Part shown: positions 1 to 64,000 of the stretch, in pieces
How positions within the stretch are numbered: the first letter of the stretch is position 1
Layout of the letters: every line of letters begins with the position of its first letter
Source of the DNA: Planobispora longispora
GTDB lineage: Bacteria > Actinomycetota > Actinomycetes > Streptosporangiales > Streptosporangiaceae
DNA length: 64,000 nt
Reading direction: 5' to 3'
NCBI RefSeq assembly: GCF_016863135.1
Contig: NZ_BOOH01000033.1
Coordinates: forward strand, 1 to 64,000
The notes under the pieces: model-generated
The model's input: only the letters and a program-made list of their open reading frames with translations
The model's database searches: none
Told to the model about the DNA's origin: nothing
Position numbers and translations under genes: made by a program

Positions 1-6
1 GGCCAT
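1..6 (-). CDS. possible first two codons of a succinyl-CoA ligase alpha-like gene (partial)
   Basis: An ATG reading leftwards off the window edge follows a purine-rich GGGAGAGGGG stretch about 10 bases upstream. It lies 46 bases beyond the stop of the beta-subunit-like gene, where an alpha subunit is expected in sucCD-type operons. Only two codons are visible, so the identity is inferred from gene order alone. Confidence 0.3.
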
Positions 7-52
7 GCCGCCGTTCCCCTCTCCCGCCTCACCGTCTCTCCGGGCCCGCGCC

Positions 53-1216
53 TCAGGCGGCCGCGAGCCTGGCCGCCTCCTCGGCGGCGCCGTCCATGGT
101 CGTGATCTGCCGGATCGCCGGGTGACCGGCCCGCTCCAGGATCCGCCGCCCGGCGAGGGCGTTGTTGCCGTCGAGCCGCACCACGATGGGGCGGCCCAGG
201 CCGCGCTCGCCCAGCAGGCCGAGCGCGGAGACGATGCCGTCGGCGACCGCGTCGCAGGCGGTGATGCCGCCGAAGACGTTGACGAGGACGGAGCGGACGT
301 CCGGGTCGGACAGCACGATCTCCAGGCTGTCGGCCATCACCCTGGCCGAGGCGCCGCCGCCGATGTCCAGGAAGTTGGCCGGGCGGATCCCGCCGAAGCG
401 CTCCCCCGCCAGGGCGACCACGTCCAGGGTGCTCATCACCAGCCCGGCGCCGTTGCCGACGACGCCCACCTGGCCGTCGAGCTTGACGTAGTTCAGGCGC
501 CTGGCGCGCGCACGCGCCTCCAGGCTCTCCTCCCGCGACGTGCCCGCGAATGCCGAGCGGTCGTGACGGAAGGCCGCGTTGCCGTCCAGGGTGATCTTGC
601 CGTCCAGCGCGACGATGTCGCCGCCGGCGGTCCAGGCGAGCGGGTTCACCTCCACCAGGACGGCGTCCTCCGCCGCCACGACCCGCCACAGGTCCACCAG
701 CACCCCGGCGATCGCGTCCCGGACGTCGGCGGCGAACCCCGCCCGCGCCAGCAGTTCCCGCGCGGCCTCCTCGCCGACGCCCACCCGCGGATCGACCGGC
801 ATGCGGGCCAGCGCCTGCGGCCGGACGGCGGCGACCTCCTCGATGTCCATGCCGCCCTCGGTGGAGGCCATGGCGAGGAACCGGCGTTCGGCCCGGTCGA
901 CGAGATAGGCCACGTAGTACTCCTCCACGGCGACCGTGGCGGCCTCCACGAGCACGGTCTCGGCGATGTGCCCCTTGATGTCCATGCCGAGGATCCCCCT
1001 CGCCGCATCCTCGGCGGTGGCCGGACCGGGCGCGGGCCGCACTCCTCCGGCCTTGCCCCGGCCCCCGGTCTTCACCTGCGCCTTGACCACCACCGGCACG
1101 CCCAGCCCGGCCGCGATGCGGCGCGCGTCCTGCGGGGTCGCCGCCAGCCCTCCGGCGGGGACGGGAATCCCGTGCCGCGCGAAGAGCTCCTTCGCCTGGT
1201 GTTCGAACAGGTCCAC
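53..1216 (-). CDS. succinyl-CoA ligase (ADP-forming) beta-subunit-like protein
   Basis: This 387-residue protein matches the SucC/MtkA family in length and layout. An ATP-grasp region opens with DLFEHQAKELF and includes KAQVKTGGRGKAGGV. The C-terminal ligase region has GNGAGLVMSTLD, FLDIGGGA and NVFGGI. The start is a GTG preceded by GGGAGGG; the longer reading frame upstream runs through an operator and is rejected. Such enzymes couple ATP to acyl-CoA formation from a dicarboxylate. A shared operator just upstream ties it to oxalate genes, so the substrate may be oxalate, malate or succinate rather than that of the housekeeping enzyme. The alpha subunit is probably just outside the window. 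The family call is firm; the substrate is inferred. Confidence 0.88.
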   Translation of the reverse strand: MDLFEHQAKELFARHGIPVPAGGLAATPQDARRIAAGLGVPVVVKAQVKTGGRGKAGGVRPAPGPATAEDAARGILGMDIKGHIAETVLVEAATVAVEEYYVAYLVDRAERRFLAMASTEGGMDIEEVAAVRPQALARMPVDPRVGVGEEAARELLARAGFAADVRDAIAGVLVDLWRVVAAEDAVLVEVNPLAWTAGGDIVALDGKITLDGNAAFRHDRSAFAGTSREESLEARARARRLNYVKLDGQVGVVGNGAGLVMSTLDVVALAGERFGGIRPANFLDIGGGASARVMADSLEIVLSDPDVRSVLVNVFGGITACDAVADGIVSALGLLGERGLGRPIVVRLDGNNALAGRRILERAGHPAIRQITTMDGAAEEAARLAAA

Positions 1217-1239
1217 GCATCCCTCCCGTCTCAGCTCTT

Positions 1240-1260
1240 GTAGACGGTATACAGTATGCA
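1240..1260. promoter_or_regulatory. operator A of the oxalate regulon
   Basis: The reverse strand reads CATACTGTATACCGTCTAC, matching the motif found at five other starts in the window. It sits 24 bases upstream of the SucC-like GTG, in the divergent gap shared with the MFS gene. The central GTATAC with flanking symmetry is typical of sites bound by GntR regulators of the FCD subfamily (family knowledge). The regulator is inferred to be the product of 3381-4124. Confidence 0.75.
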
Positions 1261-1305
1261 AATGAACCCGTCCAGACCTCGACAGAAGGATGGCACGGGG
1301 ATATT

Positions 1306-1318
1306 CCATACTGTATGG
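1306..1318. promoter_or_regulatory. operator B of the oxalate regulon, overlapping a start codon
   Basis: CCATACTGTATGG is a perfect 13-base palindrome that contains the left half of the shared motif. The ATG of the MFS transporter (1315) lies inside it. A regulator bound here would block the transcription start region directly. With operator A it brackets the 98-base divergent gap. Confidence 0.65.
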
Positions 1319-2622
1319 AGAACACAGAGCTTGTCCGTGAGGAGCTCGTCCGCGACTGGCGGGGGCGCGACTATCTCGTCAGCCGGTCACCGCACGACCT
1401 GACCGGCCGATCCCGGTCCTGGATGTTCTGGCTGCCGTGGGCGGCGATGGCCGCCATCGGCCCCCTGCAGTACGGCTACGCGGCCGCCGTGCCCGCCCTG
1501 CTGGAGTCCGGCCGGTCCGTCGCCTCGGTCCTGGCGCCGCTGGCCGTCTGGATCGCCTGCCAGGCCGCCGTCGCGCTCCCCGCCGCGCTCCTGCTGCGCC
1601 GCGGCACGCTCGGGGTCCGCCTGGCGCTGGGAACCGGCGCGGCGCTCAGCGGCGCGGCGCTGCTCACCGTGGCCCTGGCCGATGACGTCGCGACGCTCGT
1701 CGTCGGCTACGCGCTGCTGGGCGGGGTGGGCGCGGGCCTGGTGTACGGCGCCTGCACCGAGGCCGTCGCCCGCTGGCATCCCGAACGCCCGGCCGCGCGC
1801 GTCGGTTTCACCACCGGCGCGTTCGCCTACGGCACGGCCCCGCTCGCGGTGGCCGTCGGGCTGGACGGAGACCTGCTCGCGCCGGCCTTCACGGTGGCGG
1901 CGCTCATCGCGTGGGCGGTCGTGGGCACGGCCGCCGCGCTCGTCAGCCTCCCGCCCAGACACTGGTGGCCCGGCCACATCGACCCCCGGGCATGGGCCCG
2001 CGACCGCCTCTCCCTCCGCAGGAACCGCCGGGCGCTACGGGAGTTCTCCGTGGGCCAGGCGCTGCGGACGGGCGCCTTCCCCGTCCTGGTGCCGATCCTG
2101 GTCTGCGCGGGGGCGGTCTCGGTCTTCGACGTGGTCGCCCTGGCGACCGCCGGCACGGCTCCGGCCTGGGCCGCCGTCGCCCTGCTCCTGGCGCTCAACG
2201 GCGCCGGGCGCGCCTGCGCGATGCTCGCCGCCGAGGCCGCGGGACGCGAGCGGGTCCTCGCCGCGCTCCTCGCGCTGCTCGCCGCCGGGCAGCTGCTGCT
2301 GGCCGCCGGGACGGCGGCGGGGTCGGCGGCCATGGTGCTGGCGGCGGCGGTCCCGGCCGGCCTGGGCGGCGGCGCGTTCTACCCGCTCGTCGCCAGCCTG
2401 GCCCGGGAGTATTTCGGCGAGGAGCAGCTCTCCTCCATCCACGGCGCCGTCTACAGCGCCAAGGCGCTGGCCGGGCTGCTCGGCGCCGGCCTCGCGGCCC
2501 TGGCCCTGACCTCGCCGGGGCACGTGACGGCTTTCCTGCTCGCCGCCGTACCGGCGGGAATCGCCGCGATCACGGCCACCGCCCTGCGCCGGCCCGGCTG
2601 GCCCGCCACGCTCCCGCGCTGA
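1315..2622 (+). CDS. MFS transporter of the oxalate:formate antiporter (OFA) family
   Basis: A 435-residue inner-membrane protein with about 12 hydrophobic segments and a cytoplasmic N-terminus of about 35 residues. The first membrane segment, with PLQYGYAAAVPAL, resembles actinobacterial OFA-family members (recognition, not a search). OxlT exchanges oxalate for formate, which fits the oxalyl-CoA and formate genes under the same operator. No Shine-Dalgarno sits at the usual distance and no other in-frame start exists nearby, so translation may be leaderless from an ATG inside the operator. The convergent hesB-like gene ends 99 bases downstream. The MFS assignment is firm; oxalate as substrate is inferred. 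Confidence 0.85.
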   Translation: MENTELVREELVRDWRGRDYLVSRSPHDLTGRSRSWMFWLPWAAMAAIGPLQYGYAAAVPALLESGRSVASVLAPLAVWIACQAAVALPAALLLRRGTLGVRLALGTGAALSGAALLTVALADDVATLVVGYALLGGVGAGLVYGACTEAVARWHPERPAARVGFTTGAFAYGTAPLAVAVGLDGDLLAPAFTVAALIAWAVVGTAAALVSLPPRHWWPGHIDPRAWARDRLSLRRNRRALREFSVGQALRTGAFPVLVPILVCAGAVSVFDVVALATAGTAPAWAAVALLLALNGAGRACAMLAAEAAGRERVLAALLALLAAGQLLLAAGTAAGSAAMVLAAAVPAGLGGGAFYPLVASLAREYFGEEQLSSIHGAVYSAKALAGLLGAGLAALALTSPGHVTAFLLAAVPAGIAAITATALRRPGWPATLPR

Positions 2623-2642
2623 ACACGCTCCGGCGCCGGCCG

Positions 2643-2662
2643 CGCCCGGGGGAAGCCGGGCG
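2643..2662. terminator. hairpin between convergent genes
   Basis: CGCCCGG and CCGGGCG form a 7-base stem around a 6-base loop, 20 bases after the MFS stop. There is no T-run, as is common in high-GC actinobacteria. It would serve the MFS gene and possibly the opposing hesB-like gene. Confidence 0.45.
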
Positions 2663-2721
2663 AGCGCCGCCTCCCGCGGCCTCCGCCCGGCCGGCACCGT
2701 GCCCGTGCGCGGCGTCGCCGC

Positions 2722-3018
2722 TCAGCCCTCGCCGTCCGTCCTGGACAGGTAGAGGGACATGCGGGTGCCGCTCGGGCTCACATCGGCGTCCAGGGTCTGG
2801 TCGTCGAGGGCGGCCGCGGCGTCGGGGTCCACGAAGACCCGGACGTCCTCCTTCTTGATCACCTGATCTCCGGCGTGCGGCACGCTCGTCAGGGACAGTT
2901 CGAGGGTGGACTCGTCGCCGGGTTTGGGCGTGATGCGAAGCCCGGCCTCCTTGGGCAGGTTCTCCCCCACCATGAGGTCGCGTATCGCCTCCACGGCTTT
3001 CTCGGTCAGCGTCAGCAC
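2722..3018 (-). CDS. HesB/IscA-like protein without cysteines
   Basis: The 98-residue protein starts at a GTG six bases after GGAG. Its sequence opens with LTLTEKAVEAIRDL and has an all-beta layout like the HesB/IscA (Fe-S biosynthesis) family. A-type Fe-S carriers use three conserved cysteines, and this protein has none, so it is unlikely to carry a cluster in the usual way. Cysteine-free members are common in actinobacteria and are usually labelled Fe-S assembly proteins without proof. It lies between oxalate-regulon genes but has no copy of their operator. The fold assignment is likely; the function is unknown. Confidence 0.75.
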   Translation of the reverse strand: MLTLTEKAVEAIRDLMVGENLPKEAGLRITPKPGDESTLELSLTSVPHAGDQVIKKEDVRVFVDPDAAAALDDQTLDADVSPSGTRMSLYLSRTDGEG

Positions 3019-3294
3019 GACATGCTCCTACGGGCGATGAGATATGGACGGGATGTGGACGTTGGCCGTCCCTGCCGACAGGGGTCGTGAGCCGTCCTGG
3101 CGGTTCCCCGTTTGATTAGCTGATCGACATATCACCTGAAATCGGCTGTCCGTATTCACCTCCCCCGGGAAAAACGGCTCAAACCCCGCAGTGATCGCGG
3201 CGGCGGGGGCCGGATCCCACGGCCCTTCACTCCCGCCCCGCCCGCCTCATGGGCGATGATGTGATCAGGCTCACCACGGTGAATGCGCTGTTCG
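3019..3294. other. non-coding region between the hesB-like gene and the regulator
   Basis: No convincing gene is seen. The stretch around 3110-3180 is clearly less GC-rich than its surroundings and probably holds the promoter of the leftward hesB-like gene. The oxalate-regulon operator begins at 3295. Confidence 0.5.
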
Positions 3295-3311
3295 CTGTAT
3301 ACTGTAGGCAG
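3295..3311. promoter_or_regulatory. operator C of the oxalate regulon, before the regulator gene
   Basis: CTGTATACTGTAGGCAG contains the core GTATAC at 3297-3302 and the repeated CTGTA element. It ends 69 bases before the regulator's ATG, which suggests autoregulation. It is the least complete of the six copies. Confidence 0.6.
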
Positions 3312-3380
3312 TCGACGACAAACAACAGTGGAACCGTCCGCAGGCGGCGGTCGTGTCGTCCCGTCCGGGAGCAGAACACC

Positions 3381-4124
3381 ATGGTGCGGTCGGAACTAGC
3401 GAACTCGGGGGCGGCACCCAAGATCCCGCGCCCGGCCACCCTCCGCGAGAGCGTCTTCGAGGCGATCCTCGAGCTCATCATCCGCGGGAGCCTCAGCCCC
3501 GGTCAGCACCTGGCCGAGAGCGAGCTCGCCGAGATGCTGGGGGTGTCCCGCCAGCCCGTCCGCGAGGCCCTGCAGATGCTCAGCGGCGAGGGCTGGGTGG
3601 ATCTGCGTCCCGGGCACGGCGCGTTCGTCCACGCCCCCACCGTCGAGGAGGCGGACCAGCTGCTCGCCGTCCGCACGCTGCTGGAGACCGAGTCCGCCCG
3701 GCTGGCGGCGGCGAACGCGACGCCGGACGGCGTGGCGCGGCTGCGCGAGGTCTGCGCCCGGGGCCTGGCCGCCGTCCAGGCCGACGACGTCGAGAGCGCG
3801 GTGGCGGCCAACTCGGAGCTCCACGCGCTGGTCACCGAGCTGTCGGGCAACCGGGTCCTGTCCGAGCTGGCCTCCCAGGTCTCCCGCCGGGTGCGGTGGT
3901 ACCACACGCCCGTGGCGCGCCAGCGCGGTCACGCCTCCTGGGAGGAGCACACCCGGCTCATCGACGCCATCGAGGCGGGCGACCAGGGCCGCGCCGAGCA
4001 GATCATGCGCGAGCACACCGAGCACACCCGCCGGTCCTACCTGGAGCAGCGGGCCGAGGCCCCGGCCGAGCCCGCCCCCATGCCCCAGCGCCGCAGGCGG
4101 CCGCGCTCGCTCAGCGCCAGTTGA
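3381..4124 (+). CDS. GntR family transcriptional regulator, FadR/FCD subfamily
   Basis: A 247-residue protein. Residues about 15-80 are a GntR winged helix with LAESELAEMLGVSRQPVREA as its recognition region, ending in GHGAFV. The rest is an FCD ligand-binding domain, helical with conserved Asp and His positions such as NSELHALV and WEEHTRLIDAI. The ATG follows GGGAGCAGAACACC; a longer frame upstream covers the operator and is rejected. Its own promoter carries the same motif as five neighbouring promoters, so it is the best candidate regulator of the oxalate and formate genes. The inducer is unknown; oxalate, glyoxylate or an acyl-CoA are plausible. The Arg/Pro-rich C-terminal tail is probably disordered. 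Confidence 0.9.
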   Translation: MVRSELANSGAAPKIPRPATLRESVFEAILELIIRGSLSPGQHLAESELAEMLGVSRQPVREALQMLSGEGWVDLRPGHGAFVHAPTVEEADQLLAVRTLLETESARLAAANATPDGVARLREVCARGLAAVQADDVESAVAANSELHALVTELSGNRVLSELASQVSRRVRWYHTPVARQRGHASWEEHTRLIDAIEAGDQGRAEQIMREHTEHTRRSYLEQRAEAPAEPAPMPQRRRRPRSLSAS

Positions 4125-4200
4125 CGGGCGGTTCACCGGCGGAAGGTTTCCCCGTGACACCTCGGGCAGAGACCCGGCAGCAGATGGGATGGTGATGACG

Positions 4201-4392
4201 ATGAAGGCGCTCCTGGACCGGCTCCGCTTTCTCACCAGTAGACCCGCGGGCGCCCCCGCGGACGGCCGGATGATCGGCATCGGCCTCGCCACGGCCCTGC
4301 GCCGGTACGGCTCGGCCGACGATGCCGAACGCCACCTGCGCCGCTGGGCCGCCGAGCCGCGGACCGACGCCCCACGCCACCGTTCCCTCTGA
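4201..4392 (+). CDS. small hypothetical protein
   Basis: A 63-residue frame from ATG 4201 (or ATG 4189) has third-position GC bias like its neighbours and an amphipathic, Arg-rich C-terminal half. I recognise no family. Tandem repeats begin exactly around its stop codon, as they do at four clear genes in this window, which mildly supports it as a real gene. The ribosome-binding site is weak. Confidence 0.4.
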   Translation: MKALLDRLRFLTSRPAGAPADGRMIGIGLATALRRYGSADDAERHLRRWAAEPRTDAPRHRSL

Positions 4393-4480
4393 CGGAACCG
4401 TTCGCCACGGACTCCACCGCCGTTCCCGGTGACGGAACCGTTCCCGCCGCGGAATCCGCCGCCGTTCCCGGTGACGGAAC
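4380..4480. repeat. tandem repeat spanning a stop codon
   Basis: Three units start at 4380, 4420 and 4462, with periods of 40 and 42 bases. Each contains CCGTTCCC followed by TGACGGAAC. The first copy of TGA is the stop of the small frame ending at 4392. Inside the unit GGAACCGTTCC is nearly self-complementary. Confidence 0.75.
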
Positions 4481-4543
4481 GCCAGGCGGACGGGCCCGCC
4501 CCGGTGGAGCGGCGACCCGCCCGCGCGGCGTGATCCGTGCCCG

Positions 4544-5602
4544 TCAGCCGTCCGCGTGCGTCCCGGCCCGATCCCCCGCCGGACCGGCCACGCCCCCGTC
4601 CTCCGGGCCGGCCCCGTTCCGGCCGTCCGGATCCTCGCCCGCCCCGGCCCGGGCCTCGCGCCCGCGGTCGCCGCGCGACTTCAGCAGGCTGAGCACGGTG
4701 GTGACCGCCAGGGTGCCGACGATGACCCCGAGGGAGACCGTGATGGGGATCTCCGGGGCCCAGGCGACGCCGTCGTGGTGCAGGGCCTCCAGGACGAGCT
4801 TCACGCCGATGAAGGCGAGGACCACCGCCAGGCCCTTGCTCAGATAGACCAGCCGGTCCAGCAGCCCTCCGATGAGGAAGAACAGCTGCCGCAGCCCCAT
4901 CAGCGCGAAGGCGTTGGCGGTGAACACCAGGTAGGGCTCCTTGGTCAGCCCGAAGATGGCCGGGATCGAGTCCAGGGCGAACAGCAGGTCGGTGGTCCCG
5001 ATCGCCACCATCACGATCAGCATCGGGGTGACGACCATGCGGCCGCCGATCCGTGTGACGAGCGACGCCCCCCGGTAGGTCCCGGTCGTGGGCAGGACCC
5101 GCCTGACCGTGCGCAGCGCCAGGTTCTCGGAGAACTCCGCCTCTTCCTCCTCGTGGCCGATCAGCTTCCACGCCGTGTAGACGAGGAAGGCCCCGAAGAC
5201 GTAGAAGAGCCAGTCGAAGCGGGTCACCGCCTCGGCGCCCGCGGCGATGAAGATCCCGCGCATGCCGAGCGCCATGACGATCCCGACCAGCAGCACCTTC
5301 TGCCGGTACTGCCGGGGCACCGCGAAGCGGCTCATGATCAGCAGGAACACGAAGAGGTTGTCGACGCTGAGGGAGTACTCGGTGATCCAGCCCGCGAAGA
5401 ACTCGCCGCCGCGGGCCGGCCCGGCGGCCAGCAGCAGTCCCGCGCCGAACGCCCCGGCCAGCAGCACGTAGAAGCTCACCCATCCCACGCACTCGCGGAA
5501 GGACGGCTCGCGGGGGTTGCGCGCGACGAGATAGAAGTCGACGGCGAGCACGAGCGCGAAGCCGGCGATCGTGGCCAGCCAGACCCAGCCGGGGACGTTC
5601 AT
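4544..5602 (-). CDS. TerC/Alx family integral membrane protein
   Basis: A 352-residue protein with about nine membrane segments. It has the TerC hallmarks: an intramembrane acidic motif in WITEYSLSVDNLFVFLL (about residues 72-88) and a second in GTTDLLFALDSIPAI (about 203-217). Family members such as Alx and TerC take part in Mn2+ export and metal homeostasis. The C-terminal 50 residues are hydrophilic and rich in Gly, Ala and Asp. Its ATG overlaps the TGA of the upstream membrane gene (ATGA), so it is the last gene of the oxc operon. A metal-efflux role next to oxalate breakdown is unusual. No yybP-ykoY-like leader is possible at this overlap. Confidence 0.88.
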   Translation of the reverse strand: MNVPGWVWLATIAGFALVLAVDFYLVARNPREPSFRECVGWVSFYVLLAGAFGAGLLLAAGPARGGEFFAGWITEYSLSVDNLFVFLLIMSRFAVPRQYRQKVLLVGIVMALGMRGIFIAAGAEAVTRFDWLFYVFGAFLVYTAWKLIGHEEEEAEFSENLALRTVRRVLPTTGTYRGASLVTRIGGRMVVTPMLIVMVAIGTTDLLFALDSIPAIFGLTKEPYLVFTANAFALMGLRQLFFLIGGLLDRLVYLSKGLAVVLAFIGVKLVLEALHHDGVAWAPEIPITVSLGVIVGTLAVTTVLSLLKSRGDRGREARAGAGEDPDGRNGAGPEDGGVAGPAGDRAGTHADG

Positions 5603-6120
5603 CGCCGCGCCCCCTTCCGTGTCCTGCGGCGCCCGGCGGCCGAGCGCAGCACCTCCGCGTGCGCGACGTAGCGGTCGAGCAGTTCGCGCGCGTACGGGTT
5701 GTGCCCGCGCAGGCGCAGCAGCCAGTACGGCATCAGCCGCTCGTGCAGCCAGACGAAGCCGATCGCGAAGCCGAGGCTCACCATGGCCTGGTAGCCCAGG
5801 AACCCCGCCACCCCGCCGGCCAGGACGACCTCCCCGGTCAGGGTCAGGCCCGCCGCGGTCTCCTGGGCCAGACGGGCCAGGGGGAAGCCCGCCAGCCAGT
5901 AGAGACCGGCCGGGGCGAACACGCCCAGCCTGATCACGCCCTGGCCGGTCAGCAGGCCGTACCCCGCCCCGAGGATCCCCAGGGGAAGGGCCAGCGCCAG
6001 GGCGGAGACCGCGGCCCAGCCGACGGGCCGACCCGCGAGGAGGGTCAGCCCGCCGGCCATGAGGCCCGCGACAGCTCCGATCACCGCTCCGGGAAGAGCG
6101 AGTTCAGCGTGGTGTCGCAT
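5599..6120 (-). CDS. hypothetical multi-pass membrane protein
   Basis: A 173-residue protein with about four hydrophobic segments: two Gly/Ala-rich ones in the first 60 residues, then two between about 70 and 125. A basic cytoplasmic tail ends in RRRTRKGARR. I do not recognise the family. The start ATG follows GAGGACGGGCCG, ten bases after the Nramp-like stop, and its TGA overlaps the terC ATG. It is therefore translated between two transporters and may be an accessory subunit of one of them; that is only context. Confidence 0.75.
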   Translation of the reverse strand: MRHHAELALPGAVIGAVAGLMAGGLTLLAGRPVGWAAVSALALALPLGILGAGYGLLTGQGVIRLGVFAPAGLYWLAGFPLARLAQETAAGLTLTGEVVLAGGVAGFLGYQAMVSLGFAIGFVWLHERLMPYWLLRLRGHNPYARELLDRYVAHAEVLRSAAGRRRTRKGARR

Positions 6121-6130
6121 CGGCCCGTCC

Positions 6131-7636
6131 TCAGCCCACGACCACGCCGAAGGCGAACAGGCTGTAGAAGAGCATGCCGAGGTAGAAGAAGGCGCCGAAC
6201 CCGATGATCAGGTTGGTCCACCACCTGGGCCTGATGGGCTTGGGCAACATCCGGTTGTTCACCAGCAGCAGCGTCACGCAGTAGGCGCCCATCGCGAAGG
6301 TCGACAGGAAGGCCAGCGTGTCCAGGATGCCGCTGGGGCCGTCGGCGGGGCCGAACAGCAGGATGAGGATGCCGAATATGATCACGCCCCAGAGGAAGCC
6401 CGCGTACAGGTGCGAGAGCTTGACCTTCTTGGCCCCCGGGACGAAGTTGTGGGTCATGTCGGCCTGGCCCCGGGAGAAGGAGTCGAACAGGCCGAGCGTG
6501 GCGTTGAGGCCGATGAGCGCGATGAACCCGAGGAAGATCGTGCCGAGCACCGAGCTGCCCGCCGAGGAGACGGAGTCGGCCATGGCGCTGAGCGCGACCT
6601 CGCGGTCGTCTCCCTGGACGGCGGTGCGGACGGCGGGGTCCTGCCGGACCGCGGCCTGTGCGATCACCGTGAAGGAGATCGTCACCAGCATGGTGATGCC
6701 CCAGAACAGCAGCAGCGCGTCGAAGGTGACCCACCGCCGCCACCCCCGCCACTTGGCCATCTCCCGGGGGTCGTCGGTGTCGAACATGAAGCCCCGCGAG
6801 GGCATGGCCTCTTCCTCGCCGGCGTGCCGCAGCCCGCGGATGGTCGGGATGTGGGCGCCCATGCCGGCCCCCGAGTCGCGCAGGTGCAGGGTGTACCACA
6901 TCTGCTGCATGCCCGAGGGGCCGGCGAAGGCGCACGCTCCGACGATGACCGGGAACCAGGCCGCCGTCATGGCCTCCTGCGGGAAGTACCCGAAGTGGAA
7001 CATGCCGGTGATCGTGCTGACCACGTCGTCCCAGGTGCCGACCATGGCCGCGACGACGGCCGTGCCCAGCACGAGCGTGCCGATCAGGATCGACAGCACG
7101 TTCTCCAGCAGGTTGTAGATCACCTTCGCCAGGCTGAAGACGACGCCCACGAGGATCAGGCCGATGACGGCCGTCACCATCCACGGGATGCCGGTGATCT
7201 GCTCGAAGGCCGCGGCTCCCGCCGACAGGTGCCCCGGCCAGATGTAGACCAGGATCGCCACGACGAAGAAGAACCACATGAGCGGCTTGAAGACCCGCGC
7301 CGCGCCGGAGAAGATGCTCTCTCCCGTCGCCATCGCGTAGCGCGCCATCTCCAGCATCACCACCGCCTGCAGGGTGACGCCGATGAGGAAGAGCCACCGG
7401 ATCTCCGGCCCGAACAGCAGGACCAGCCGGGGCCACATGTAGGACTCGCCCATGCCCACGCCGAGCGCGACGAGGAACACGGTGGGGCCGAGGATGTGCA
7501 CCGACGGGGGCGCGTCGGGCAGCGTGCGGACGGGCATCGGCTCCAGCCCGCCCGCGCGCCATACTCGTTCTTCCTGGCCCGGCGCGGCGGAGACATGACC
7601 GGTCTCCGTTGTCGCCGGTGTTTTCGATGTGTCCAC
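6131..7636 (-). CDS. Nramp-like (APC superfamily) transporter lacking the metal-binding motifs
   Basis: A 501-residue protein with about 11-12 membrane segments. Nramp transporters bind Mn2+/Fe2+ through a DPGN motif in the first helix and a Met motif in the sixth. Here the first-helix position reads GVGMGESYMWP and the sixth-helix region reads FAGPSGMQQMW, so neither motif is kept. The start is a GTG seven bases after AGGAGG; a frame 21 codons longer lacks a ribosome-binding site. It lies 73 bases after the acyl-CoA ligase in the oxc operon. It probably carries something other than free divalent metal, or a metal complex. The superfamily call is likely; the substrate is unknown. Confidence 0.78.
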   Translation of the reverse strand: MDTSKTPATTETGHVSAAPGQEERVWRAGGLEPMPVRTLPDAPPSVHILGPTVFLVALGVGMGESYMWPRLVLLFGPEIRWLFLIGVTLQAVVMLEMARYAMATGESIFSGAARVFKPLMWFFFVVAILVYIWPGHLSAGAAAFEQITGIPWMVTAVIGLILVGVVFSLAKVIYNLLENVLSILIGTLVLGTAVVAAMVGTWDDVVSTITGMFHFGYFPQEAMTAAWFPVIVGACAFAGPSGMQQMWYTLHLRDSGAGMGAHIPTIRGLRHAGEEEAMPSRGFMFDTDDPREMAKWRGWRRWVTFDALLLFWGITMLVTISFTVIAQAAVRQDPAVRTAVQGDDREVALSAMADSVSSAGSSVLGTIFLGFIALIGLNATLGLFDSFSRGQADMTHNFVPGAKKVKLSHLYAGFLWGVIIFGILILLFGPADGPSGILDTLAFLSTFAMGAYCVTLLLVNNRMLPKPIRPRWWTNLIIGFGAFFYLGMLFYSLFAFGVVVG

Positions 7637-7709
7637 CTGCGGACCTCCTGGGGGGTTGGTTGATCCTGCCGGAGTGCCTGGGTTCGCCCCCTCGCTCACG
7701 GTGCGCGGG

Positions 7710-9866
7710 TCAGCCGCGCAGCAGTCCGGCCGCTCTGGCCCAGCGGTACTTCGCGCCGAGCACGGCCACCGGCTTCTCGGTCGTGTAGGGATAGGCGATC
7801 ACGCCGTGGTCGAACAGGTGGTCGCAGGCGTCCTCGACCTCGGTGTCACCGGCCAGCGAGGCGACGACCGGCTTGTCGTTGCCCTTGGCCCGTTCCTCGG
7901 CGACCACCCGCGCGACCAGCTCGGCGAAGACCATCGGCGGCGTCACGATGGTGTGCCAGTAGCCCAGCACCAGCGCGTGGACCCGCGGGTCGGTCAGGCC
8001 GAGCCTGATGGTGTTCTCGTAGGTGCTCGGCGGCTCGCCGCCGGTGATGTCGACGGGGTTGCCGGCCGCGCCGAACGGCGGGATGTAGGCGCGGAAGGCC
8101 GCGTCGAGATCCGGCGGGATCTCCATGAGCGACAGCCCGTTGTCGACGCAGGCGTCGGAGAGCAGGACGCCCGAGCCGCCCGCGCCGGTGATGATGACGA
8201 CGTTCTCCCCCTTGGGGGCGGGCATGAGCGGCAGGGAGCGGGCGTACTCCAGCATGTCGTTCAGGCCCGGCGCGCGGACCACCCCGGCCTGGCGCAGGAT
8301 GTCGTCGTAGACCTTGTCGTCGCCGGCCAGCGCCCCGGTGTGCGAGCCGGCAGCCCGCGCGCCCATCGCGGTGCGCCCGGCCTTGAGCACGATCACCGGC
8401 TTGGCGCGGACCATCCGCCGGGCCGCCTCCACGAAGCCGCGCCCGTCCTTGAGGTCCTCCAGGTGCATGGCGACGCAGCGGGTGTTGTCGTCCTGCTCGA
8501 AGAAGGTGAGCAGGTCGTCCTCGTCGATGTCGGCCTTGTTGCCGACGCCCACGATCGCCGACACGCCCGTCCCGGTCGTCCTGCTGAACCCCAGGATGGC
8601 CATGCCGATGCCCCCGCTCTGCGAGGTCAGCGCCACTCCGCCCTTGACGTCGTACGGCGTGCAGAACGTCGCGCAGAGGTTCTCCGGCGTGTAGTAGTAG
8701 CCGTAGATGTTGGGCCCGAGAATCCGCACGCCGTGCCTGCGCGCGATCTCCACGATCTCCCGCTGGCCCTCGGCGTTGCCCGTCTCGGCGAACCCGGACG
8801 GGATCATGATGGCGCCCGCCACGCCCTTGAGGCCCGCCTGCTCCAGGGCCGCGGGCACGAGCTTGGCCGGGATCGCGAAGACCGCCACGTCCACCTCGCC
8901 CGGCGCCTCGGCGATGCTCGGGTAGGCGGGCAGGCCCAGGATCTCCGGGGCCTTGGGGTTGATCGGGTAGATGTGGCCGCGGTAGCCGCCCTCGATCAGG
9001 TTGCGCATGACCGAATTGCCGATCTTCCCCGTCTCCCCCGAGGCGCCGATCACCGCGACGGACCTCGGCCGGAAGATCCGGCTCATGGATGCGAGGATCT
9101 CCTCGCGCGGCGGCCGTACCGGCTCGGGCTCGGGCCGCTCGGCGAGCAGCACGCGGACGTCGGCCGCCGTGGCCCCCGCGGCGGTGGCGAAGACGGGGTT
9201 GAGGTCCACCTCGGCGATCTCGGGGAAGTCGCCGACCAGCGCGCCGACCCGTTCGATCATGTCCGCGAGCGCCCTCCTGTCCGCCGGTTCGGCACCCCGG
9301 GCACCACGCAGCACTTCGGCCGCCCTGATGTCGTCCAGCATCCCCATGGCATCTTCACCCGGGAGCGGGGCGAGCCGGAAGGTCACATCCTTGATCACCT
9401 CGACCAGGACGCCGCCGAGCCCGAAGGCGACGACCTTGCCGAAGGTCGGGTCGGTGACCGCACCGATGATCACCTCGTGGCCGCCGCCCACCATGGCCTG
9501 GACCTGGACGCCGTCGATCACCGCGTCGGGGTTGTAGGCGCGCGCCGACGCCGTGATCTGCTCGTGACCCGCCCGCACCGCGTCCGCGTCGCCGAGCCCG
9601 ACGAGCACGCCGCCCGCCTCCGTCTTGTGCAGGATGTCCGGGGAGACGATCTTCAGCACCACGGGGAAGCCGAGCTCCGCCGCGATGGAGACGGCCTCGT
9701 CCGCGGAGGCCGCCAGCCCCTCCCCGGGGGTCGTGATGCCGTACGCCTCGCAGACGCGGCGGCCTTCCGGCGCGGTCAGGGCGGTGCGGTTCTCCGCGCG
9801 CGCCTTGTCCAGCACCTCCCGCACGGCGGCCCGGTCGTACTGTACGGTGGCGCGGTCGTACGCCAT
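7710..9866 (-). CDS. NDP-forming acyl-CoA synthetase (fused ATP-grasp and CoA-binding subunits)
   Basis: A 718-residue protein. About residues 15-235 form an ATP-grasp (beta) domain with GFPVVLKIVSPDILHKTEAG. A CoA-binding Rossmann domain begins near residue 255 with RSVAVIGASGETGKIG, followed by ligase domains containing LTSQSGGIG and GSHTGALAGDD; that His is the expected phosphohistidine. The beta-alpha order is one of the known arrangements of ADP-forming acetyl-CoA synthetases. Its ATG overlaps the frc stop (TGATG), so the two are coupled. It could make oxalyl-CoA or formyl-CoA with ATP to prime the CoA-transferase cycle, or run backwards and gain ATP from a CoA thioester. Substrate not shown. 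Confidence 0.88.
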   Translation of the reverse strand: MAYDRATVQYDRAAVREVLDKARAENRTALTAPEGRRVCEAYGITTPGEGLAASADEAVSIAAELGFPVVLKIVSPDILHKTEAGGVLVGLGDADAVRAGHEQITASARAYNPDAVIDGVQVQAMVGGGHEVIIGAVTDPTFGKVVAFGLGGVLVEVIKDVTFRLAPLPGEDAMGMLDDIRAAEVLRGARGAEPADRRALADMIERVGALVGDFPEIAEVDLNPVFATAAGATAADVRVLLAERPEPEPVRPPREEILASMSRIFRPRSVAVIGASGETGKIGNSVMRNLIEGGYRGHIYPINPKAPEILGLPAYPSIAEAPGEVDVAVFAIPAKLVPAALEQAGLKGVAGAIMIPSGFAETGNAEGQREIVEIARRHGVRILGPNIYGYYYTPENLCATFCTPYDVKGGVALTSQSGGIGMAILGFSRTTGTGVSAIVGVGNKADIDEDDLLTFFEQDDNTRCVAMHLEDLKDGRGFVEAARRMVRAKPVIVLKAGRTAMGARAAGSHTGALAGDDKVYDDILRQAGVVRAPGLNDMLEYARSLPLMPAPKGENVVIITGAGGSGVLLSDACVDNGLSLMEIPPDLDAAFRAYIPPFGAAGNPVDITGGEPPSTYENTIRLGLTDPRVHALVLGYWHTIVTPPMVFAELVARVVAEERAKGNDKPVVASLAGDTEVEDACDHLFDHGVIAYPYTTEKPVAVLGAKYRWARAAGLLRG

Positions 9867-11134
9867 CAGATCACTCCGTCCGTCTTCAGCTCGGCGAGCT
9901 CCCGGGGGGACAGGCCCAGACCGGTGTAGATCTCGGTGTTGTGCTCGCCCAGCAGGGGCGGGGTGGTGATCTCGACCGGGGAGTCCGACAGCTGCAGCGG
10001 GCTGCCGACCGTCACGAACGAGCCGCGCTCGGGGTGCCCGACCTCGACCACCATGCCCTCCTGCCGGAGGGTCTCGTCCCGGATCAGCTCCTCGGTCGAC
10101 AGGATCGGGCCGCACGGGACGCCGGCGGCGTTGAGCCGGTCGAGGACCTCCCACTTGCCGTGGCGGCTGCTCCACTCCTCGATGAGCTGGAACATCTTGT
10201 CCAGCTTCGACAGCCGGGCCTGGGGGGTGGCCCACTCGGGGTCGTCGGCCAGCTCGGGGCGGCCGATGATCGCGGAGAGGGGCGCCCAGCCGACCGGCTG
10301 GACGATGACGTAGATGTAGTCGTTGGGACCGCCGGGGGCGCAGCGCACGGCCCAGCCGGGCTGCCCGCCGCCGGAGGCGTTCCCCGAGCGCGGGACCTCC
10401 GTGCCGAAAGTCTTGTTGGGGTACTCCGTCAGCGGGCCGTGCGCGAGCCGCTGCTGGTCGCGGAGCTTGACCCGGCACAGGTTGAGCACGGCGTGCTGCA
10501 TGGCCACCTGCACCCGCTGCCCGCGGCCGGTCCGCTCCCGCTGGTAGAGCGCCGCGAGGATGGCGGCCACGGCGTGCACCCCGGTGCCCGAGTCGCCGAT
10601 CTGCGCGCCGGTGGCCAGCGGCGGGCCGTCCTCGAAACCGGTGGTGCTCATCGACCCGCCCATCGCCTGGGCGATCACCTCGTAGGCCTTGAACTTGGCG
10701 TAGCGGCCCGGGCCGAAGCCCTTGATCGAGGCGTAGACCAGCCGGGGGTTGAGCTCCTGGAGCCGCTCCCAGGTGAAGCCCATCCGGTCGACGGCGCCGG
10801 GCCCGAAGTTCTCCACCATGACGTCGGACCCGCGCACCAGGTCGGCGAAGATCTCCTTGCCGCGCTCGCTCTTCATGTTGAGCGTGATGCTGCGCTTGTT
10901 GCAGTTCAGCATCGTGAAGTAGAGGCTGTCGACGCCGGGGACGTCGCGCAGCTGCCCGCGCGTGACGTCGCCCGAGGGCGCCTCCAGCTTGACCACGTCC
11001 GCGCCCAGCCAGGCCAGCAGCTGGGTGCAGGACGGCCCGGACTGCACATGGGTCATGTCGAGGACGCGGATGCCGTCCAGAGCCTTGCCACCGGATCCGC
11101 CCGTGTCCACGGGCCGTTCAGCGCTCCTGCTCAT
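9866..11134 (-). CDS. frc: formyl-CoA:oxalate CoA-transferase
   Basis: A 422-residue class III CoA-transferase that moves CoA from formyl-CoA to oxalate, giving oxalyl-CoA and formate. It closely follows the remembered sequence of E. coli Frc: GIRVLDMTHVQSGPSCTQLL, LYFTMLNCNKRSITLN, GFTWERLQELNPRL, LNLCRVKLRDQQRL and GGGGQPGW-type glycine runs. The catalytic aspartate is the D of AQIGDSGTG. The ATG follows GAGGGGCGACCG, which overlaps the oxc stop ten bases upstream. The glycine loop and the DQQRL region fit formyl-CoA transferase better than the wider CaiB/BaiF family. Its oxc neighbour supports the assignment. Confidence 0.95.
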   Translation of the reverse strand: MSRSAERPVDTGGSGGKALDGIRVLDMTHVQSGPSCTQLLAWLGADVVKLEAPSGDVTRGQLRDVPGVDSLYFTMLNCNKRSITLNMKSERGKEIFADLVRGSDVMVENFGPGAVDRMGFTWERLQELNPRLVYASIKGFGPGRYAKFKAYEVIAQAMGGSMSTTGFEDGPPLATGAQIGDSGTGVHAVAAILAALYQRERTGRGQRVQVAMQHAVLNLCRVKLRDQQRLAHGPLTEYPNKTFGTEVPRSGNASGGGQPGWAVRCAPGGPNDYIYVIVQPVGWAPLSAIIGRPELADDPEWATPQARLSKLDKMFQLIEEWSSRHGKWEVLDRLNAAGVPCGPILSTEELIRDETLRQEGMVVEVGHPERGSFVTVGSPLQLSDSPVEITTPPLLGEHNTEIYTGLGLSPRELAELKTDGVI

Positions 11135-11144
11135 CGGTCGCCCC

Positions 11145-12836
11145 TCACTTGTACATGGTCTGGTTCATGGTTCCGGGGGCGTATACCTCCGGATCGACCC
11201 ATACGTTGATCAGCGCGGGCTTGCCCGACTCGCGGGCCCGCTCCAGGGCGGGACGGATGTCGGCGGGGTCCCTGACCTCCTCGCCGTGGCCGCCCAGCAT
11301 CCGGGCGAACTCGTCGTATCTGACGTCGCCGAGGGTGTTGCCGATCCGGGCGCGCTCCTGGCCGTACTTGGCGGCCTGGCCGTAGCGGATCTGGTTCATC
11401 GAGGAGTTGTTGCCGATGACCCCGATGAACGGCAGGCCGAAGCGGACCATGGTCTCGAAGTCCCAGCCGGTGAGGCTGAAGGCGCCGTCGCCGAAGAGGC
11501 AGAGCACCTCCTTGTCCGGCCGGGCGTGCTTGGCCGCCATCGCGAAGGCGACGCCGACGCCGAGGGTGCCCAGCGGGCCGGGGTCCATCCAGTGGCCGGG
11601 CGACTTGGGCTGCACGACCTGGCCGGAGAAGGTGACGATGTCGCCGCCGTCGCCGATGTAGACGGAGTCCTCGGTGAGGAACTCGTTGATCTCGTGGACC
11701 AGCCGGTAGGGGTCGATCGGCCGGGCGCCGGACAGCTGCCGGGGCAGCCGCTTGTCGTAGGCCTGTCTCTCGACCGCGCGCAACTCCTCCAGCCACTCCT
11801 TGCGGCGGGCCGCCCCGTTGTCGGCGCGCCCGGAGGCGGCCTGCGCGGCGGCGGAGAGCACGAGCCCGGCGTCGCCGACGATGCCGAGGTCGATGTCGCG
11901 GTTCTTGCCGACGGTCCGGTAGTCGAGGTCGATCTGGACCACGGTCGCCGTGGGCGACAGCCGCCTGCCGTACCCCATGCGGAAGTCGAACGGGGTGCCG
12001 ACGATGATGATCAGGTCGGCGTTGGTGAACGCGTAGCGCCGGGACAGCTGGAAGTGGTGGGGGTCGCCGGGCGGGAGCGTGCCGCGTCCGGAGCCGTTCA
12101 TGTAGGCGGGGACGTTCAGCGCGCGGACGAAGTCGATCGCGTCGTCGGTGGCGCGGCAGGTCCACACCTGACTGCCCAGCAGGACGCACGGCTTCTCCGC
12201 GTGGACCAGCAGGTCGGCCAGGCGCTCGACCGCCTCCGGGTCGCCCGCCTGGCGGGTGGAGGCCCGGTAGCGGCCGGTCCGGGGGATGCGGGCCGAGGCC
12301 AGCGGGACCCTGGCGTCGAGCACGTCGCGCGGGATCTCCAGGAACGACGGGCCGGGCGCGCCGTGGTAGCACTCGCGGAAGGCCATCGACACGATGTCGG
12401 CCACCCGCTCGGTCGAGGGCACCGTCGCGGCGAACTTGGTGATCGGGGTCATCATGTCGACGTGCGGCAGGTCCTGCAGCGAGCCCATCTTGTGCTGGCT
12501 GAGGGCCCCTTGGCCGCCGATGAGCAGCATGGGGCTCTCCGCCCGGAAGGCGTTGGCCACGCCGGTGACCGCGTCGGTGGTCCCCGGCCCGGCCGTCACC
12601 ACCGCGCAGCCCGGCTTTCCGGTGATCCGCGCGTAGCCGTCGGCGGCGTGCGCGGCGACCTGCTCGTGGCGGACGTCGACGACGTCGATGCCCTCGTCGA
12701 CGCAGCCGTCGTAGATGTCGATGATGTGGCCGCCGCAGAGCGTGAAGATCACATCGATCCCCTCCGCTTTGAGCGCCTTGGCGACCAGGTGTCCACCGGA
12801 GATCGTTTCCGTCGCCGTGTCCGTCGGCTGGGTCAT
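11145..12836 (-). CDS. oxc: oxalyl-CoA decarboxylase (thiamine diphosphate enzyme)
   Basis: A 563-residue ThDP enzyme with the usual three domains. The pyrimidine-binding domain has the activating Glu in DVRHEQVAAHAADGYAR (about residue 50). The diphosphate-binding motif is GDGAFSLTGWDFETMVRFGLP...NN near residues 440-475. The ATG follows AGAGGA eight bases upstream; an upstream frame extends into the operator and is rejected. It is first in a six-gene operon and is followed by frc, the standard oxalate pair. Related families are acetolactate synthase-like IlvG and 2-hydroxyacyl-CoA lyase, with which sequence alone can be confused. Oxalyl-CoA decarboxylase is assigned mainly from frc and formate dehydrogenase context. 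Confidence 0.85.
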   Translation of the reverse strand: MTQPTDTATETISGGHLVAKALKAEGIDVIFTLCGGHIIDIYDGCVDEGIDVVDVRHEQVAAHAADGYARITGKPGCAVVTAGPGTTDAVTGVANAFRAESPMLLIGGQGALSQHKMGSLQDLPHVDMMTPITKFAATVPSTERVADIVSMAFRECYHGAPGPSFLEIPRDVLDARVPLASARIPRTGRYRASTRQAGDPEAVERLADLLVHAEKPCVLLGSQVWTCRATDDAIDFVRALNVPAYMNGSGRGTLPPGDPHHFQLSRRYAFTNADLIIIVGTPFDFRMGYGRRLSPTATVVQIDLDYRTVGKNRDIDLGIVGDAGLVLSAAAQAASGRADNGAARRKEWLEELRAVERQAYDKRLPRQLSGARPIDPYRLVHEINEFLTEDSVYIGDGGDIVTFSGQVVQPKSPGHWMDPGPLGTLGVGVAFAMAAKHARPDKEVLCLFGDGAFSLTGWDFETMVRFGLPFIGVIGNNSSMNQIRYGQAAKYGQERARIGNTLGDVRYDEFARMLGGHGEEVRDPADIRPALERARESGKPALINVWVDPEVYAPGTMNQTMYK

Positions 12837-12862
12837 CCGTGCGATCCTCTCAGCGTGTTCTG

Positions 12863-12880
12863 CATACTGCATACCGTATG
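12863..12880. promoter_or_regulatory. operator D of the oxalate regulon, before oxc
   Basis: CATACTGCATACCGTATG is an 18-base, nearly palindromic site 27 bases upstream of the oxc ATG. It is the most symmetric full-length copy and a good reference for the motif. It would control the whole oxc-to-terC operon. Confidence 0.78.
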
Positions 12881-13174
12881 AGGGCAATGGTTACTCTGGA
12901 GATCGGGTGATGTCTAGACCCTTTGCCCGGCCGTCAGGACGGTCCAGCCGCCCGGGTCATCCGGATTGTCGGCACCCATCCCGGCCATGCGAGCCGCCCT
13001 CCCAGGAGAGGCCCCTCGGGGCGGCCGGCTCCGTGAGAGCGGACGGGGGATCACCGATGGCCCACCCGCCGCGAGCAGCCGGTTCACCGGCCGCGGCCAG
13101 GGCTTCAGCGGCGGCGATCTTCCGGTTGGCAGGGCTCGGCGGGACCATCGGCGGCTCCTTGACCGGCTTTTTTC
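12881..13174. other. divergent spacer between oxc and the PanE-like gene
   Basis: About 290 bases without a convincing gene; the frames across it are poor in start signals. Operators D and E lie at its two ends, so each divergent gene has its own site rather than sharing one. Confidence 0.55.
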
Positions 13175-13192
13175 CATACTGTATACCGAATG
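13175..13192. promoter_or_regulatory. operator E of the oxalate regulon, before the PanE-like gene
   Basis: CATACTGTATACCGAATG matches the shared motif at 17 of 18 positions of the consensus. It ends 28 bases before the GTG start of the reductase gene and follows a T-rich run. Confidence 0.78.
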
Positions 13193-13220
13193 CATTGTCG
13201 ACGCGAGAACGGAGCCCCCA

Positions 13221-14210
13221 GTGAAAGTCGCTGTTCTTGGCGCCGGCGCCATCGGCGCCTACGTCGGCGCGGCCCTCTGCCGGGCCGGGGTCGACGTGCA
13301 TCTCATCGCCCGAGGCGAGCACCTCGCGGCGATGCGCGAGTCCGGCGTGCGCGTCCTGAGCCCCCGGGGCGACTTCACCGCCCATCCCCACGCCACCGGC
13401 GACCCGCGCGAGGTCGGCCCGGTGGACTACGTCTTCCTCGGCCTGAAGGCCACCTCCTACGCCGGCGCGGGTCCCATGATCGAGCCGCTGCTCCACGAGG
13501 CCACCGGCATCGTCGCCGCACAGAACGGCATCCCGTGGTGGTACTTCCACCGGCTCCCCGGCCCCTACCAGGGCTACTCCATCCAGAGCGTCGACCCCGA
13601 AGGGGCGGTCACCGCGGCCCTCCCGTTGGAGCGCGCGATCGGCTGCGTCGTCTACGCCGCCACCGAGATCGAGTCCCCCGGCGTCATCCGCCACCTGGAG
13701 GGCACCCGCTTCTCCGTCGGCGAGCCGGACGGCTCCCTGTCGCCCCGCTGCGCCGCCTTCAGCCGGGCCATGGTCTCCGGCGGCCTGAAGTGCCCGGTGG
13801 AGGCCGACCTGCGGCGCGACATCTGGATCAAGCTCATGGGCAACATCGCGTTCAACCCGATCAGCGCCCTGACCCGGGCCACGATGGCGGGGATCTGCCG
13901 CCACGGCGGGACGCGCGAGCTGGTCGTCACGATGATGCGCGAGACCGTCGAGGTGGCCCGCCGCGTCGGCTGCGACCCCGGAGTCTCCATCGAGCGACGG
14001 CTCTCGGGCGCCGAGCGTGCCGGGGAGCACAAGACCTCGACGCTCCAGGACCTGGAGCGGGGCAGGCCCATGGAGCTCGACGTGATCCTCGCGGCCGTCG
14101 TGGAGCTGGCCGACCTCACCGGCGCCGAGGTGCCGACCCTGCGGGCCATCCACGCGGTCGCCGACCTCCTGGCCGAGCAGGCCCGCCGGGACCTTGTCCC
14201 CGTGCGCTAG
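13221..14210 (+). CDS. PanE/ApbA-family reductase, candidate oxalyl-CoA reductase
   Basis: A 329-residue NADP-dependent reductase of the 2-dehydropantoate 2-reductase family. The N-terminal Rossmann motif is VAVLGAGAIGAYVGAALCRAG. The C-terminal helical domain has DIWIKLMGNIAFNPISALT, with the expected Lys and Asn, and KTSTLQDLERGRPMELD. The GTG start follows GGAG by six bases. Operator E ties it to oxalate genes. In Methylobacterium extorquens a PanE paralogue (PanE2) was reported as an oxalyl-CoA reductase giving glyoxylate, so the same role here would open an assimilatory branch. A true pantothenate enzyme supplying CoA is the alternative. Family firm, substrate inferred. Confidence 0.88.
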   Translation: MKVAVLGAGAIGAYVGAALCRAGVDVHLIARGEHLAAMRESGVRVLSPRGDFTAHPHATGDPREVGPVDYVFLGLKATSYAGAGPMIEPLLHEATGIVAAQNGIPWWYFHRLPGPYQGYSIQSVDPEGAVTAALPLERAIGCVVYAATEIESPGVIRHLEGTRFSVGEPDGSLSPRCAAFSRAMVSGGLKCPVEADLRRDIWIKLMGNIAFNPISALTRATMAGICRHGGTRELVVTMMRETVEVARRVGCDPGVSIERRLSGAERAGEHKTSTLQDLERGRPMELDVILAAVVELADLTGAEVPTLRAIHAVADLLAEQARRDLVPVR

Positions 14211-14215
14211 CGCGA

Positions 14216-14236
14216 CATACTGTAGACGGTATACAG
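14216..14236. promoter_or_regulatory. operator F of the oxalate regulon, before formate dehydrogenase
   Basis: CATACTGTAGACGGTATACAG contains two overlapping copies of the core in opposite orientation. It lies 42 bases upstream of the formate dehydrogenase TTG start and just after the reductase stop, so the dehydrogenase operon can be induced separately. Confidence 0.75.
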
Positions 14237-14278
14237 CATTCTCTGAAAGTTCCAGGAGATCCCTGAAAGGGGCGGGCA

Positions 14279-16204
14279 TTGAAGAGGAAGCGCGCCGAAC
14301 ACTACGACCGGCTCACCCACCCCCTCGTCCGCGAGGACGGCGTGCTGCGCCGCGCGAGCTGGGAGGAGGCCCTCGACCTGGCCGCCGAAGGGTTCCGCAG
14401 GAACGTGGAGCGGCACGGGCCGGACGCCTTCGCCATGTTGTCCTGCGCCCGCTCCACCAACGAGATGAACTACGTGGCGCAGAAGTTCACCCGGGTGGTG
14501 GTCGGCACCAACAACGTCGACTCCTGCAACCGCACCTGCCACGCGCCGAGCGTGGCGGGGCTGTCGGCGGTCTTCGGCAGCGGCGGCGGCACCTCCTCCT
14601 ACCAGGAGGTCGAGGACACCGACGTGATCGTGATGTGGGGCTCGGCGGCGCGCGACGCCCATCCGATCTTCTTCCAGCACGTGCTGAAGGGCATCAGGAA
14701 GGGCGCCCGGATGTTCGCCGTCGATCCCCGGCGCACGGGCACGGCCCGCTGGGCCGACCGCTGGCTGGGGCTGAACGTGGGCACCGACATCCCGCTCGCC
14801 CACGCGGTCGCCCGGGAGATCGTCCACGCCGGCCTGCACAACACCGCGTTCATCGAACGCGCCACCGAGGGCTTCGACGAGTTCGCCGCCTCGGTCGAGC
14901 CGTGGACCCTCCAGGCGGCCGAGCGGGTCACCGGGGTGCCCGCCGAGGCGATCCGGGAGCTCGCGCACGCCTACGCCCGCGCCGACCGCGCCCAGTTGTG
15001 CTGGACGCTCGGGATCACCGAGCACCACAACGCCACCGACAACGTGCGCGCGCTCATCAACCTGGCGCTGCTCACCGGCCACGTCGGCCGCTACGGCTCC
15101 GGCCTGTCCCCGCTGCGCGGGCAGAACAACGTGCAGGGCGGCGGCGACATGGGGGCCATCCCCAACCGGCTGCCCGGCTTCCAGGACATCCTCGACCCGG
15201 ACGTCCGGGCCAAGTTCGAGCAGGCGTGGCAGATCCCCATCCGGCCGCGGTACGGCTTCAACCTCACCGAGATGCTGGAGGCGATGGGCGAGGGCGAGGT
15301 CACCGCCTGCTACATCGTCGGCGAGAACCCGGTGCAGTCCGAGGCCGACTCCCTGAGCTGCGTCAAGCGGCTGGGCATGCTCGACCACCTGGTCGTCCAG
15401 GACATCTTCCTCACCAAGACCGCCCAGATGGCCGACGTCGTGCTGCCCGCCGGCGCGGCCTGGTGCGAGAGCGAGGGCACCTTCACCAACAGCGAGCGCC
15501 GGGTGCAGCGGGTGCGCAAGGCGCTCGAACCGCCGGGCGAGGCCCGTGACGACATCTGGATCCTCTGCGAGCTCGCCCGCCGGCTCGGCCACGACTGGCA
15601 CTACGACGGCGCCGAGGAGGTCTGGGACGAGCTGCGCCGGCTCTCCCCCGCGCACACCGGCATGACCTACCGCCGCCTGGAGGACCTGCAGGGCATCCAG
15701 TGGCCCTGCCCCTCGGAAGACTCCCTGGAGCCCCCCTTCCTGCACGGGCGGCTCTGGGAGACCGACCCCGCCCGGCGCGGCCGGCCGGCCCCGTTCGCGA
15801 TCCTGCGGCACTCCCCGCCGGTGGACCTGCTCGACGACGACTACCCGCTCCGCCTCACCACCGGCCGCCGCCTCGACTCCTACAACACCGGCGTGCAGTC
15901 GTCCGGGTTCGCCTCCCCGCTGCGCCGCGGCGAGACCGTCGAGGTCTCCCCCGAGGACGCCGCGCGGCTCGGCGTGGTCCCGGGCGAGGAGGTCAGGATC
16001 ACCTCCCGGCGGGGCTCGGTGGTCGCGCCGGTCTACGTCGACCCGGCCCTGCGCCCCGGGCTGGTCTTCATGACCATGCACTTCCCCGACGAGGTGGACA
16101 CCAACTCCCTCACCATCGAGGCCACCTGCCCGATCGCGGGCACCGCCGAGTTCAAGGCGGCCGCCGTCCGGATCGACAAGCTCGTCCCCGCGAAGGCCGG
16201 GTGA
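14279..16204 (+). CDS. fdsA: formate dehydrogenase alpha subunit, molybdopterin catalytic part (N-terminal domain missing)
   Basis: A 641-residue bis-MGD oxidoreductase. The Mo ligand is Cys87 in NRTCHAPSVAGL, followed by the catalytic His88; it is a Cys enzyme, not Sec. RGQNNVQGGGDMG and TTGRRLDSYNTGVQSSGF are typical of formate dehydrogenases, and a molydopterin dinucleotide-binding domain ends the protein. Family members begin with Fe-S domains and a Cys4 motif, but this one starts at the DRLTHPLVR linker. The missing part is encoded at 18133-19101. The TTG start follows AAGGGG. It oxidises formate, presumably cytoplasmic and NAD-linked through the next gene. Oxalate breakdown releases the formate it would use. 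Confidence 0.92.
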   Translation: MKRKRAEHYDRLTHPLVREDGVLRRASWEEALDLAAEGFRRNVERHGPDAFAMLSCARSTNEMNYVAQKFTRVVVGTNNVDSCNRTCHAPSVAGLSAVFGSGGGTSSYQEVEDTDVIVMWGSAARDAHPIFFQHVLKGIRKGARMFAVDPRRTGTARWADRWLGLNVGTDIPLAHAVAREIVHAGLHNTAFIERATEGFDEFAASVEPWTLQAAERVTGVPAEAIRELAHAYARADRAQLCWTLGITEHHNATDNVRALINLALLTGHVGRYGSGLSPLRGQNNVQGGGDMGAIPNRLPGFQDILDPDVRAKFEQAWQIPIRPRYGFNLTEMLEAMGEGEVTACYIVGENPVQSEADSLSCVKRLGMLDHLVVQDIFLTKTAQMADVVLPAGAAWCESEGTFTNSERRVQRVRKALEPPGEARDDIWILCELARRLGHDWHYDGAEEVWDELRRLSPAHTGMTYRRLEDLQGIQWPCPSEDSLEPPFLHGRLWETDPARRGRPAPFAILRHSPPVDLLDDDYPLRLTTGRRLDSYNTGVQSSGFASPLRRGETVEVSPEDAARLGVVPGEEVRITSRRGSVVAPVYVDPALRPGLVFMTMHFPDEVDTNSLTIEATCPIAGTAEFKAAAVRIDKLVPAKAG

Positions 16205-16211
16205 GGAGGGC

Positions 16212-18050
16212 ATGGATCTCCGCTTCCGCGACGCCGAGCCGTCGGCCGAGGAGCGCGCGGCGGTCGACGCCCTGCTCGGTCCGCCCCCGACGGGCTGGGA
16301 GGGCGGCCCCCGCACGGAGGAGGACCTCCGCTTCGCCGCGGGCGGCCACGCCGCCCGCGACCGCCGCGACCTCCTGCTCCCCGCGCTGCACGCCGTCAAC
16401 GACCGGGTCGGGTGGATCAGCGAGGGCGCGCTCGACTACGTCTGCCGCCGGCTGACCGTGCCGCCCGCCGAGGCGTACGGCGTGGCGACGTTCTACTCGT
16501 TGTTCTCCCTGAAACCGCGTCCCGCCCGGGTCCTGCACGTCTGCACCGATCTGGCCTGCCAGGCGCGCGGCGCGGGGGCCGTACGGCGCACCGTGGAGGA
16601 GACGCTCGGCCCGCCCGGCATGTCCTGGCAGCCCAGCCCGTGCCTGGGCCTGTGCGAGCGGGCCCCGGCCGCGCTCGCCCTGGAGGCGGGCGATCCGCCG
16701 AAGACGGCCGTGCACGGCCCGCTGGCACCGGACCTCACCGAACGGGAGGAGCCGCCGGCCGAGCACGCCGTGCCGCAGGCGGGTCAGGCCGGGCTGGTCC
16801 TGCTCCGGCGGGTGGGCGCGGTCGACCCGGCGAGCCTGGACGACTACCGCGCCCAGGGCGGCTACGCCGCGCTGCGGCACGCCTTCCGGCTGGGCCCGGC
16901 CGGGGTCATCCGCGAGGTGCTCGACTCGGGCCTGGTCGGCAGGGGCGGCGCGGCCTTCCCCACCGGACGCAAGTGGGAGGCCGCCGCCCGCCAGCCCGAC
17001 CACCCCCACTACCTGGTCTGCAACGCCGACGAGAGCGAGCCGGGCACCTTCAAGGACCGCGTGATCATGGAGGGCGACCCGTACGCCCTGGTGGAGGCGA
17101 TGACCATCGCGGCGTACGCCACCGGCTGCCGCACCGGTTACCTCTACATCCGCGGCGAGTACCCCCGGGCCGTGCGCCGCATGTCCCACGCCGTCGCCGT
17201 CGCCCGCTCGCGCGGCCTGCTCGGCGACGACATCCTGGGCCGGGGCTTCGCCTTCGACATCGAGATCCGGCGCGGCGCGGGCGCCTACATCTGCGGCGAG
17301 GAGACCGCGATCTTCAACTCGATCGAGGGCTACCGGGGCGAGCCGCGCAGCAAGCCGCCCTTCCCGGTGGAGAAGGGGCTCTTCGGCAAGCCGACGGTGG
17401 TCAACAACGTCGAGACGCTGGTCAACGTGCCCCCCATCCTGCTCGGCGGCGCCCCCGCCTACGCCGCGACCGGGGCCGGGGGTTCGACGGGCACCAAGCT
17501 CTTCTGCGTCTCCGGCGCCGTCGCCCGGCCGGGCGTCTACGAGGTGCCGTTCGGCGCCACCCTCCGGGAGCTGCTCGACCTGGCCGGGGGCGCGTCCGGG
17601 ACGCTCCGGGCGGTGCTCCTGGGCGGCGCGGCGGGCTCCTTCGTCCGCCCCGACGAGCTCGACGTCCCGCTCACCTTCGAGGGCACCCGCGCGATCGGGG
17701 CGACGCTGGGCTCGGGCGTCGTGCTCGCGCTCGACGAGAGCGTCGATCTGGCCGGGATCCTGCTGCGCATCGCCGAGTTCTTCCGCGACGAGTCGTGCGG
17801 CCAGTGCGTGCCCTGCCGGGTGGGGACCGTACGCCAGGAGGAGGCCCTGCACCGGCTCAACCGGCGGCCCGCCCCGATCGACGCCGCGGCCGACCTCGCC
17901 CTGCTGCGGGAGGTGGGCCGGGCCATGCGCGACGCGTCCATCTGCGGGCTCGGCCAGACCGCGTGGAACGCGGTCGAGTCGGCCGTCGACCGGCTGGGCG
18001 TCTTCTCGTCCCCGTCCCCGTCCTCCTCCCGGGAGGCGTCGCCGTCATGA
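16212..18050 (+). CDS. fdsB: formate dehydrogenase NADH-dehydrogenase subunit, FdsG-FdsB (NuoE-NuoF) fusion
   Basis: A 612-residue fusion. About residues 1-170 are NuoE-like, thioredoxin-fold, with [2Fe-2S] ligands in CTDLAC and CLGLC. From about 200 the NuoF-like part has the FMN/NADH motifs GRGGAAFPTGRKWE, CNADESEPGTFKDR and GAGAYICGEETA, and the [4Fe-4S] motif ESCGQCVPCRVGT near residue 530. It passes electrons from the molybdenum subunit to NAD+. The ATG is eight bases after GAGGAGG, and the gene begins seven bases after the catalytic subunit. In FdsGBA enzymes these are usually two genes. The Ser/Pro-rich tail looks disordered. Confidence 0.93.
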   Translation: MDLRFRDAEPSAEERAAVDALLGPPPTGWEGGPRTEEDLRFAAGGHAARDRRDLLLPALHAVNDRVGWISEGALDYVCRRLTVPPAEAYGVATFYSLFSLKPRPARVLHVCTDLACQARGAGAVRRTVEETLGPPGMSWQPSPCLGLCERAPAALALEAGDPPKTAVHGPLAPDLTEREEPPAEHAVPQAGQAGLVLLRRVGAVDPASLDDYRAQGGYAALRHAFRLGPAGVIREVLDSGLVGRGGAAFPTGRKWEAAARQPDHPHYLVCNADESEPGTFKDRVIMEGDPYALVEAMTIAAYATGCRTGYLYIRGEYPRAVRRMSHAVAVARSRGLLGDDILGRGFAFDIEIRRGAGAYICGEETAIFNSIEGYRGEPRSKPPFPVEKGLFGKPTVVNNVETLVNVPPILLGGAPAYAATGAGGSTGTKLFCVSGAVARPGVYEVPFGATLRELLDLAGGASGTLRAVLLGGAAGSFVRPDELDVPLTFEGTRAIGATLGSGVVLALDESVDLAGILLRIAEFFRDESCGQCVPCRVGTVRQEEALHRLNRRPAPIDAAADLALLREVGRAMRDASICGLGQTAWNAVESAVDRLGVFSSPSPSSSREASPS

Positions 18051-18132
18051 CGGTTCCGGGAGAAGTCACCGCAGCGAGCCGTTCCGTGTCCCCCCGGCGC
18101 GGAGGCCGGGAACCCCACGCCGGAGGCAGCCG

Positions 18133-19101
18133 ATGAGCACCGTCCCCCTGCAGCCGCCCCGGCGGCTGATCGAGATCACCGTCGACGGCGAGGAGGTCAG
18201 GGTGCCGGAGGGGGCGACCGTCCTGGACGCCTGCGCCGCCGCCGGCAAGGACGTCCCCACCCTCTGCTACGGCGACACCCTCACCCCGAAGAACGCCTGC
18301 CGGGTCTGCGTGGTGGAGGTCGAGGGCTCGCGGACGCTGGCTCCCGCCTGCTCGCGCAGGGCCGAGCCCGGCATGGCGGTGGGCACCGCCACCGAGCGGG
18401 CCCGGCACAGCCGCAAGGTGGTGCTGGAGCTGCTGGCCTCCTCGACGGACCTGTCCACCACGCCGCGCGCCGCCGAGTGGATCGCCGAGTACGGCGCGCG
18501 GCCCGAGAGGTTCGGCCCGGACGCCGCTTCGGTCGCCCAGCCGCCGAAGGTCGACAACGACCTCTACGTGCGCGACTACGCCAAGTGCATCCTGTGCTAC
18601 AAGTGCGTCGACGCCTGCGGCGACCAGTGGCAGAACACCTTCGCCATCGCGGTCGCGGGCCGGGGGTTCGACGCGACGATCTCCACCGAGCACGACGCCC
18701 CGCTGACCGACTCGGCGTGCGTCTACTGCGGCAACTGCGTGGAGGTCTGCCCCACCGGGGCGCTGTCGTTCAAGACCGAGTTCGACATGCGCGCGGCGGG
18801 CGAGTGGGACGAGTCGCGCCAGAGCCGGACGACGACGATCTGCAGCTACTGCGGCGTCGGCTGCAATCTGACCCTGCACGTGCAGGACAACCGGATCGTC
18901 AAGGTCGGCTCGCCCCACGACAACCCCGTCACCCACGGCAACCTGTGCATCAAGGGCCGCTTCGGCTACCAGCACGTCCAGAACGTCCCGCGCGCCGAGC
19001 CGACCGTCCTGTCGTCCGCGGACCTGCTCGACCCCGCCGGGCCCGCCTGGGGCCCGAGCTCCGCGAGCTCCGCAGGCGGAGCGGCGCCGTCCGATGGGTA
19101 G
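18133..19101 (+). CDS. formate dehydrogenase alpha subunit, N-terminal iron-sulfur part
   Basis: A 322-residue protein holding the Fe-S half of FdsA. Residues about 10-80 are a [2Fe-2S] ferredoxin domain ([15 protein letters not shown]). Two [4Fe-4S] motifs follow, [11 protein letters not shown] and [12 protein letters not shown]. The C-terminus carries CSYCGVGC and [11 protein letters not shown], the [4Fe-4S] domain that normally starts the molybdopterin subunit. The protein ends just where the gene at 14279 begins to align. The His-Cys3 motif usual between the first two regions is absent; that stretch reads [16 protein letters not shown]. The ATG follows GGAGGCAGCCG. It should assemble with the two proteins encoded upstream. 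Confidence 0.88.
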
Positions 19102-19954
19102 GGTCACGGTCAGGCGCCGGGTCCTTCGGCTGCGGGACACCGCCGCCTCCGCCACGGCCGCCCGCGGGACGGCCGTCCGCAAGGTCGACGTCCTGGCCGC
19201 CGAGGAGCCGCTGGAGATCCGGCTCGGCGGCCGGCCCCTCACGGTCACCATGCGGACCCCGGGCGACGACTTCGACCTGGCGGCCGGGTTCCTGGTCGGC
19301 GAGGGCGTGATCTCCTCGGCCGAGGAGATCGTCGCGATCCGCTACTGCGCCGGGGCCGCCGAGGACGGCGCCAACACCTACAACGTCCTCGACGTCGCGC
19401 TCGCCCCCGGGACCGCGCCGCCCCCGGCGTCGCTGGAGCGCAACTTCTACACCACCTCCTCCTGCGGGGTCTGCGGGAAGGCGTCGCTCGACGCGGTCCG
19501 CACGGTCGCCCGGTGGCGGGTGGACGGCGATCCGGTGCGGGTGCCGGCGGAGGTCGTCTCGGCGCTGCCCGGCAGGCTCCGCGAGGCCCAGCGGGTCTTC
19601 GACCGGACCGGCGGCCTGCACGCCGCGGGCCTGTTCACCCCGGACGGGCGGCCCCTGTGCGTGCGCGAGGACGTGGGCCGCCACAACGCGGTGGACAAGC
19701 TGGTGGGCTGGGCGGTGCGCGACGGCCGGCTGCCGCTGGTCTCCAGCGTGCTCATGGTGTCGGGACGGGCCTCCTTCGAGCTGGTCCAGAAGGCGGTGAT
19801 GGCCGGGATCCCGGTGCTCGCCGCGGTCTCCGCCCCCTCGTCGCTGGCCGTGGAGCTGGCCGCGGAGACGGGTCTCACGCTCGCCGGGTTCGTCCGGGAC
19901 GGCTCGATGAACGTCTACACCGGAGAGGAACGGCTCAGCCTGGCATCCCCGTGA
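19094..19954 (+). CDS. fdhD: formate dehydrogenase accessory sulfurtransferase
   Basis: A 286-residue FdhD. It passes sulfur from cysteine desulfurase to the Mo-bis-MGD cofactor, which formate dehydrogenases need for activity. The swapped cysteine pair is in TTSSCGVCG (about residue 119). [11 protein letters not shown] and [13 protein letters not shown] are family signatures. It overlaps the Fe-S subunit gene by eight bases, so it belongs to the same operon. The first 20 residues are basic and variable. Confidence 0.95.
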
Positions 19955-20069
19955 ACGTCGCGCGGCCGGGCCGGGGACCGGGAGGAACCGGCCCCCGGGC
20001 GGGATCCCCGTCAACGAGGTGATCCGGGACCGGGAGGCGCCGACCGGCCGGGCGGGGATTCCGTGAACG
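19942..20069. repeat. degenerate tandem repeat spanning the fdhD stop codon
   Basis: Units begin at 19942, 20001 and about 20055 (period 54-59). Each starts with a version of GGGATCCCCGTGAACG; the first two also contain CGGGACCGGGAGG-type sequence. The fdhD TGA lies within the first unit, and the second has TCA at that position. Confidence 0.65.
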
Positions 20070-20342
20070 TCCGTACGGGGCAGGCCACGGCGGAGGCCTC
20101 CCCGGGCGGCGGAGAGGGGCCGGGACGGCGATTCGCCCCCTGCCGGCCCGGCCCCTCATCGGGCCCGGCCCACCGTCCAGACCCCGCCGAGACCGGTCCG
20201 TCGCCTTCCGGCGAGACCGGCCCGCCGCCCGGACCGTCCTTCGTCGACGCGGCCCCGGTGAAGGCGACTCCACGTCGGGACTCCGCGGCTCCGGGGTTGC
20301 GGGACTCTCCTCCTGACCGTCGGGTCCTCCATTGGGCGATTT
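20070..20342. other. non-coding GC-rich spacer before the zinc operon
   Basis: Together with the repeats it separates fdhD from znuA by 423 bases. The open frame through it is a Pro/Gly-rich upstream extension of znuA without a lipoprotein-like start. I see no gene. The last 40 bases become AT-richer and hold the zinc operon promoter. Confidence 0.5.
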
Positions 20343-20357
20343 TGACAACGGTTTTCA
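20343..20357. promoter_or_regulatory. Zur box
   Basis: TGACAACGGTTTTCA is a 15-base imperfect inverted repeat close to the actinobacterial Zur operator (TGAAAATGATTTTCA type). It ends 20 bases before the znuA ATG. The operon's last gene encodes a Fur-family protein, so zinc-dependent autorepression is likely. Confidence 0.82.
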
Positions 20358-20377
20358 CTTGCACGCATACTGGGTGC

Positions 20378-21346
20378 ATGATGTCCGACTCCTCCCGACG
20401 TATTCCCATGCGCGTCACCGGCCTGCTCGCCGGGGTCGCCGCTCTCGCCGCCGTCGCCGGCTGCGGCGCGGGCGCCGCCGACTCGGCCTCACCGGGCTCG
20501 CAGGGGGGCGGAGCCGGCCTCACCGCGGCCTTCTACCCGCTGGAGTGGCTGGCCCAGCGCGTGGGCGGATCCGACATCACCGTCACCGCCCTGACCAAGC
20601 CCGGCGTCGAGCCGCACGACCTGGAGCTGACGCCGCAGGCGGTGGCCGGGCTGGAGGAGACCCGCCTGGTCCTCTACATCAAGGGCGTGCAGCCCGCCGT
20701 GGACGAGGCCGTCGAGCAGCACGCCGCCGACCGCGGCTTCGACGTGGCCCCCCTGGTCCCGACCATCCAGGCGACCGAAGAAGAGCACGAGGAGGGCCAC
20801 GAAGAGGGCCACGAGGAGGAGCACGGCCACGAGGTCTCCTACGACCCGCACCTCTGGCTCGACCCGAGCCGCTTCGCCACCGTCGCCACCGAGCTGGCCG
20901 AGAGGCTCGCCGCCGCCGACCCGGCCCACGCCCAGGGATACAAGGACCGCGCCGCGAAGACCGCCGCCGAGCTGACCGCCCTGGACGGCGAGCTGGCCGC
21001 GGGACTGGCGAACTGCCGCTCGAAGGCCCTGGTCACCAGCCACCAGGCCTTCGCCTATCTCGCCGACCGCTACAAGCTCCACCAGGTCGGAATCAGCGTG
21101 GATCCCGACGCCGAGCCCTCCCCGGCGCGCCTGGCCGAGGTGGCCGAAATCGCCAAACGCGAAAAAGTGACTACGATTTTCACCGAGACCCTGGTCAGCC
21201 CGAAGGTCGCCGAGGTCCTCGCCCAGGAGGTTGGGGCCAAGACGGCGGTTCTCGACCCGATCGAGAGCAAGCCCGCCACCGGCGACTACCTGTCGGCCAT
21301 GCGCCAGAACCTCACGACACTCAAGGCAGCCCTGAGCTGCTCGTAA
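20378..21346 (+). CDS. znuA: zinc ABC transporter substrate-binding lipoprotein
   Basis: A 322-residue cluster A-I metal-binding protein. A lipoprotein signal ends at AAVAGC, so the mature protein would be membrane-anchored outside the cell. Metal ligands are expected at GVEPHDLELTP, in YDPHLWLDP, in TSHQAFAYLADRY and in the C-terminal LDPIES region. A His/Glu-rich loop (about residues 130-148, EEGHEEGHEEEHGHE) is typical of zinc-specific members. ATG 20378 is followed by a second in-frame ATG. The start lies very near the Zur box, so the mRNA may have little or no leader. Confidence 0.93.
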   Translation: MMSDSSRRIPMRVTGLLAGVAALAAVAGCGAGAADSASPGSQGGGAGLTAAFYPLEWLAQRVGGSDITVTALTKPGVEPHDLELTPQAVAGLEETRLVLYIKGVQPAVDEAVEQHAADRGFDVAPLVPTIQATEEEHEEGHEEGHEEEHGHEVSYDPHLWLDPSRFATVATELAERLAAADPAHAQGYKDRAAKTAAELTALDGELAAGLANCRSKALVTSHQAFAYLADRYKLHQVGISVDPDAEPSPARLAEVAEIAKREKVTTIFTETLVSPKVAEVLAQEVGAKTAVLDPIESKPATGDYLSAMRQNLTTLKAALSCS

Positions 21347-21356
21347 AGGCAGCGGC

Positions 21357-22136
21357 GTGACAGACACAGAAGAAGCGTTCACCATGCGCGGCGGCCGGGT
21401 CAGCCTGGACCGCCGCCCGGTGCTGCGCGGGATCGACCTGACCGTCCGCTCCGGCGAGGTGGTGGCCGTGCTCGGCGCGAACGGCTCGGGCAAGTCCACG
21501 CTCGTGCGCGCCCTGCTCGGCCTGGTGCCGCTGTCCGGGGGCTCCACCCTCCTGTACGGCACGCCGCCGCCGCGCTTCCGCCAGTGGTGGCGGATCGGCT
21601 ACGTGCCCCAGCGCCTCTCGGTGGGCGGGGGCGTGCCCTCCACGATCCGCGAGGTCGTCGCCTCCGGGCGGATCGCCAGGCAGAGCCGGTTCCGCCTGAC
21701 CGGCGCGGCCGACGCCGCCGCGACCACGCGCGCGCTGGAGGCGGTCGGCCTGGCCGACCGGGCCGGGGACCCGGTCCAGGCCCTGTCCGGCGGGCAGCAG
21801 CAGCGGGTCCTGATCGCCCGCGCCCTCGCCGGGGAGCCCGACACCTTCGTCATGGACGAGCCCACCGCCGGAGTCGACGCCGAGAGCCAGCAGCTCCTCG
21901 CCGACACCCTGGCCGGTCTCGTCGCCCAGGGCAGGACGGTCGTGCTGGTCGCCCACGAGCTCGGCCCGCTGGAGCCGCTGGTCACCCGGGCCGTGGTCCT
22001 GCGGGACGGCTGCGTCTGCCACGACGGCGCCCCGCCCAAGGCGGTCGGCGCGCACGCCCTGCCCGGCCACGACCACGTGCACCCGCACGCCCCGGAGAAG
22101 CCCGCGGGCACGCTCGACTGGAGACCCACCTCGTGA
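21357..22136 (+). CDS. znuC: zinc ABC transporter ATP-binding protein
   Basis: A 259-residue ABC ATPase with Walker A GANGSGKST, signature LSGGQQQR and Walker B FVMDEPTAGVD. It powers the ZnuB permease. The GTG start is ten bases after the znuA stop. The C-terminus carries a short His-rich tail, GHDHVHPHAPEKP, seen in some zinc transporter ATPases and possibly a local zinc sensor. Confidence 0.93.
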   Translation: MTDTEEAFTMRGGRVSLDRRPVLRGIDLTVRSGEVVAVLGANGSGKSTLVRALLGLVPLSGGSTLLYGTPPPRFRQWWRIGYVPQRLSVGGGVPSTIREVVASGRIARQSRFRLTGAADAAATTRALEAVGLADRAGDPVQALSGGQQQRVLIARALAGEPDTFVMDEPTAGVDAESQQLLADTLAGLVAQGRTVVLVAHELGPLEPLVTRAVVLRDGCVCHDGAPPKAVGAHALPGHDHVHPHAPEKPAGTLDWRPTS

Positions 22137-22197
22137 TCGCCCCCGTCCCGGGCCGCCGCGCTCCCGCCCCCGTTCCCGCCCGCCCGGAGGCGACGTC

Positions 22198-23028
22198 GTG
22201 ATCGACCTGCTCCAGTACGACTTCATGCAGCGGGCGCTGATCGCCGCGCTCCTCGTCGGGCTGGCCGCCCCGGCCATCGGCACCTTCATCGTGCAGCGCC
22301 GCCTGGCCCTGCTCGGCGACGGCATCGGGCACGTCGCGCTGACCGGCGTGGCGCTCGGCTTCCTCACCGGGACCGCCCCCGTGCTGACCGCCGTCGTGGT
22401 CTCGGTGCTCGGCGCCGTGGCCATCGAGCTGGTCCGCGAGCGCGGCAGGACCGGCGGGGACGTGGCGCTCGCGCTGCTGTTCTACGGCGGCATCGCCGGG
22501 GGCGTGCTGCTCATCTCGCTCGCCCCGGGCGGGAGCAACGCGACCCTCATGTCCTACCTGTTCGGCTCGATCAGCAGCGTGACCGTCCAGGACGTGTGGG
22601 TGATCGCCGTGCTCGCGGCCGCCGTGCTCGGCGTGGTGGTCGTCTTCGGGCGGGAGCTGTTCGTGCTCTGCCAGGACGAGGAGGTCGCCAAGGCCAGCGG
22701 CCTGCCGGTGCGCTTCCTCAGCCTGCTGATCGCCATCACCGCCGCGCTGACCGTGGTCATCGCCATGCGGGTGGTCGGGCTGCTGCTGGTCAGCGCCCTG
22801 ATGGTGGTCCCGGTGGCGACCGGCCAGCAGCTCACCCGGGGGTTCCGCAGCACCATGCTCCTGGCCATGCTCTGCGGCATGGCCGCCACGGTGGGCGGGC
22901 TCACCTCGTCGTTCTACGTCGAGGTCCCGCCGGGCGCCCTCATCGTGCTCTTCGCGCTGGGAGGGTTCGTCCTGGCCCTCGGGCTCGGTAGATTCGTACG
23001 CCGAAGCCGACCTCAGGAGTCCAACTGA
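22198..23028 (+). CDS. znuB: zinc ABC transporter permease
   Basis: A 276-residue ABC-3 family permease with about eight membrane segments. GDGIGHVALTGVALG and the SALMVVPVATGQQL region are characteristic. The GTG follows CGGAGG. Its TGA overlaps the zur ATG by one base (TGATG), so transporter and regulator are translationally coupled. Confidence 0.93.
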   Translation: MIDLLQYDFMQRALIAALLVGLAAPAIGTFIVQRRLALLGDGIGHVALTGVALGFLTGTAPVLTAVVVSVLGAVAIELVRERGRTGGDVALALLFYGGIAGGVLLISLAPGGSNATLMSYLFGSISSVTVQDVWVIAVLAAAVLGVVVVFGRELFVLCQDEEVAKASGLPVRFLSLLIAITAALTVVIAMRVVGLLLVSALMVVPVATGQQLTRGFRSTMLLAMLCGMAATVGGLTSSFYVEVPPGALIVLFALGGFVLALGLGRFVRRSRPQESN

Positions 23029-23417
23029 TGAGCAGCAGACGCGATGCCGTCCACGAGATCCTCCGCCAGAGCGAGGGTTTCCGCAGCGCTCAGGACGTCT
23101 ACGCCGAGATGCGCGCGGAGGGAGCCAAGATCGGGCTGACCACGGTCTACCGGGCGCTCCAGGCTCTGGCCGACAACGGGCATGTCGACGTGCTCCGCAC
23201 CGATGACGGCGAGTCGGTCTACCGGGCGTGCGCCAGCGGCGACCACCATCACCACCTGGTCTGCCGCCGCTGCGGGCGGACCGTGGAGGTGGCCGGGCCC
23301 GCGGTCGAGCGCTGGGCCGAGACGGTCGGCACCGAGCACGGCTTCACCGAGATCACCCACACCGTCGAGGTGTTCGGCACCTGCTCGTCCTGCTCGGCCG
23401 CGGCGAAGGCCGGCTGA
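23028..23417 (+). CDS. zur: Fur family zinc uptake regulator
   Basis: A 129-residue Fur-family repressor. The winged helix spans about residues 1-75 (SAQDVYAEMR, GLTTVYRALQALADNG). The dimerisation domain has HHHHLVCRRCG and a final CSSC, giving the structural zinc site. Being the last gene of znuACB and having a Zur box at the operon head identify it as Zur rather than Fur. With zinc bound it should shut off its own operon. Confidence 0.92.
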   Translation: MSSRRDAVHEILRQSEGFRSAQDVYAEMRAEGAKIGLTTVYRALQALADNGHVDVLRTDDGESVYRACASGDHHHHLVCRRCGRTVEVAGPAVERWAETVGTEHGFTEITHTVEVFGTCSSCSAAAKAG

Positions 23418-23425
23418 GACCGGCC
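23408..23425. terminator. hairpin around the zur stop codon
   Basis: GGCCGG and CCGGCC form a 6-base stem whose 6-base loop contains the zur stop. A larger GC-rich inverted repeat follows at about 23450-23475. One of them probably ends the zinc operon transcript. Confidence 0.35.
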
Positions 23426-23614
23426 GGGACCGACCTCCGGCACGGGGTGCGGCCGGCGCTCCCCGGGGCCGGCAGGATGACCGGACTCCGCGGGCGGTAC
23501 GGCGATGTGCGGTCGCGGAGGGCCCCCGGACGGCTTCGGAGAGATACGCTTCCCAGACGGCGAGCCGCCGTACGGGCGCAACCCCCGCCACAACCGTAGC
23601 CAACTGGAGTCAAC

Positions 23615-24163
23615 ATGCCATTCGGACATGACATGGTGCACTCACTCGCCACCGCCGTCGACCTGGTCAACACCTCCCCCGCCACCGGGGGCGAGGACGG
23701 TCTGAGCGATCTGGGACAACTCGGCGAGTTCGTGGAACGGTGGGAGGTGAGCGGCGTCGATGACCTCGGCGCCGCCGACCTGAACCAGGTGCGCGCCCTG
23801 CGGGAGGCCTTCCACAAGGTCTTCACCGCCCCCGACCAGGCCACCGCCGTCATCCGGCTGAACACCCTGCTGAGCGGGACCCGCATCACCCCCCGCCTCA
23901 CCGAGCACGACGGCCACCCGCTGCACGTGCACTACTTCGCCCCGGGCGCCGCCCTCAGCGAGCACCTCTCGGCGGACCTGGGCGTGGCCCTGGCGCACCT
24001 GCTCGTCGAGGGCGAGTGGGAGCGCCTGCGCACCTGTTCGGCGCCCGGCTGCGAGCGCGTCTTCGTCGACGAGTCCCGCAACCGCTCGCGGGTCTACTGC
24101 GACAGCCGGACCTGCGGCAACCGCATGCACGTCGCGGCCTACCGGGCCCGCCGCCGCGCCTGA
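23615..24163 (+). CDS. CGNR zinc-finger domain protein, putative regulator
   Basis: A 182-residue member of the ABATE/CGNR family (DUF1470). The N-terminal domain holds HSLATAVDLVNT. The C-terminal zinc finger has CSAPGCERVFVD and the motif TCGNRMHVAAYRAR. Such proteins are putative DNA-binding regulators whose N-terminal domain may bind a stress-related ligand. The ATG lies six bases after GGAG. It stands alone, and a hairpin follows at 24239. Confidence 0.88.
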   Translation: MPFGHDMVHSLATAVDLVNTSPATGGEDGLSDLGQLGEFVERWEVSGVDDLGAADLNQVRALREAFHKVFTAPDQATAVIRLNTLLSGTRITPRLTEHDGHPLHVHYFAPGAALSEHLSADLGVALAHLLVEGEWERLRTCSAPGCERVFVDESRNRSRVYCDSRTCGNRMHVAAYRARRRA

Positions 24164-24238
24164 GGCCGACCGCGCGCCGGGGCCGCGAAGGCCAAGAGCC
24201 CGCAGAGCCACGCGAAGAGGCCGGGAATACACGAAGAA

Positions 24239-24264
24239 CCCGCCGGGCGGGCTCACCCGGCGGG
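24239..24264. terminator. bidirectional terminator hairpin
   Basis: CCCGCCGGG and CCCGGCGGG form a 9-base stem with an 8-base loop between the convergent CGNR and cupin genes. Confidence 0.65.
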
Positions 24265-24280
24265 AACCCGAGCCCTCTCC

Positions 24281-24640
24281 CTAAGCCTTGGCCTTGGCGT
24301 ACTCCGCGGCGCCACCCGCGAAGTCGTAGGCCACGACCTGCTCGTCGCCGACGACCCAGGCGTCGTGTCCGGGCGGGCAGACGAAGACCTCCCCCGGACC
24401 GACCTCCGTCTCCGTGCCGTCGTTCATTCGGATGTGAATCCTGCCCTGCACGACGAACCCGTTGTGGTGGACCTCGCAGGAATCGGTGCCGACGATCTGC
24501 TTGACGGACTCCGACCAGCGCCATCCGGGTTCGAACGTGGCGACGCCGAAACTCAGCCCCGTCAGGTTGCACACCTCCAGGTGCCCCTTCGGGAAGTCCC
24601 GGCGCTCGTCCGGCTTGTCGATGCTCTTCACTTCGATCAT
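24281..24640 (-). CDS. cupin domain protein
   Basis: A 119-residue single-domain cupin. Motif 1 lies around SCEVHHNGFVVQGRIHIRM and motif 2 around GPGEVFVCPPGHDAWVVGDE, giving His and Glu positions for a metal site. A longer loop separates the two motifs less than in many enzymes. It may be a small enzyme or binding protein; the substrate is unknown. The reading direction opposes the CGNR gene, with a shared terminator. Confidence 0.82.
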   Translation of the reverse strand: MIEVKSIDKPDERRDFPKGHLEVCNLTGLSFGVATFEPGWRWSESVKQIVGTDSCEVHHNGFVVQGRIHIRMNDGTETEVGPGEVFVCPPGHDAWVVGDEQVVAYDFAGGAAEYAKAKA

Positions 24641-24729
24641 GACGTTCCCCCCTCGTCAGTTTCAGTCTCGCACCGGGGAAGAACCATCACAAGGCCGTGA
24701 CCTGCGGCGCAGGGATCGCCGTACGACGT

Positions 24730-25503
24730 CTAGAGCTGGTTGGGAACGGCCCCGCCGTAGCGGCGGTCGCGCTTGGCGTAGGTCTCGCACGCCTCCCACA
24801 GATCGCGGCGGTCGAAGTCGGGCCAGAGCCGGTTGAGGAAGACCATCTCCGCGTAGGCCGACTGCCACAGCAGGAAGTTGGAGGTGCGCTGCTCACCGGA
24901 GGAGCGCACGAACAGGTCCACATCCGGGATCTGCGGCTCGTCCAGGTAGCGGGCGAAGATCTCCTCCTTGACCCGTCCCGGCTTGACCCGCCCGGCGGCG
25001 ATGTCCTCGGCCAGCTTGAGCGCGGCGTCCACGATCTCGGCGCGGCCGCCGTAGTTGACGCAGAACTGCAGGGTCAGCGTGGAGTTGCGCTCCGTCATCT
25101 CCTCGGCGTCCTGCAGCTCGGAGATGACGCTCTTCCACAGCCGCCCGGGACGGCCGGCCCAGCGGACCCGCACGCCCATCGCGTGCAGCTGGTCGCGGCG
25201 GCGGCGGATGACGTCGCGGTTGAACCCCATCAGGAAGCGGACCTCGTCGGGCGAGCGCTTCCAGTTCTCGGTGGAGAAGGCGTAGGCCGACAGGTACGGG
25301 ACGCCCAGCTCGATCGCGCCCTCGATCACGTCGAAGAGCGAGGCCTCGCCCGCCTTGTGCCCCTCGGTGCGCGGCAGGCCGCGCTGCTTGGCCCACCGGC
25401 CGTTGCCGTCCATCACGATCGCCACGTGCCTGGGCACGAGGTCGCGCGGGATCGGCGGCGGGGTGGCGCCGGAGGGATGCGGGGCGGGCGGGCGGACGTT
25501 CAC
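24730..25503 (-). CDS. uppS: isoprenyl transferase (undecaprenyl/polyprenyl diphosphate synthase)
   Basis: A 257-residue cis-prenyltransferase that elongates isoprenoid diphosphates for cell-wall lipid carriers. The catalytic Asp is in [13 protein letters not shown] (about residue 33). Other signatures are [23 protein letters not shown] and [19 protein letters not shown]. The GTG start overlaps the recO stop (GTGA) and follows GGGAG; the longer frame upstream is recO in another phase. The recO-uppS order is common in actinobacteria. Confidence 0.95.
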
Positions 25504-26237
25504 GTGGCGGGCTCCCTTTCTACGTGTCGGAGAGAGCGTATGCCGTGTTCCAGGTGCCACTGCAGATAGGCGGCGACCAGGCCGCTGCACTCGGTCCGGT
25601 GCCGGGCCTCGGAGGCGTCGGCGACCGCCCAGTCTCCCTTCAGCAGCGCCAGCATCAGCGCGAGGGTCTCCCCCTCGGGGACGGCGGCGCCGGCGGGACG
25701 GCAGTTCCCGCACACCACGCCGCCCGCGACGATGGCGAACGCCCGCACGGACGTGGCCTGGCAGCGGGCGCAGGCGTCGAGCGCGGGGGCGTATCCGGCC
25801 ACGGCCAGCGAGCGCAGGAAGTAGGCGTCCAGCACCAGCCGGGCCTCGTGCTCGGCGGCGGCCAGCGCGCGCAGACCGCCGACGAGCAGCAGGAACTGCC
25901 GGAGCGCGGGCTCCTTCTCCCCCGCGATCAGCCGGTCGGCGGTCTCCAGCATCGCGACGCCGGCGGTGTAGCGCGGGTAGTCGGCGACGAGCGCCTCGCC
26001 GTACGGGCGGATGGTCTCGACCTGGGTGACCACGTCCAGCGTGCGGCCGGTGTGCAGCTGGAGGTCCACGTGGGTGAACGGCTCCAGCCGGGCACCGAAC
26101 CGCGAGCTGGTCCGCCGGACGCCCTTGGCCACGCCACGGATCTTTCCTGTGCGTTTGGTGAGGACCGTGATGATGCGGTCGGCCTCGCCCAGTTTGTGGG
26201 TGCGTAAGACGACGCCCTCGTCACGGTACAGACTCAC
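25500..26237 (-). CDS. recO: DNA repair protein RecO
   Basis: A 245-residue RecO, which helps RecR load RecA on SSB-coated DNA. It has an N-terminal OB fold ([20 protein letters not shown]), a helical core and a zinc finger with CARC and CGNC (about residues 165-190). The GTG at 26237 aligns with the usual RecO start; a frame 14 codons longer is rejected. Confidence 0.93.
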
Positions 26238-26405
26238 TTTCCCCAGTTTAGTCTGGAGACCTGCGTGGAAGGCCTCCAAACGTTGTCAGGCAGCACGGAA
26301 GCATCACCGATGCGTGCTGTTCACCTGGAACTCACTAAACTTTGACCTCTGGCGACCTTCTCCGCCATGTCCGAACCCGGATCCACCCCCGCACGAAAGG
26401 GTGCC

Positions 26406-27986
26406 ATGCCCCGCGTGGTCCTGCTGGGCTCATCGCCCGGCCCCGATGCCGCTTCCGGCCCGTCAGCGCCGCCCGCCGCGCTGACCCTGCCCGCGCTTCC
26501 CGGCTGCCCCACGGTGATCGGCAAGCTCCACGGCCAGCTCGCCTCGCTCGACTCCGCGCCGGTGACGATCGCCCGCAAGGACGACGCCATCGCCTACCGC
26601 GGGTTCCCCGGCAGGCTCGTGGAGACCTCCGACCTGGCCGGCGACCTGCGCGCCGTGGCCGAGGCGGCCGAGCGCGCCACGGAGAACCTGCTCATCCTCC
26701 CGGCCAACTCGCTGGTCCACGACGAGCTGATCTACCAGATCACCAAGTCCAAGCGCGGCGCGCTCGCCCTGATCGCCAAGGAGCCCCGCGAAGAGGACGA
26801 GAACGGCGACTTCATCGTCCCGGACGTCCCCATCGAGGAGGCCGAGCCGGAGATCGGCGACCGGTTCTTCGAGGGTCTCCCGGTCCGGGCCCGCGCCGCC
26901 AAGTCCCGGGTGATCTCGGTCGGCTCCGCCTACCACGCGGTGACCCGGCCCAACGCGGTGCTGCTCGGCCCGCTGCACCTGAACGTCAGGCACGCGCCCG
27001 CGCTCGCCGAGGCCGCCCGCGAACTGGCCGACATGGCCCACCTGTTCGGCCCCGAGGACGACCTGATCCAGCTCCTGATCCTGGGCCTGGTGCGCAAGGG
27101 CGTCTCCGTCGGCATCCGGGGCCGGCGGGACCTGTTCTACCGCCGGGTGACCTCGCAGGCCGAGACCGACCAGTTCGTGGCCGACATGGCCGCCTTCAAC
27201 GAGGACCGGGCCCGGCTGAACAACGCGGTCAAGGGCGCCGACGGCTTCTTCACCACCTACTTCGTCAGCACCTACTCGCGGTTCATCGCCCGCTGGGCGG
27301 CCCGGCGGGGGCTCACCCCCAACCAGGTCACCCTGATCTCGATCGCGCTCGGCGTGGCGGCGGCGGCGTGCTTCGCCACCGGCGCGCGCGCCGGGATGGT
27401 CGCCGGCGGCATCCTGATCTACTTCGCGTTCGTGTTCGACTGCGTGGACGGCCAGCTCGCCCGCTACGCCCGCAAGTTCGGCGTTCTCGGCGCGTGGCTG
27501 GACGCCACCTTCGACCGCTTCAAGGAGTACGTGGTCTTCGCCGGGCTGGCGGTCGGCGCGGCCGTCTCGGGCGTCGGCGACGTGTGGACGCTGGCGCTGA
27601 TCGCGCTCGGCATCCAGTCCATCCGGCACCTGCTGGACTTCTCCTTCGGCGCGGCCAACCGGCGCAAGCCCCCGTCGCCGCTGCCCTCCATGCCGCTGTC
27701 GGTCAGCTCCGACACCCCGCTCCGCGCGGCGCTGGAGGAGCGCAAGGTCGCCCGGAACGGCGGCACCATCCGCAACCTGCTGAAGATGTGGACCAAGGCG
27801 GGCAAGTACCGCGCCGTGCACTGGGCCCGCAAGATGATCGTGTTCCCGATCGGTGAGCGCTTCGCCGTCATCGCCATCGCCGGCGCCCTCTTCGACGCCC
27901 GGATCACCTTCCTGACGCTGATCATCTGGGGTGGGATCGGCGCCGCCTACTCGCTCACCGGACGTCTGATGAGGTCACTCGCATGA
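26406..27986 (+). CDS. CDP-alcohol phosphatidyltransferase with degenerate nucleotidyltransferase-like N-terminus
   Basis: A 526-residue protein. The second half is a membrane CDP-alcohol phosphatidyltransferase with the full motif (DG, AR, G, D and D) in CVDGQLARYARKFG through LDATFDRF. The first about 240 residues look like a nucleotidyltransferase fold but lack a clear GxGxR nucleotide motif. The layout recalls inositol-phosphate cytidylyltransferase/di-myo-inositol-phosphate-phosphate synthase fusions, so it may make an inositol-type phospholipid or phosphodiester. The ATG at 26406 follows GAAAGGG closely; ATG 26367 is an alternative. It overlaps the DUF5941 gene by four bases. Confidence 0.82.
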   Translation: MPRVVLLGSSPGPDAASGPSAPPAALTLPALPGCPTVIGKLHGQLASLDSAPVTIARKDDAIAYRGFPGRLVETSDLAGDLRAVAEAAERATENLLILPANSLVHDELIYQITKSKRGALALIAKEPREEDENGDFIVPDVPIEEAEPEIGDRFFEGLPVRARAAKSRVISVGSAYHAVTRPNAVLLGPLHLNVRHAPALAEAARELADMAHLFGPEDDLIQLLILGLVRKGVSVGIRGRRDLFYRRVTSQAETDQFVADMAAFNEDRARLNNAVKGADGFFTTYFVSTYSRFIARWAARRGLTPNQVTLISIALGVAAAACFATGARAGMVAGGILIYFAFVFDCVDGQLARYARKFGVLGAWLDATFDRFKEYVVFAGLAVGAAVSGVGDVWTLALIALGIQSIRHLLDFSFGAANRRKPPSPLPSMPLSVSSDTPLRAALEERKVARNGGTIRNLLKMWTKAGKYRAVHWARKMIVFPIGERFAVIAIAGALFDARITFLTLIIWGGIGAAYSLTGRLMRSLA

Positions 27987-28702
27987 TCACCCAGCCCCAG
28001 CCGCAGGCCACGCCCGCTCCGGACCCCTACGAGGAGCGCCTGCGCGTGCAGACCGCGCGCCTGCTCGCCTACCGCGACGACGGCCCGCTGGTCACCCTGT
28101 TCCGTGACCGGATGGGCCGGGGCCTGCCCCCGGTGCCGTCCGCGCTGGCCGCCCTGCTCGCGGTCGTGGCGATGGCGGTCGCCGGGCTCCTGGAGGACGG
28201 CCCGATCCTGCTCGTCCCGTCCCTGGTCATGATCGCGCTGGTGCTGCCCACCGCGCCCCGCGACCACCTGGGCAAGCTCGACTGGCTGGTGCCGCCGCTG
28301 ATCCGGGGCACCGAGTTCCTCATCATCGTCCTGGTGACCCTGGCCGCCGGCGCGCCCAAGTGGCTGGCGTTCGTGCTGGTCTACGTGATCGGCTACCACA
28401 CCTACGACACGGTCTACCGGACCCGGCAGAGCATCTGGCCGCCCGCCTGGGTCTTCCGGGCCGGCCTGGGCTGGGAGCTCCGGCTGCTGCTGATCGGCGC
28501 GGGCGCCGCGCTGGGCGTGCTGACCTGGGTGCTGGCCGTGCTCACGCTCTACCTGGGCGTGATGTTCGCCGTCGAGAGCGTGACGAGCTGGGTCCGCCTG
28601 GACAAGGAGTCGGCCACGGCCCGGGCCTCCGCCGAGGCCGACCTCGAGGCCTCCCCCGAGGAGGCGCTGGAGCAGGCGACCGGCGAGGCCGAGCCCGCCT
28701 GA
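27983..28702 (+). CDS. DUF5941-type membrane protein
   Basis: A 239-residue protein with about five or six membrane segments. RTRQSIWPPAWVFRAG and YVIGYHTYDTVYRT resemble the domain that follows CDP-alcohol phosphatidyltransferases in actinobacteria. Its ATG overlaps the upstream stop (ATGA), so the pair is translated together and probably forms one membrane enzyme. The acidic Ala/Glu-rich tail is cytoplasmic. Function unknown. Confidence 0.75.
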   Translation: MITQPQPQATPAPDPYEERLRVQTARLLAYRDDGPLVTLFRDRMGRGLPPVPSALAALLAVVAMAVAGLLEDGPILLVPSLVMIALVLPTAPRDHLGKLDWLVPPLIRGTEFLIIVLVTLAAGAPKWLAFVLVYVIGYHTYDTVYRTRQSIWPPAWVFRAGLGWELRLLLIGAGAALGVLTWVLAVLTLYLGVMFAVESVTSWVRLDKESATARASAEADLEASPEEALEQATGEAEPA

Positions 28703-28828
28703 CCCGCCGTACGACGTCGAGGGCCGTGGCATGACGCCGCGGCCCTCCGTCGTGTCCGGGCCGCCTCACCCGGCCTTCCGCCGGCCCGTCCGTCGGCCCG
28801 CTGCCGGGCGGCTGTGTTACAAAGCAGC

Positions 28829-29302
28829 GTGGAACTGGACCGGCTGGATCGTGACATCATCGGGGCGCTCGTCGAGGACGCCCGCGCCACCTACGCGGAG
28901 ATCGGACAGCGGGTGGGACTGTCGGCGTCGGCGGTCAAGCGCAGGGTGGACCGGCTGCGGGAGGCCGGAGCGATCACCGGGTTCACCGCGCGGGTGGAGC
29001 CGTCCGCGCTCGGCTGGACCACCGAGGCGTACGTGGAGCTGTTCTGCGCGGGCAAGACCTCCCCCGCGGACATCGGGGTGGCCGTGGCCCGGCACCCGGA
29101 GGTGATCTCGGCGTGCACGATCACCGGTGAGGCGGACGCGCTGCTGCACATCAGGGCGACGGACGTGCGCCACGTGGAGCGGGTGATCGAGCGCATCGCG
29201 GCGGAGCCGTTCGTGGTGCGCACCAAGAGCTCCATCGTGCTCTCCCGGCTGATCGACGCCCCCTCCGCGACCCCGCGCAACGAATCGCCGTCTCCCGCCT
29301 GA
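28829..29302 (+). CDS. Lrp/AsnC family transcriptional regulator
   Basis: A 157-residue Lrp-type protein with an N-terminal helix-turn-helix (LDRDIIGALVEDARATYAEIG, SASAVKRRVDRL) and a C-terminal ligand-binding domain. There is no ribosome-binding site; a TACAAA box ends six bases before the GTG, which suggests a leaderless transcript. GTG 28814 is an alternative start. It lies before the arginine dihydrolase-like and rocD genes and probably responds to arginine, ornithine or another amino acid. Confidence 0.9.
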   Translation: MELDRLDRDIIGALVEDARATYAEIGQRVGLSASAVKRRVDRLREAGAITGFTARVEPSALGWTTEAYVELFCAGKTSPADIGVAVARHPEVISACTITGEADALLHIRATDVRHVERVIERIAAEPFVVRTKSSIVLSRLIDAPSATPRNESPSPA

Positions 29303-29306
29303 GACT

Positions 29307-29334
29307 CGCAAGAGACCTGCGCCGACACGCAAGA
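29307..29334. promoter_or_regulatory. possible Lrp-type binding sites
   Basis: CGCAAGA occurs twice, at 29307 and 29328, 21 bases apart, which is two helical turns. The pair lies just after the lrp stop and before the downstream promoter region. Only two copies are seen, so support is slight. Confidence 0.35.
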
Positions 29335-29412
29335 TCGGGCTATTGGCCCGCGTGTGCCCCCTTCCTAGGCTGTTGCCGTTCTCACCACGACATCCTTTTG
29401 CGGGGGTTATCG

Positions 29413-30210
29413 ATGACGAGGCACTACCTCATGTGTCGGCCCGACCACTTCGCGGTGGAGTACGCCATCAATCCCTGGATGAACCCCGAGGCCGGCGCCG
29501 ACCGCGAGGTGGCCGTCCGGCAGTGGGAGGCGCTCAGGGGGGTCTACGAGGATCTCGGCCACCGGGTCAGCCTGATCGATCCCGTGGCGGGCCTGCCCGA
29601 CATGGTCTTCGCGGCCAACGGCGCGCTGGTGGTCGGCGGCCGGGTGTACGGCGCGCGGTTCACGCACCCCGAGCGGGCGGCCGAGGGACCGGCGTACCTG
29701 AAGTGGTTCACCGACAACGGCTACGACCGGGTGCGCGAGCCGGCCTTCACCAACGAGGGCGAGGGCGACTTCCTCGTCCTCGACCACCTCGTGCTGGCCG
29801 GGACCGGTTTCCGCACCGACGTCACCGCGCACGGCGAGGCCCAGGAGTTCCTCGGCCGGCCGGTGGTGACGCTGCGCCTGGTGGATCCGCGCTTCTACCA
29901 TCTGGACACCGCCCTGTTCCCGCTGGACGGCCGGAACGTGGCCTACTACCCCGGGGCCTTCTCCGCGGGCAGCCGGGAGGTGCTGCGCCACCTGTTCCCC
30001 GACGCCGTCGTCGCGGACGAGGACGACGCGGTCGTGCTGGGGCTCAACGCGGTCAGCGACGGGACCCACGTGGTGATCAACGCCGAGGCGGCCGGTCTGC
30101 AGCTGGAACTCAAGCGCCGCGGCTTCGAGGTGATCCCGGTCGAGCTGTCCGAGCTGCGCAAGGCGGGCGGCGGCCCGAAATGCTGCACGCTGGAGATCCG
30201 GGGAGCGTGA
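29413..30210 (+). CDS. amidinotransferase-fold hydrolase, candidate arginine dihydrolase
   Basis: A 265-residue protein usually labelled dimethylargininase (DDAH). The catalytic Cys is in GGGPKCCTLEI near the C-terminus and the His is in DPRFYHLDTALF. True DDAH and arginine deiminase have an acidic pair after PDxVF; here it reads PDMVFAANGALV, with Ala-Asn in their place. Cyanobacterial ArgZ/AgrE dihydrolases, which turn arginine into ornithine with loss of two ammonia, carry Asn there and also an INPWM region, seen here at residues about 19-23. The next gene is ornithine aminotransferase, which would use the ornithine. The start ATG has only a weak G-rich ribosome-binding site. Confidence 0.8.
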   Translation: MTRHYLMCRPDHFAVEYAINPWMNPEAGADREVAVRQWEALRGVYEDLGHRVSLIDPVAGLPDMVFAANGALVVGGRVYGARFTHPERAAEGPAYLKWFTDNGYDRVREPAFTNEGEGDFLVLDHLVLAGTGFRTDVTAHGEAQEFLGRPVVTLRLVDPRFYHLDTALFPLDGRNVAYYPGAFSAGSREVLRHLFPDAVVADEDDAVVLGLNAVSDGTHVVINAEAAGLQLELKRRGFEVIPVELSELRKAGGGPKCCTLEIRGA

Positions 30211-30295
30211 GACGCCCCCCAGGCGGCAATCGCCGGCGATCCGGGAATAAGCCCAGGTGGCAGAGTATGAGACCAGAGGGAACGGTGATATCCGG

Positions 30296-31507
30296 ATGAC
30301 CACCACGGCCGAGCTCATCGAGCTCAGCGAGCGCCGAAGCGCGCACAACTACCACCCGCTCCCCATCGTGATCCACGAGGCGCAGGGAGCCTGGGTCACC
30401 GACGTCGAGGGCAGGCGATACCTGGACTGCCTGTCGGGCTACTCCTCGCTCAACTTCGGCCACGGCAACCCGAAGATCATCGAGGCCGCGCGGGAGCAGC
30501 TCGGCAGGCTCACCCTGACCAGCCGCGCCTTCTTCCACGACCAGTTCGCCGCCTTCGCCGCCGGGCTGGGCGACCTGACCGGCAAGGACATGATCCTGCC
30601 GATGAACACCGGCGCCGAGGCCGTGGAGACCGCGATCAAGGTCGCCCGCAAGTGGGGCTACGAGGTCAAGGGCGTCGCCCGCGACCGGGCGAACATCATC
30701 GTCATGGAGGACAACTTCCACGGCCGCACCACGACGATCGTGAGCTTCTCCACCGACCCCGACGCCCACGACGGCTACGGCCCCTACACGCCGGGCTTCA
30801 GGATCGTGAAGTACGGGTCGGTCGAGGCGATCCGCGAGGCCGTGGACGACGACACGGTCGCGGTCCTGGTGGAGCCGATCCAGGGCGAGGCCGGGGTGCT
30901 GGTGCCGCCGGACGGCTACCTGCGCCAGATCCGCGAGCTGTGCACCGAGAACAACGTGCTGATGATCGCCGACGAGATCCAGTCCGGTCTCGGCCGCACC
31001 GGCGACACCTTCGCCTGCGACCACGAGGGGGTCGTCCCCGACGTCTACGTGCTGGGCAAGGCCCTGGGCGGCGGCGTGGTCCCGGTCTCGGCCGTCGCGG
31101 CCGACGAGAGCGTGCTCGGCGTGATCAGGCCGGGCCAGCACGGCTCCACCTTCGGCGGCAACCCGCTCGCGTGCGCGGTGGCGTGCGCGGTCATCGACAT
31201 CCTCAACACCGGTGAGTACCAGGCGCGGGCCAGGGAACTCGGCGGCGTCCTGCACGAGCGGCTGCGCGGCATGGTCGGCCGGGGCGTGGTGGCGGTGCGC
31301 GGGCGCGGCCTGTGGGCGGGGGTGGACATCGACCCGTCCCTGGGCACGGGCCGCGACGTCTCCGAGGCCCTGATGCGCCGCGGCGTGCTGGCCAAGGACA
31401 CCCACGGCTCCACGATCCGCCTCGCCCCGCCGATCGTCGTCTCGGAGGAGGACCTGCTCTGGGCCGTCGACCAGCTCGCCGAGGCCGTCAGGGAACTCGG
31501 CGGCTGA
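30296..31507 (+). CDS. rocD: ornithine aminotransferase
   Basis: A 403-residue class III PLP aminotransferase. It converts ornithine and 2-oxoglutarate to glutamate semialdehyde and glutamate. Signatures are LSGYSSLNFGHGNPKI, MNTGAEAVETAIKVARKWGY, DNFHGRTTTIVSFS, and the PLP lysine in VYVLGKALGGGVVP. It follows the arginine dihydrolase-like gene by 85 bases; an upstream GTG (30257) is an alternative start. Together they would make a short arginine-to-glutamate route, feeding the glutamate dehydrogenase at 34455. Confidence 0.93.
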   Translation: MTTTAELIELSERRSAHNYHPLPIVIHEAQGAWVTDVEGRRYLDCLSGYSSLNFGHGNPKIIEAAREQLGRLTLTSRAFFHDQFAAFAAGLGDLTGKDMILPMNTGAEAVETAIKVARKWGYEVKGVARDRANIIVMEDNFHGRTTTIVSFSTDPDAHDGYGPYTPGFRIVKYGSVEAIREAVDDDTVAVLVEPIQGEAGVLVPPDGYLRQIRELCTENNVLMIADEIQSGLGRTGDTFACDHEGVVPDVYVLGKALGGGVVPVSAVAADESVLGVIRPGQHGSTFGGNPLACAVACAVIDILNTGEYQARARELGGVLHERLRGMVGRGVVAVRGRGLWAGVDIDPSLGTGRDVSEALMRRGVLAKDTHGSTIRLAPPIVVSEEDLLWAVDQLAEAVRELGG

Positions 31508-31585
31508 CCCCGTCCGGTCGGGGAGAGGTCGGGATACCCTGCCTGCGGTGCCTCGAACCGCGTGACCGGAGGAGTCGATGCTGGG

Positions 31586-32542
31586 ATGACCGCAGGACGA
31601 CCGATGCCCACACAGGACGAGGTGCTCGGATACTTCAGCACGCTGTCGAACTGGGGACGGTGGGGCGACGACGACGAGCTCGGCACCCTGAACCACATCA
31701 CCGACGACGTCCGGCTGGCGGCGGCGCGGGCCGTGCGCCGCGGCAGGAGCGTGTCGTGCGCGTGGGAGGTCGCCGTGCCGGGAGACATGGAGCGGTCGAC
31801 GACGACGTGCCCGTGCGCGGCCGACATGCCGGGCGCCGAGAACATGCCGGCGCCCGGATTCCGCGACGACCGGCACTGGGGCTTCTCGGTTGAGCGGCTC
31901 GGCGTCACGTTCCACGGCAACACCCTCACCCACCTCGACTCGCCGTGCCACATCTTCTGGGACGGCATGATGTACAACGGGCGGTCGCACTCGCTGGTCG
32001 ACGCCGCGACGGGATCGGCGTGGGCGGCCGTCACGGCTGCGGCGGACGGGATCGTCACGCGTGGCGTCCTGCTGGACATCGCGGGCGTGCGGGATGTGCC
32101 GTGGCTGGAGCCGGGGCAGGGCGTGTTTCCCGACGATCTCGAGGAGGCCGAGCGCCGCCAGGGTGTGCGCGTGCGATCCGGCGACGCGGTGCTCCTGCGG
32201 ACCGGCTACGGCCGTCTCCGGCACGAGACCGGTCCGGCCGGCGGTTTCACGCAGGCCGGGTGGCACGCGTCCTGCCTGCCGTGGCTGCGTGAACGGGAGG
32301 TCGCGCTGATCGGCGCCGACACCACCCAGGACGTTCAGCCGTCGGGGTACGAAGGCGTGTTGATGCCGGTCCACGCCGTGAGCCTCGTCGCGATGGGCCT
32401 GTGGATGCTCGACAACTGCGACCTGGAGGCGTGCGCGGCGACGGCCGCCGAGCTCGGCCAGTGGGACTTCCACCTCGCGGTCGCGCCGGTCCGCTTCGCC
32501 GGCACGTCCGGCAGCCCGGTCAACCCGATCGCCACGTTCTGA
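31586..32542 (+). CDS. cyclase-family (kynurenine formamidase-like) metal hydrolase
   Basis: A 318-residue member of the cyclase family. The metal motif appears as FHGNTLTHLDSPCHIFW (about residues 108-124), a variant of HxGTHxDxPxH. Relatives hydrolyse N-formylkynurenine, isatin or cyclic amides. An ATG 12 bases after GGAGGAG is chosen. It reads in the same direction as rocD but separated by 78 bases. Substrate unknown. Confidence 0.82.
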   Translation: MTAGRPMPTQDEVLGYFSTLSNWGRWGDDDELGTLNHITDDVRLAAARAVRRGRSVSCAWEVAVPGDMERSTTTCPCAADMPGAENMPAPGFRDDRHWGFSVERLGVTFHGNTLTHLDSPCHIFWDGMMYNGRSHSLVDAATGSAWAAVTAAADGIVTRGVLLDIAGVRDVPWLEPGQGVFPDDLEEAERRQGVRVRSGDAVLLRTGYGRLRHETGPAGGFTQAGWHASCLPWLREREVALIGADTTQDVQPSGYEGVLMPVHAVSLVAMGLWMLDNCDLEACAATAAELGQWDFHLAVAPVRFAGTSGSPVNPIATF

Positions 32543-32642
32543 CCGCGGTTCACGGGGAGGCGCGACGCCCCGGCTGCGCGATCCGGCGGCCCGGCGATCC
32601 AGCGATCCGGCTGATGACGCTTCCACGGATGAGAGCGACCCT

Positions 32643-34202
32643 CTAGACGGGGAGCTCCACGGTGGCGACGTCGATGACCTCGGTGGTGCTGGCGGTCTCC
32701 CAGCGGACGGAGACCGGGCCCTCCAGGGACAGGGTGGCGATCGCGTTGGAGAACCAGGGGCCGTCGGTGATCCGCCACCTGATCGGGGGACGGGGGATCC
32801 GGGCCGTGCGGGCCAGGAAGCCGCCGATCAGGGTGGCGATGCCGAACTGGGCGACGATGTTGGCCAGGCGGAGGGTACGGCTCAGCGGGTTGCGGATGGG
32901 CGAGCAGACCAGCTGGTGGATCGGGTGCTTCCTGGCCCTGGCGGCGTACGAGTAGTGGATGTCGCCGGAGAGGATGATCACCGGCTTGCCGGTCCGGGTC
33001 AGCAACCGCGCCAGGTCCTCGAAGGACCGGCGGAAGGCCGACCAGTGCTCCAGGTCGAGGGCCTGGCGCAGCCACTCCGCCCAGCGGGCGACCCGGCGCC
33101 CCCAGGCGCCCTGGGCCAGGGCCTCGTTCCAGGTCTGCACGTGGTGGATGCCGGAGGGCAGCAGGAACGGCACCGAGGTGCCGAGCAGGATGCGCTCGGC
33201 CCCCTCCCTGGCCAGCTGCTCGGTCAGCCACTCCCACTCCACCGGGTCCAGCATGCGCCGGTCCCCGGGGATGAGCTGCCGGGCGCACCGCGAGTCGATC
33301 ATGATCAGGCGGGTGGAGCCCAGGTCGCGGGCGTAGCTCCAGCGGCTGTCGGAGGGAACCGCGTCGGCGTGCGCGGCGAAGGTGTCGAGGATCTCGGCCC
33401 CGTCGCCCTCGGCGGCGCACAGCTTGCCCAGCAGGCCGTCGGCGTCGCGCTCGGCGGGCGACATGTTGCCCAGGTGCTGGTAGACCCAGTAGGCCCCGAG
33501 GCCGGCGACCACCCGGCGCGGCCACCACTCGACCGCGGCCATCTTCTCCCGCCAGTCCGCGGAGGTGTTCCAGTCGTCGCGCAGGTCGTGGTCATCGAAG
33601 ATCATCGCGGTGGGCACGGTGGAGAGCAGCCAGCGGATCTCCGGATCGCTCCAGGCCACCCGGTACAGCTCGGCGTACTCCTCGAAGTCGGCGATCTCGG
33701 TCTTCGGCTCGTCGTCCCTGCGGTTCTTGATGAACTCCAGCATCTCGGCGGAGGGTTCGTCGGCGTAGACCTGGTCGCCGAGCAGGAGCAGCATGTCGGG
33801 CCACTGCTCCTCGGAGGTCTCCATCATGCGGCAGCCGTACGAGCGCAGGACGTCCACCCCGTGCGAGATCGTGTGGATCACGTCGTGCGGCACGCTGGTC
33901 CGGCAGGAGCCGAACATCACCTTCCGCGGGCCGTCCGGGCCGAGCAGCCGGATGCGGCTGGGCGGATGGTCCGGGAGCGGCCAGACGGTCTCCCCGTCCA
34001 GGCTGACCTCGTAGGTCCCGCTGTCGGTCACGTCCACGATCGCGTAATGGTGACCGTGCACGGTGAAGGTCCGCGCGCTCGCCCGCGCCCGGCCCGCCTC
34101 GACCGTCACCTCGCACGGCTCGCTGGTCTCGACCCAGATCGAGGCGCTCGTCCCGTCGACGTAACGCAGCAGCGGCCCCACGACAAGTTCCGGCACGTCC
34201 AT
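32643..34202 (-). CDS. PhoD-like (alkaline phosphatase D family) metallophosphatase
   Basis: A 519-residue protein. An N-terminal fibronectin-like domain (PLLRYVDGTSASIWVET) precedes the metallophosphatase domain with MFGSCR, LLLGDQVYAD, IFDDHDLRDDWN and LSGDIHYSY. No signal peptide is visible, so it is likely cytoplasmic, unlike Tat-exported PhoD. The start is uncertain: ATG 34202, GTG 34196 (six bases after GGGGGG) or ATG 34250 (after AAAGGA). It probably cleaves a phosphodiester or phosphoester; the substrate is unknown. Confidence 0.87.
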   Translation of the reverse strand: MDVPELVVGPLLRYVDGTSASIWVETSEPCEVTVEAGRARASARTFTVHGHHYAIVDVTDSGTYEVSLDGETVWPLPDHPPSRIRLLGPDGPRKVMFGSCRTSVPHDVIHTISHGVDVLRSYGCRMMETSEEQWPDMLLLLGDQVYADEPSAEMLEFIKNRRDDEPKTEIADFEEYAELYRVAWSDPEIRWLLSTVPTAMIFDDHDLRDDWNTSADWREKMAAVEWWPRRVVAGLGAYWVYQHLGNMSPAERDADGLLGKLCAAEGDGAEILDTFAAHADAVPSDSRWSYARDLGSTRLIMIDSRCARQLIPGDRRMLDPVEWEWLTEQLAREGAERILLGTSVPFLLPSGIHHVQTWNEALAQGAWGRRVARWAEWLRQALDLEHWSAFRRSFEDLARLLTRTGKPVIILSGDIHYSYAARARKHPIHQLVCSPIRNPLSRTLRLANIVAQFGIATLIGGFLARTARIPRPPIRWRITDGPWFSNAIATLSLEGPVSVRWETASTTEVIDVATVELPV

Positions 34203-34454
34203 CCCCCCAGTCGCTCCACATTGGCGGACATCCTCCGGACGGGCTGCCATATTGGCAGGTTCCTTTCCCGTTGCCCAGCCGCTTTCCTCGATAACAACAG
34301 ATCGGCAAGTAAGTGGCATAACGCACAAAGATCGGCCATGAGAACGCAACATGTCTGCCTTGGTGCGATTAAACCCCCATAGCTACGCTGATCATGACAA
34401 AACGCCATGAGCGGAGCAACGGCGCTCCGCTCCCCCGTATGGAGGACCTCCTTC

Positions 34455-35741
<1,287 letters not shown>

Positions 35742-35798
35742 CGGCCCGCGGGCTGCCGGCGGAACCGTCTCCCCGCGGATCGTGAACCCGTGATGACC

Positions 35799-35843
35799 AC
35801 CGGCCCGCCGGGGCCTCACCCCACCGGGCCCCGGCGGGCCGGT
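35799..35843. terminator. long bidirectional terminator hairpin
   Basis: A perfect 17-base inverted repeat (35799-35815 with 35827-35843) has an 11-base loop. It lies between the convergent dehydrogenase and GGDEF-EAL genes. Confidence 0.75.
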
Positions 35844-35868
35844 CCGCGTCCCCGGTCGCGCCCGCCGG

Positions 35869-38241
35869 TCAGGCGGCGCGCCGCCAGGGGTTGAGGCTGA
35901 GCAGGCTGTCGATCTGCAGGCCGGAGACCGGGGGCGAGAACAGGTAGCCCTGCGCCAGCGGGCAGCCCATCCGCTGCAGGAGGACGGCCTGCTCGTGCAG
36001 CTCGACGCCCTCGACGACGGTGGCCACGTTCAGGCTGGCCGCCAGCTCCAGGATCGCCTTGGTGAAGGCGCGGGTCCGGTGGTCGGCCTCGGTGAGCACG
36101 GTGGTGAACGAACGGTCGATCTTGAGGATGTCGACCGGGAGGGTGCGCAGGTACGACAGGGACGAGTAGCCGGTGCCGAAGTCGTCCATGGCGATGCGCA
36201 CCCCGTGCTCGCGCAGCGCCTCCAGGACGGCGACGACGCGCCGGGTCTCGGCCGGGGTGGTGGCCAGCAGCATGCTCTCGGTGATCTCCAGGACCAGCGC
36301 TCCCCGGGGGAGGCCGTACCGGGTCAGCGTGCTCAGGACCATCTCGGTGAAGTCCTCCTCCCGCAGCTGGCGGCCGGAGACGTTGACGGTCACGGAGATG
36401 CCGTACTGCTCGTGCCAGCGGCGCGCGTCGGCGCAGGCCTGCTCCAGCACCCACCGGCCGATGGGGACGATGAGCCCGGTCTCCTCGGCGATCGGGATGA
36501 ACACCTCCGGCGGGACCGGCCGCGAACCGGGCGGGCTCCAGCGCAGCAGCGCCTCGACGGCCCGGATCTCACCGCCGGCCAGGTCGACGACGGGCTGGTA
36601 GTTCAGGACGAGCTCGCCGCCCTCGACCGCCTGGCGCAGGCCCGCGGTCAGGCGGGTGCGCTCCAGCTGCGCCTGGCGAAGCGCCGGGTCGAAGACGGTG
36701 ACCCGGTCCTTGCCCGCGTTCTTGGCGGCGTACAGGGCCAGGTCCGCGTCGCGGAGCGCCTCCGACGGGCTGGCGACGGGCAGCCCGGCCAGGACGCCGA
36801 TGCTGGTGGTCATGTACAGCTCCCGGCCGCCCAGCGGGTAGGGGGCCCGCAGCCCGGCCAGGATGCGCCGCGCCACGGCGAGCGCCTCCTCGGCGGTGGC
36901 CTCGGGCAGGAGCAGGGCGAACTCGTCGCCGCCGAGCCGGGCCAGGGTCCGCCCGCCGGTGGCGACGGTGCCGCTCAGGCGGTGGGTGACGTGGGTGAGC
37001 AGCTCGTCGCCGACGGAGTGGCCGAAGGTGTCGTTGACGTCCTTGAACCTGTCCAGATCGAGCAGGAGCAGGGCGGGCGGAGGGGTGCCGGGGGCGACGG
37101 CGGAGGCGGTGATGGCGCGCTGCATGGACTGCCCCAGCAGGGTGCGGTTGGCCAGGCCGGTCAGCGGATCGTGCAGGGCGCGGTAGGACAGGCTGCGCTG
37201 CAGGATCTCCTGGTGACGCAGGGCCGTGGCCAGCTCGCCCGCGTGGTCCTCGGCCACCCGGGCGACGGTGTTCAGGCGCAGCACGAGCAGTACGGCCAGC
37301 AGCATGGTGAAAACCGTGGTGACCAGCTCGCCGAAGGGCTCGTGGGCCCCGGGGACGTCCAGCAGGGCCCGGCCGAGGCCGGAGCCCAGCGGGCTGAGCA
37401 GCGCCAGGGCCAGGAACGTCATCACCCGGGCCCGGCTGGACACGGGAGGAGTCCGCAGCCGGCGCGCGGTGCCGAGGCTGGGGTGCAGGAGGGCGACGCC
37501 CGACAGGACGGAGAAGCCCAGCCAGCCGATCTCGGAGACGGGCCCGGAGGGCCGGCCCGCCACCTGGTCGAGCAGGTAGGCGCCGTCCCCGGCGAACAAG
37601 GCGACGTAGGAGAGGCTCAGCAGCGCCAGCCAGCGCGCGCGGCCGTTGTCGAGCGTCAGTCGCGTCAGGAGGCCGAAGGCGAACAGGTCGATGGCGGGGA
37701 TGGCGACCGCGAACGCCAGGTGCGCGCCGGTGTGCCCGCTGCTGTCGATCATCGGGCCGACCAGGAAGGTCCAGAACGGCGTGGCCACGCCGACGGCGAT
37801 GATGCCCGCGTCCAGCAGCGCCGCCCCGCGCGAGCCCTCGGCCCGCAGGTTCAGCATCACCAGCGCGGCCAGCGACAGGGCGTAGGTGATCAGGGTGCCG
37901 ATCCGGTACAGGTCCATGGCGCCGGGGAGCCCCAGCCAGATGTGGCCGGCTCCCCAGGCCAGGGTGGTCGAGAACCAGGCGAGCACCGAGGCCGCGCACA
38001 GCAGCCGCCACGGCCACAGCCCGGTCAGGCCGTGCCGGCGGACCCCCGTGACGACGGCCACCGCCGCGATTGCCTGCGCCAGCACCCATACCAGGACCTC
38101 CAGCACCGGGGAGGCGGAGCTGAGGGCCGGGGTGGCGACGGCCAGCGCCGTCCCGAGCAGGAGCCAGACGGCCCACGCCCGGGAAGCGCCGGTGAGACGC
38201 GACAGGACGGCGGGAAACGCCGCGAATGGAAGCCGGTCCAT
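35869..38241 (-). CDS. membrane GGDEF-EAL protein (cyclic di-GMP turnover)
   Basis: A 790-residue protein. About residues 20-330 contain eight to ten membrane segments, a putative sensor. A short coiled-coil-like linker leads to a GGDEF domain with intact LGGDEFALL (about 448) and then an EAL domain with VEALLRW, NVSGRQL, ITESML, MDDFGTGYSSLSYL and VVEGVE, all kept. Both diguanylate cyclase and phosphodiesterase activity are therefore possible. The start ATG has only an AAAAGGG very close upstream. It stands alone. Confidence 0.93.
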   Translation of the reverse strand: MDRLPFAAFPAVLSRLTGASRAWAVWLLLGTALAVATPALSSASPVLEVLVWVLAQAIAAVAVVTGVRRHGLTGLWPWRLLCAASVLAWFSTTLAWGAGHIWLGLPGAMDLYRIGTLITYALSLAALVMLNLRAEGSRGAALLDAGIIAVGVATPFWTFLVGPMIDSSGHTGAHLAFAVAIPAIDLFAFGLLTRLTLDNGRARWLALLSLSYVALFAGDGAYLLDQVAGRPSGPVSEIGWLGFSVLSGVALLHPSLGTARRLRTPPVSSRARVMTFLALALLSPLGSGLGRALLDVPGAHEPFGELVTTVFTMLLAVLLVLRLNTVARVAEDHAGELATALRHQEILQRSLSYRALHDPLTGLANRTLLGQSMQRAITASAVAPGTPPPALLLLDLDRFKDVNDTFGHSVGDELLTHVTHRLSGTVATGGRTLARLGGDEFALLLPEATAEEALAVARRILAGLRAPYPLGGRELYMTTSIGVLAGLPVASPSEALRDADLALYAAKNAGKDRVTVFDPALRQAQLERTRLTAGLRQAVEGGELVLNYQPVVDLAGGEIRAVEALLRWSPPGSRPVPPEVFIPIAEETGLIVPIGRWVLEQACADARRWHEQYGISVTVNVSGRQLREEDFTEMVLSTLTRYGLPRGALVLEITESMLLATTPAETRRVVAVLEALREHGVRIAMDDFGTGYSSLSYLRTLPVDILKIDRSFTTVLTEADHRTRAFTKAILELAASLNVATVVEGVELHEQAVLLQRMGCPLAQGYLFSPPVSGLQIDSLLSLNPWRRAA

Positions 38242-38352
38242 CCCTTTTCTCGCCCCCGCCGCCGTACGCCGATGATCCGTCAGAGCGCATCATCGGCCGG
38301 ATGGGACGGCCCCTGAGCGTTTCCGGCGCGGGGACTCCCCTCCCGGATCCCC

Positions 38353-38448
38353 AGCGGGACGGTCACGCACCGGGACGGGGCACACGCCGGGACGGGGCAC
38401 ACGCCGGGACGGGGCACCCCCGCGACCGGTCACAGGCCGGGACGGTCA
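38353..38448. repeat. 17-base tandem repeat starting at a stop codon
   Basis: Exact units CCGGGACGGGGCACACG occur at 38370 and 38387, a near copy at 38404, and weaker copies on both sides up to the marR stop (38446-38448). Read on the minus strand, the units continue from TGACCGTCCCGGC, which contains the stop. Confidence 0.8.
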
Positions 38449-38916
38449 GGAGCGGGCGTGGCCGGGGAGGGGCAGCGGGCCGGCCGACCCGTCCAGGGCT
38501 CTGACCAGGCTCTCCAGGTCGCGCATGAGCTGCTCGGTGCGCTCCGGGCCGTAGGCCGCCGCGATCACCTGGTGGTGCTCGGCCACCCCGCCCTCCACCC
38601 GGGCGAGCAGCTCCGCGCCGCGGTCGGCGAGGAAGACCGCGACCCTGCGGCGGTCGGCGGGGTCGTGCCCGCGGTAGACGAGCGAGCGGTCCACGAGCCG
38701 GTCGACCGCCTTGGTCAGCGTCGGGTGGGGCATCAGCACGGCCTCGGCCAGCTCGCCCATCGAGTGGCCCCGCCCGTCGGCGAGGCCCCGCAGGATGCGC
38801 CACTGCTCGACGGTGACGTCCTCGGCCGCCAGCGCGGCGGCCAGCCCTCGGTTGACGCTGCGCTCGGCCCTGCTGAGCAGGTAGGCGAGCGAGGATCCCA
38901 GCCCGGTCGTCACCAC
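38446..38916 (-). CDS. MarR family transcriptional regulator
   Basis: A 156-residue winged-helix regulator. The DNA-binding part is MGELAEAVLMPHPTLTKAVDRL with the wing DPADRRRVAVFL. The GTG start follows GGGAG by six bases. It is divergent from the AmiC-like gene and next to permease and amidase genes, so it probably represses amide use. Downstream repeats start at its stop codon. Confidence 0.9.
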   Translation of the reverse strand: MVTTGLGSSLAYLLSRAERSVNRGLAAALAAEDVTVEQWRILRGLADGRGHSMGELAEAVLMPHPTLTKAVDRLVDRSLVYRGHDPADRRRVAVFLADRGAELLARVEGGVAEHHQVIAAAYGPERTEQLMRDLESLVRALDGSAGPLPLPGHARS

Positions 38917-39019
38917 GTGGAGCTCCCGTCCCTGTCCCGGCCCCCGCTCCGGCCGGATAATCGTCCCGGCTGGATAACGGCTCTGCCGCATCCGTCCCTC
39001 CGGGAGGATACTCGTCTGC

Positions 39020-40129
39020 GTGGCAGAAGCCATCCCGGCCGTGACGCCGGCTCCCACCCCGGTCATCGACCCCCTCGAGGCCCGGTTGCTGACGAGCACC
39101 GCGCTGCGGGTCGGGCTCGTGGTCCCGGTCTCGGGGGTCCTCGGGCTGGTCGGGCCGTGCGCGATCAACTGCGCGGTCCTCGCCGCCGACGAGGTCAACC
39201 TCGCGGGCGGGATCCTCGGCAGGCGGGTCGAGCTCGTGCTGATCGACGGGGGCCGCCCGGCGGAGCGGGTGGCGGCCGAGACCGGCGCGCTCGTGGCCTG
39301 CGGCGCCGTGGACGCGGTGGCCGGCACCTGCGGCAGCGACGTGCGGATAGCGGTGGTGCGGGCACTGGCCGGGCGGGTGCCGTTCGTCTACGCCCCGCCG
39401 TACGAGGGGGGAGGCCGCGCGCCCGGGGTCTACTTCCTGGGCGAGACGCCGGAGCAGCAGCTCGGGCCCGGCATCGAGTGGCTGGCCGGCGACCGCCGCG
39501 CCCGCCGGTGGTTCCTGCTCGGCAACGACTACGTCTGGCCGCGCCTGGTCCACCGGGCGGCCGGGCGCCTGCTGGCCGCGCACGGCGCCGCGGTGGTGGG
39601 CGAGCGGTTCGTCCCGTACGGCGTGCGCGACGTCGCGCCCCTGTTGGAGGAGCTGGTCGCGAGCCGGGCCGACGCGGTCCTGCTCAGCCTGATCGGCAGC
39701 GACCTCGTCGCCTTCAACCGGGCCTTCGCCGCGGCGGGGCTGTCGTTCCCGCGGCTCTGCGGGGCACTGGAGGAGCACGGCCTGCTCGGCATCGGCGGTG
39801 ACGCGACCGGCGAGCTCTACGGCGCGATGGGGTACTTCTCCAGCATGGTCACCGACGACAGCATGAGCCTCGGCGAGCGCTACGTCCGGCGGTTCGGCCC
39901 CACGGCGCCGCTGCTCAACGGGCACGGGCAGGGGTGTTACGAGGCGGTGCTGATGCTCGCCGCGCTCGGCTCGCGCGCCGGGACGCTCGCGGTGCCGGCG
40001 GTGGACGCCGCCGCCGACGGCGCGTCGATCGTGACGGCCCGGGGGCGGCTGACGCTCCGGGGCCGGAGCGTGTGGCGGCGGGCGCACCTCGGCCGGGCCG
40101 ACGGCCTCGACTTCGACGTCGTGTGCTGA
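39020..40129 (+). CDS. AmiC-like amide-binding sensor protein, apparently cytosolic
   Basis: A 369-residue periplasmic-binding-fold protein (Peripla_BP_5 type) resembling Pseudomonas AmiC: VGLVVPVSGVLG, PPYEGGG, LLGNDYVWPR and MGYFSSM. It has no signal peptide or lipobox, as in AmiC, which senses acetamide in the cytoplasm and controls AmiR. No AmiR-like gene is present; a MarR gene is divergent instead. The start GTG has a weak ribosome-binding site; a leaderless start is possible. The final part (GLDFDVV) is short compared with AmiC. A role as ligand sensor for the amidase cluster is inferred. Confidence 0.82.
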   Translation: MAEAIPAVTPAPTPVIDPLEARLLTSTALRVGLVVPVSGVLGLVGPCAINCAVLAADEVNLAGGILGRRVELVLIDGGRPAERVAAETGALVACGAVDAVAGTCGSDVRIAVVRALAGRVPFVYAPPYEGGGRAPGVYFLGETPEQQLGPGIEWLAGDRRARRWFLLGNDYVWPRLVHRAAGRLLAAHGAAVVGERFVPYGVRDVAPLLEELVASRADAVLLSLIGSDLVAFNRAFAAAGLSFPRLCGALEEHGLLGIGGDATGELYGAMGYFSSMVTDDSMSLGERYVRRFGPTAPLLNGHGQGCYEAVLMLAALGSRAGTLAVPAVDAAADGASIVTARGRLTLRGRSVWRRAHLGRADGLDFDVVC

Positions 40130-40175
40130 GCCCCCGGCCACGTGCCGGAACGGATCTCCCCAAAAAGCTTCCGAT

Positions 40176-40188
40176 AGAAAACTTTTCT
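40176..40188. promoter_or_regulatory. palindrome before the permease gene, candidate operator
   Basis: AGAAAACTTTTCT is a 13-base palindrome with one central base, in an AT-rich patch 51 bases before the permease ATG. MarR proteins often bind such AT-rich palindromes. No second copy is evident near marR itself. Confidence 0.45.
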
Positions 40189-40239
40189 GATTCAAGGATT
40201 TGCCCTAGGGTACGGCTGCCCCCTCATCAAGGAGCCACC

Positions 40240-41643
40240 ATGGCAACCGACCCCTCCCTTGAGCACTTCGGGTACCGGCAGGAACTGCACAGAACGCTGA
40301 GCTTCACCGACCTGCTCGTCTACGGCCTGATCTTCATGGTGCCGATCGCCCCCTTCGGCATCTTCGGCAGCGTCTTCCAGGGCTCCGGCGGCATGGTCTC
40401 CCTCGCCTACGTCATCGGCATGGTCGCGATGGCCTTCACCGCGCTGTCCTACGCGCAGATGGCCCGCGCCTTCCCGATGGCCGGCTCGGTCTACACCTAC
40501 GCCGGCCGGGGCATCGCCCCGCCGGTCGGATTCCTGGCCGGCTGGGTGATCCTGCTCGACTACGTGCTGGTGCCCGCCCTGCTCTACCTCATCGCGAGCT
40601 ACGCGATGGCCTCCTTCGTGTCCTTCATCCCCGTCTGGGGCTGGCTGATCATCTTCGTGCTGCTGAACACGGCGGTGAACTACGCCGGCATCCAGATGAC
40701 CGCGCGGATCACCAAGATCATGCTGATCGGCGAGCTCATCGTGCTGGCGGTCTTCCTGGTCGTCGGCCTGGTCGCCCTGGCCCAGGGCAAGGCCCAGGCG
40801 GGGGCGCTCAGCCCGCTCTTCGACTCCTCGACGTTCTCCTGGTCCCTGGTCTTCGGCGCGGTCTCGATCGCGGTCCTGTCCTTCCTCGGCTTCGACGGCA
40901 TCTCGATGCTGGCCGAGGAGAACCAGGAGGACAGCAGGCAGCTCGGCCGGTCCATGGTGGCCGCGCTCGGGCTGGCGGGCGTGCTGTTCATCGCGCAGAC
41001 CTGGGTGGGCGCGCTGCTCACCCCGGACCGGGCCGAGCTGCTGAGCAAGGGAGACCCGGAGGGCACCGCCTTCTACGACATGGCCGAGTTCGCCGGCGGC
41101 CACTGGCTCGGCGTCCTCACCGCCGTCGCCACCGCCATCGCCTGGGGCTTCGCCAACTCCCTGGTCGCCCAGGCCGCCACCTCCCGGCTGCTGTTCGCGA
41201 TGGCCCGCGACCGCCAGCTCCCCCGCTTCCTGGCCAAGGTCCACCCGGCCCACCGGGTCCCGGTCAACGCCACCCTGCTCGTGGCCGTCGTCTCCCTGGC
41301 CGTCGGCCTCTACCTGACCACCCGTGACGACGGCATCGGCCTGATCAGCGGGCTGGTCAACTTCGGCGCGATGACCGCCTTCCTCGCCCTGCACGTCTCG
41401 GTCGTCGTCCACTACGTCGTACGGCAGCGCAGCCGCGACTGGTGGCGGCACCTGATCGCCCCGGCGATCGGCTTCGCGATCCTGGTCTACGTCGTGATCA
41501 ACGCCAGCATCGCGGCCCAGGCGCTGGGCCTGATCTGGCTGGGTCTCGGCGCGGTGGCGCTCGCCGCCTCCTACCTCCTGGGCCGCCGCCCCACCCTGCC
41601 CGGGCTGGACGCCCCGGCCGCCTCCCCGAAGCGACCCCGCTGA
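40240..41643 (+). CDS. APC family permease
   Basis: A 467-residue amino acid-polyamine-organocation transporter with 12 membrane segments. The first helix has the unwound VPIAPFGIFGSVFQGSGGM region and the sixth has LSFLGFDGISMLAEE, typical of the family. The ATG follows AAGGAG by five bases. With formamidase downstream it may import an amide or amine. Degenerate repeats begin at its 3' end. Confidence 0.92.
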   Translation: MATDPSLEHFGYRQELHRTLSFTDLLVYGLIFMVPIAPFGIFGSVFQGSGGMVSLAYVIGMVAMAFTALSYAQMARAFPMAGSVYTYAGRGIAPPVGFLAGWVILLDYVLVPALLYLIASYAMASFVSFIPVWGWLIIFVLLNTAVNYAGIQMTARITKIMLIGELIVLAVFLVVGLVALAQGKAQAGALSPLFDSSTFSWSLVFGAVSIAVLSFLGFDGISMLAEENQEDSRQLGRSMVAALGLAGVLFIAQTWVGALLTPDRAELLSKGDPEGTAFYDMAEFAGGHWLGVLTAVATAIAWGFANSLVAQAATSRLLFAMARDRQLPRFLAKVHPAHRVPVNATLLVAVVSLAVGLYLTTRDDGIGLISGLVNFGAMTAFLALHVSVVVHYVVRQRSRDWWRHLIAPAIGFAILVYVVINASIAAQALGLIWLGLGAVALAASYLLGRRPTLPGLDAPAASPKRPR

Positions 41644-41691
41644 AGCCTCCCCGAAGCGACGCCGCCGAAGCCCCGCCGGAGCCCCGCTGAA
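41620..41691. repeat. 25-base tandem repeat spanning the permease stop codon
   Basis: Copy 1 (41620-41644) contains the permease TGA. Copy 2 (41645-41669) differs at two positions, with CGA in place of the stop. A third, diverged copy follows to 41691. The shared element is GCCTCCCCGAAGCGAC. Confidence 0.8.
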
Positions 41692-41758
41692 GCCCCACCG
41701 GCTCCGGGACTCCGGGACGAATCCACCGCAGAACCCATCCGCCTCCGAGGAGAGACCC

Positions 41759-41818
41759 GTGTTCGACATATTCGAGGTGCCCCCGCCCGCCGCGCTCCCC
41801 CCGGCGGGTGCGCGATGA
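41759..41818 (+). CDS. 19-residue leader ORF coupled to the formamidase gene
   Basis: A GTG six to seven bases after GAGGAGAGACCC starts the peptide MFDIFEVPPPAALPPAGAR. Its TGA overlaps the formamidase ATG (ATGA). The formamidase itself has no good ribosome-binding site, so the small frame probably serves to couple translation. The proline-rich stretch could slow ribosomes. No homologue is recognised. Confidence 0.55.
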   Translation: MFDIFEVPPPAALPPAGAR

Positions 41819-42825
41819 ACGTCGTCTCCTACCGCCCCACCGAGCGGGATCTCGCCTACACCTTCGGCGGCCGTCCCCCCGTCGGCACCGTACGGCCCGG
41901 CGACGTCCTGGAGCTGTACACCGAGGACTGCTTCGGCGGCCGGGTCCGCTCGGTGGAGGACCTGCCCTCGCGGGTCTGCGAGTTCCCCTACCTCAACCCG
42001 GTCACCGGCCCCTTCCACGTCGAGGGCGCCGAGCCCGGCGACACGCTCGCGCTGCACTTCGTCGCCATCGAGCCGGCCAGGGACTGGGCGGTGTCCACCA
42101 CCTTCCCGCACTTCGGCGCGCTCACCGGGACCCACACCACGGCGATGCTGCAGCCCGCGCTGGAGGAGATCGTCTGGCGCTACGACGTCGACGCGGACAA
42201 GGGCGTGGTCCGCTACCACGCCCGCCGCAGCGACTTCACGGTCGAGCTCCCGCTGGACCCGATGCACGGCACCGTCGGCGTCGCGCCGGGCGCCTCCGAG
42301 GCCCGCATGACGATCACCCCCGACGCCCACGGCGGCAACATGGACACCCCCGAGCTGCGTGCGGGGGTGACCGCGTACTTCGGGGTCAACGTCGAGGGGG
42401 CCATGTTCGCGCTGGGCGACGGCCACGCCAGGCAGGGGCACGGCGAGGTCTGCGGCACCGCGGTCGAGGCGGCGATGAACACCGTGGTGGCGGTGGAGCT
42501 GATCAAGGGGGTGGTCACCCCGTGGCCGCGCCTGGAGGACGACGGTCACCTGATGTCCACCGGCTCGGCCCGCCCGCTGGAGGACGCCTACCGGATCAGC
42601 CAGCACGACCTGGTCACCTGGGCCGCCGAGCTCACCGGCCTGGACACCATGGACGCCTACCAGCTCGTCAGCCAGGCAGGTCAGGCCCCGGTGGGCAACG
42701 TCTGCGACACCAACTACACGATGGTCGCCAAGCTTCCCAAGGACTGTCTCGGCGGCCCCGCCGTCTACGAGTCGGCCCACGACCGCCTGCGGGCCCTGGG
42801 CCGCCGCTACCTGTCCGAGCGCTGA
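41815..42825 (+). CDS. acetamidase/formamidase family protein
   Basis: A 336-residue FmdA/AmdA-family amidohydrolase that would release ammonia from formamide or acetamide. TFPHFGALTGTHTT, LDPMHGTVGVAPG, NMDTPELRAG and LGDGHARQGHGEVCGTAVE are typical and contain metal-binding His and Asp. The start overlaps a 19-residue leader ORF. With the permease and AmiC-like sensor it forms an amide-use cluster. Formate from formamide could feed the dehydrogenase at 14-18 kb. Confidence 0.92.
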   Translation: MNVVSYRPTERDLAYTFGGRPPVGTVRPGDVLELYTEDCFGGRVRSVEDLPSRVCEFPYLNPVTGPFHVEGAEPGDTLALHFVAIEPARDWAVSTTFPHFGALTGTHTTAMLQPALEEIVWRYDVDADKGVVRYHARRSDFTVELPLDPMHGTVGVAPGASEARMTITPDAHGGNMDTPELRAGVTAYFGVNVEGAMFALGDGHARQGHGEVCGTAVEAAMNTVVAVELIKGVVTPWPRLEDDGHLMSTGSARPLEDAYRISQHDLVTWAAELTGLDTMDAYQLVSQAGQAPVGNVCDTNYTMVAKLPKDCLGGPAVYESAHDRLRALGRRYLSER

Positions 42826-42853
42826 CGCCCCGGGGAGTCGGCGCGCCGTCGCG

Positions 42854-44404
42854 TCACCCGGAATCCCGCGGCCCGGAGCCCTCCTGCCCGTCCCGCCCCG
42901 CCGTACCGGCCTCGTCTCCCCGGGGCCGGTGCGGCGGCGGGGCGAGCAGGGCCAGGGCCTCCTCGACGTCGCCGAGGGTCACCGGCACGACCGTCCCGGG
43001 CGTCTCCCCGCCCTCCCGACGCTCCCGGGTCCTCCGCAGGATCATCTCCTTCTCCTGGTTGCGCAGCTCCGCGGCCCTGTCGAAGTTCTCCGCCTCGATC
43101 GCGGCCTCCTTCTCCCGCCGGAGCTCGTAGAGCCTGTCCTCGAAGTCCTCGTCGGGCGGGACGGGCTCCTCGCGACCGGCGCGGCCGCGGACGGCCGCCT
43201 GCGCGCAGACCTGGTCGAGCAGGTCGAGCGCCCTGCCGGGGAAGACCTGTCCGATCGGGCTCGTCCCGGCCCGCTCGATCACGGCCGCCACGACGTCCGG
43301 TCCGATCGTCACCGAGTGGTGGGCCTCGTATCCGGCCCGCGCCGCGGCGAGGACCTGCGCCGTCTGCTCGGCCGACAGCTCCGCCAGGGGGATGACCTGG
43401 AAGGCGCGGACGGCCGCCGGGTCTTCGGCCGCGTACCTCCGGTAGTCGTCGGGGGTCGCGGTGGCGATCACGCGGAGGCCGGGGCGCGCGAGGGCCGGCC
43501 ACAGGAACGACAGGGCGCTGCCCGGAACGGGCAGTGAGCGGATCGGGGACAGGGCGCCGTCCAGGGCGAGGATGAGACCGCGCGTGCCCTCGACGTCCCC
43601 GGCGAGGCCGCTGACCCGCGCCTCCAGGTCATCGCGGTCGTAGGCTCCGCGCACCATCCCGCTCACGTCGAGCAGGTGGACGGCGGCCGCGCGGAGGCGC
43701 GGAGGGGCGTCCTCGACGGCCAGGGCCCGGGCGATCCCGTGGACGAGCGCCGTCTTCCCCGCCCCCGGCTCGCCGACGATCAGGAGATGGTTGCGCCTGA
43801 GCAGCAGCAGGGCCCGCACGGCCCGCCCGATCTCCGTCTCGCGGCCGACGACCGGGGCCAGCGTGTCCTCGCGGGCGGCCCGGGTCAGGTTGCGGCCGAA
43901 CCTCCTGAGCACCCGGACCGGCGGCGTGAGTCCCCGGCGGGCGCCCCGGGCGGCCGGTTCCTCCCCTTCGTGACCGCGGAGCAGCTGGACGACCTGCTGC
44001 CGCACCCGGTTGAGATCGGCGCCCAGCTTCACCAGCACCTGGGAGGCCACGCCCTCGCCCTCACGGATGAGACCGAGCAGGATGTGCTCGGTGCCGATGT
44101 AGCTGTGCCCCATCTGCAGGGCCTCGCGGAGCGACAGCTCAAGGATCTTCTTGGCGCGCGGGGTGAAGGGGATGTGCCCCGACGGCGCCGACTGGCCCTG
44201 GCCGATGATCTCCTCGACCTGCTGCCGCACCCCTTCGAGACTGATGCCCAGGATCTTCAGAACCTGGGCCGCGACGCCCTCGCCCTCGTGGATCAGGCCG
44301 AGAAGGATGTGCTCCGAGCCGATGTAGTTGTGGCTGAGCAGCCTCGCCTCCTCCTGGGCGAGGACGACGACCCGTCGCGCGCGGTTGGTGAACCTCTCGA
44401 ACAT
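42854..44404 (-). CDS. truncated ClpC-like protein with degenerate ATPase domain
   Basis: A 516-residue protein; ClpC is about 840. Two Clp N repeats (residues 1-145) open with MFERFTNRARRVVVLAQEEA. The first AAA domain keeps Walker A GEPGAGKT (about 208), but the Walker B DE is replaced in LILALDGAL, and the Arg-finger region ERRF reads VRAF. A UVR motif (ENFDRAAELRNQEKE) follows near residue 455. The second AAA domain and the ClpP-binding loop are absent. It probably binds substrates or partners of the real ClpC without unfolding them. The ATG follows GAAGGGACGACCGGCG. Confidence 0.87.
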   Translation of the reverse strand: MFERFTNRARRVVVLAQEEARLLSHNYIGSEHILLGLIHEGEGVAAQVLKILGISLEGVRQQVEEIIGQGQSAPSGHIPFTPRAKKILELSLREALQMGHSYIGTEHILLGLIREGEGVASQVLVKLGADLNRVRQQVVQLLRGHEGEEPAARGARRGLTPPVRVLRRFGRNLTRAAREDTLAPVVGRETEIGRAVRALLLLRRNHLLIVGEPGAGKTALVHGIARALAVEDAPPRLRAAAVHLLDVSGMVRGAYDRDDLEARVSGLAGDVEGTRGLILALDGALSPIRSLPVPGSALSFLWPALARPGLRVIATATPDDYRRYAAEDPAAVRAFQVIPLAELSAEQTAQVLAAARAGYEAHHSVTIGPDVVAAVIERAGTSPIGQVFPGRALDLLDQVCAQAAVRGRAGREEPVPPDEDFEDRLYELRREKEAAIEAENFDRAAELRNQEKEMILRRTRERREGGETPGTVVPVTLGDVEEALALLAPPPHRPRGDEAGTAGRDGQEGSGPRDSG

Positions 44405-44549
44405 CGCCGGTCGTCCCTTCTCCGGCCCCGGACGGATCCCGTCCGGCCCGCTCCGCGCGCGGACGCTCCGCGCCGGGGGCCGTTCAGGCCGTGGCCGACG
44501 TGATGGGCAGGGATCTACGTTCCCATCGACGTCCCGATCGGGCGCTCTG

Positions 44550-45440
44550 TCAAGGCCGTATCGCCATGACGATGTCCTCACAGAGGGCGTGGGTGGTCAG
44601 GGCGTCGGCGGCGTCGATCACCGTGCCGGAGCGGACGGCCTCCAGGAACTCCAGGCAGACCTGTTCGATGCCGCGCTGCCGGGAGACCGGGGTCCAGTCG
44701 CCCCGCCGGGCCAGGGTCTCGTCCCCGGCGTAGTCGGTCACGTCGGCGAGGTTGACCACCCTGCGTTTGACGCCGCCGCCCATGACCTCCAGGGTCTCCT
44801 CGGTCGCGCCGCTCACCCTGTTCATGATCCCGAATGCGGTGAAGCCGTCGCCGGACAGCTCCAGTGTCACGTGCTCCAGCAGGCCGTCCCCGACCCGGGC
44901 CCGGATGCCGGTGTGCTCGACCGGGCCGGGAACCAGGAAGCGGAGCGTGTCCACCACGTGGATGAAGTCGTCGAAGATCGCGACCCGTGGATCCTGGGCC
45001 AGGTTCCTGCGGTTCTTCTCCATCACGACCAGGTGGCGGGGGAGGTCGAGCAGGCCCGCGTAGGACGGCGCCCTGCGGCGGTTGAAGCCGACCAGCAGGG
45101 ACCGCTCCCGCTCCCGCGCCAGCCGTACCAGGCGCTCGGACTCGGCGAGGGTGTAGGCGATGGGCTTGTCCAGGTAGACGTGGACGCCCGCGTCGAGCAG
45201 CGGCTCGACGACCTCCGCGTGCGCGCTCGTCGCCGCGTGCACGAAGGCCGCCTCGACGCCGGCCTTCACGACCTCCTCCACCGAGGTGGACCGCCGCTCG
45301 ATCCGGTGGGCGTCGCCGAGGCGGTCGAGGGTGTCGCGGTTGCGGGTGCACAGGTGGAGGTCGAGGCCGGGCAGGGCGGACAGGACCGGGAGGTAGGCCT
45401 TCTCCGCGATGTCCCCGAGGCCGATGAGCGCAATCTTCAT
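44550..45440 (-). CDS. Gfo/Idh/MocA family oxidoreductase
   Basis: A 296-residue NAD(P)-dependent oxidoreductase. The Rossmann start is ALIGLGDIAEKAYLP; LDKPIAYT holds the conserved lysine (about residue 94). The C-terminal domain is shorter than usual, and FDDFIHVVDTLRF supplies the catalytic-type Asp/His positions. Substrate unknown; relatives act on sugars and inositol derivatives. No operon partner is evident. Confidence 0.9.
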   Translation of the reverse strand: MKIALIGLGDIAEKAYLPVLSALPGLDLHLCTRNRDTLDRLGDAHRIERRSTSVEEVVKAGVEAAFVHAATSAHAEVVEPLLDAGVHVYLDKPIAYTLAESERLVRLARERERSLLVGFNRRRAPSYAGLLDLPRHLVVMEKNRRNLAQDPRVAIFDDFIHVVDTLRFLVPGPVEHTGIRARVGDGLLEHVTLELSGDGFTAFGIMNRVSGATEETLEVMGGGVKRRVVNLADVTDYAGDETLARRGDWTPVSRQRGIEQVCLEFLEAVRSGTVIDAADALTTHALCEDIVMAIRP

Positions 45441-45495
45441 GCGGCGACCCTATGACCTGCCGCCCCGGCCCGCGGCCTCGGCGGACGGCTCCCTC

Positions 45496-46440
45496 TCACG
45501 CCGCCTCGGCGAGCAGGGAGCGCCACCAGGCGATCGTCTCGGTCAGGGCCTCGTCCATGGGGGTGGGCGCCGTTCCGAAGACGGTCTGGAAGTCCGTGGA
45601 GTCGAGGACGAACGGCCGGACGAACTGGTAGCGCAGCTCCTCCAGCTCCCCGAGCATGGGCGAGAAGGCTCCGGCCGTGCGCAGGAGCCAGTGCGGCATG
45701 GCCTTGACCGCCGGGCCGGAGACTCCGGCCAGCTCGCCCAGGCGCTCCGCCACGGCGCGGTAGGTCATCGCCGGCCCCGTGGGGACGTGCCAGGCACGGC
45801 CCCAGGACCGGTCGTCGGTGGCCGCGGTCACCAGGGCGCGGGCCACGTCGGGCACGTAGGTCCAGCTGTGCGGCAGGTCCGGGTCGCCGATGTAGCGGAC
45901 CGTCCTGCCCGCGAGCAGGCGGGGGACGAGCCTGTCGCCCATGTGCGACTGGTCCCGGCAGCCGGGGCCGAAGTAGTCGGACCCGCGCACCTCGGTCACC
46001 CGGACCCGGCCCGCCTCGTGCGCGGCCAGGGCCTGCCGCCACATGCGGACCCGGATGGCGCCCTTGGCCGAGGGCGGGGTGAGCGGGTCGTCCTCCCTCA
46101 TCGGCCGCCCCGGCGCGGCGTAGACGTAGAGGTTGCCGAGGATGACGTATCCGGCCCCGGCCGCCTCGGCGGCTCCCAGCAGCGACTCCGCCATCGGCGG
46201 CCAGTCCTGCGCCCAGCGGTGGTAGGGCGGGTTGACGCAGTTGTAGAGGGCGTCGGCGCCCTCGGTCAGGGCGGCCATCCGCTCCCGGTCGGACACGTCG
46301 GCGGCGACCTTCCGGACCCCCGGCAGGTCGGGGCCCGAACCGGACCGGCTGACGATGACGACCTCGTGCCCCTGGGTAGCCAGCAGCGTGGCGACCTGGG
46401 ATCCGACCTGTCCGGCTCCGGCGATGACGTGCTTGCCCAT
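45496..46440 (-). CDS. NAD-dependent epimerase/reductase of the extended SDR type
   Basis: A 314-residue protein with HVIAGAGQVGSQVATLLA as nucleotide-binding motif. The SDR Tyr-Lys pair is not kept in the usual form; the region reads GNLYVYAAPGR. It may therefore be an atypical, NmrA-like member. The ATG follows GAGAGGA by nine bases. It is divergent from a tetR gene with two shared palindromes, so it is probably the repressed target. Confidence 0.85.
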   Translation of the reverse strand: MGKHVIAGAGQVGSQVATLLATQGHEVVIVSRSGSGPDLPGVRKVAADVSDRERMAALTEGADALYNCVNPPYHRWAQDWPPMAESLLGAAEAAGAGYVILGNLYVYAAPGRPMREDDPLTPPSAKGAIRVRMWRQALAAHEAGRVRVTEVRGSDYFGPGCRDQSHMGDRLVPRLLAGRTVRYIGDPDLPHSWTYVPDVARALVTAATDDRSWGRAWHVPTGPAMTYRAVAERLGELAGVSGPAVKAMPHWLLRTAGAFSPMLGELEELRYQFVRPFVLDSTDFQTVFGTAPTPMDEALTETIAWWRSLLAEAA

Positions 46441-46504
46441 GGTTGTCGTTCCTCTCATTGGTTCCCGCCGGATCGGGCAATCCTTGAGATTGCCGTTCCA
46501 CTCT

Positions 46505-46519
46505 GAGAGCAATGCTCTC
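46505..46519. promoter_or_regulatory. TetR operator, copy 1
   Basis: GAGAGCAATGCTCTC is a perfect 15-base palindrome in the divergent gap between the epimerase and tetR genes. Confidence 0.78.
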
Positions 46520-46540
46520 TCAACGGAGCGGCAATCGTCA

Positions 46541-46553
46541 AGAGCAGTGCTCT
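46541..46553. promoter_or_regulatory. TetR operator, copy 2
   Basis: AGAGCAGTGCTCT repeats the same palindrome with centre 35 bases from copy 1. It is nearer to tetR, whose ATG is 34 bases further, which fits autoregulation. Confidence 0.75.
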
Positions 46554-46586
46554 CGTTTTATTGGGGTGCTCTGGTACGGTCGTCAC

Positions 46587-47312
46587 ATGAGCGCAGGCCG
46601 TACAGCAAGGGAACGGGTCCGGGCCGAGCTGACCCGCGAGATCACCGACATCGCACGCCGGCAGCTGGCCGTCGACGGCGCGGCGGGCCTGTCGCTGCGC
46701 GCGGTCGCCCGGGAGATGGGCATGGTCTCCTCGGCGATCTACCGCTACTTCCCCTCCCGGGACGACCTGCTCACCGCGCTGATCATCGACGGCTACAACG
46801 CCCTCGGCGAGACCGTGGAGAACGCCGACGCCGCCCGCCCGCGCGAGGACCACACGGGGCGGTGGATGGCGGTCTGCCACGCCGTGCGCGACTGGGCCCT
46901 GGCCCACCCCCACGAGTACGCCCTGCTGTACGGCTCGCCCGTGCCCGGCTACAAGGCGCCGATGGACACCGTCACGGCGGCGATCCGCGACACCGTCGTC
47001 TACGGCCGGATCCTCTCCGACGCCCACCGGGCCGGCGCGCTGCGCCCGCCGGGCGGCTTCCCCGCGACGCCCGGCTCGTTCTCCGAGGACGCGATGCGCG
47101 TGCGCGAGGTCATGCCCGACGTCCCCGACGACGTGGTCGCCCGGGCCCTGGCCGCCTGGACCGGCCTGTTCGGCTGGGTGAACTTCGAGCTGTTCGGCCA
47201 GTTCAACAACGTGGTCCTCGACCCCGGCACGGCCTTCGACCACGCCATGCGCTGCCACGCCGCACTGCTCGGCCTGCCGGCGGCCGACGCCCTCCCGGTG
47301 CACGGAAAGTAG
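46587..47312 (+). CDS. TetR family transcriptional regulator
   Basis: A 241-residue repressor. The helix-turn-helix is in LSLRAVAREMGMVSSAIYRYFPSRDDLL, followed by a TetR_C_13-like (WHG) ligand domain with a Trp-rich core. The ATG is chosen because it starts the HTH domain correctly; a longer frame crosses both operators. It likely controls itself and the divergent epimerase. Confidence 0.92.
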   Translation: MSAGRTARERVRAELTREITDIARRQLAVDGAAGLSLRAVAREMGMVSSAIYRYFPSRDDLLTALIIDGYNALGETVENADAARPREDHTGRWMAVCHAVRDWALAHPHEYALLYGSPVPGYKAPMDTVTAAIRDTVVYGRILSDAHRAGALRPPGGFPATPGSFSEDAMRVREVMPDVPDDVVARALAAWTGLFGWVNFELFGQFNNVVLDPGTAFDHAMRCHAALLGLPAADALPVHGK

Positions 47313-47407
47313 TGGATCAGTAAGCGGAACGTGTCAGAGACAGCTATTTTCCCAGGTCATGCCAGGGGGCAAACTAAGGTCATCGGCCCCCCCTCCTGGA
47401 GGTAGCA

Positions 47408-47677
47408 GTGATCCGACCGTGGGAAGCCAGCCCAACGGCCGAATTCAAGCGCCGGCTCGGAAAGTCGGCGAGCGAGTTGGGGACGACCAACAGCAGTCCC
47501 TCCTGCCCGGACATCTGGGAGCTCGACAACGGTGACTTCGCCGTCGTCGGCCGAGATCTCACCTCCGCCTACACGGGCCGCCTCCCCACCGACGTGTCCG
47601 TCGCCCCGGACGAGCGCATCGTCATCATCCCCCGCGTCACGCTCATCGCCGCCAGATCGGACATCCCCCATGCTTGA
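47408..47677 (+). CDS. small hypothetical protein of a DUF6879 cluster
   Basis: An 89-residue protein starting at a GTG six bases after GGAGG. It has WELDNGDFAVVGRDLT and RIVIIPRVTL, a compact alpha/beta pattern with no known catalytic motif. Such small proteins precede DUF6879 genes in Streptomyces and relatives. It overlaps the next gene by eight bases. Confidence 0.75.
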   Translation: MIRPWEASPTAEFKRRLGKSASELGTTNSSPSCPDIWELDNGDFAVVGRDLTSAYTGRLPTDVSVAPDERIVIIPRVTLIAARSDIPHA

Positions 47678-48269
47678 CCGGGTCCGCGCCGCACCGGGGC
47701 GGCTCCTGGACGCGGCCGCCTACCTCGACGACTTCTGGCCCCGGTTCCAGCGCGTGGGCGACGAGCCGTTCTGGAAACTGGAGCGCGCCCAGCACTTCCG
47801 CGAGCCGGACGTGGCGAGCTGGAACGCGATGATCGCCGGCGACTGGGAGCGCTCGCTCGTGCTGGTCGAGGAGATGCGCCCGGGCATCGCCTCCGCCTCC
47901 GGGCCCGAGCTGCGCAGGGTCCGCGTCGTGGAGCAGCCGGTCACCCCGTACCTGCAGTGGGAGATGCAGATCCTCAGGATCCGCGCCGAGACGGGCGAGC
48001 GGATCCGGGTCCTGCCCGCCAAGTCCGTCGCCCATCTGGAGGGCTCCGGGACGGAACTGCCCGAAGTGGTCGTCCTGGGTTCCCTGACCATGTACGAGGT
48101 CCTGTACGACTCGACGGGCACGCTCAGCGGGGCCCGCCGCATCGACGACCCCGAGCTCCTCGGCTCCTGCCGCGCCGAGCTCTCCCAGCTCTACCGGCAG
48201 GGCGAGGAGCTGCTGAGCTACTTCGACCGCGAGATCGCTCCCCTGCCGCCGCCCAAACCCGGCGCCTGA
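47670..48269 (+). CDS. DUF6879 family protein
   Basis: A 199-residue protein. FWKLERAQHFREPDVASWNA and QWEMQILRIRAETGERIRV match what I recall of DUF6879, an actinobacterial family often next to helix-turn-helix regulators. It has no signal peptide. Function unknown. It overlaps the upstream gene and precedes the DUF6082-like gene by 17 bases. Confidence 0.75.
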   Translation: MLDRVRAAPGRLLDAAAYLDDFWPRFQRVGDEPFWKLERAQHFREPDVASWNAMIAGDWERSLVLVEEMRPGIASASGPELRRVRVVEQPVTPYLQWEMQILRIRAETGERIRVLPAKSVAHLEGSGTELPEVVVLGSLTMYEVLYDSTGTLSGARRIDDPELLGSCRAELSQLYRQGEELLSYFDREIAPLPPPKPGA

Positions 48270-48286
48270 GCGGAGGTGACCACACC

Positions 48287-49192
48287 GTGTCACCGCGTCG
48301 CCTGACCGAGCGGATGCTGACGCGCGGTCTCCCCCAGCGGATCCTGACGACCGCCCTGTTCCTGGTCGTGATCGTTCTGGTGTCCGGTCTCGTCGCGGTC
48401 TCCCCGCTCGCCCTCGGCGCGCTGGGAGCCCAGGCCGACGACTGGGAGCACCTCAGTCTCATCGGCCAGACGTACGGCGCGGCCTCCACGCTGCTGTCGG
48501 TCCTCGCGCTCGTCGGCGTCGCCGTCTCCCTGGTCCTGCAGGCCCGCGAGGCCAAGTCCGACCGGGAGCAGACACTGCGCATGCTCCACGTCGACCTGAT
48601 GAAGATGGCGATGGAGGACCCGCTCTACCGCCGGGCCTGGGGGCCGTTCTTCGACTCCGAAGACCCCGACGCCCCGCGCGAGCACATGTACGTGAACCTG
48701 ATCATCTCGCAGTGGTCGATGGAGTACGAACTGGGCGCCATCACCGAGGACCACCTGCGCTCGATCTCCCGCCTGCTGTTCTCCGGCCCGGCCGGCCGCC
48801 GCTACTGGACCAACGTCCGCGGCCTCCGGATCACCAGCACCTCCACCCGGCGCGAGCGGCGCTTCCACCGGATCCTCGAGGAGGAGTTCCACGCCACGGG
48901 TGGGACGCCGCCGCCCTCCCCGCCGGCCGCGTCGCCACCGCCCCCTCCCCCGTCGCCGCCGTCCGCTCCCGCCCCGTCGCCGCCGTCTCCTTTCGCCCCG
49001 TCCTCCTCCCCGGGCTTCCCCGCTCCCCCGCCTCCGGCCGCTCCCCAGGCCCCTCCGGCCGCGGCCGCTTTCCGAGCGGCCTCCGGCGGGATCCGGCGCC
49101 TGCGACCGACCATGCTCGCCCTGACCCTGCTGGCCGTACCCGCGGCGGTGGAGGCCGCCCGCAGAGCGGTCACCAGACAGCGCACGCGGTGA
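48287..49192 (+). CDS. DUF6082-like membrane protein with proline-rich tail
   Basis: A 301-residue protein. Two membrane helices lie within residues 20-85 and a basic linker follows. A soluble helical region (RMLHVDLMKMAMEDPLYRRA) is typical of DUF6082. Residues about 205-260 are a Pro/Ser/Ala low-complexity tail, with a final hydrophobic segment. The GTG start is 11 bases after GGAGG. It may receive signals at the membrane; function unknown. Confidence 0.72.
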   Translation: MSPRRLTERMLTRGLPQRILTTALFLVVIVLVSGLVAVSPLALGALGAQADDWEHLSLIGQTYGAASTLLSVLALVGVAVSLVLQAREAKSDREQTLRMLHVDLMKMAMEDPLYRRAWGPFFDSEDPDAPREHMYVNLIISQWSMEYELGAITEDHLRSISRLLFSGPAGRRYWTNVRGLRITSTSTRRERRFHRILEEEFHATGGTPPPSPPAASPPPPPPSPPSAPAPSPPSPFAPSSSPGFPAPPPPAAPQAPPAAAAFRAASGGIRRLRPTMLALTLLAVPAAVEAARRAVTRQRTR

Positions 49193-49333
49193 CCCCGCTC
49201 CGCCTGCCTCTTCCCCGGCAGGTGGGCGGCCGCACGGATACCGCGAGAGCCGAGATCACCGTTCACTGTCGAGTCGCGTGAGAACGGGCAACCGCTGGTC
49301 TGCGGCACCGGCCGCGGGAAGGCATGATCACCT

Positions 49334-50257
49334 TTGCGCGTTCTCGTCGCCGCCATCGCCGGGACCGGATTTCTCGCGGCCTCGGCCACGCTGGTACGGC
49401 TGTCGGCGGTGCAACCGGCCACTGCGGCCGTGTTCCGATGCGCCTACGCCGTACCGGTGCTGGCGGTCCTCGCCCTGTCCGAGATGCGGCGGCACGGCCC
49501 GCTCCCGGCCCGGCGCCGCCGCCTGGCGTGGCTGGCCGGTCTGTTCTTCTCCCTCGACCTGATCCTGTGGCATCACTCGATCCGCTACGTCGGCGCCGGG
49601 ATCGCGACCGTGCTGGGCAACCTCCAGGTCTTCGTCGTCTCTCTCGCCGCCTGGCGGCTCCTGCGGGAGCGGCCCCCACCGAGGCTCCTGGCGGTCATGC
49701 CACCGGCCCTCGCCGGGGTCGCGCTGCTGTCCGGCGTGTTCGACGCGTCCGCCTACGGCTCCGCGCCCCTGGCCGGGGTGATTCTGGGCGGCGCGACGTC
49801 CCTGACCTATGCCGCCTTCATCCTGGTGTTCCGGAGAGCCGTGACAGGCGTTCCGCACGCCGTCACCCCGCTGCTGCACATGAGCGTCACCGCCGCAATG
49901 GCGAGCTGCGCGCTGGGACCCGCCACGGGCGGCGTCGACCTCGTTCCCGCCTGGCCGGGGCACGGCTGGCTGATCGCGCTCGCGTTCACCGCACAGATCG
50001 CGGCCTGGCTGCTGATCGGCTACGCGCTGCCGCGCCAGTCCGCCTCCCTCACCGCGCTGCTCCTGCTCCTGCAGCCGGTGGGCGCGCTCGTCCTCTCGTG
50101 GGAGACGCTCGGCGAACGCCCCTCCCCGCTCCAGCTCCTCGGGTGCGGGATCATCCTGGCGGCCGTCGCGTACGCGACCGTGACCGGCAGGGGCCGCCGC
50201 AAGCACCCGGAGGCGGACACCCCTTCCGAGGGTGAAGAAGAGCCGCACGCCCCCTGA
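49334..50257 (+). CDS. EamA/DMT family transporter
   Basis: A 307-residue protein with ten membrane segments and two EamA repeats. FFSLDLILWHHSIRYVGAGIATVLGN is typical of the drug/metabolite transporter family. The TTG start follows GGGAAGG by about ten bases. The substrate is unknown; relatives export amino acids or metabolites. Confidence 0.9.
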   Translation: MRVLVAAIAGTGFLAASATLVRLSAVQPATAAVFRCAYAVPVLAVLALSEMRRHGPLPARRRRLAWLAGLFFSLDLILWHHSIRYVGAGIATVLGNLQVFVVSLAAWRLLRERPPPRLLAVMPPALAGVALLSGVFDASAYGSAPLAGVILGGATSLTYAAFILVFRRAVTGVPHAVTPLLHMSVTAAMASCALGPATGGVDLVPAWPGHGWLIALAFTAQIAAWLLIGYALPRQSASLTALLLLLQPVGALVLSWETLGERPSPLQLLGCGIILAAVAYATVTGRGRRKHPEADTPSEGEEEPHAP

Positions 50258-50355
50258 CTCTGTGGTCGACCACGGATGGCGCGGAGATGCCTCCTTTTGC
50301 GATCATGGATGACCGGTCGCGTGCCGCTTCGCGCCCCCGCCGGTCAAGGAGAGCC

Positions 50356-50751
50356 ATGGCCTTCTCAATCAACCCCGTCGATCCCGCCGAGCTGCCCGAG
50401 TCGTCTCCGGCCTACACCCACGGGACACTGGTCCACGGGGCCCAGCGGACGCTCTACATCAGCGGGCAGCCACCGTGGACCACCGAGGGCGACATCCCTG
50501 ACGACTTCGCCGGACAGTGCCGTCTCGCCTGGGACAACGTGAACTCGGTGCTGACCGCCGCCGACATGACGGTCCGCAACCTGGCCAAGGTCACCGTCTA
50601 TCTGTCGGACCGCCGCTACCGGGAGGCCAACTCCCGGATCCGCCACGAGGTGCTCGGCGACCACTGCCCGGCGATCACCATCATCATCACCGATATCTAC
50701 GACGAAGCATGGCTGCTGGAGATCGAAGCCATCGCCGTCGCCCCGGCCTAG
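50356..50751 (+). CDS. RidA family (YjgF) protein
   Basis: A 131-residue RidA-type protein. YISGQPPWTTEGDIPDDFAGQ and WDNVNSVLTAADMTVRNLAKVTVYL are family signatures. The substrate Arg-containing motif is altered: the C-terminus reads LLEIEAIAVAP. RidA deaminates reactive enamine/imine intermediates; divergent members may have other roles. The ATG follows AAGGAGAGCC. Confidence 0.9.
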   Translation: MAFSINPVDPAELPESSPAYTHGTLVHGAQRTLYISGQPPWTTEGDIPDDFAGQCRLAWDNVNSVLTAADMTVRNLAKVTVYLSDRRYREANSRIRHEVLGDHCPAITIIITDIYDEAWLLEIEAIAVAPA

Positions 50752-50842
50752 GGAGCCGGTCCTGAGGTGCTGAGCTGCTGAAGTGCCGAGGTGCTGCCGC
50801 AGAAGCGATGCGACGCCCGAACCGCGGTGGCAAGATGCTCGA

Positions 50843-51934
50843 ATGGAATCGATCATGCGCGCTGCGGGCAACCTGCTGGGCACCGAGCTGTCCACCCCGG
50901 TCGACCTGGGCGGCAGCCGGCGCAGCACCGTGCTGCGCTGCCGGACGGCCGGGGGCGGCAGTGTGATCGTCAAGTCGTTCTCCGACGACCCCCGGGGGTT
51001 GCGCGGCTTCGTCTCCGAGGCGGCCGGGCTCTCACTCGGGCTGGCCGGTCCCGAGCTGCTGGGTGTGGACACCGACGTGCCGCTGGTGGTGATGGCGGAT
51101 CTGGGAGACGCCCCGTCCCTGGCGGACGTGCTGCTCGGAGAGGATCCGGAGGCCGCCGAGGAGGGTCTGCTCACCTGGGCCCGCGGGCTCGGACGGCTGG
51201 CCGCCGGATCGGTGCGCAGGCGCGCCGACCTCGCCCGGCTGTGGACCCGGTACGGCAACGGCACCCCGTCATGGGAGGACGAGCCGTGGCTGGAGCGGAG
51301 CGCCACCGCCCTGCTCGCACAGCTCGCCGAGGCCGGAGTCGCGGCCCCGCCCGGCCTGGCCGGGGAACTGGCGGAGATCAGGACGGTGGTGGAGAAGGAA
51401 TATCCGGCGTTCACCCCCGGTGACACCTGCGCCGACAACAACCTGCTCACCCCGGAAGGACTGCGGCTGATCGACTTCGAGTCCGCCTGCTTCCAGTCGG
51501 TCTTCCTGACCGCCGCCTACTGCCGGATGCCGTTCGCCACCTGCTGGTGCGTCTTCCGGATCCCGGCCGGCCTGGCGGAAGAGGTCGAGAGCACCTTCCG
51601 CGCGGAGGTCGTCACGGCGTACCCGGCGCTGGCCGAGGACGCGGTGTGGCAGGCCGGGATGCGGCGGGCGATCGCGGTCTGGACGACGTTCATGACGGCG
51701 CACATGCTGCCGCGCGCCGCGGAGGACGGACCGATGCACCGGACCCGCCGACCGGTCCCGACGAGACGGCAGGTACTGCGGCACCGCTGGGAGACGGCGG
51801 GCGCGATCGAGGAGTATCCGGCGTTCGCCGAGACGATGCGGCTGCTGCTGCGGGAGGTCGCCGGACGGTGGGAGGACACGCCCCCGCTTCCGGTCTATCC
51901 CGCCTTCGGCGGCTACCGGAGATCGTCGCGCTGA
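50843..51934 (+). CDS. aminoglycoside phosphotransferase-like kinase
   Basis: A 363-residue protein with a protein-kinase-like fold. VIVKSFSDD gives the ATP lysine region. The catalytic loop reads GDTCADNNLL rather than HGDxxxxN, and LIDFESA stands for the DFG motif. The first His is thus lost but Asp and Asn remain. No ribosome-binding site is visible; CAAGAT ends six bases before the ATG, suggesting a leaderless mRNA. Substrate unknown. Confidence 0.82.
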   Translation: MESIMRAAGNLLGTELSTPVDLGGSRRSTVLRCRTAGGGSVIVKSFSDDPRGLRGFVSEAAGLSLGLAGPELLGVDTDVPLVVMADLGDAPSLADVLLGEDPEAAEEGLLTWARGLGRLAAGSVRRRADLARLWTRYGNGTPSWEDEPWLERSATALLAQLAEAGVAAPPGLAGELAEIRTVVEKEYPAFTPGDTCADNNLLTPEGLRLIDFESACFQSVFLTAAYCRMPFATCWCVFRIPAGLAEEVESTFRAEVVTAYPALAEDAVWQAGMRRAIAVWTTFMTAHMLPRAAEDGPMHRTRRPVPTRRQVLRHRWETAGAIEEYPAFAETMRLLLREVAGRWEDTPPLPVYPAFGGYRRSSR

Positions 51935-52244
51935 GCGATCCCCTCGCCGAGTCCCCGATGGAGACCCGCCTGCGGCTGCTTCTGGTCAGCTTCCCGGCGA
52001 AATCCCGAAAAAGTAGCATCCCTATTGGTTCAGGCCATTGGCCCCATATAGCTCCCCGGCTTGCGAGAGGGCGAGGCCACGGCCACCGGAAAACCATTTC
52101 CGAATGACCTTCGGAAATCGGGCATCGGTTTTCACCGCCCTTAAGCTTGTTTTGTTTACACGCTGGTGATTACCGTGTGGAAGATGTGGGGGACGCCGCC
52201 TCCCGGTCTGTTTCCGGTACAGCGAGCCGTACGAGGGGATCATC
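51935..52244. promoter_or_regulatory. AT-richer intergenic region before the WXG cassette
   Basis: This 310-base stretch has clearly lower GC than its surroundings from about 51990 to 52190 and no gene. ATTTCCGAA and TTCGGAAAT (52096-52118) form a 9-base stem with a 5-base loop. A TTTACA and a later GATTAC-type box near 52155-52172 could be the promoter of the cassette. Confidence 0.5.
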
Positions 52245-52487
52245 GTGACTGATCTCGATCGCGAGGCGATGCGGGCCGCGGTGGAGCGGATCCAGCGGCT
52301 GTCGGACGAGCACTGGTGGGCGCTCGATCCCTCGTGCCGCCTGATGGAGAACGACGCGTGGGTGGGGCCCGCGGGCTCCCGGTTCGGCACCCGGGTCCAC
52401 GCCGACCAGCGCGAGTTGCGCGCCATGCTCACCGAAGCGGTGCACAGCGCGAACCAGAAGCTGGCGTCGTTGCCGGACACGCCATGA
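52245..52487 (+). CDS. WXG100-like small protein
   Basis: An 80-residue helical protein with DEHWWALDPSCRL and ENDAWVGPAGSRF; the W-x-G pattern sits between two helices (AWVG). Length and pattern fit the WXG100 superfamily, exported by type VII secretion. Its stop overlaps the next ATG (ATGA), so it is made together with the large protein, as an export partner might be. No ESX machinery is in the window. Confidence 0.68.
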   Translation: MTDLDREAMRAAVERIQRLSDEHWWALDPSCRLMENDAWVGPAGSRFGTRVHADQRELRAMLTEAVHSANQKLASLPDTP

Positions 52488-54700
52488 CCACCGGCCCGGA
52501 GTTCACCGAGGTCAAGCAGCCCGAGTTCGCCACGATGGCGGACAAGCACACGCAGACCGCCGGGCGGCTGGACCGGCTGGCGCAGGCGCTGTACGGCGAG
52601 CTGCAGAGCGCCGGGCTCGACACCGCCCCGGCGACCCGGCTGCGAGAGCTGGCCGACCGGGTCACCACGCAGGCCGAGGATCTGCGACGGCGGCAGAAAC
52701 TGATCCACGAGATGGAGCGGCAGAAGGTCGCCTTCGGCAGGAGCACTCCCGCGGGGAGTTTCCTGGGAGTTCCCGACAGGCTGGAAGCCGCCCAGGGGTT
52801 GCTGGACGGGACCCTCGCCGCCCGCGCCGTACTGGACGCCGCCGACGGAGATCCCAAGGCACTGGCGCGGCTGGAGAAGTACGCGTCGCGGACCGGAGAC
52901 CCGGAGTTCGTCAAGGTGTTCCTGGACCTGCTGGGAACCGGGGGCGTGACCAGGCTGCCCGGCTCGCTCGCCGCACAGCTGAGCGACGCCCGCAAGCACG
53001 GTGACTCCGACCGGATCGCCCGGCTCTCCTCCTCGGGCACGAAGGCCCTGGGGATGCTGAGCGCGGCCCTCGCCAGAGGAACCGATCCGAAGAACCCCGC
53101 CTACATGGGCGACGGTTTCCTGCGGGGCCTCGTCGAACAGGGCCGGGCGGAGCACAGGACCGGCGATGTGAAGTACTCGGGATACCAGGCGCAGGCACTT
53201 CTGTGGCGCGCCCACGACGGCAAGCCGCCGTTCTCGAAGAAGTTCATGGAGATCGTCGGACGCGACGCGATCGTCTACGAGCACGAGCAGCGGAAGGACG
53301 AGTGGGCGGCGAGTAAGGACCTGCTGGGCCGGACCTTCGCGGGAGACCAGATTCCCGTTTTCGACCTGGCCGGCGCGCTCGGACTGGGCGGCCTGCTGCG
53401 ACCGGGGTCGGAGGCGACCAGTCCGGGCAGGCAGACCAGGTCGTCGGTCGTGGACGACCTGCTCCACGCGGCGAGCTCCAGCAGGGAGGCGTCCCAGGCG
53501 CTGCTGGACCACGTCCCGGCGGGGTGGAAGGAGTCCGTGCTGGACTACATGCTGACCACCCGGTGGGACGCCTTCCGCTACCTGGACGACTACCGGCCGT
53601 TCAACAACGTGCTGATCGCCGCGACGACCGGCCAGGACGCGACTTCCGCGAAACTGGCCGCCGAGATGACCAAAATCCTCGCCGACGAGGTCCGCCCCGC
53701 CTTCGGCAAGGCCGACAGCGGCAACCTTGCGATCAAAGACCGCGACGCACTCGACCGCCTCGCACCTCTGCGCTATCCCCTGGCCCGCGCAATGGCGGCG
53801 AACATCGACCAGTTCTCCCGGCTCCTTCTCAACCATTCGACCTTCGGCAAGGCCTCAGCCGAGGACCTGTCCTACGCGCTGGCACTGGCTACCGGCGACG
53901 ACGCCGGTTTCGAGGCTCTGGTACGGGCCCAGACCGAGCACATGCGAGCGGCGTTCGACGCCGTACCCCCGGTCGGCCTCACCCTGGCGAATGTCGAAAA
54001 GCTCGGTTTCACGAAGGCCGACGTCAAGAAGTTCGACTTCGACGAGGACAGTCGGGTCGACAGGGCCGATATCAAGCAGTTCCTGACCGACCGGATCGTG
54101 GCGGAAGCACGTCCCTTCGGCCACATCACGGAGATCCGCCGCCAGGTGCTGATCGCCCAAGGACTAGATGACAAGAAGGCGGACGAGTCGCTGAAGAACA
54201 TGGTGCGCGAGGCGATAGGGCTGCTTCCGGTTCCAGGAGCAAGGCAGGCGGGCGAACTGGCCACCGGAGCCTTCAGCGGACTGATCGGCACCGGATACGA
54301 CAAGCTCACCGGAGCGGCGTACGACGAGGTCTCCAAACAGGTCGCCCAGCGGATGTCGGAGAACGGCCGGAGTCTGGACGAGACTCACCGAGCTCTGACG
54401 GACAACCGGGTTGCTGTGGAGAGGCTGGCAGAACAGATGATCGCTACCACCCTGCTGAACAAGGGCATGCTCGATGGGTTCAACATGAAAGATCATTCGT
54501 TCGTGACGGGAGTCCCTCCGAGGCTCAAGCCTTTTACTGAAATGACTCCACAGGAATACAGCCAGTTCCTCTCGTGGACACGTGAAACCGGCGGAAGCGA
54601 CGATTTGATGGACCGCTTCTATAGCACCTTCCGCAGGACCAGTCATGTGGACGACTACCTCGATCTACAGATCCCGTCCTCTCCGGGGGGTGGCACGTGA
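52484..54700 (+). CDS. large helical protein coupled to a WXG100-like partner, candidate secreted effector
   Basis: A 738-residue protein, mostly helical, without signal peptide. Residues about 510-530 read FDFDEDSRVDRADIKQFL, matching an EF-hand calcium loop (D1, D3, D5, D9, D12). Near residues 580-610 a hydrophobic GLLPVPGARQAGELATGAFSG segment is followed by a helical C-terminal domain. No known toxin motif is seen. Coupling to a WXG100-like gene and to a following lipoprotein suggests a secreted, contact-dependent or structural function. It is related to what is labelled DUF6571 in actinobacteria, which I cannot confirm. Confidence 0.72.
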   Translation: MTTGPEFTEVKQPEFATMADKHTQTAGRLDRLAQALYGELQSAGLDTAPATRLRELADRVTTQAEDLRRRQKLIHEMERQKVAFGRSTPAGSFLGVPDRLEAAQGLLDGTLAARAVLDAADGDPKALARLEKYASRTGDPEFVKVFLDLLGTGGVTRLPGSLAAQLSDARKHGDSDRIARLSSSGTKALGMLSAALARGTDPKNPAYMGDGFLRGLVEQGRAEHRTGDVKYSGYQAQALLWRAHDGKPPFSKKFMEIVGRDAIVYEHEQRKDEWAASKDLLGRTFAGDQIPVFDLAGALGLGGLLRPGSEATSPGRQTRSSVVDDLLHAASSSREASQALLDHVPAGWKESVLDYMLTTRWDAFRYLDDYRPFNNVLIAATTGQDATSAKLAAEMTKILADEVRPAFGKADSGNLAIKDRDALDRLAPLRYPLARAMAANIDQFSRLLLNHSTFGKASAEDLSYALALATGDDAGFEALVRAQTEHMRAAFDAVPPVGLTLANVEKLGFTKADVKKFDFDEDSRVDRADIKQFLTDRIVAEARPFGHITEIRRQVLIAQGLDDKKADESLKNMVREAIGLLPVPGARQAGELATGAFSGLIGTGYDKLTGAAYDEVSKQVAQRMSENGRSLDETHRALTDNRVAVERLAEQMIATTLLNKGMLDGFNMKDHSFVTGVPPRLKPFTEMTPQEYSQFLSWTRETGGSDDLMDRFYSTFRRTSHVDDYLDLQIPSSPGGGT

Positions 54701-55287
54701 GGCTTCGCTATCTCTCCGCCACTCTGACCTCCATCGTGTTCCTCACTACGGCCTGCACCCCAGAGAGTGATGTCGCGTCCGCGCCCGCTCCGTCTCCCCG
54801 CCCGGTCGTAGACTCAGCCCCCTACATCTGCAAACTCGTGCCCGAGCAAGCGTTTCGCTTGATTAGCGGTGTGACCGGGCCGCTTGTGGAGAAAACAGAC
54901 GGCAACGAAAGCGACGGCGACTGCTGGGCACCGGACACAAACCCGCGTCCGTTGGAAGTGAGATGGCTCCGGGAGGGCGATGGGATGCCGCAGGAGCAAC
55001 TGGACTTCGTTATGGACGATAGACGGGCGGTCTACATAAGGCACGGTGGAGTCACGCTTCCCAACGAGCTTGGGGACGGCCTAGCCGCATATCTGCCGAA
55101 CACTCCATTCGCCGACCAGCCGTACCGCGTAGTCGCAAAATTCTACTGCGGCGGCAAAGAGCAACTGATCACCATCTACCTCGCCAAAGTCGCCCAGGGC
55201 AGAGATGCGATCAAGGACATGATCGAGCTCATGCGAATCGCCCAGAAACGCTACGGCCAGCTCTACGACTGCACCCCGGGTGCGTAA
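54697..55287 (+). CDS. lipoprotein of the WXG cassette
   Basis: A 196-residue lipoprotein with signal peptide and lipobox LTTAC (Cys about 20), followed by a Pro/Ser linker. The mature part has four cysteines (YICKLVP, DCWAPD, FYCGG, DCTPG) that could form two disulfides, like DUF3558 lipoproteins. The GTG overlaps the upstream TGA (GTGA). Codon use is less GC-biased than in nearby genes, which suggests transfer. It may be the immunity or anchoring partner of the large protein. Confidence 0.75.
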   Translation: MRLRYLSATLTSIVFLTTACTPESDVASAPAPSPRPVVDSAPYICKLVPEQAFRLISGVTGPLVEKTDGNESDGDCWAPDTNPRPLEVRWLREGDGMPQEQLDFVMDDRRAVYIRHGGVTLPNELGDGLAAYLPNTPFADQPYRVVAKFYCGGKEQLITIYLAKVAQGRDAIKDMIELMRIAQKRYGQLYDCTPGA

Positions 55288-55402
55288 CCGGCCCCGGTCC
55301 TCCGTTCCTCCGCCGTATCCCGGCGGGCCACTGGGTTCCAAGTGAGGGACAAGCGGGTCACCAGATCATGGGGGCCGTACCGGACCTTCAGGGAGCTTCC
55401 GC

Positions 55403-56158
55403 ATGGGCATCGTCGATCTCTTCCAGGCCAGGCGTCTGCGCGCCGGACAGGTGCTGCTCCTGGGGTACCGGCCCGATCCCGCGTCGCTGCTGGAGGCCGT
55501 ACGGTTGTGCAGCCCGATCGCGCACCCGGATCGCAAGGGGATCCGGGTGACGAGGAGGATGCGGCTACGCGGCCCGATCGAGATCACACCGTCCGTCGAG
55601 GCGCGGGCGGGCCTGCCTGCGGGGTGGCGGATCGCCTACGTGCTGGAGGAGACCCGGCGCGGCATCGGCGGGCGGTACTGCTTCCCGCCGGACGTCACCG
55701 AAGGGCTGGCCCGGCGGCTCGGCGGACGGTCGCATCCGGCGTCCAACCGCCGCGACGTCCTCGCGTCGGTGATCGAGTGCCACGAGATCCCTGATCGGCG
55801 TCTCGCGGAACTGCTGTCCGGGGTGCTTCCCGGCCTGCGCTTCCACGAGCGGGTCGATGAGGAGACCATCGTGTTCAGGAGCGACGCGAGCCCGATCCGG
55901 GTGCTTTTCATCGAGAGCCGCTTCGGAACCGAGTACGAGATGGACGTGGAGGATCCGGCGGCGATCACACCGGACATCCTCGCGGCGGGCGAACTGGCGG
56001 CCCGGCTGATCGCCGGGGAGACGGGCGGTGTCGCCCAGGACTTCAACGGCTTTCTCCTGCCGGGACAGGACGCCGTTCCACGGCGCGGGGCCCGCCCGAG
56101 GCAGGACACCCTCCCACGGCGTGGTGTCCGCTCAGAGAACGAGAAAAGACTCCGATGA
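55403..56158 (+). CDS. hypothetical protein
   Basis: A 251-residue soluble protein of unknown family. The ATG follows GGGAG. It has an alpha/beta pattern without a signal peptide. Near the C-terminus two copies of QDxxPRRGxR lie in a 37-base DNA repeat (56065 and 56102). A strong terminator follows. Confidence 0.7.
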   Translation: MGIVDLFQARRLRAGQVLLLGYRPDPASLLEAVRLCSPIAHPDRKGIRVTRRMRLRGPIEITPSVEARAGLPAGWRIAYVLEETRRGIGGRYCFPPDVTEGLARRLGGRSHPASNRRDVLASVIECHEIPDRRLAELLSGVLPGLRFHERVDEETIVFRSDASPIRVLFIESRFGTEYEMDVEDPAAITPDILAAGELAARLIAGETGGVAQDFNGFLLPGQDAVPRRGARPRQDTLPRRGVRSENEKRLR

Positions 56159-56173
56159 GGACGGCGCGGGCGG

Positions 56174-56211
56174 GCATCCGGGCCGGGCGGGCCGGTGCCC
56201 GGCCCGGATGC
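56174..56211. terminator. strong bidirectional terminator hairpin
   Basis: A perfect 15-base inverted repeat, GCATCCGGGCCGGGC with its complement, has an 8-base loop between the convergent hypothetical gene and leuA. Confidence 0.8.
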
Positions 56212-56242
56212 GAGAAACCGTGAGGCGAGAAGCCGTACGGCG

Positions 56243-57988
<1,746 letters not shown>

Positions 57989-58019
57989 TCACGGCCGACG
58001 CGCATGACTCGCTCCGCGA

Positions 58020-58048
58020 CGAGGGAGCCGGCCTGTTACAGGCCCTCG
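58020..58048 (-). promoter_or_regulatory. leuA attenuator hairpin at the leader stop codon
   Basis: GGCCTG and CAGGCC form a 6-base stem whose 3-base loop is the TAA stop of the leader peptide. An outer pair CGAGGG/CCCTCG can extend it. A ribosome stalled at the Leu codons would leave it free to form or shift to other pairings. Confidence 0.65.
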
Positions 58049-58092
58049 CCGCGGCAGCTAAGAAGAAGCAGCCCGCGCAGCACGCATAGCAC
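58036..58092 (-). CDS. leuL: leucine leader peptide of leuA
   Basis: A GTG-started frame encodes MLCVLRGLLLLSCRGEGL, 18 residues with seven leucines, four in a row (CTG CTT CTT CTT). GTG 58083 is a second possible start. It lies 86 bases before leuA. The LLLL-SCRGE pattern is what I recall of actinobacterial leu leader peptides. Uncharged Leu-tRNA would stall the ribosome and change the folding of the hairpin at its stop, raising leuA expression. Confidence 0.78.
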   Translation of the reverse strand: MLCVLRGLLLLSCRGEGL

Positions 58093-58223
58093 GTTATCAG
58101 ACGGTTCTTAATATCCGAGTCAGGGTCTCATATCGCGGAACACAAAGTCTCTTGACGGGTCGTCCGCCCCGGCGATTACCTCGATGTATCAGCGGTGGGC
58201 GGCTACGCCGGAGGTGCCCCCGG

Positions 58224-59195
58224 ATGAGATCGTGGCAGCGCGTCCTGTCCCAACTGCCCGGCCGCACCACCGATCCCCGCGGTCGGCTGGCGGAGATCAG
58301 GCGCAGGCAGCAGGTTCACCGTACGGCCCTGGCCGAGCTCGACCGGCTGGAACGGGAGTCACTCGCCCGCCTCGGCGACCCCGAGCCGGGGGCGGGACCG
58401 GGGCGGGCGGCGGGGCTCATCGGCGCGCGCCCGGACCTCGTCCTGGCCGTCCACCTGCTCGGCCCGCTGACCGTCACCGTGGCGGACCGGCCGGTGGAGT
58501 CGTGGCCGAACGGCCGGTGCCGCTCGTTGCTGGCCTACCTGCTCACCCACCGCAGACCGTGGCCGCAGCGGGAGAAGCTCATGGAGGTGTTCTGGCCGGG
58601 TTCCCCGCCCGAGGCCGCCAGGAACAGCCTCCAGGTCGCGGTGCACAACCTGCGCAGGGCGCTGCGGTCCGTCTCCGAGACTCCGCTGATCGTCCTGGCC
58701 GGCGGTTCCTACCGGCTCCGTGACGACGTCTCGATCTGGCTGGACACCGAGGAGCTCATCAGGCTGGTCTCGCAGGCCCGGCAGCTGGAGACCCGGGGTG
58801 AGCCGTACGCGGCGACGGTGCTCTACGAGGACGTGGCCGCGCTCTACCGCGGGGACTTCCTGGCCGACTTCCCCTACGACGACTGGCCCGCCCTCGCCCG
58901 GGAGCATCTGCGGCTGGCCTACCTCGACGCGCTCGACCGGCTGAGCGCGCTGTACTTCGCCTCCGCCCGGTACGCGGCCTGCGTGGCGGTGTGCCAGCAG
59001 ATCATCGAGCTCGACCCCTGCCGGGAGGACGCGCACCGCCGCCTCATGCGGTGCCACTGCCGCCAGGGCCGTCCGCACCTGGCGCTGCTGCAGTTCCGGG
59101 TCTGCGCCCGGCTGCTGGAGACGGAGTTCGACATCGCCCCGAGCCGCGTCACCGTCGAGCTCCGCGACAGAATCCACCGTCGGGAGCCGGTTTGA
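58224..59195 (+). CDS. SARP/AfsR-type regulator with BTAD domain
   Basis: A 323-residue protein. After a basic N-terminus (about 70 residues) comes an OmpR-like winged helix (LAVHLLGPLTVTVADRP, LLAYLLTHRRPWPQREKLME, NSLQVAVHNLRRALR). The BTAD helical domain follows (YEDVAALYRGDFLADFPYDDW, HRRLMRCHCRQGRPHLALLQF). SARPs activate nearby genes, often antibiotic clusters; here no biosynthetic genes follow, only two proteins of unknown function. ATG 58224 follows GGAGG. Confidence 0.9.
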   Translation: MRSWQRVLSQLPGRTTDPRGRLAEIRRRQQVHRTALAELDRLERESLARLGDPEPGAGPGRAAGLIGARPDLVLAVHLLGPLTVTVADRPVESWPNGRCRSLLAYLLTHRRPWPQREKLMEVFWPGSPPEAARNSLQVAVHNLRRALRSVSETPLIVLAGGSYRLRDDVSIWLDTEELIRLVSQARQLETRGEPYAATVLYEDVAALYRGDFLADFPYDDWPALAREHLRLAYLDALDRLSALYFASARYAACVAVCQQIIELDPCREDAHRRLMRCHCRQGRPHLALLQFRVCARLLETEFDIAPSRVTVELRDRIHRREPV

Positions 59196-59304
59196 CCGGC
59201 GCTTATCCGCGCGCGCCCGGTTCGTTAAGCCCGGGAGGGGCGCGGCGTTAAGCGGCGGGGGTCATATCTGGTTCCGTCGCCTTCTCCACGAAGAGGAGAG
59301 CTCC

Positions 59305-59733
59305 ATGCCCGGCCAGCCGATGTTGAACACGCCCAACACCCTGCTCGGTATCGACGCCACCGCGGTCGTCATCCAGGAGAACGGCATGCCGCCGGCCTCC
59401 GTCATCGAACGGAACCGGCCCTTCACGGTCGGCATGGAGTTCAGGATCGAGGGGTTCATCGCCGACTGGCTCACCCGGCTCACCCCGAGCCCGGCGTTCC
59501 AGGTCGTCTACCGGTTCGAGGGTCAGGGCCCCGCCGCCGACGGCGACCTGACCCGCACGGGCACTCTGACGGCGGGACAGAAGGTCTACGGCCTCGCCGG
59601 CACCGGCCTCCCGCTCCCCGGCGGCCTGCCGGTCCCCGGCCTCTACAGGGTCTCCGCGTATGTCACCTTCGGGCCCCCCACCAGTCCGCCGATGGCCGCC
59701 TTCGTCGAGGGCGCGCTGCTGCACGTCATCTGA
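59305..59733 (+). CDS. hypothetical protein, paralogous to the C-terminal domain of its neighbour
   Basis: A 142-residue protein, probably an all-beta (Ig-like) fold. It opens with GIDATAVVIQENG, has NRPFTVGMEFRIEG, and ends with GLYRVSAYVTFG and EGALLHVI. The same order (RPFTLLLRL, GIYRIDAVITL, DGGLLQVV) ends the next protein, so one arose from the other. The ATG follows GGAGAGCTCC. Function unknown. Confidence 0.75.
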   Translation: MPGQPMLNTPNTLLGIDATAVVIQENGMPPASVIERNRPFTVGMEFRIEGFIADWLTRLTPSPAFQVVYRFEGQGPAADGDLTRTGTLTAGQKVYGLAGTGLPLPGGLPVPGLYRVSAYVTFGPPTSPPMAAFVEGALLHVI

Positions 59734-59756
59734 GCGCGACCGGGAGGTGGGTCGGC

Positions 59757-60728
59757 GTGGACGACCTGACGAAGATCAGCGGGATCGGCCGGGCCATCGC
59801 GGCCCGCCTGACCGGAGCCGGAGTCTCCTCCTACGCGGACCTGGCCGCGCTCGGCTCCGGCGAGATCGTCGAACTGCTCGGCGACGTGGCGGGGATCACC
59901 GCGGCCCGCGTGGAAGGATGGCGGGCCCAGGCCGCCCAGCTGGCGGGGACGGACGAGCCGGAGCCCAGCCGGTACGAGAGCTTCATCGTGCGGGTGCTGC
60001 TGGAGGAGGGCGCTCCCCGGACGGCGACGGTCCAGCACGTGCAGACCGGCGGGTACGGGCGCTGGGGAAGCTGGGACCCCCGGCTTGTGCTGGACTTCAT
60101 CACCGCGTGCCTGCCCGGCGGCCACCGGTTCTTCGACAGGGAGGACAGACAGGACGGGGCCGTTCCCCCTCCCCCGGCTCCGCCCGCCGCGGGTGATGCC
60201 CTGCGCAGAAGCGTCTCGGCCGCGACCGACGTCATGGGGGAACTGCTGGTGACTCCTCCGATCCCCGAAGAGAGCGGCTTCTCTCTCGCCCTGGCCGAAC
60301 CCGCCGGGACGGGCGAGACCCGCGCCCCGACCGACGCCGTCCCGGAGCACGAGGGAGCGTCATCGGTCACGCGATTGCCCCGCCGGGCGAACCCGGCACT
60401 TCCCTCACCGGGTTCGATGGAGACCAGGCTTGTCGCGGCGCACCGGCCGTTCACGCTCCTGCTGCGCCTGGCGTTGACGGATCCTCCGGATCGGCTGGCG
60501 TACACGGCGATCGTGACGCTGCGCCCCGTTCCCCGTACCGGGGAGTCCACGGTGCTGCGCGGCGACGGATCGCTGGGCGGAGCCGATCCCGTCGTCTCCT
60601 TCGGCTCCCCGGGGCTGCCGCCGGGCATCTACCGGATCGACGCGGTGATCACCCTGCGCGGGGCCGGGGAGCCCGCGCAGGGCGCGGCGTCCGCCGTCAT
60701 CGACGGCGGGCTGCTCCAGGTCGTGTGA
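59757..60728 (+). CDS. helix-hairpin-helix protein with C-terminal beta domain
   Basis: A 323-residue protein. Residues 1-65 are a helix-hairpin-helix domain (LTKISGIGRAIAARLTGAG, then GIVELLGDVAGITAARVEGW-like elements). Residues about 75-150 form a second unit with a proline-rich linker. The C-terminal 110 residues match the preceding protein. A DNA- or protein-binding module joined to the shared beta domain suggests the two act as a pair. The GTG follows GGGAGG. Repeats span its stop codon. Confidence 0.75.
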   Translation: MDDLTKISGIGRAIAARLTGAGVSSYADLAALGSGEIVELLGDVAGITAARVEGWRAQAAQLAGTDEPEPSRYESFIVRVLLEEGAPRTATVQHVQTGGYGRWGSWDPRLVLDFITACLPGGHRFFDREDRQDGAVPPPPAPPAAGDALRRSVSAATDVMGELLVTPPIPEESGFSLALAEPAGTGETRAPTDAVPEHEGASSVTRLPRRANPALPSPGSMETRLVAAHRPFTLLLRLALTDPPDRLAYTAIVTLRPVPRTGESTVLRGDGSLGGADPVVSFGSPGLPPGIYRIDAVITLRGAGEPAQGAASAVIDGGLLQVV

Positions 60729-60801
60729 GACCGGCACGGCGGGCTGCTCCAGGTCCTGTGAGACCGGGGCGACGGCTCGCTCCGGGTCGCGCGGGACCGG
60801 G
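60703..60801. repeat. 33-base tandem repeat spanning a stop codon
   Basis: Copy 1 (60703-60735) contains the TGA of the helix-hairpin-helix gene. Copy 2 (60736-60768) differs at two positions, again with TGA. A third, weaker copy follows to 60801. The element is ACGGCGGGCTGCTCCAGGTC. Confidence 0.85.
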
Positions 60802-60812
60802 GCGGCCCGGAC

Positions 60813-61073
60813 TCATGCCGGCCAGGCGATGCCGTTGGCGTTGAGCCATTCGCGGTCGTCCTCGCCCGGCTCCTGGGCGACGTCGACACCCAGCATGGTG
60901 ATCGGCCCCTTGGCGCCGAAATGCTGGACGCTCTCGTCCCCCTCCACCAGCACCAGCCGCTCGAAACTCGGTGGCCAGCGCAGCAGGATCCGCCGGGGGC
61001 AGATGCCGCATGCCCACTCCTCGGCGCCGTTGGCCCGGGTGGTGACGTGCACCAGTTCGTGAGGACCGCCCAT
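60813..61073 (-). CDS. small cysteine-motif hypothetical protein
   Basis: An 86-residue protein with one CxxC (ACGICPRRILLRW) in its first third and an acidic C-terminal half. It may bind a metal weakly or not at all, since only two cysteines exist. The ATG has a weak GAAGAG upstream. It is convergent with the helix-hairpin-helix gene. Confidence 0.65.
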   Translation of the reverse strand: MGGPHELVHVTTRANGAEEWACGICPRRILLRWPPSFERLVLVEGDESVQHFGAKGPITMLGVDVAQEPGEDDREWLNANGIAWPA

Positions 61074-61267
61074 GGTTGACCACTCTTCGTCATCGAACGA
61101 ACACTTTCCGCTAACATCTATCTCTGCCCTGAAAAGAGGTACTTATTCGTAAAGACCCTCCTTACCTCCGCCGAGACCCGCCCCTCGGCCCTTCCGGCTC
61201 ATCCCGGAACGGCGGCCGACGGCTCATCAGATAAAGTCCGAAATGAGGGAGATTAGGGGGACTTAAT

Positions 61268-61513
61268 ATGAAGGACCGCGACATCCTCGCCCATATCAAC
61301 CGGCTCATCACCGAGGAACGTGATCTCCGCTCCTCCCTGGCCGCCGGCTCGATCTCCTCCCACGAGGAGAACCACCGGATCAGATACATCGAGGAGGCTC
61401 TCGACCAGGCGTGGGACCTGCTCAGGCAGCGCCGGGCACGCCGGGAGTTCGGTGAGGATCCCGGCGCGACCGCGCCCCGCCCGGTGGAGGAGGTCGAGGA
61501 GTACAGCCAGTAG
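61268..61513 (+). CDS. DUF2630 family protein
   Basis: An 81-residue helical protein. DILAHINRLITEERDLR and RIRYIEEALDQAWDLLRQRRA are typical of DUF2630, a small actinobacterial family, probably a helical hairpin. Function unknown. The ATG follows GGGGGA by six bases. Confidence 0.88.
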   Translation: MKDRDILAHINRLITEERDLRSSLAAGSISSHEENHRIRYIEEALDQAWDLLRQRRARREFGEDPGATAPRPVEEVEEYSQ

Positions 61514-61540
61514 GGCCGCGGAGGCCCTCCTGCGAACCGG

Positions 61541-62572
61541 TCACCCCCGTACGGCCCGCGGGTTCGCCGGACGCCCCGGGCAGCGGGGGTCGCTCGGCTT
61601 CGCCAGCGGGTCGGGGGCGAACCAGGCGAGCACACTGTGCTCGACGTACCAGCGGCGCAGCGCGACGCGGCTGCGCGGGATCTGCCCGAGATCGGGGCAG
61701 AGGAACTGCGAGGCCACCGCGCCGTTGGCGATGAACCGCACGGTGCCGTCCTGCTCCAGGAAGGTGGAGACCCGGTCGTCGGTCGCGATGACGTGACCGA
61801 TCAGAACCTTTCCTGCGATCTCCTCGTCCGCGCCCTCACGGGAGATCTCCAGCCCGACGAGGGGCAGGATCGGCGCCTCCACCACGACGGCCGCGGTGAA
61901 CACCGGTGCCAGCACGAGCACCGCGACCGCCACGGTGGACGTCAGCGCCGCGGCGGCCCGCTCCGGGACGGGGCCGGTCAGCAGGCAGGCCAGACCCGGC
62001 GGGAGGGTCAGCAGCACCGCGGTGACCACGTCCCCCTCGGCGAACGCCTGGCCGATGGCCGGGGCCAGCCAGAGGTAGAGCCCGGCCCCCGCGACCAGGG
62101 GGAGCCAGAGTGTGAACACGACGATCAGCTCCGGCCGTACGGCCCTGCGGTCACAGACGGTCAGCCCCAGCGTGGCCAGCGAGAGCGCGACCAGGGTGGG
62201 CAGGAACCGCAGTTGCCAGCTCACCGCCCCCACCAGGACGGAGAGCACCACGATCCAGTCGGAGATGCGGTCGCTCACCGCCGACAACCAGGACGAGCGG
62301 CCGGTGCTGACCCGGTAGAGCGCGCCCAGGACGCGACCGGCCAGCACCAGGGCGGGCAGCACCCACAGGGTGGTCAGCAGCACCGCGGTGAGCAGGCCGA
62401 GGGCGCTGACGTGCTGGACCAGCAGGAGCAGGGTCTGGGTGTCCTGGCGGCTGGCGTACCACAGCCGCACGACGAGCAGCGCCAGCGGGAAGGCCGGCAG
62501 CATCGCGAACATCCACTGCTGGTGGCCGCCCCGCCAGGCCCCGGCGGGTGAGGCCGCGTCCGTGTCGCCCAT
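61541..62572 (-). CDS. hypothetical multi-pass membrane protein
   Basis: A 343-residue protein with about eight hydrophobic segments in the first 260 residues. A soluble C-terminal part follows (GKVLIGHVIATDDRVSTFLEQDGTVRFIANGAVASQFLC). The pattern of a hydrolysed or ligand-bound C-terminal domain is not recognised. The start is ATG 62572; GTG 62608, directly after the upstream stop, is the alternative. It follows the solute-binding protein gene, so both may act together. Confidence 0.75.
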   Translation of the reverse strand: MGDTDAASPAGAWRGGHQQWMFAMLPAFPLALLVVRLWYASRQDTQTLLLLVQHVSALGLLTAVLLTTLWVLPALVLAGRVLGALYRVSTGRSSWLSAVSDRISDWIVVLSVLVGAVSWQLRFLPTLVALSLATLGLTVCDRRAVRPELIVVFTLWLPLVAGAGLYLWLAPAIGQAFAEGDVVTAVLLTLPPGLACLLTGPVPERAAAALTSTVAVAVLVLAPVFTAAVVVEAPILPLVGLEISREGADEEIAGKVLIGHVIATDDRVSTFLEQDGTVRFIANGAVASQFLCPDLGQIPRSRVALRRWYVEHSVLAWFAPDPLAKPSDPRCPGRPANPRAVRG

Positions 62573-62608
62573 CCGGTCTTCCGCCCGTTCCTCCCGTCCT
62601 CCGATCAC

Positions 62609-63799
62609 TCATCCGGCCTTGCGATGAGGAATCCCCCGCTCCCAGGGCCAGCGCCGCACGTCCGGCTCCGGGACGGGCGGCTGCACCCGGCTGGCGATCT
62701 GCTCCGCCGGGTTGTACTGCTGCATGGGAGCGACGAACTTGTCGTAGGCGTCCTCCCAGCGCCGGTCCTGCGGGTCGGTGACCGAGCGGTGGAGCGAGAG
62801 GTCGACGAGGGTGCGCAGCGCCTCGTTGGTCCCGACGTTGACGGCCCACTGCTCCGAGGCCTCCAGCCCGATGTCGTGGTGCTCGAGGTCGTCCGGCTCG
62901 TTCTGGACGAACCCCGCCATGAGCGCGGTGTCGGTCGTGACCGCCTCGTACTCCTTCCCCTTGAGCCCGGTGACGCACTCGCTGATCCGGTTCCTCAGGG
63001 TGACGTCGGCCCCGGCCTGCTTCGCCGGGTGCTCGGAGGTCGAGGCGCCGAGAGTGCAGACCTTCTTGCCCTTCAGCTGCGCCAGCGAGGTGACGGCGGG
63101 GTGCCCCTTACGCGTGATGACGGACTGCTGCGTCTCCAGGTAGGGCGCCGAGAACCCGATCGCGGCGTCCCTCAGCCGCTCCGGTGTCACGCTGAAGGTG
63201 GCCACCACCAGGTCGACCTTGACGTGCTGCCCGGCGGCGTTCCTGGCCACCATCCGGGCCCGGTCCTCGGTCTCGATGGACAGGAACTCCACCTCGCTCT
63301 CGCGGAATCCGAGGTCCGCGGCGATCATGAGGGCGATCTCGATGTCGAATCCCTCGTAGGTGCCGTCCGTCTTGCGGATCGCGATGCCGGGGGTGTCGTC
63401 CTTCACGCCGACCAGGAGCCTGTCCCGGCCGCTCAGGCCCGCCTGTTCCAGCAGTTCCGCCTCCGTGGGCGGTCCCGTCTCCACGACGCTCCAGATCGCG
63501 ACGACCGCCGCCGCCAGGACGGCGGCGAGCCAGCCGGCGAGCCGGACGAGAGAGCTCCTGCCACCCGCGCCCGACCGGCTTGCGGGATCCGGCTGCTCCC
63601 CGGGACCCGCCTGACTCCCGGGACCCGTCTGACTCCCGGGACCCGTCTGACTCCCGACGCCCGGCCCGCTCCCGGAGACCGGCTCCCTCGGGGACTCCTC
63701 CGTCGCGTCCGGGGACTCCACCACCGTCAGGGGCGGCGCCGCGGACGTCTCATGACCCGGTCCGGAATCCGACTTCGCCTTCGGCTTCCTGATTCGCAC
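62609..63799 (-). CDS. membrane-anchored solute-binding protein (SBP_bac_3 type)
   Basis: A 396-residue protein. Residues 1-80 are cytoplasmic, Pro/Gly/Ser-rich, with tandem SQTGPG units. One membrane helix (about 82-105) follows, then an amino-acid-binding-protein domain: LLVGVKDDTPGIAIRKTDG, YEGFDIEIALMIA, DLVVATFSVTPERL, GKKVCTLGASTSEHP. Two cysteines may form a disulfide. Anchoring by a helix with a cytoplasmic tail, and no ABC genes, suggests a receptor rather than a transporter part. The GTG follows GGAGGACGTC. Confidence 0.85.
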   Translation of the reverse strand: MRIRKPKAKSDSGPGHETSAAPPLTVVESPDATEESPREPVSGSGPGVGSQTGPGSQTGPGSQAGPGEQPDPASRSGAGGRSSLVRLAGWLAAVLAAAVVAIWSVVETGPPTEAELLEQAGLSGRDRLLVGVKDDTPGIAIRKTDGTYEGFDIEIALMIAADLGFRESEVEFLSIETEDRARMVARNAAGQHVKVDLVVATFSVTPERLRDAAIGFSAPYLETQQSVITRKGHPAVTSLAQLKGKKVCTLGASTSEHPAKQAGADVTLRNRISECVTGLKGKEYEAVTTDTALMAGFVQNEPDDLEHHDIGLEASEQWAVNVGTNEALRTLVDLSLHRSVTDPQDRRWEDAYDKFVAPMQQYNPAEQIASRVQPPVPEPDVRRWPWERGIPHRKAG

Positions 63800-64000
63800 G
63801 ACGTCCTCCGGGTCCGAATTCCCTCGCCTCCGCGGAATTCTTGGGGCAGGGTACGCCAGAGGCCGGAAGCGGCGCGATCGTCAACGGCGACAGTCATCAA
63901 GAAGTGATCAAATCGCGCGGCCGGGCGGGTCCGCGGGGAGCGTCCGATCCGGAAACCGGCGCGACATCAGCGCGCAACGCGGGGGAAACGGCCGGTTCCT
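63800..64000. other. upstream region of the solute-binding protein gene
   Basis: No gene is seen in the last 200 bases. It presumably holds the leftward promoter, and the window ends here. Confidence 0.4.

Follow-up and report, generated by a model that had tools for sequence, protein, structure and literature searches.

One tandem operator motif predicted to place oxalate, glyoxylate and formate genes of Planobispora longispora under a local GntR/FCD repressor

Oxalate-eating soil bacteria convert plant oxalate to carbonate and biomass. In a 64,000-nucleotide stretch of the Planobispora longispora genome ("the window": contig C33 from base 1, in an assembly of 8.84 Mb and 120 contigs), genes resembling those of oxalate and formate metabolism are preceded by similar short sequences, raising the question of whether these sequences form one circuit and which protein would operate it. 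An earlier note had read them as two overlapping ATACnGTAT units that tie six promoters into an oxalate-formate regulon. We consider it highly probable that one local repressor, the product of the GntR/FCD gene at 3381..4124 (plus strand), uses all six sites as its operators and is released by an oxalate-derived metabolite. Relatives have kept these switches, which suggests a genuine gene-control circuit of a type already familiar.

All six sites were present as the note had claimed, and well above chance. The 18-mer at up to three mismatches gave six strand matches at four window places (1241, 12863, 13175 and 14216) and none in 100 shuffles, while ATACnGTAT at up to one mismatch matched 11 times, always within the six named places and nowhere else in the window (shuffles: mean 1.37, maximum 6). 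The motif is a tandem array of ACnGT cores spaced 7 bp apart, mostly with two or three units: the overlapping units of the note are there, while their number is not always two, as the OFA-like gene has one good unit. Across the whole genome, four places matched ATACnGTATACnGTAT with at most one mismatch, all inside the window (1242, 12864, 13176 and 14217) and standing before sucC, the oxc-like gene, panE and fdhA, whereas the reversed pattern matched nowhere at that threshold; the random occurrence across the genome that the note had named as speaking against a regulon was thus not seen. Two mismatches added two places: 14224, by which the fdhA array is extended, and C3:53079, which falls where an FMN_bind_2 gene starts and is probably a chance match. 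At up to three mismatches the reversed control (32 places) exceeded the motif (22 places), which makes weaker matches uninformative alone. Site 1306, where one unit ATACTGTAT lies over the OFA start codon, and site 3295, a variant array GTATACTGTAGGCAGTCGAC, are each weak alone and find no support in the own-genome scan; these two therefore rest on conservation. A further idea, that every promoter avoids the perfect operator, was based on the lack of any perfect 16-mer in the 60 genomes; it was dropped, perfect sites being present in other genera (e.g., g57).

The sites stand close to gene starts, as the note had stated: the 16-mer is 25 bases from the start codon of sucC, 27 from that of oxc, 29 from panE, 46 from fdhA and about 73 from gntR, and the OFA site overlaps the OFA ATG (start codons checked). 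In each case the operator overlaps a putative -10 or +1 (chosen by eye, with 17-18 bp spacing to a -35), a position that fits repression. Specifically: i) the predicted sucC operator (AGACGGTATACAGTAT, two units, 1242..1257), supported by the scans and by relatives' sucC promoters, covers a putative minus-strand -10 (TATACC, 1246-1251; -35 TGGACG, 1269-1274; spacer 17); ii) the predicted operator of the OFA-like gene (ATATTCCATACTGTATGGA, 1301..1319; good unit at 1308-1316) lies on the start codon, with a putative -35 TCGACA at 1279-1284 and -10 TATTCC at 1302-1307, and the message is probably leaderless; iii) the predicted gntR operator, the variant three-unit array (3297..3316, plus strand), lies over a putative -10 TATACT (3298-3303); iv) the predicted operator of the oxc-frc operon (ATACTGCATACCGTAT, 12864..12879) lies a little past the start point of a putative minus-strand promoter (-35 TAGACA, 12911-12916; -10 TAACCA, 12888-12893); v) the predicted panE operator (ATACTGTATACCGAAT, 13176..13191) contains a putative -10 TATACC (13182-13187; -35 TTGACC, 13159-13164); and vi) the predicted operator of the fdh operon (ATACTGTAGACGGTATACAGCAT, three units, 14217..14239) meets a putative -10 TACTGT (14218-14223; -35 TTGTCC, 14194-14199).

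The genes behind these sites span transport, activation and oxidation. The sucC-like gene (53..1216, minus strand) encodes an ADP-forming succinate-CoA ligase beta subunit, and in relatives it heads a sucC-sucD-hyi-glxR-gcl operon, whereby the regulon extends to glyoxylate assimilation; in the own genome the end of contig C70 carries gcl-glxR-hyi, and sucD, which was not seen, presumably falls in a gap between contigs. The OFA-like MFS transporter (1315..2622, plus strand) reaches no family cut-off and shows weak similarity to oxalate/formate antiporters (85.9 of 374.85 bits) and to L-lactate transporters (110 of 320 bits). Gene order and short gaps define a six-gene operon (4544..12836, minus strand) made up of a TPP enzyme at the place of oxc, frc, an NDP-forming CoA ligase, an Nramp-family transporter, a small protein without a match in family searches and a TerC-like protein; frc (9866..11134, minus strand) passes the formyl-CoA transferase cut-off of TIGR03253 (662.9 bits vs 504.2). 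On the plus strand, the PanE/ApbA-like reductase (13221..14210) is by its sequence possibly an oxalyl-CoA reductase like PanE2 (accessible part of PMC8411744), and the formate dehydrogenase operon (14279..19954) holds the fdhA catalytic part (14279-16204), a fused NuoE/NuoF-like gene (16212-18050), a NuoG-like part with the Fe4S4 domain of FdhA (18133-19101) and fdhD (19094-19954). Conservation and co-occurrence, described below, support one regulon of the six promoters as proposed; the gene list has to be enlarged by sucD-hyi-glxR-gcl on the strength of the relatives, and the "oxc" gene does not belong to the canonical Oxc family.

The enzyme in the oxc position (11145..12836, minus strand) is a TPP-dependent, HACL/acetolactate-synthase-like protein that scores 237.5 bits against a cut-off of 739.4 for TIGR03254 (oxalyl-CoA decarboxylase). 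Among the key residues of that decarboxylase (E56, Y120, E121, Y483 and S553, according to the accessible text of PMC10192776) it keeps only E56, the positions of Y120-E121, Y483 and the C-terminal Ser being different in an alignment with the canonical Oxc of the relative G029 (positions mapped by reading); the "oxc" of the note is thus outside the canonical family. The best solved relative is an actinobacterial 2-hydroxyacyl-CoA lyase (PDB 7pt1-7pt4; 274 bits), whose gene cluster, in the available portion of PMC7176365, also has a GntR-family regulator gene. Unlike that lyase, the enzyme here has frc as operon partner, standing with it in all 37 named Streptosporangiaceae loci that hold the enzyme, and is exchanged for a canonical Oxc (946.9 bits) in the same cluster, under the same operator, of G029, which is without a close copy of the window-type enzyme (best 40% identity). 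The partnership with frc and this replacement point to oxalyl-CoA decarboxylation, and make the TPP enzyme a candidate oxalyl-CoA decarboxylase by function.

Comparison with related genomes, proposed in the note, bore out the conservation of the sites. The 50 named loci (0.91 Mb) held 88 sites and the reversed control none. In the 39 named Streptosporangiaceae loci (family membership was checked for two of the named genera and is presumed for the others), a site with at most one mismatch preceded 37/37 sucC genes; a site also preceded 34/34 oxc genes with enough upstream DNA (of 37, two upstream stretches being too short and one cut at the locus end) and 10/10 panE genes at up to two mismatches (9/10 at up to one), while the five inner operon genes had none (0/186). 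For OFA, a count of 35/35 was set aside because the divergent sucC site lies in the same 200 bases; judged by its own single-unit pattern, OFA had 31 distinct promoters within two mismatches. Sites remained with their operons even where these sit on separate contigs or far apart, and where gntR does not neighbor oxc or lies on a different side of it (L057, L082, L085 and L091) it adjoins panE, with the site or a single unit between. In a Pseudonocardia/Saccharopolyspora set, up to two mismatches yielded 2/8 for sucC and 2/9 for OFA. Dropped from these counts were duplicate upstream sequences (already seen: L098, L118, L122, L123, L127 and L129), too-short upstream stretches (the two oxc of the Streptosporangiaceae set, one panE of the other set and the gntR of L106), tblastn matches below 40% identity or starting after residue 60 (one oxc, L146), and L148 and L149 (27-31% identity).

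The regulator combines an N-terminal GntR winged helix (PF00392, 75.3 bits over 27) with a C-terminal FCD domain (PF07729, 98 bits over 24.3), in which N144, H148, H190 and H212, which we take to be a putative FCD metal site (one Asp/Asn, three His), are invariant in 33/33 aligned sequences. It falls below the cut-off of the NanR equivalog NF003011 (97.3 bits vs 260), and about 20 residues precede its GntR domain, where NanR, several dimers of which bind repeated operator units through an N-terminal extension, has 32 (accessible part of PMC8012715). The FCD subfamily is characterized by palindromic operators with GT and AC half-sites; the predicted operator here is conserved. A conserved array also stands in the promoter of gntR itself; it is the most divergent of the sites, at three to six mismatches from the 16-mer in most loci. 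In a tree of 32 rows (partial sequence L042 left out; L046, of G001, where no cluster was found, labelled oxalate-linked by kinship) the oxalate-linked regulators were not one clade, with four changes of label; the FCD group therefore includes copies with and without oxalate targets.

The gntR promoter also carries a CRP-like box absent from the note, GTGATCAGGCTCAC (3261..3274), centred 30.5 bp upstream of the -10 (about -42.5), a position suited to activation; the CRP-family consensus is GTGA-N6-TCAC. Among 70 distinct gntR promoters, 49 contained a perfect box (shuffles: mean 0.12, maximum 2), at 30.5-32.5 or 41.5-42.5 bp from the -10; the 187 other promoters, and thus every target promoter examined, had none. 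The 21 gntR promoters without it were mostly more distant copies, and also L140, L144 and L147; L046 has a box with one mismatch. The amount of repressor is probably set by an activator of the CRP family.

Sites, regulator and oxalate genes also go together across genomes. Among 60 genomes (the own and 59 relatives, 55 genera), sites occurred in exactly 15, those with both the regulator (at least 50% identity) and frc, and no genome with regulator and frc was without a site (Fisher p 1.9e-14, kinship ignored); reversed-control matches occurred in 3/60. Twelve of the 27 genomes with the regulator had no site at up to one mismatch, and all twelve were without frc. The named loci and these relatives share genomes, and the two sets are therefore not independent. 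In an order sample, searched for sites alone, 103/249 genomes had a site at up to one mismatch (reversed control 10/249). In a class sample of 246 genomes a site was found in 17 and the reversed control in 10, and a single site in this sample may therefore be fortuitous. Of the 17 genomes with a site, nine had no regulator at E<=1e-60; three inspected (G379, G397 and G430) had an FCD homologue (48-57% identity, one match partial) within 4 kb. Conversely, 11 of 19 class genomes with the regulator had no site at up to one mismatch; among five viewed with 20-kb surroundings, G308, G378 and G460 had a two-mismatch site before panE, and G024 and G057 had none there at up to three mismatches.

Could the sites serve another regulator, the GntR/FCD gene being a passenger or only co-regulated? 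Its binding is predicted from sequence, its own site is the most divergent, and G004, which has frc, lacks a close regulator and shows by eye no more than a diverged element. Against this stand the joint occurrence of sites and FCD subfamily in the 60 genomes, the adjacency of gntR to the panE site in several genomes, and the lack of any other regulator among the window genes put through family searches. Moreover, in two genomes of g98, a genus of another family, an FCD regulator 48-50% identical lies 3.8 kb from a site ATACTGTATGCAGTAT, which in one of them is between PTS genes; the operator therefore follows the regulator subfamily even where targets differ. We regard another regulator as quite unlikely, and the GntR/FCD gene as the regulator that conservation and co-occurrence favor, in line with the note.

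That the motif is instead a promoter element, the -10 region of a sigma factor, is suggested by the TATACC or TATACT within several sites. Yet it keeps no fixed distance to the putative -35 (it covers the -10 in sucC, panE and fdhA, sits near +1 in oxc and OFA, and is shifted a further 6-7 bp at the oxc site of L050 and L053), it is long, palindromic and tandem, and it has only four genome places at up to one mismatch, which makes this reading very improbable. Some GntR proteins act as activators, and this one might activate or have a dual role; with all operators overlapping putative -10 or +1 positions, where most regulators repress, we consider that unlikely.

Under the preferred reading, local repression, the GntR/FCD protein would bind the tandem ATACnGTAT units (usually two, sometimes three, one good unit at OFA), which would cover the -10 or start point of the five target promoters and of gntR itself and block RNA polymerase. 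Oxalate, oxalyl-CoA, glyoxylate or formate, as the oxalate-derived metabolite, would release it, turning on transport (the OFA-like protein), activation with CoA and decarboxylation (frc, TPP enzyme, NDP-forming CoA ligase), panE-encoded reduction of oxalyl-CoA, the glycerate pathway through sucCD-hyi-glxR-gcl, and the oxidation of formate by fdh.

In the accessible text of PMC8012715, E. coli NanR, a GntR/FCD repressor of sialic acid genes, binds the operator (GGTATA)3 as three cooperative dimers that block transcription, and three operons share one operator type. The regulon here resembles it in this sharing, the FCD-family GntR protein, the repeated units, the (here predicted) block of transcription at the operator and the (here putative) metal site, and differs in the unit (GTATACn, 7-bp period, inner dyads), the metabolism and the score given above. 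As in Methylorubrum extorquens, whose oxalyl-CoA reductase is PanE2, the CoA-dependent oxalate route combines decarboxylation with reduction to glyoxylate (available portion of PMC8411744, and in part general background); the decarboxylase here is different, and glyoxylate, unlike in that species, probably enters the Gcl/GlxR glycerate pathway. Among the matches listed from the open PMC literature, we found no GntR-type control of M. extorquens oxalate assimilation, no GntR regulator of oxalate genes, no regulator or operator of any kind for oxalate use by soil bacteria, and no earlier description of this circuit, whose kind looks already familiar. Only tentatively do we suggest a complete oxalate regulon of new layout, with CRP input on the repressor gene only, stacked dimers on a 7-bp array and a non-orthologous oxalyl-CoA decarboxylase from the HACL/acetolactate-synthase branch. 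The finding supplies an exact operator, a likely repressor and a target list that extends to glyoxylate assimilation, and makes two questions testable: does the HACL-like enzyme act on oxalyl-CoA as a decarboxylase, and is oxalate use tuned by a CRP-family protein via the repressor alone?

A motif scan of the window recovered the operator-like motif at all six places proposed in the earlier note, before the sucC, OFA, gntR, oxc, panE and fdhA genes, and nowhere else: ATACnGTAT with up to one mismatch gave 11 matches, all within these places. Moreover, the 18-mer with up to three mismatches occurred at four places in the window versus none in 100 shuffles. In the whole 8.84 Mb genome, whose contig C33 starts with the window, ATACnGTATACnGTAT with up to one mismatch was found at four places, all inside the window, and its reversed pattern at none, so the genome-wide scan suggested earlier confined these sites to the window. 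With up to three mismatches there were 22 matches versus 32 for the reversed control (i.e., no enrichment); evidence for the OFA site, with its single unit, and for the divergent gntR site therefore has to come from conservation, and both were backed by conservation across relatives.

Relatives of the regulator (gene 3381-4124; GntR and FCD domains by family search) were sought in 60 genomes (its own and 59 others), and 20, then 14 regions were mapped for genes and sites. Sites precede sucC, OFA, oxc, panE and fdhA in most mapped clusters, and the site-operon pairing was kept even with operons far apart or on separate contigs. A second set, partly from the same genomes, comprised 52 named loci from Planobispora, Planomonospora, Streptosporangium, Nonomuraea, Acrocarpospora, Planotetraspora, Herbidospora, Microtetraspora, Thermocatellispora, Sphaerisporangium and, outside the family, Pseudonocardia and Saccharopolyspora; 50 were mapped (39 in Streptosporangiaceae and 11 in the latter two genera), counting sites within 200 bases upstream. 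Conservation was borne out in Streptosporangiaceae: a site lies upstream of sucC in 37/37, oxc in 34/34 (leaving out two too short and one cut) and panE in 10/10 (nine at up to one mismatch), and upstream of five inner operon genes in 0/186. In Pseudonocardia and Saccharopolyspora, sites accompanied oxc and panE (3/3 each), and just 2/8 sucC and 2/9 OFA genes at up to two mismatches. The 50 mapped loci held 88 sites versus 0 for the reversed pattern.

The regulon has several unusual details. In genome G006 (L087:8719) the operator precedes another MFS transporter, of the NCBIfam L-lactate type (320.6 bits, cut-off 320; OFA subfamily below cut-off), and in G010 (L083:8966) it precedes a mobA-like gene, behind which come an aldehyde ferredoxin oxidoreductase-like gene and then another formate dehydrogenase, the second in that genome.

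The element common to the promoters is ACnGT with a 7 bp period and AT-like linkers. The two overlapping ATACnGTAT units described earlier hold for sucC, oxc and panE, but fdhA has three units (14217-14239), OFA one good unit and gntR the variant GTATACT-GTAGGCA-GTCGAC. Relative to putative promoter elements chosen by eye (spacing 17 or 18 bp; gntR without an assigned -35), the operator covers the -10 in sucC, panE, fdhA and gntR and lies near the +1 in oxc and OFA, consistent with a repressor, which would exclude RNA polymerase. In NanR, also an FCD protein, three dimers bind to an operator of GGTATA repeats (PMC8012715); the protein here may or may not do likewise. For OFA a leaderless message is probable, its ATG overlain by its operator.

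Upstream of gntR itself lies GTGA-N6-TCAC, a box of the CRP-type consensus. Of 70 distinct gntR promoters 49 carry it, whereas shuffles gave a mean of 0.12 and at most 2; it was found in 0/187 other regulon promoters. The box is centred 30.5-32.5 bp ahead of the -10, or, in five promoters, 41.5-42.5 bp (about one helical turn farther); this position suggests that the repressor gene is activated through the box. The wider TGTGA-N6-TCACA had 13 matches in the own genome versus 1 for the reversed control; the own gntR box, ending in TCACC, is outside these 13.

Is the GntR/FCD protein the regulator, as the earlier note thought likely? Sites with up to one mismatch occurred in 15 of the 60 genomes (55 genera), exactly those with both the regulator (at least 50% identity; 27 genomes) and frc (16 genomes; Fisher p 1.9e-14, uncorrected for kinship), which upholds that view; the reversed control matched in three. 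G001, whose contig matches Planobispora siamensis, holds a natural orphan regulator, 89% identical, with neither frc nor such a site in the whole genome. At its locus (L046) the regulator's own operator is kept, as is the CRP-like box with one mismatch. In the class sample, 17/246 genomes had a site versus 10/246 for the reversed control; eight of the 17 had a close regulator (E<=1e-60), and eight of the other nine belong to g98, a genus of another family. Two g98 genomes and G430 were inspected, and in all three an FCD homologue is encoded less than 4 kb from the site. In G397 (g98) the site has a PTS enzyme I gene on one side and mannose-type PTS genes on the other, and is 3.8 kb from an FCD regulator of 48% identity; there, the operator tracks the regulator subfamily, not oxalate genes, and g98 may perhaps have a PTS regulon under the same subfamily. 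The same operator was seen at two g98 loci (L162:9607 and L163:9540), with an FCD regulator of 48-50% identity 3.8 kb away and PTS flanks in L162. Eleven of 19 class genomes with a close regulator were without a site at up to one mismatch; three of five inspected had a two-mismatch site before the panE-fdh operon, and G024 and G057 had none at up to three mismatches within the 20 kb inspected.

The minus-strand operon encodes a TPP-dependent enzyme in the oxc position (11145..12836), frc (above the TIGR03253 cut-off), an NDP-forming CoA ligase, an Nramp-family transporter, a small protein that matched no family and a TerC-like protein. The TPP enzyme scored 237.5 bits against the Oxc family (cut-off 739.4), its nearest solved structure is an actinobacterial 2-hydroxyacyl-CoA lyase, and in alignment most key Oxc residues were absent (residues from PMC10192776, which also reports an actinobacterial Oxc group I). 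Nevertheless it accompanies frc in 37/37 named Streptosporangiaceae loci holding it, and its position behind this operator is occupied in G029 by a canonical Oxc (946.9 bits); the closest copy of the window-type enzyme in that genome is 40% identical. Canonical Oxc passed the cut-off in one of the 60 genomes, versus 16 for frc. We therefore read the enzyme as a replacement with predicted oxalyl-CoA decarboxylase function. The Nramp-family, small and TerC-like proteins (4544-7699) are kept as neighbours in the frc operon of relatives, which hints at a possible handling of metal ions entering with oxalate. The OFA-like transporter fell under both the OFA and the lactate-transporter cut-offs, and any substrate assigned to it would therefore be a guess.

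PanE, an ApbA family member, is likely an oxalyl-CoA reductase by analogy with M. extorquens PanE2, characterised as a putative one in PMC8411744. The fdh operon follows panE. Its alpha subunit is split and permuted: TIGR01591 positions 49-672 match the catalytic part (14279-16204) and 1-54, the Fe4S4 N-terminal domain, lie near the C-terminal end of a NuoG-like gene (18133-19101) two genes downstream. Relatives also show fdhA and fdhG as separate genes; in the second copy at L083 the parts are in natural order.

By drawing oxalyl-CoA out of the frc cycle, PanE would cause loss of the CoA donor, which succinyl-CoA from sucCD, in this inferred role, may replenish. sucC is the first gene of an operon ordered sucC-sucD-hyi-glxR-gcl in relatives (SucD and Gcl above a family cut-off, Hyi and GlxR below theirs). 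In the own genome gcl, glxR and hyi are at the extreme end of contig C70, and no sucD was seen, presumably because it falls within an assembly gap. The regulon is real and conserved, with the GntR/FCD protein its likely repressor, but the oxalate-formate label is probably too narrow: given this operon, the regulon would lead from oxalate as far as glycerate, and not to formate alone.
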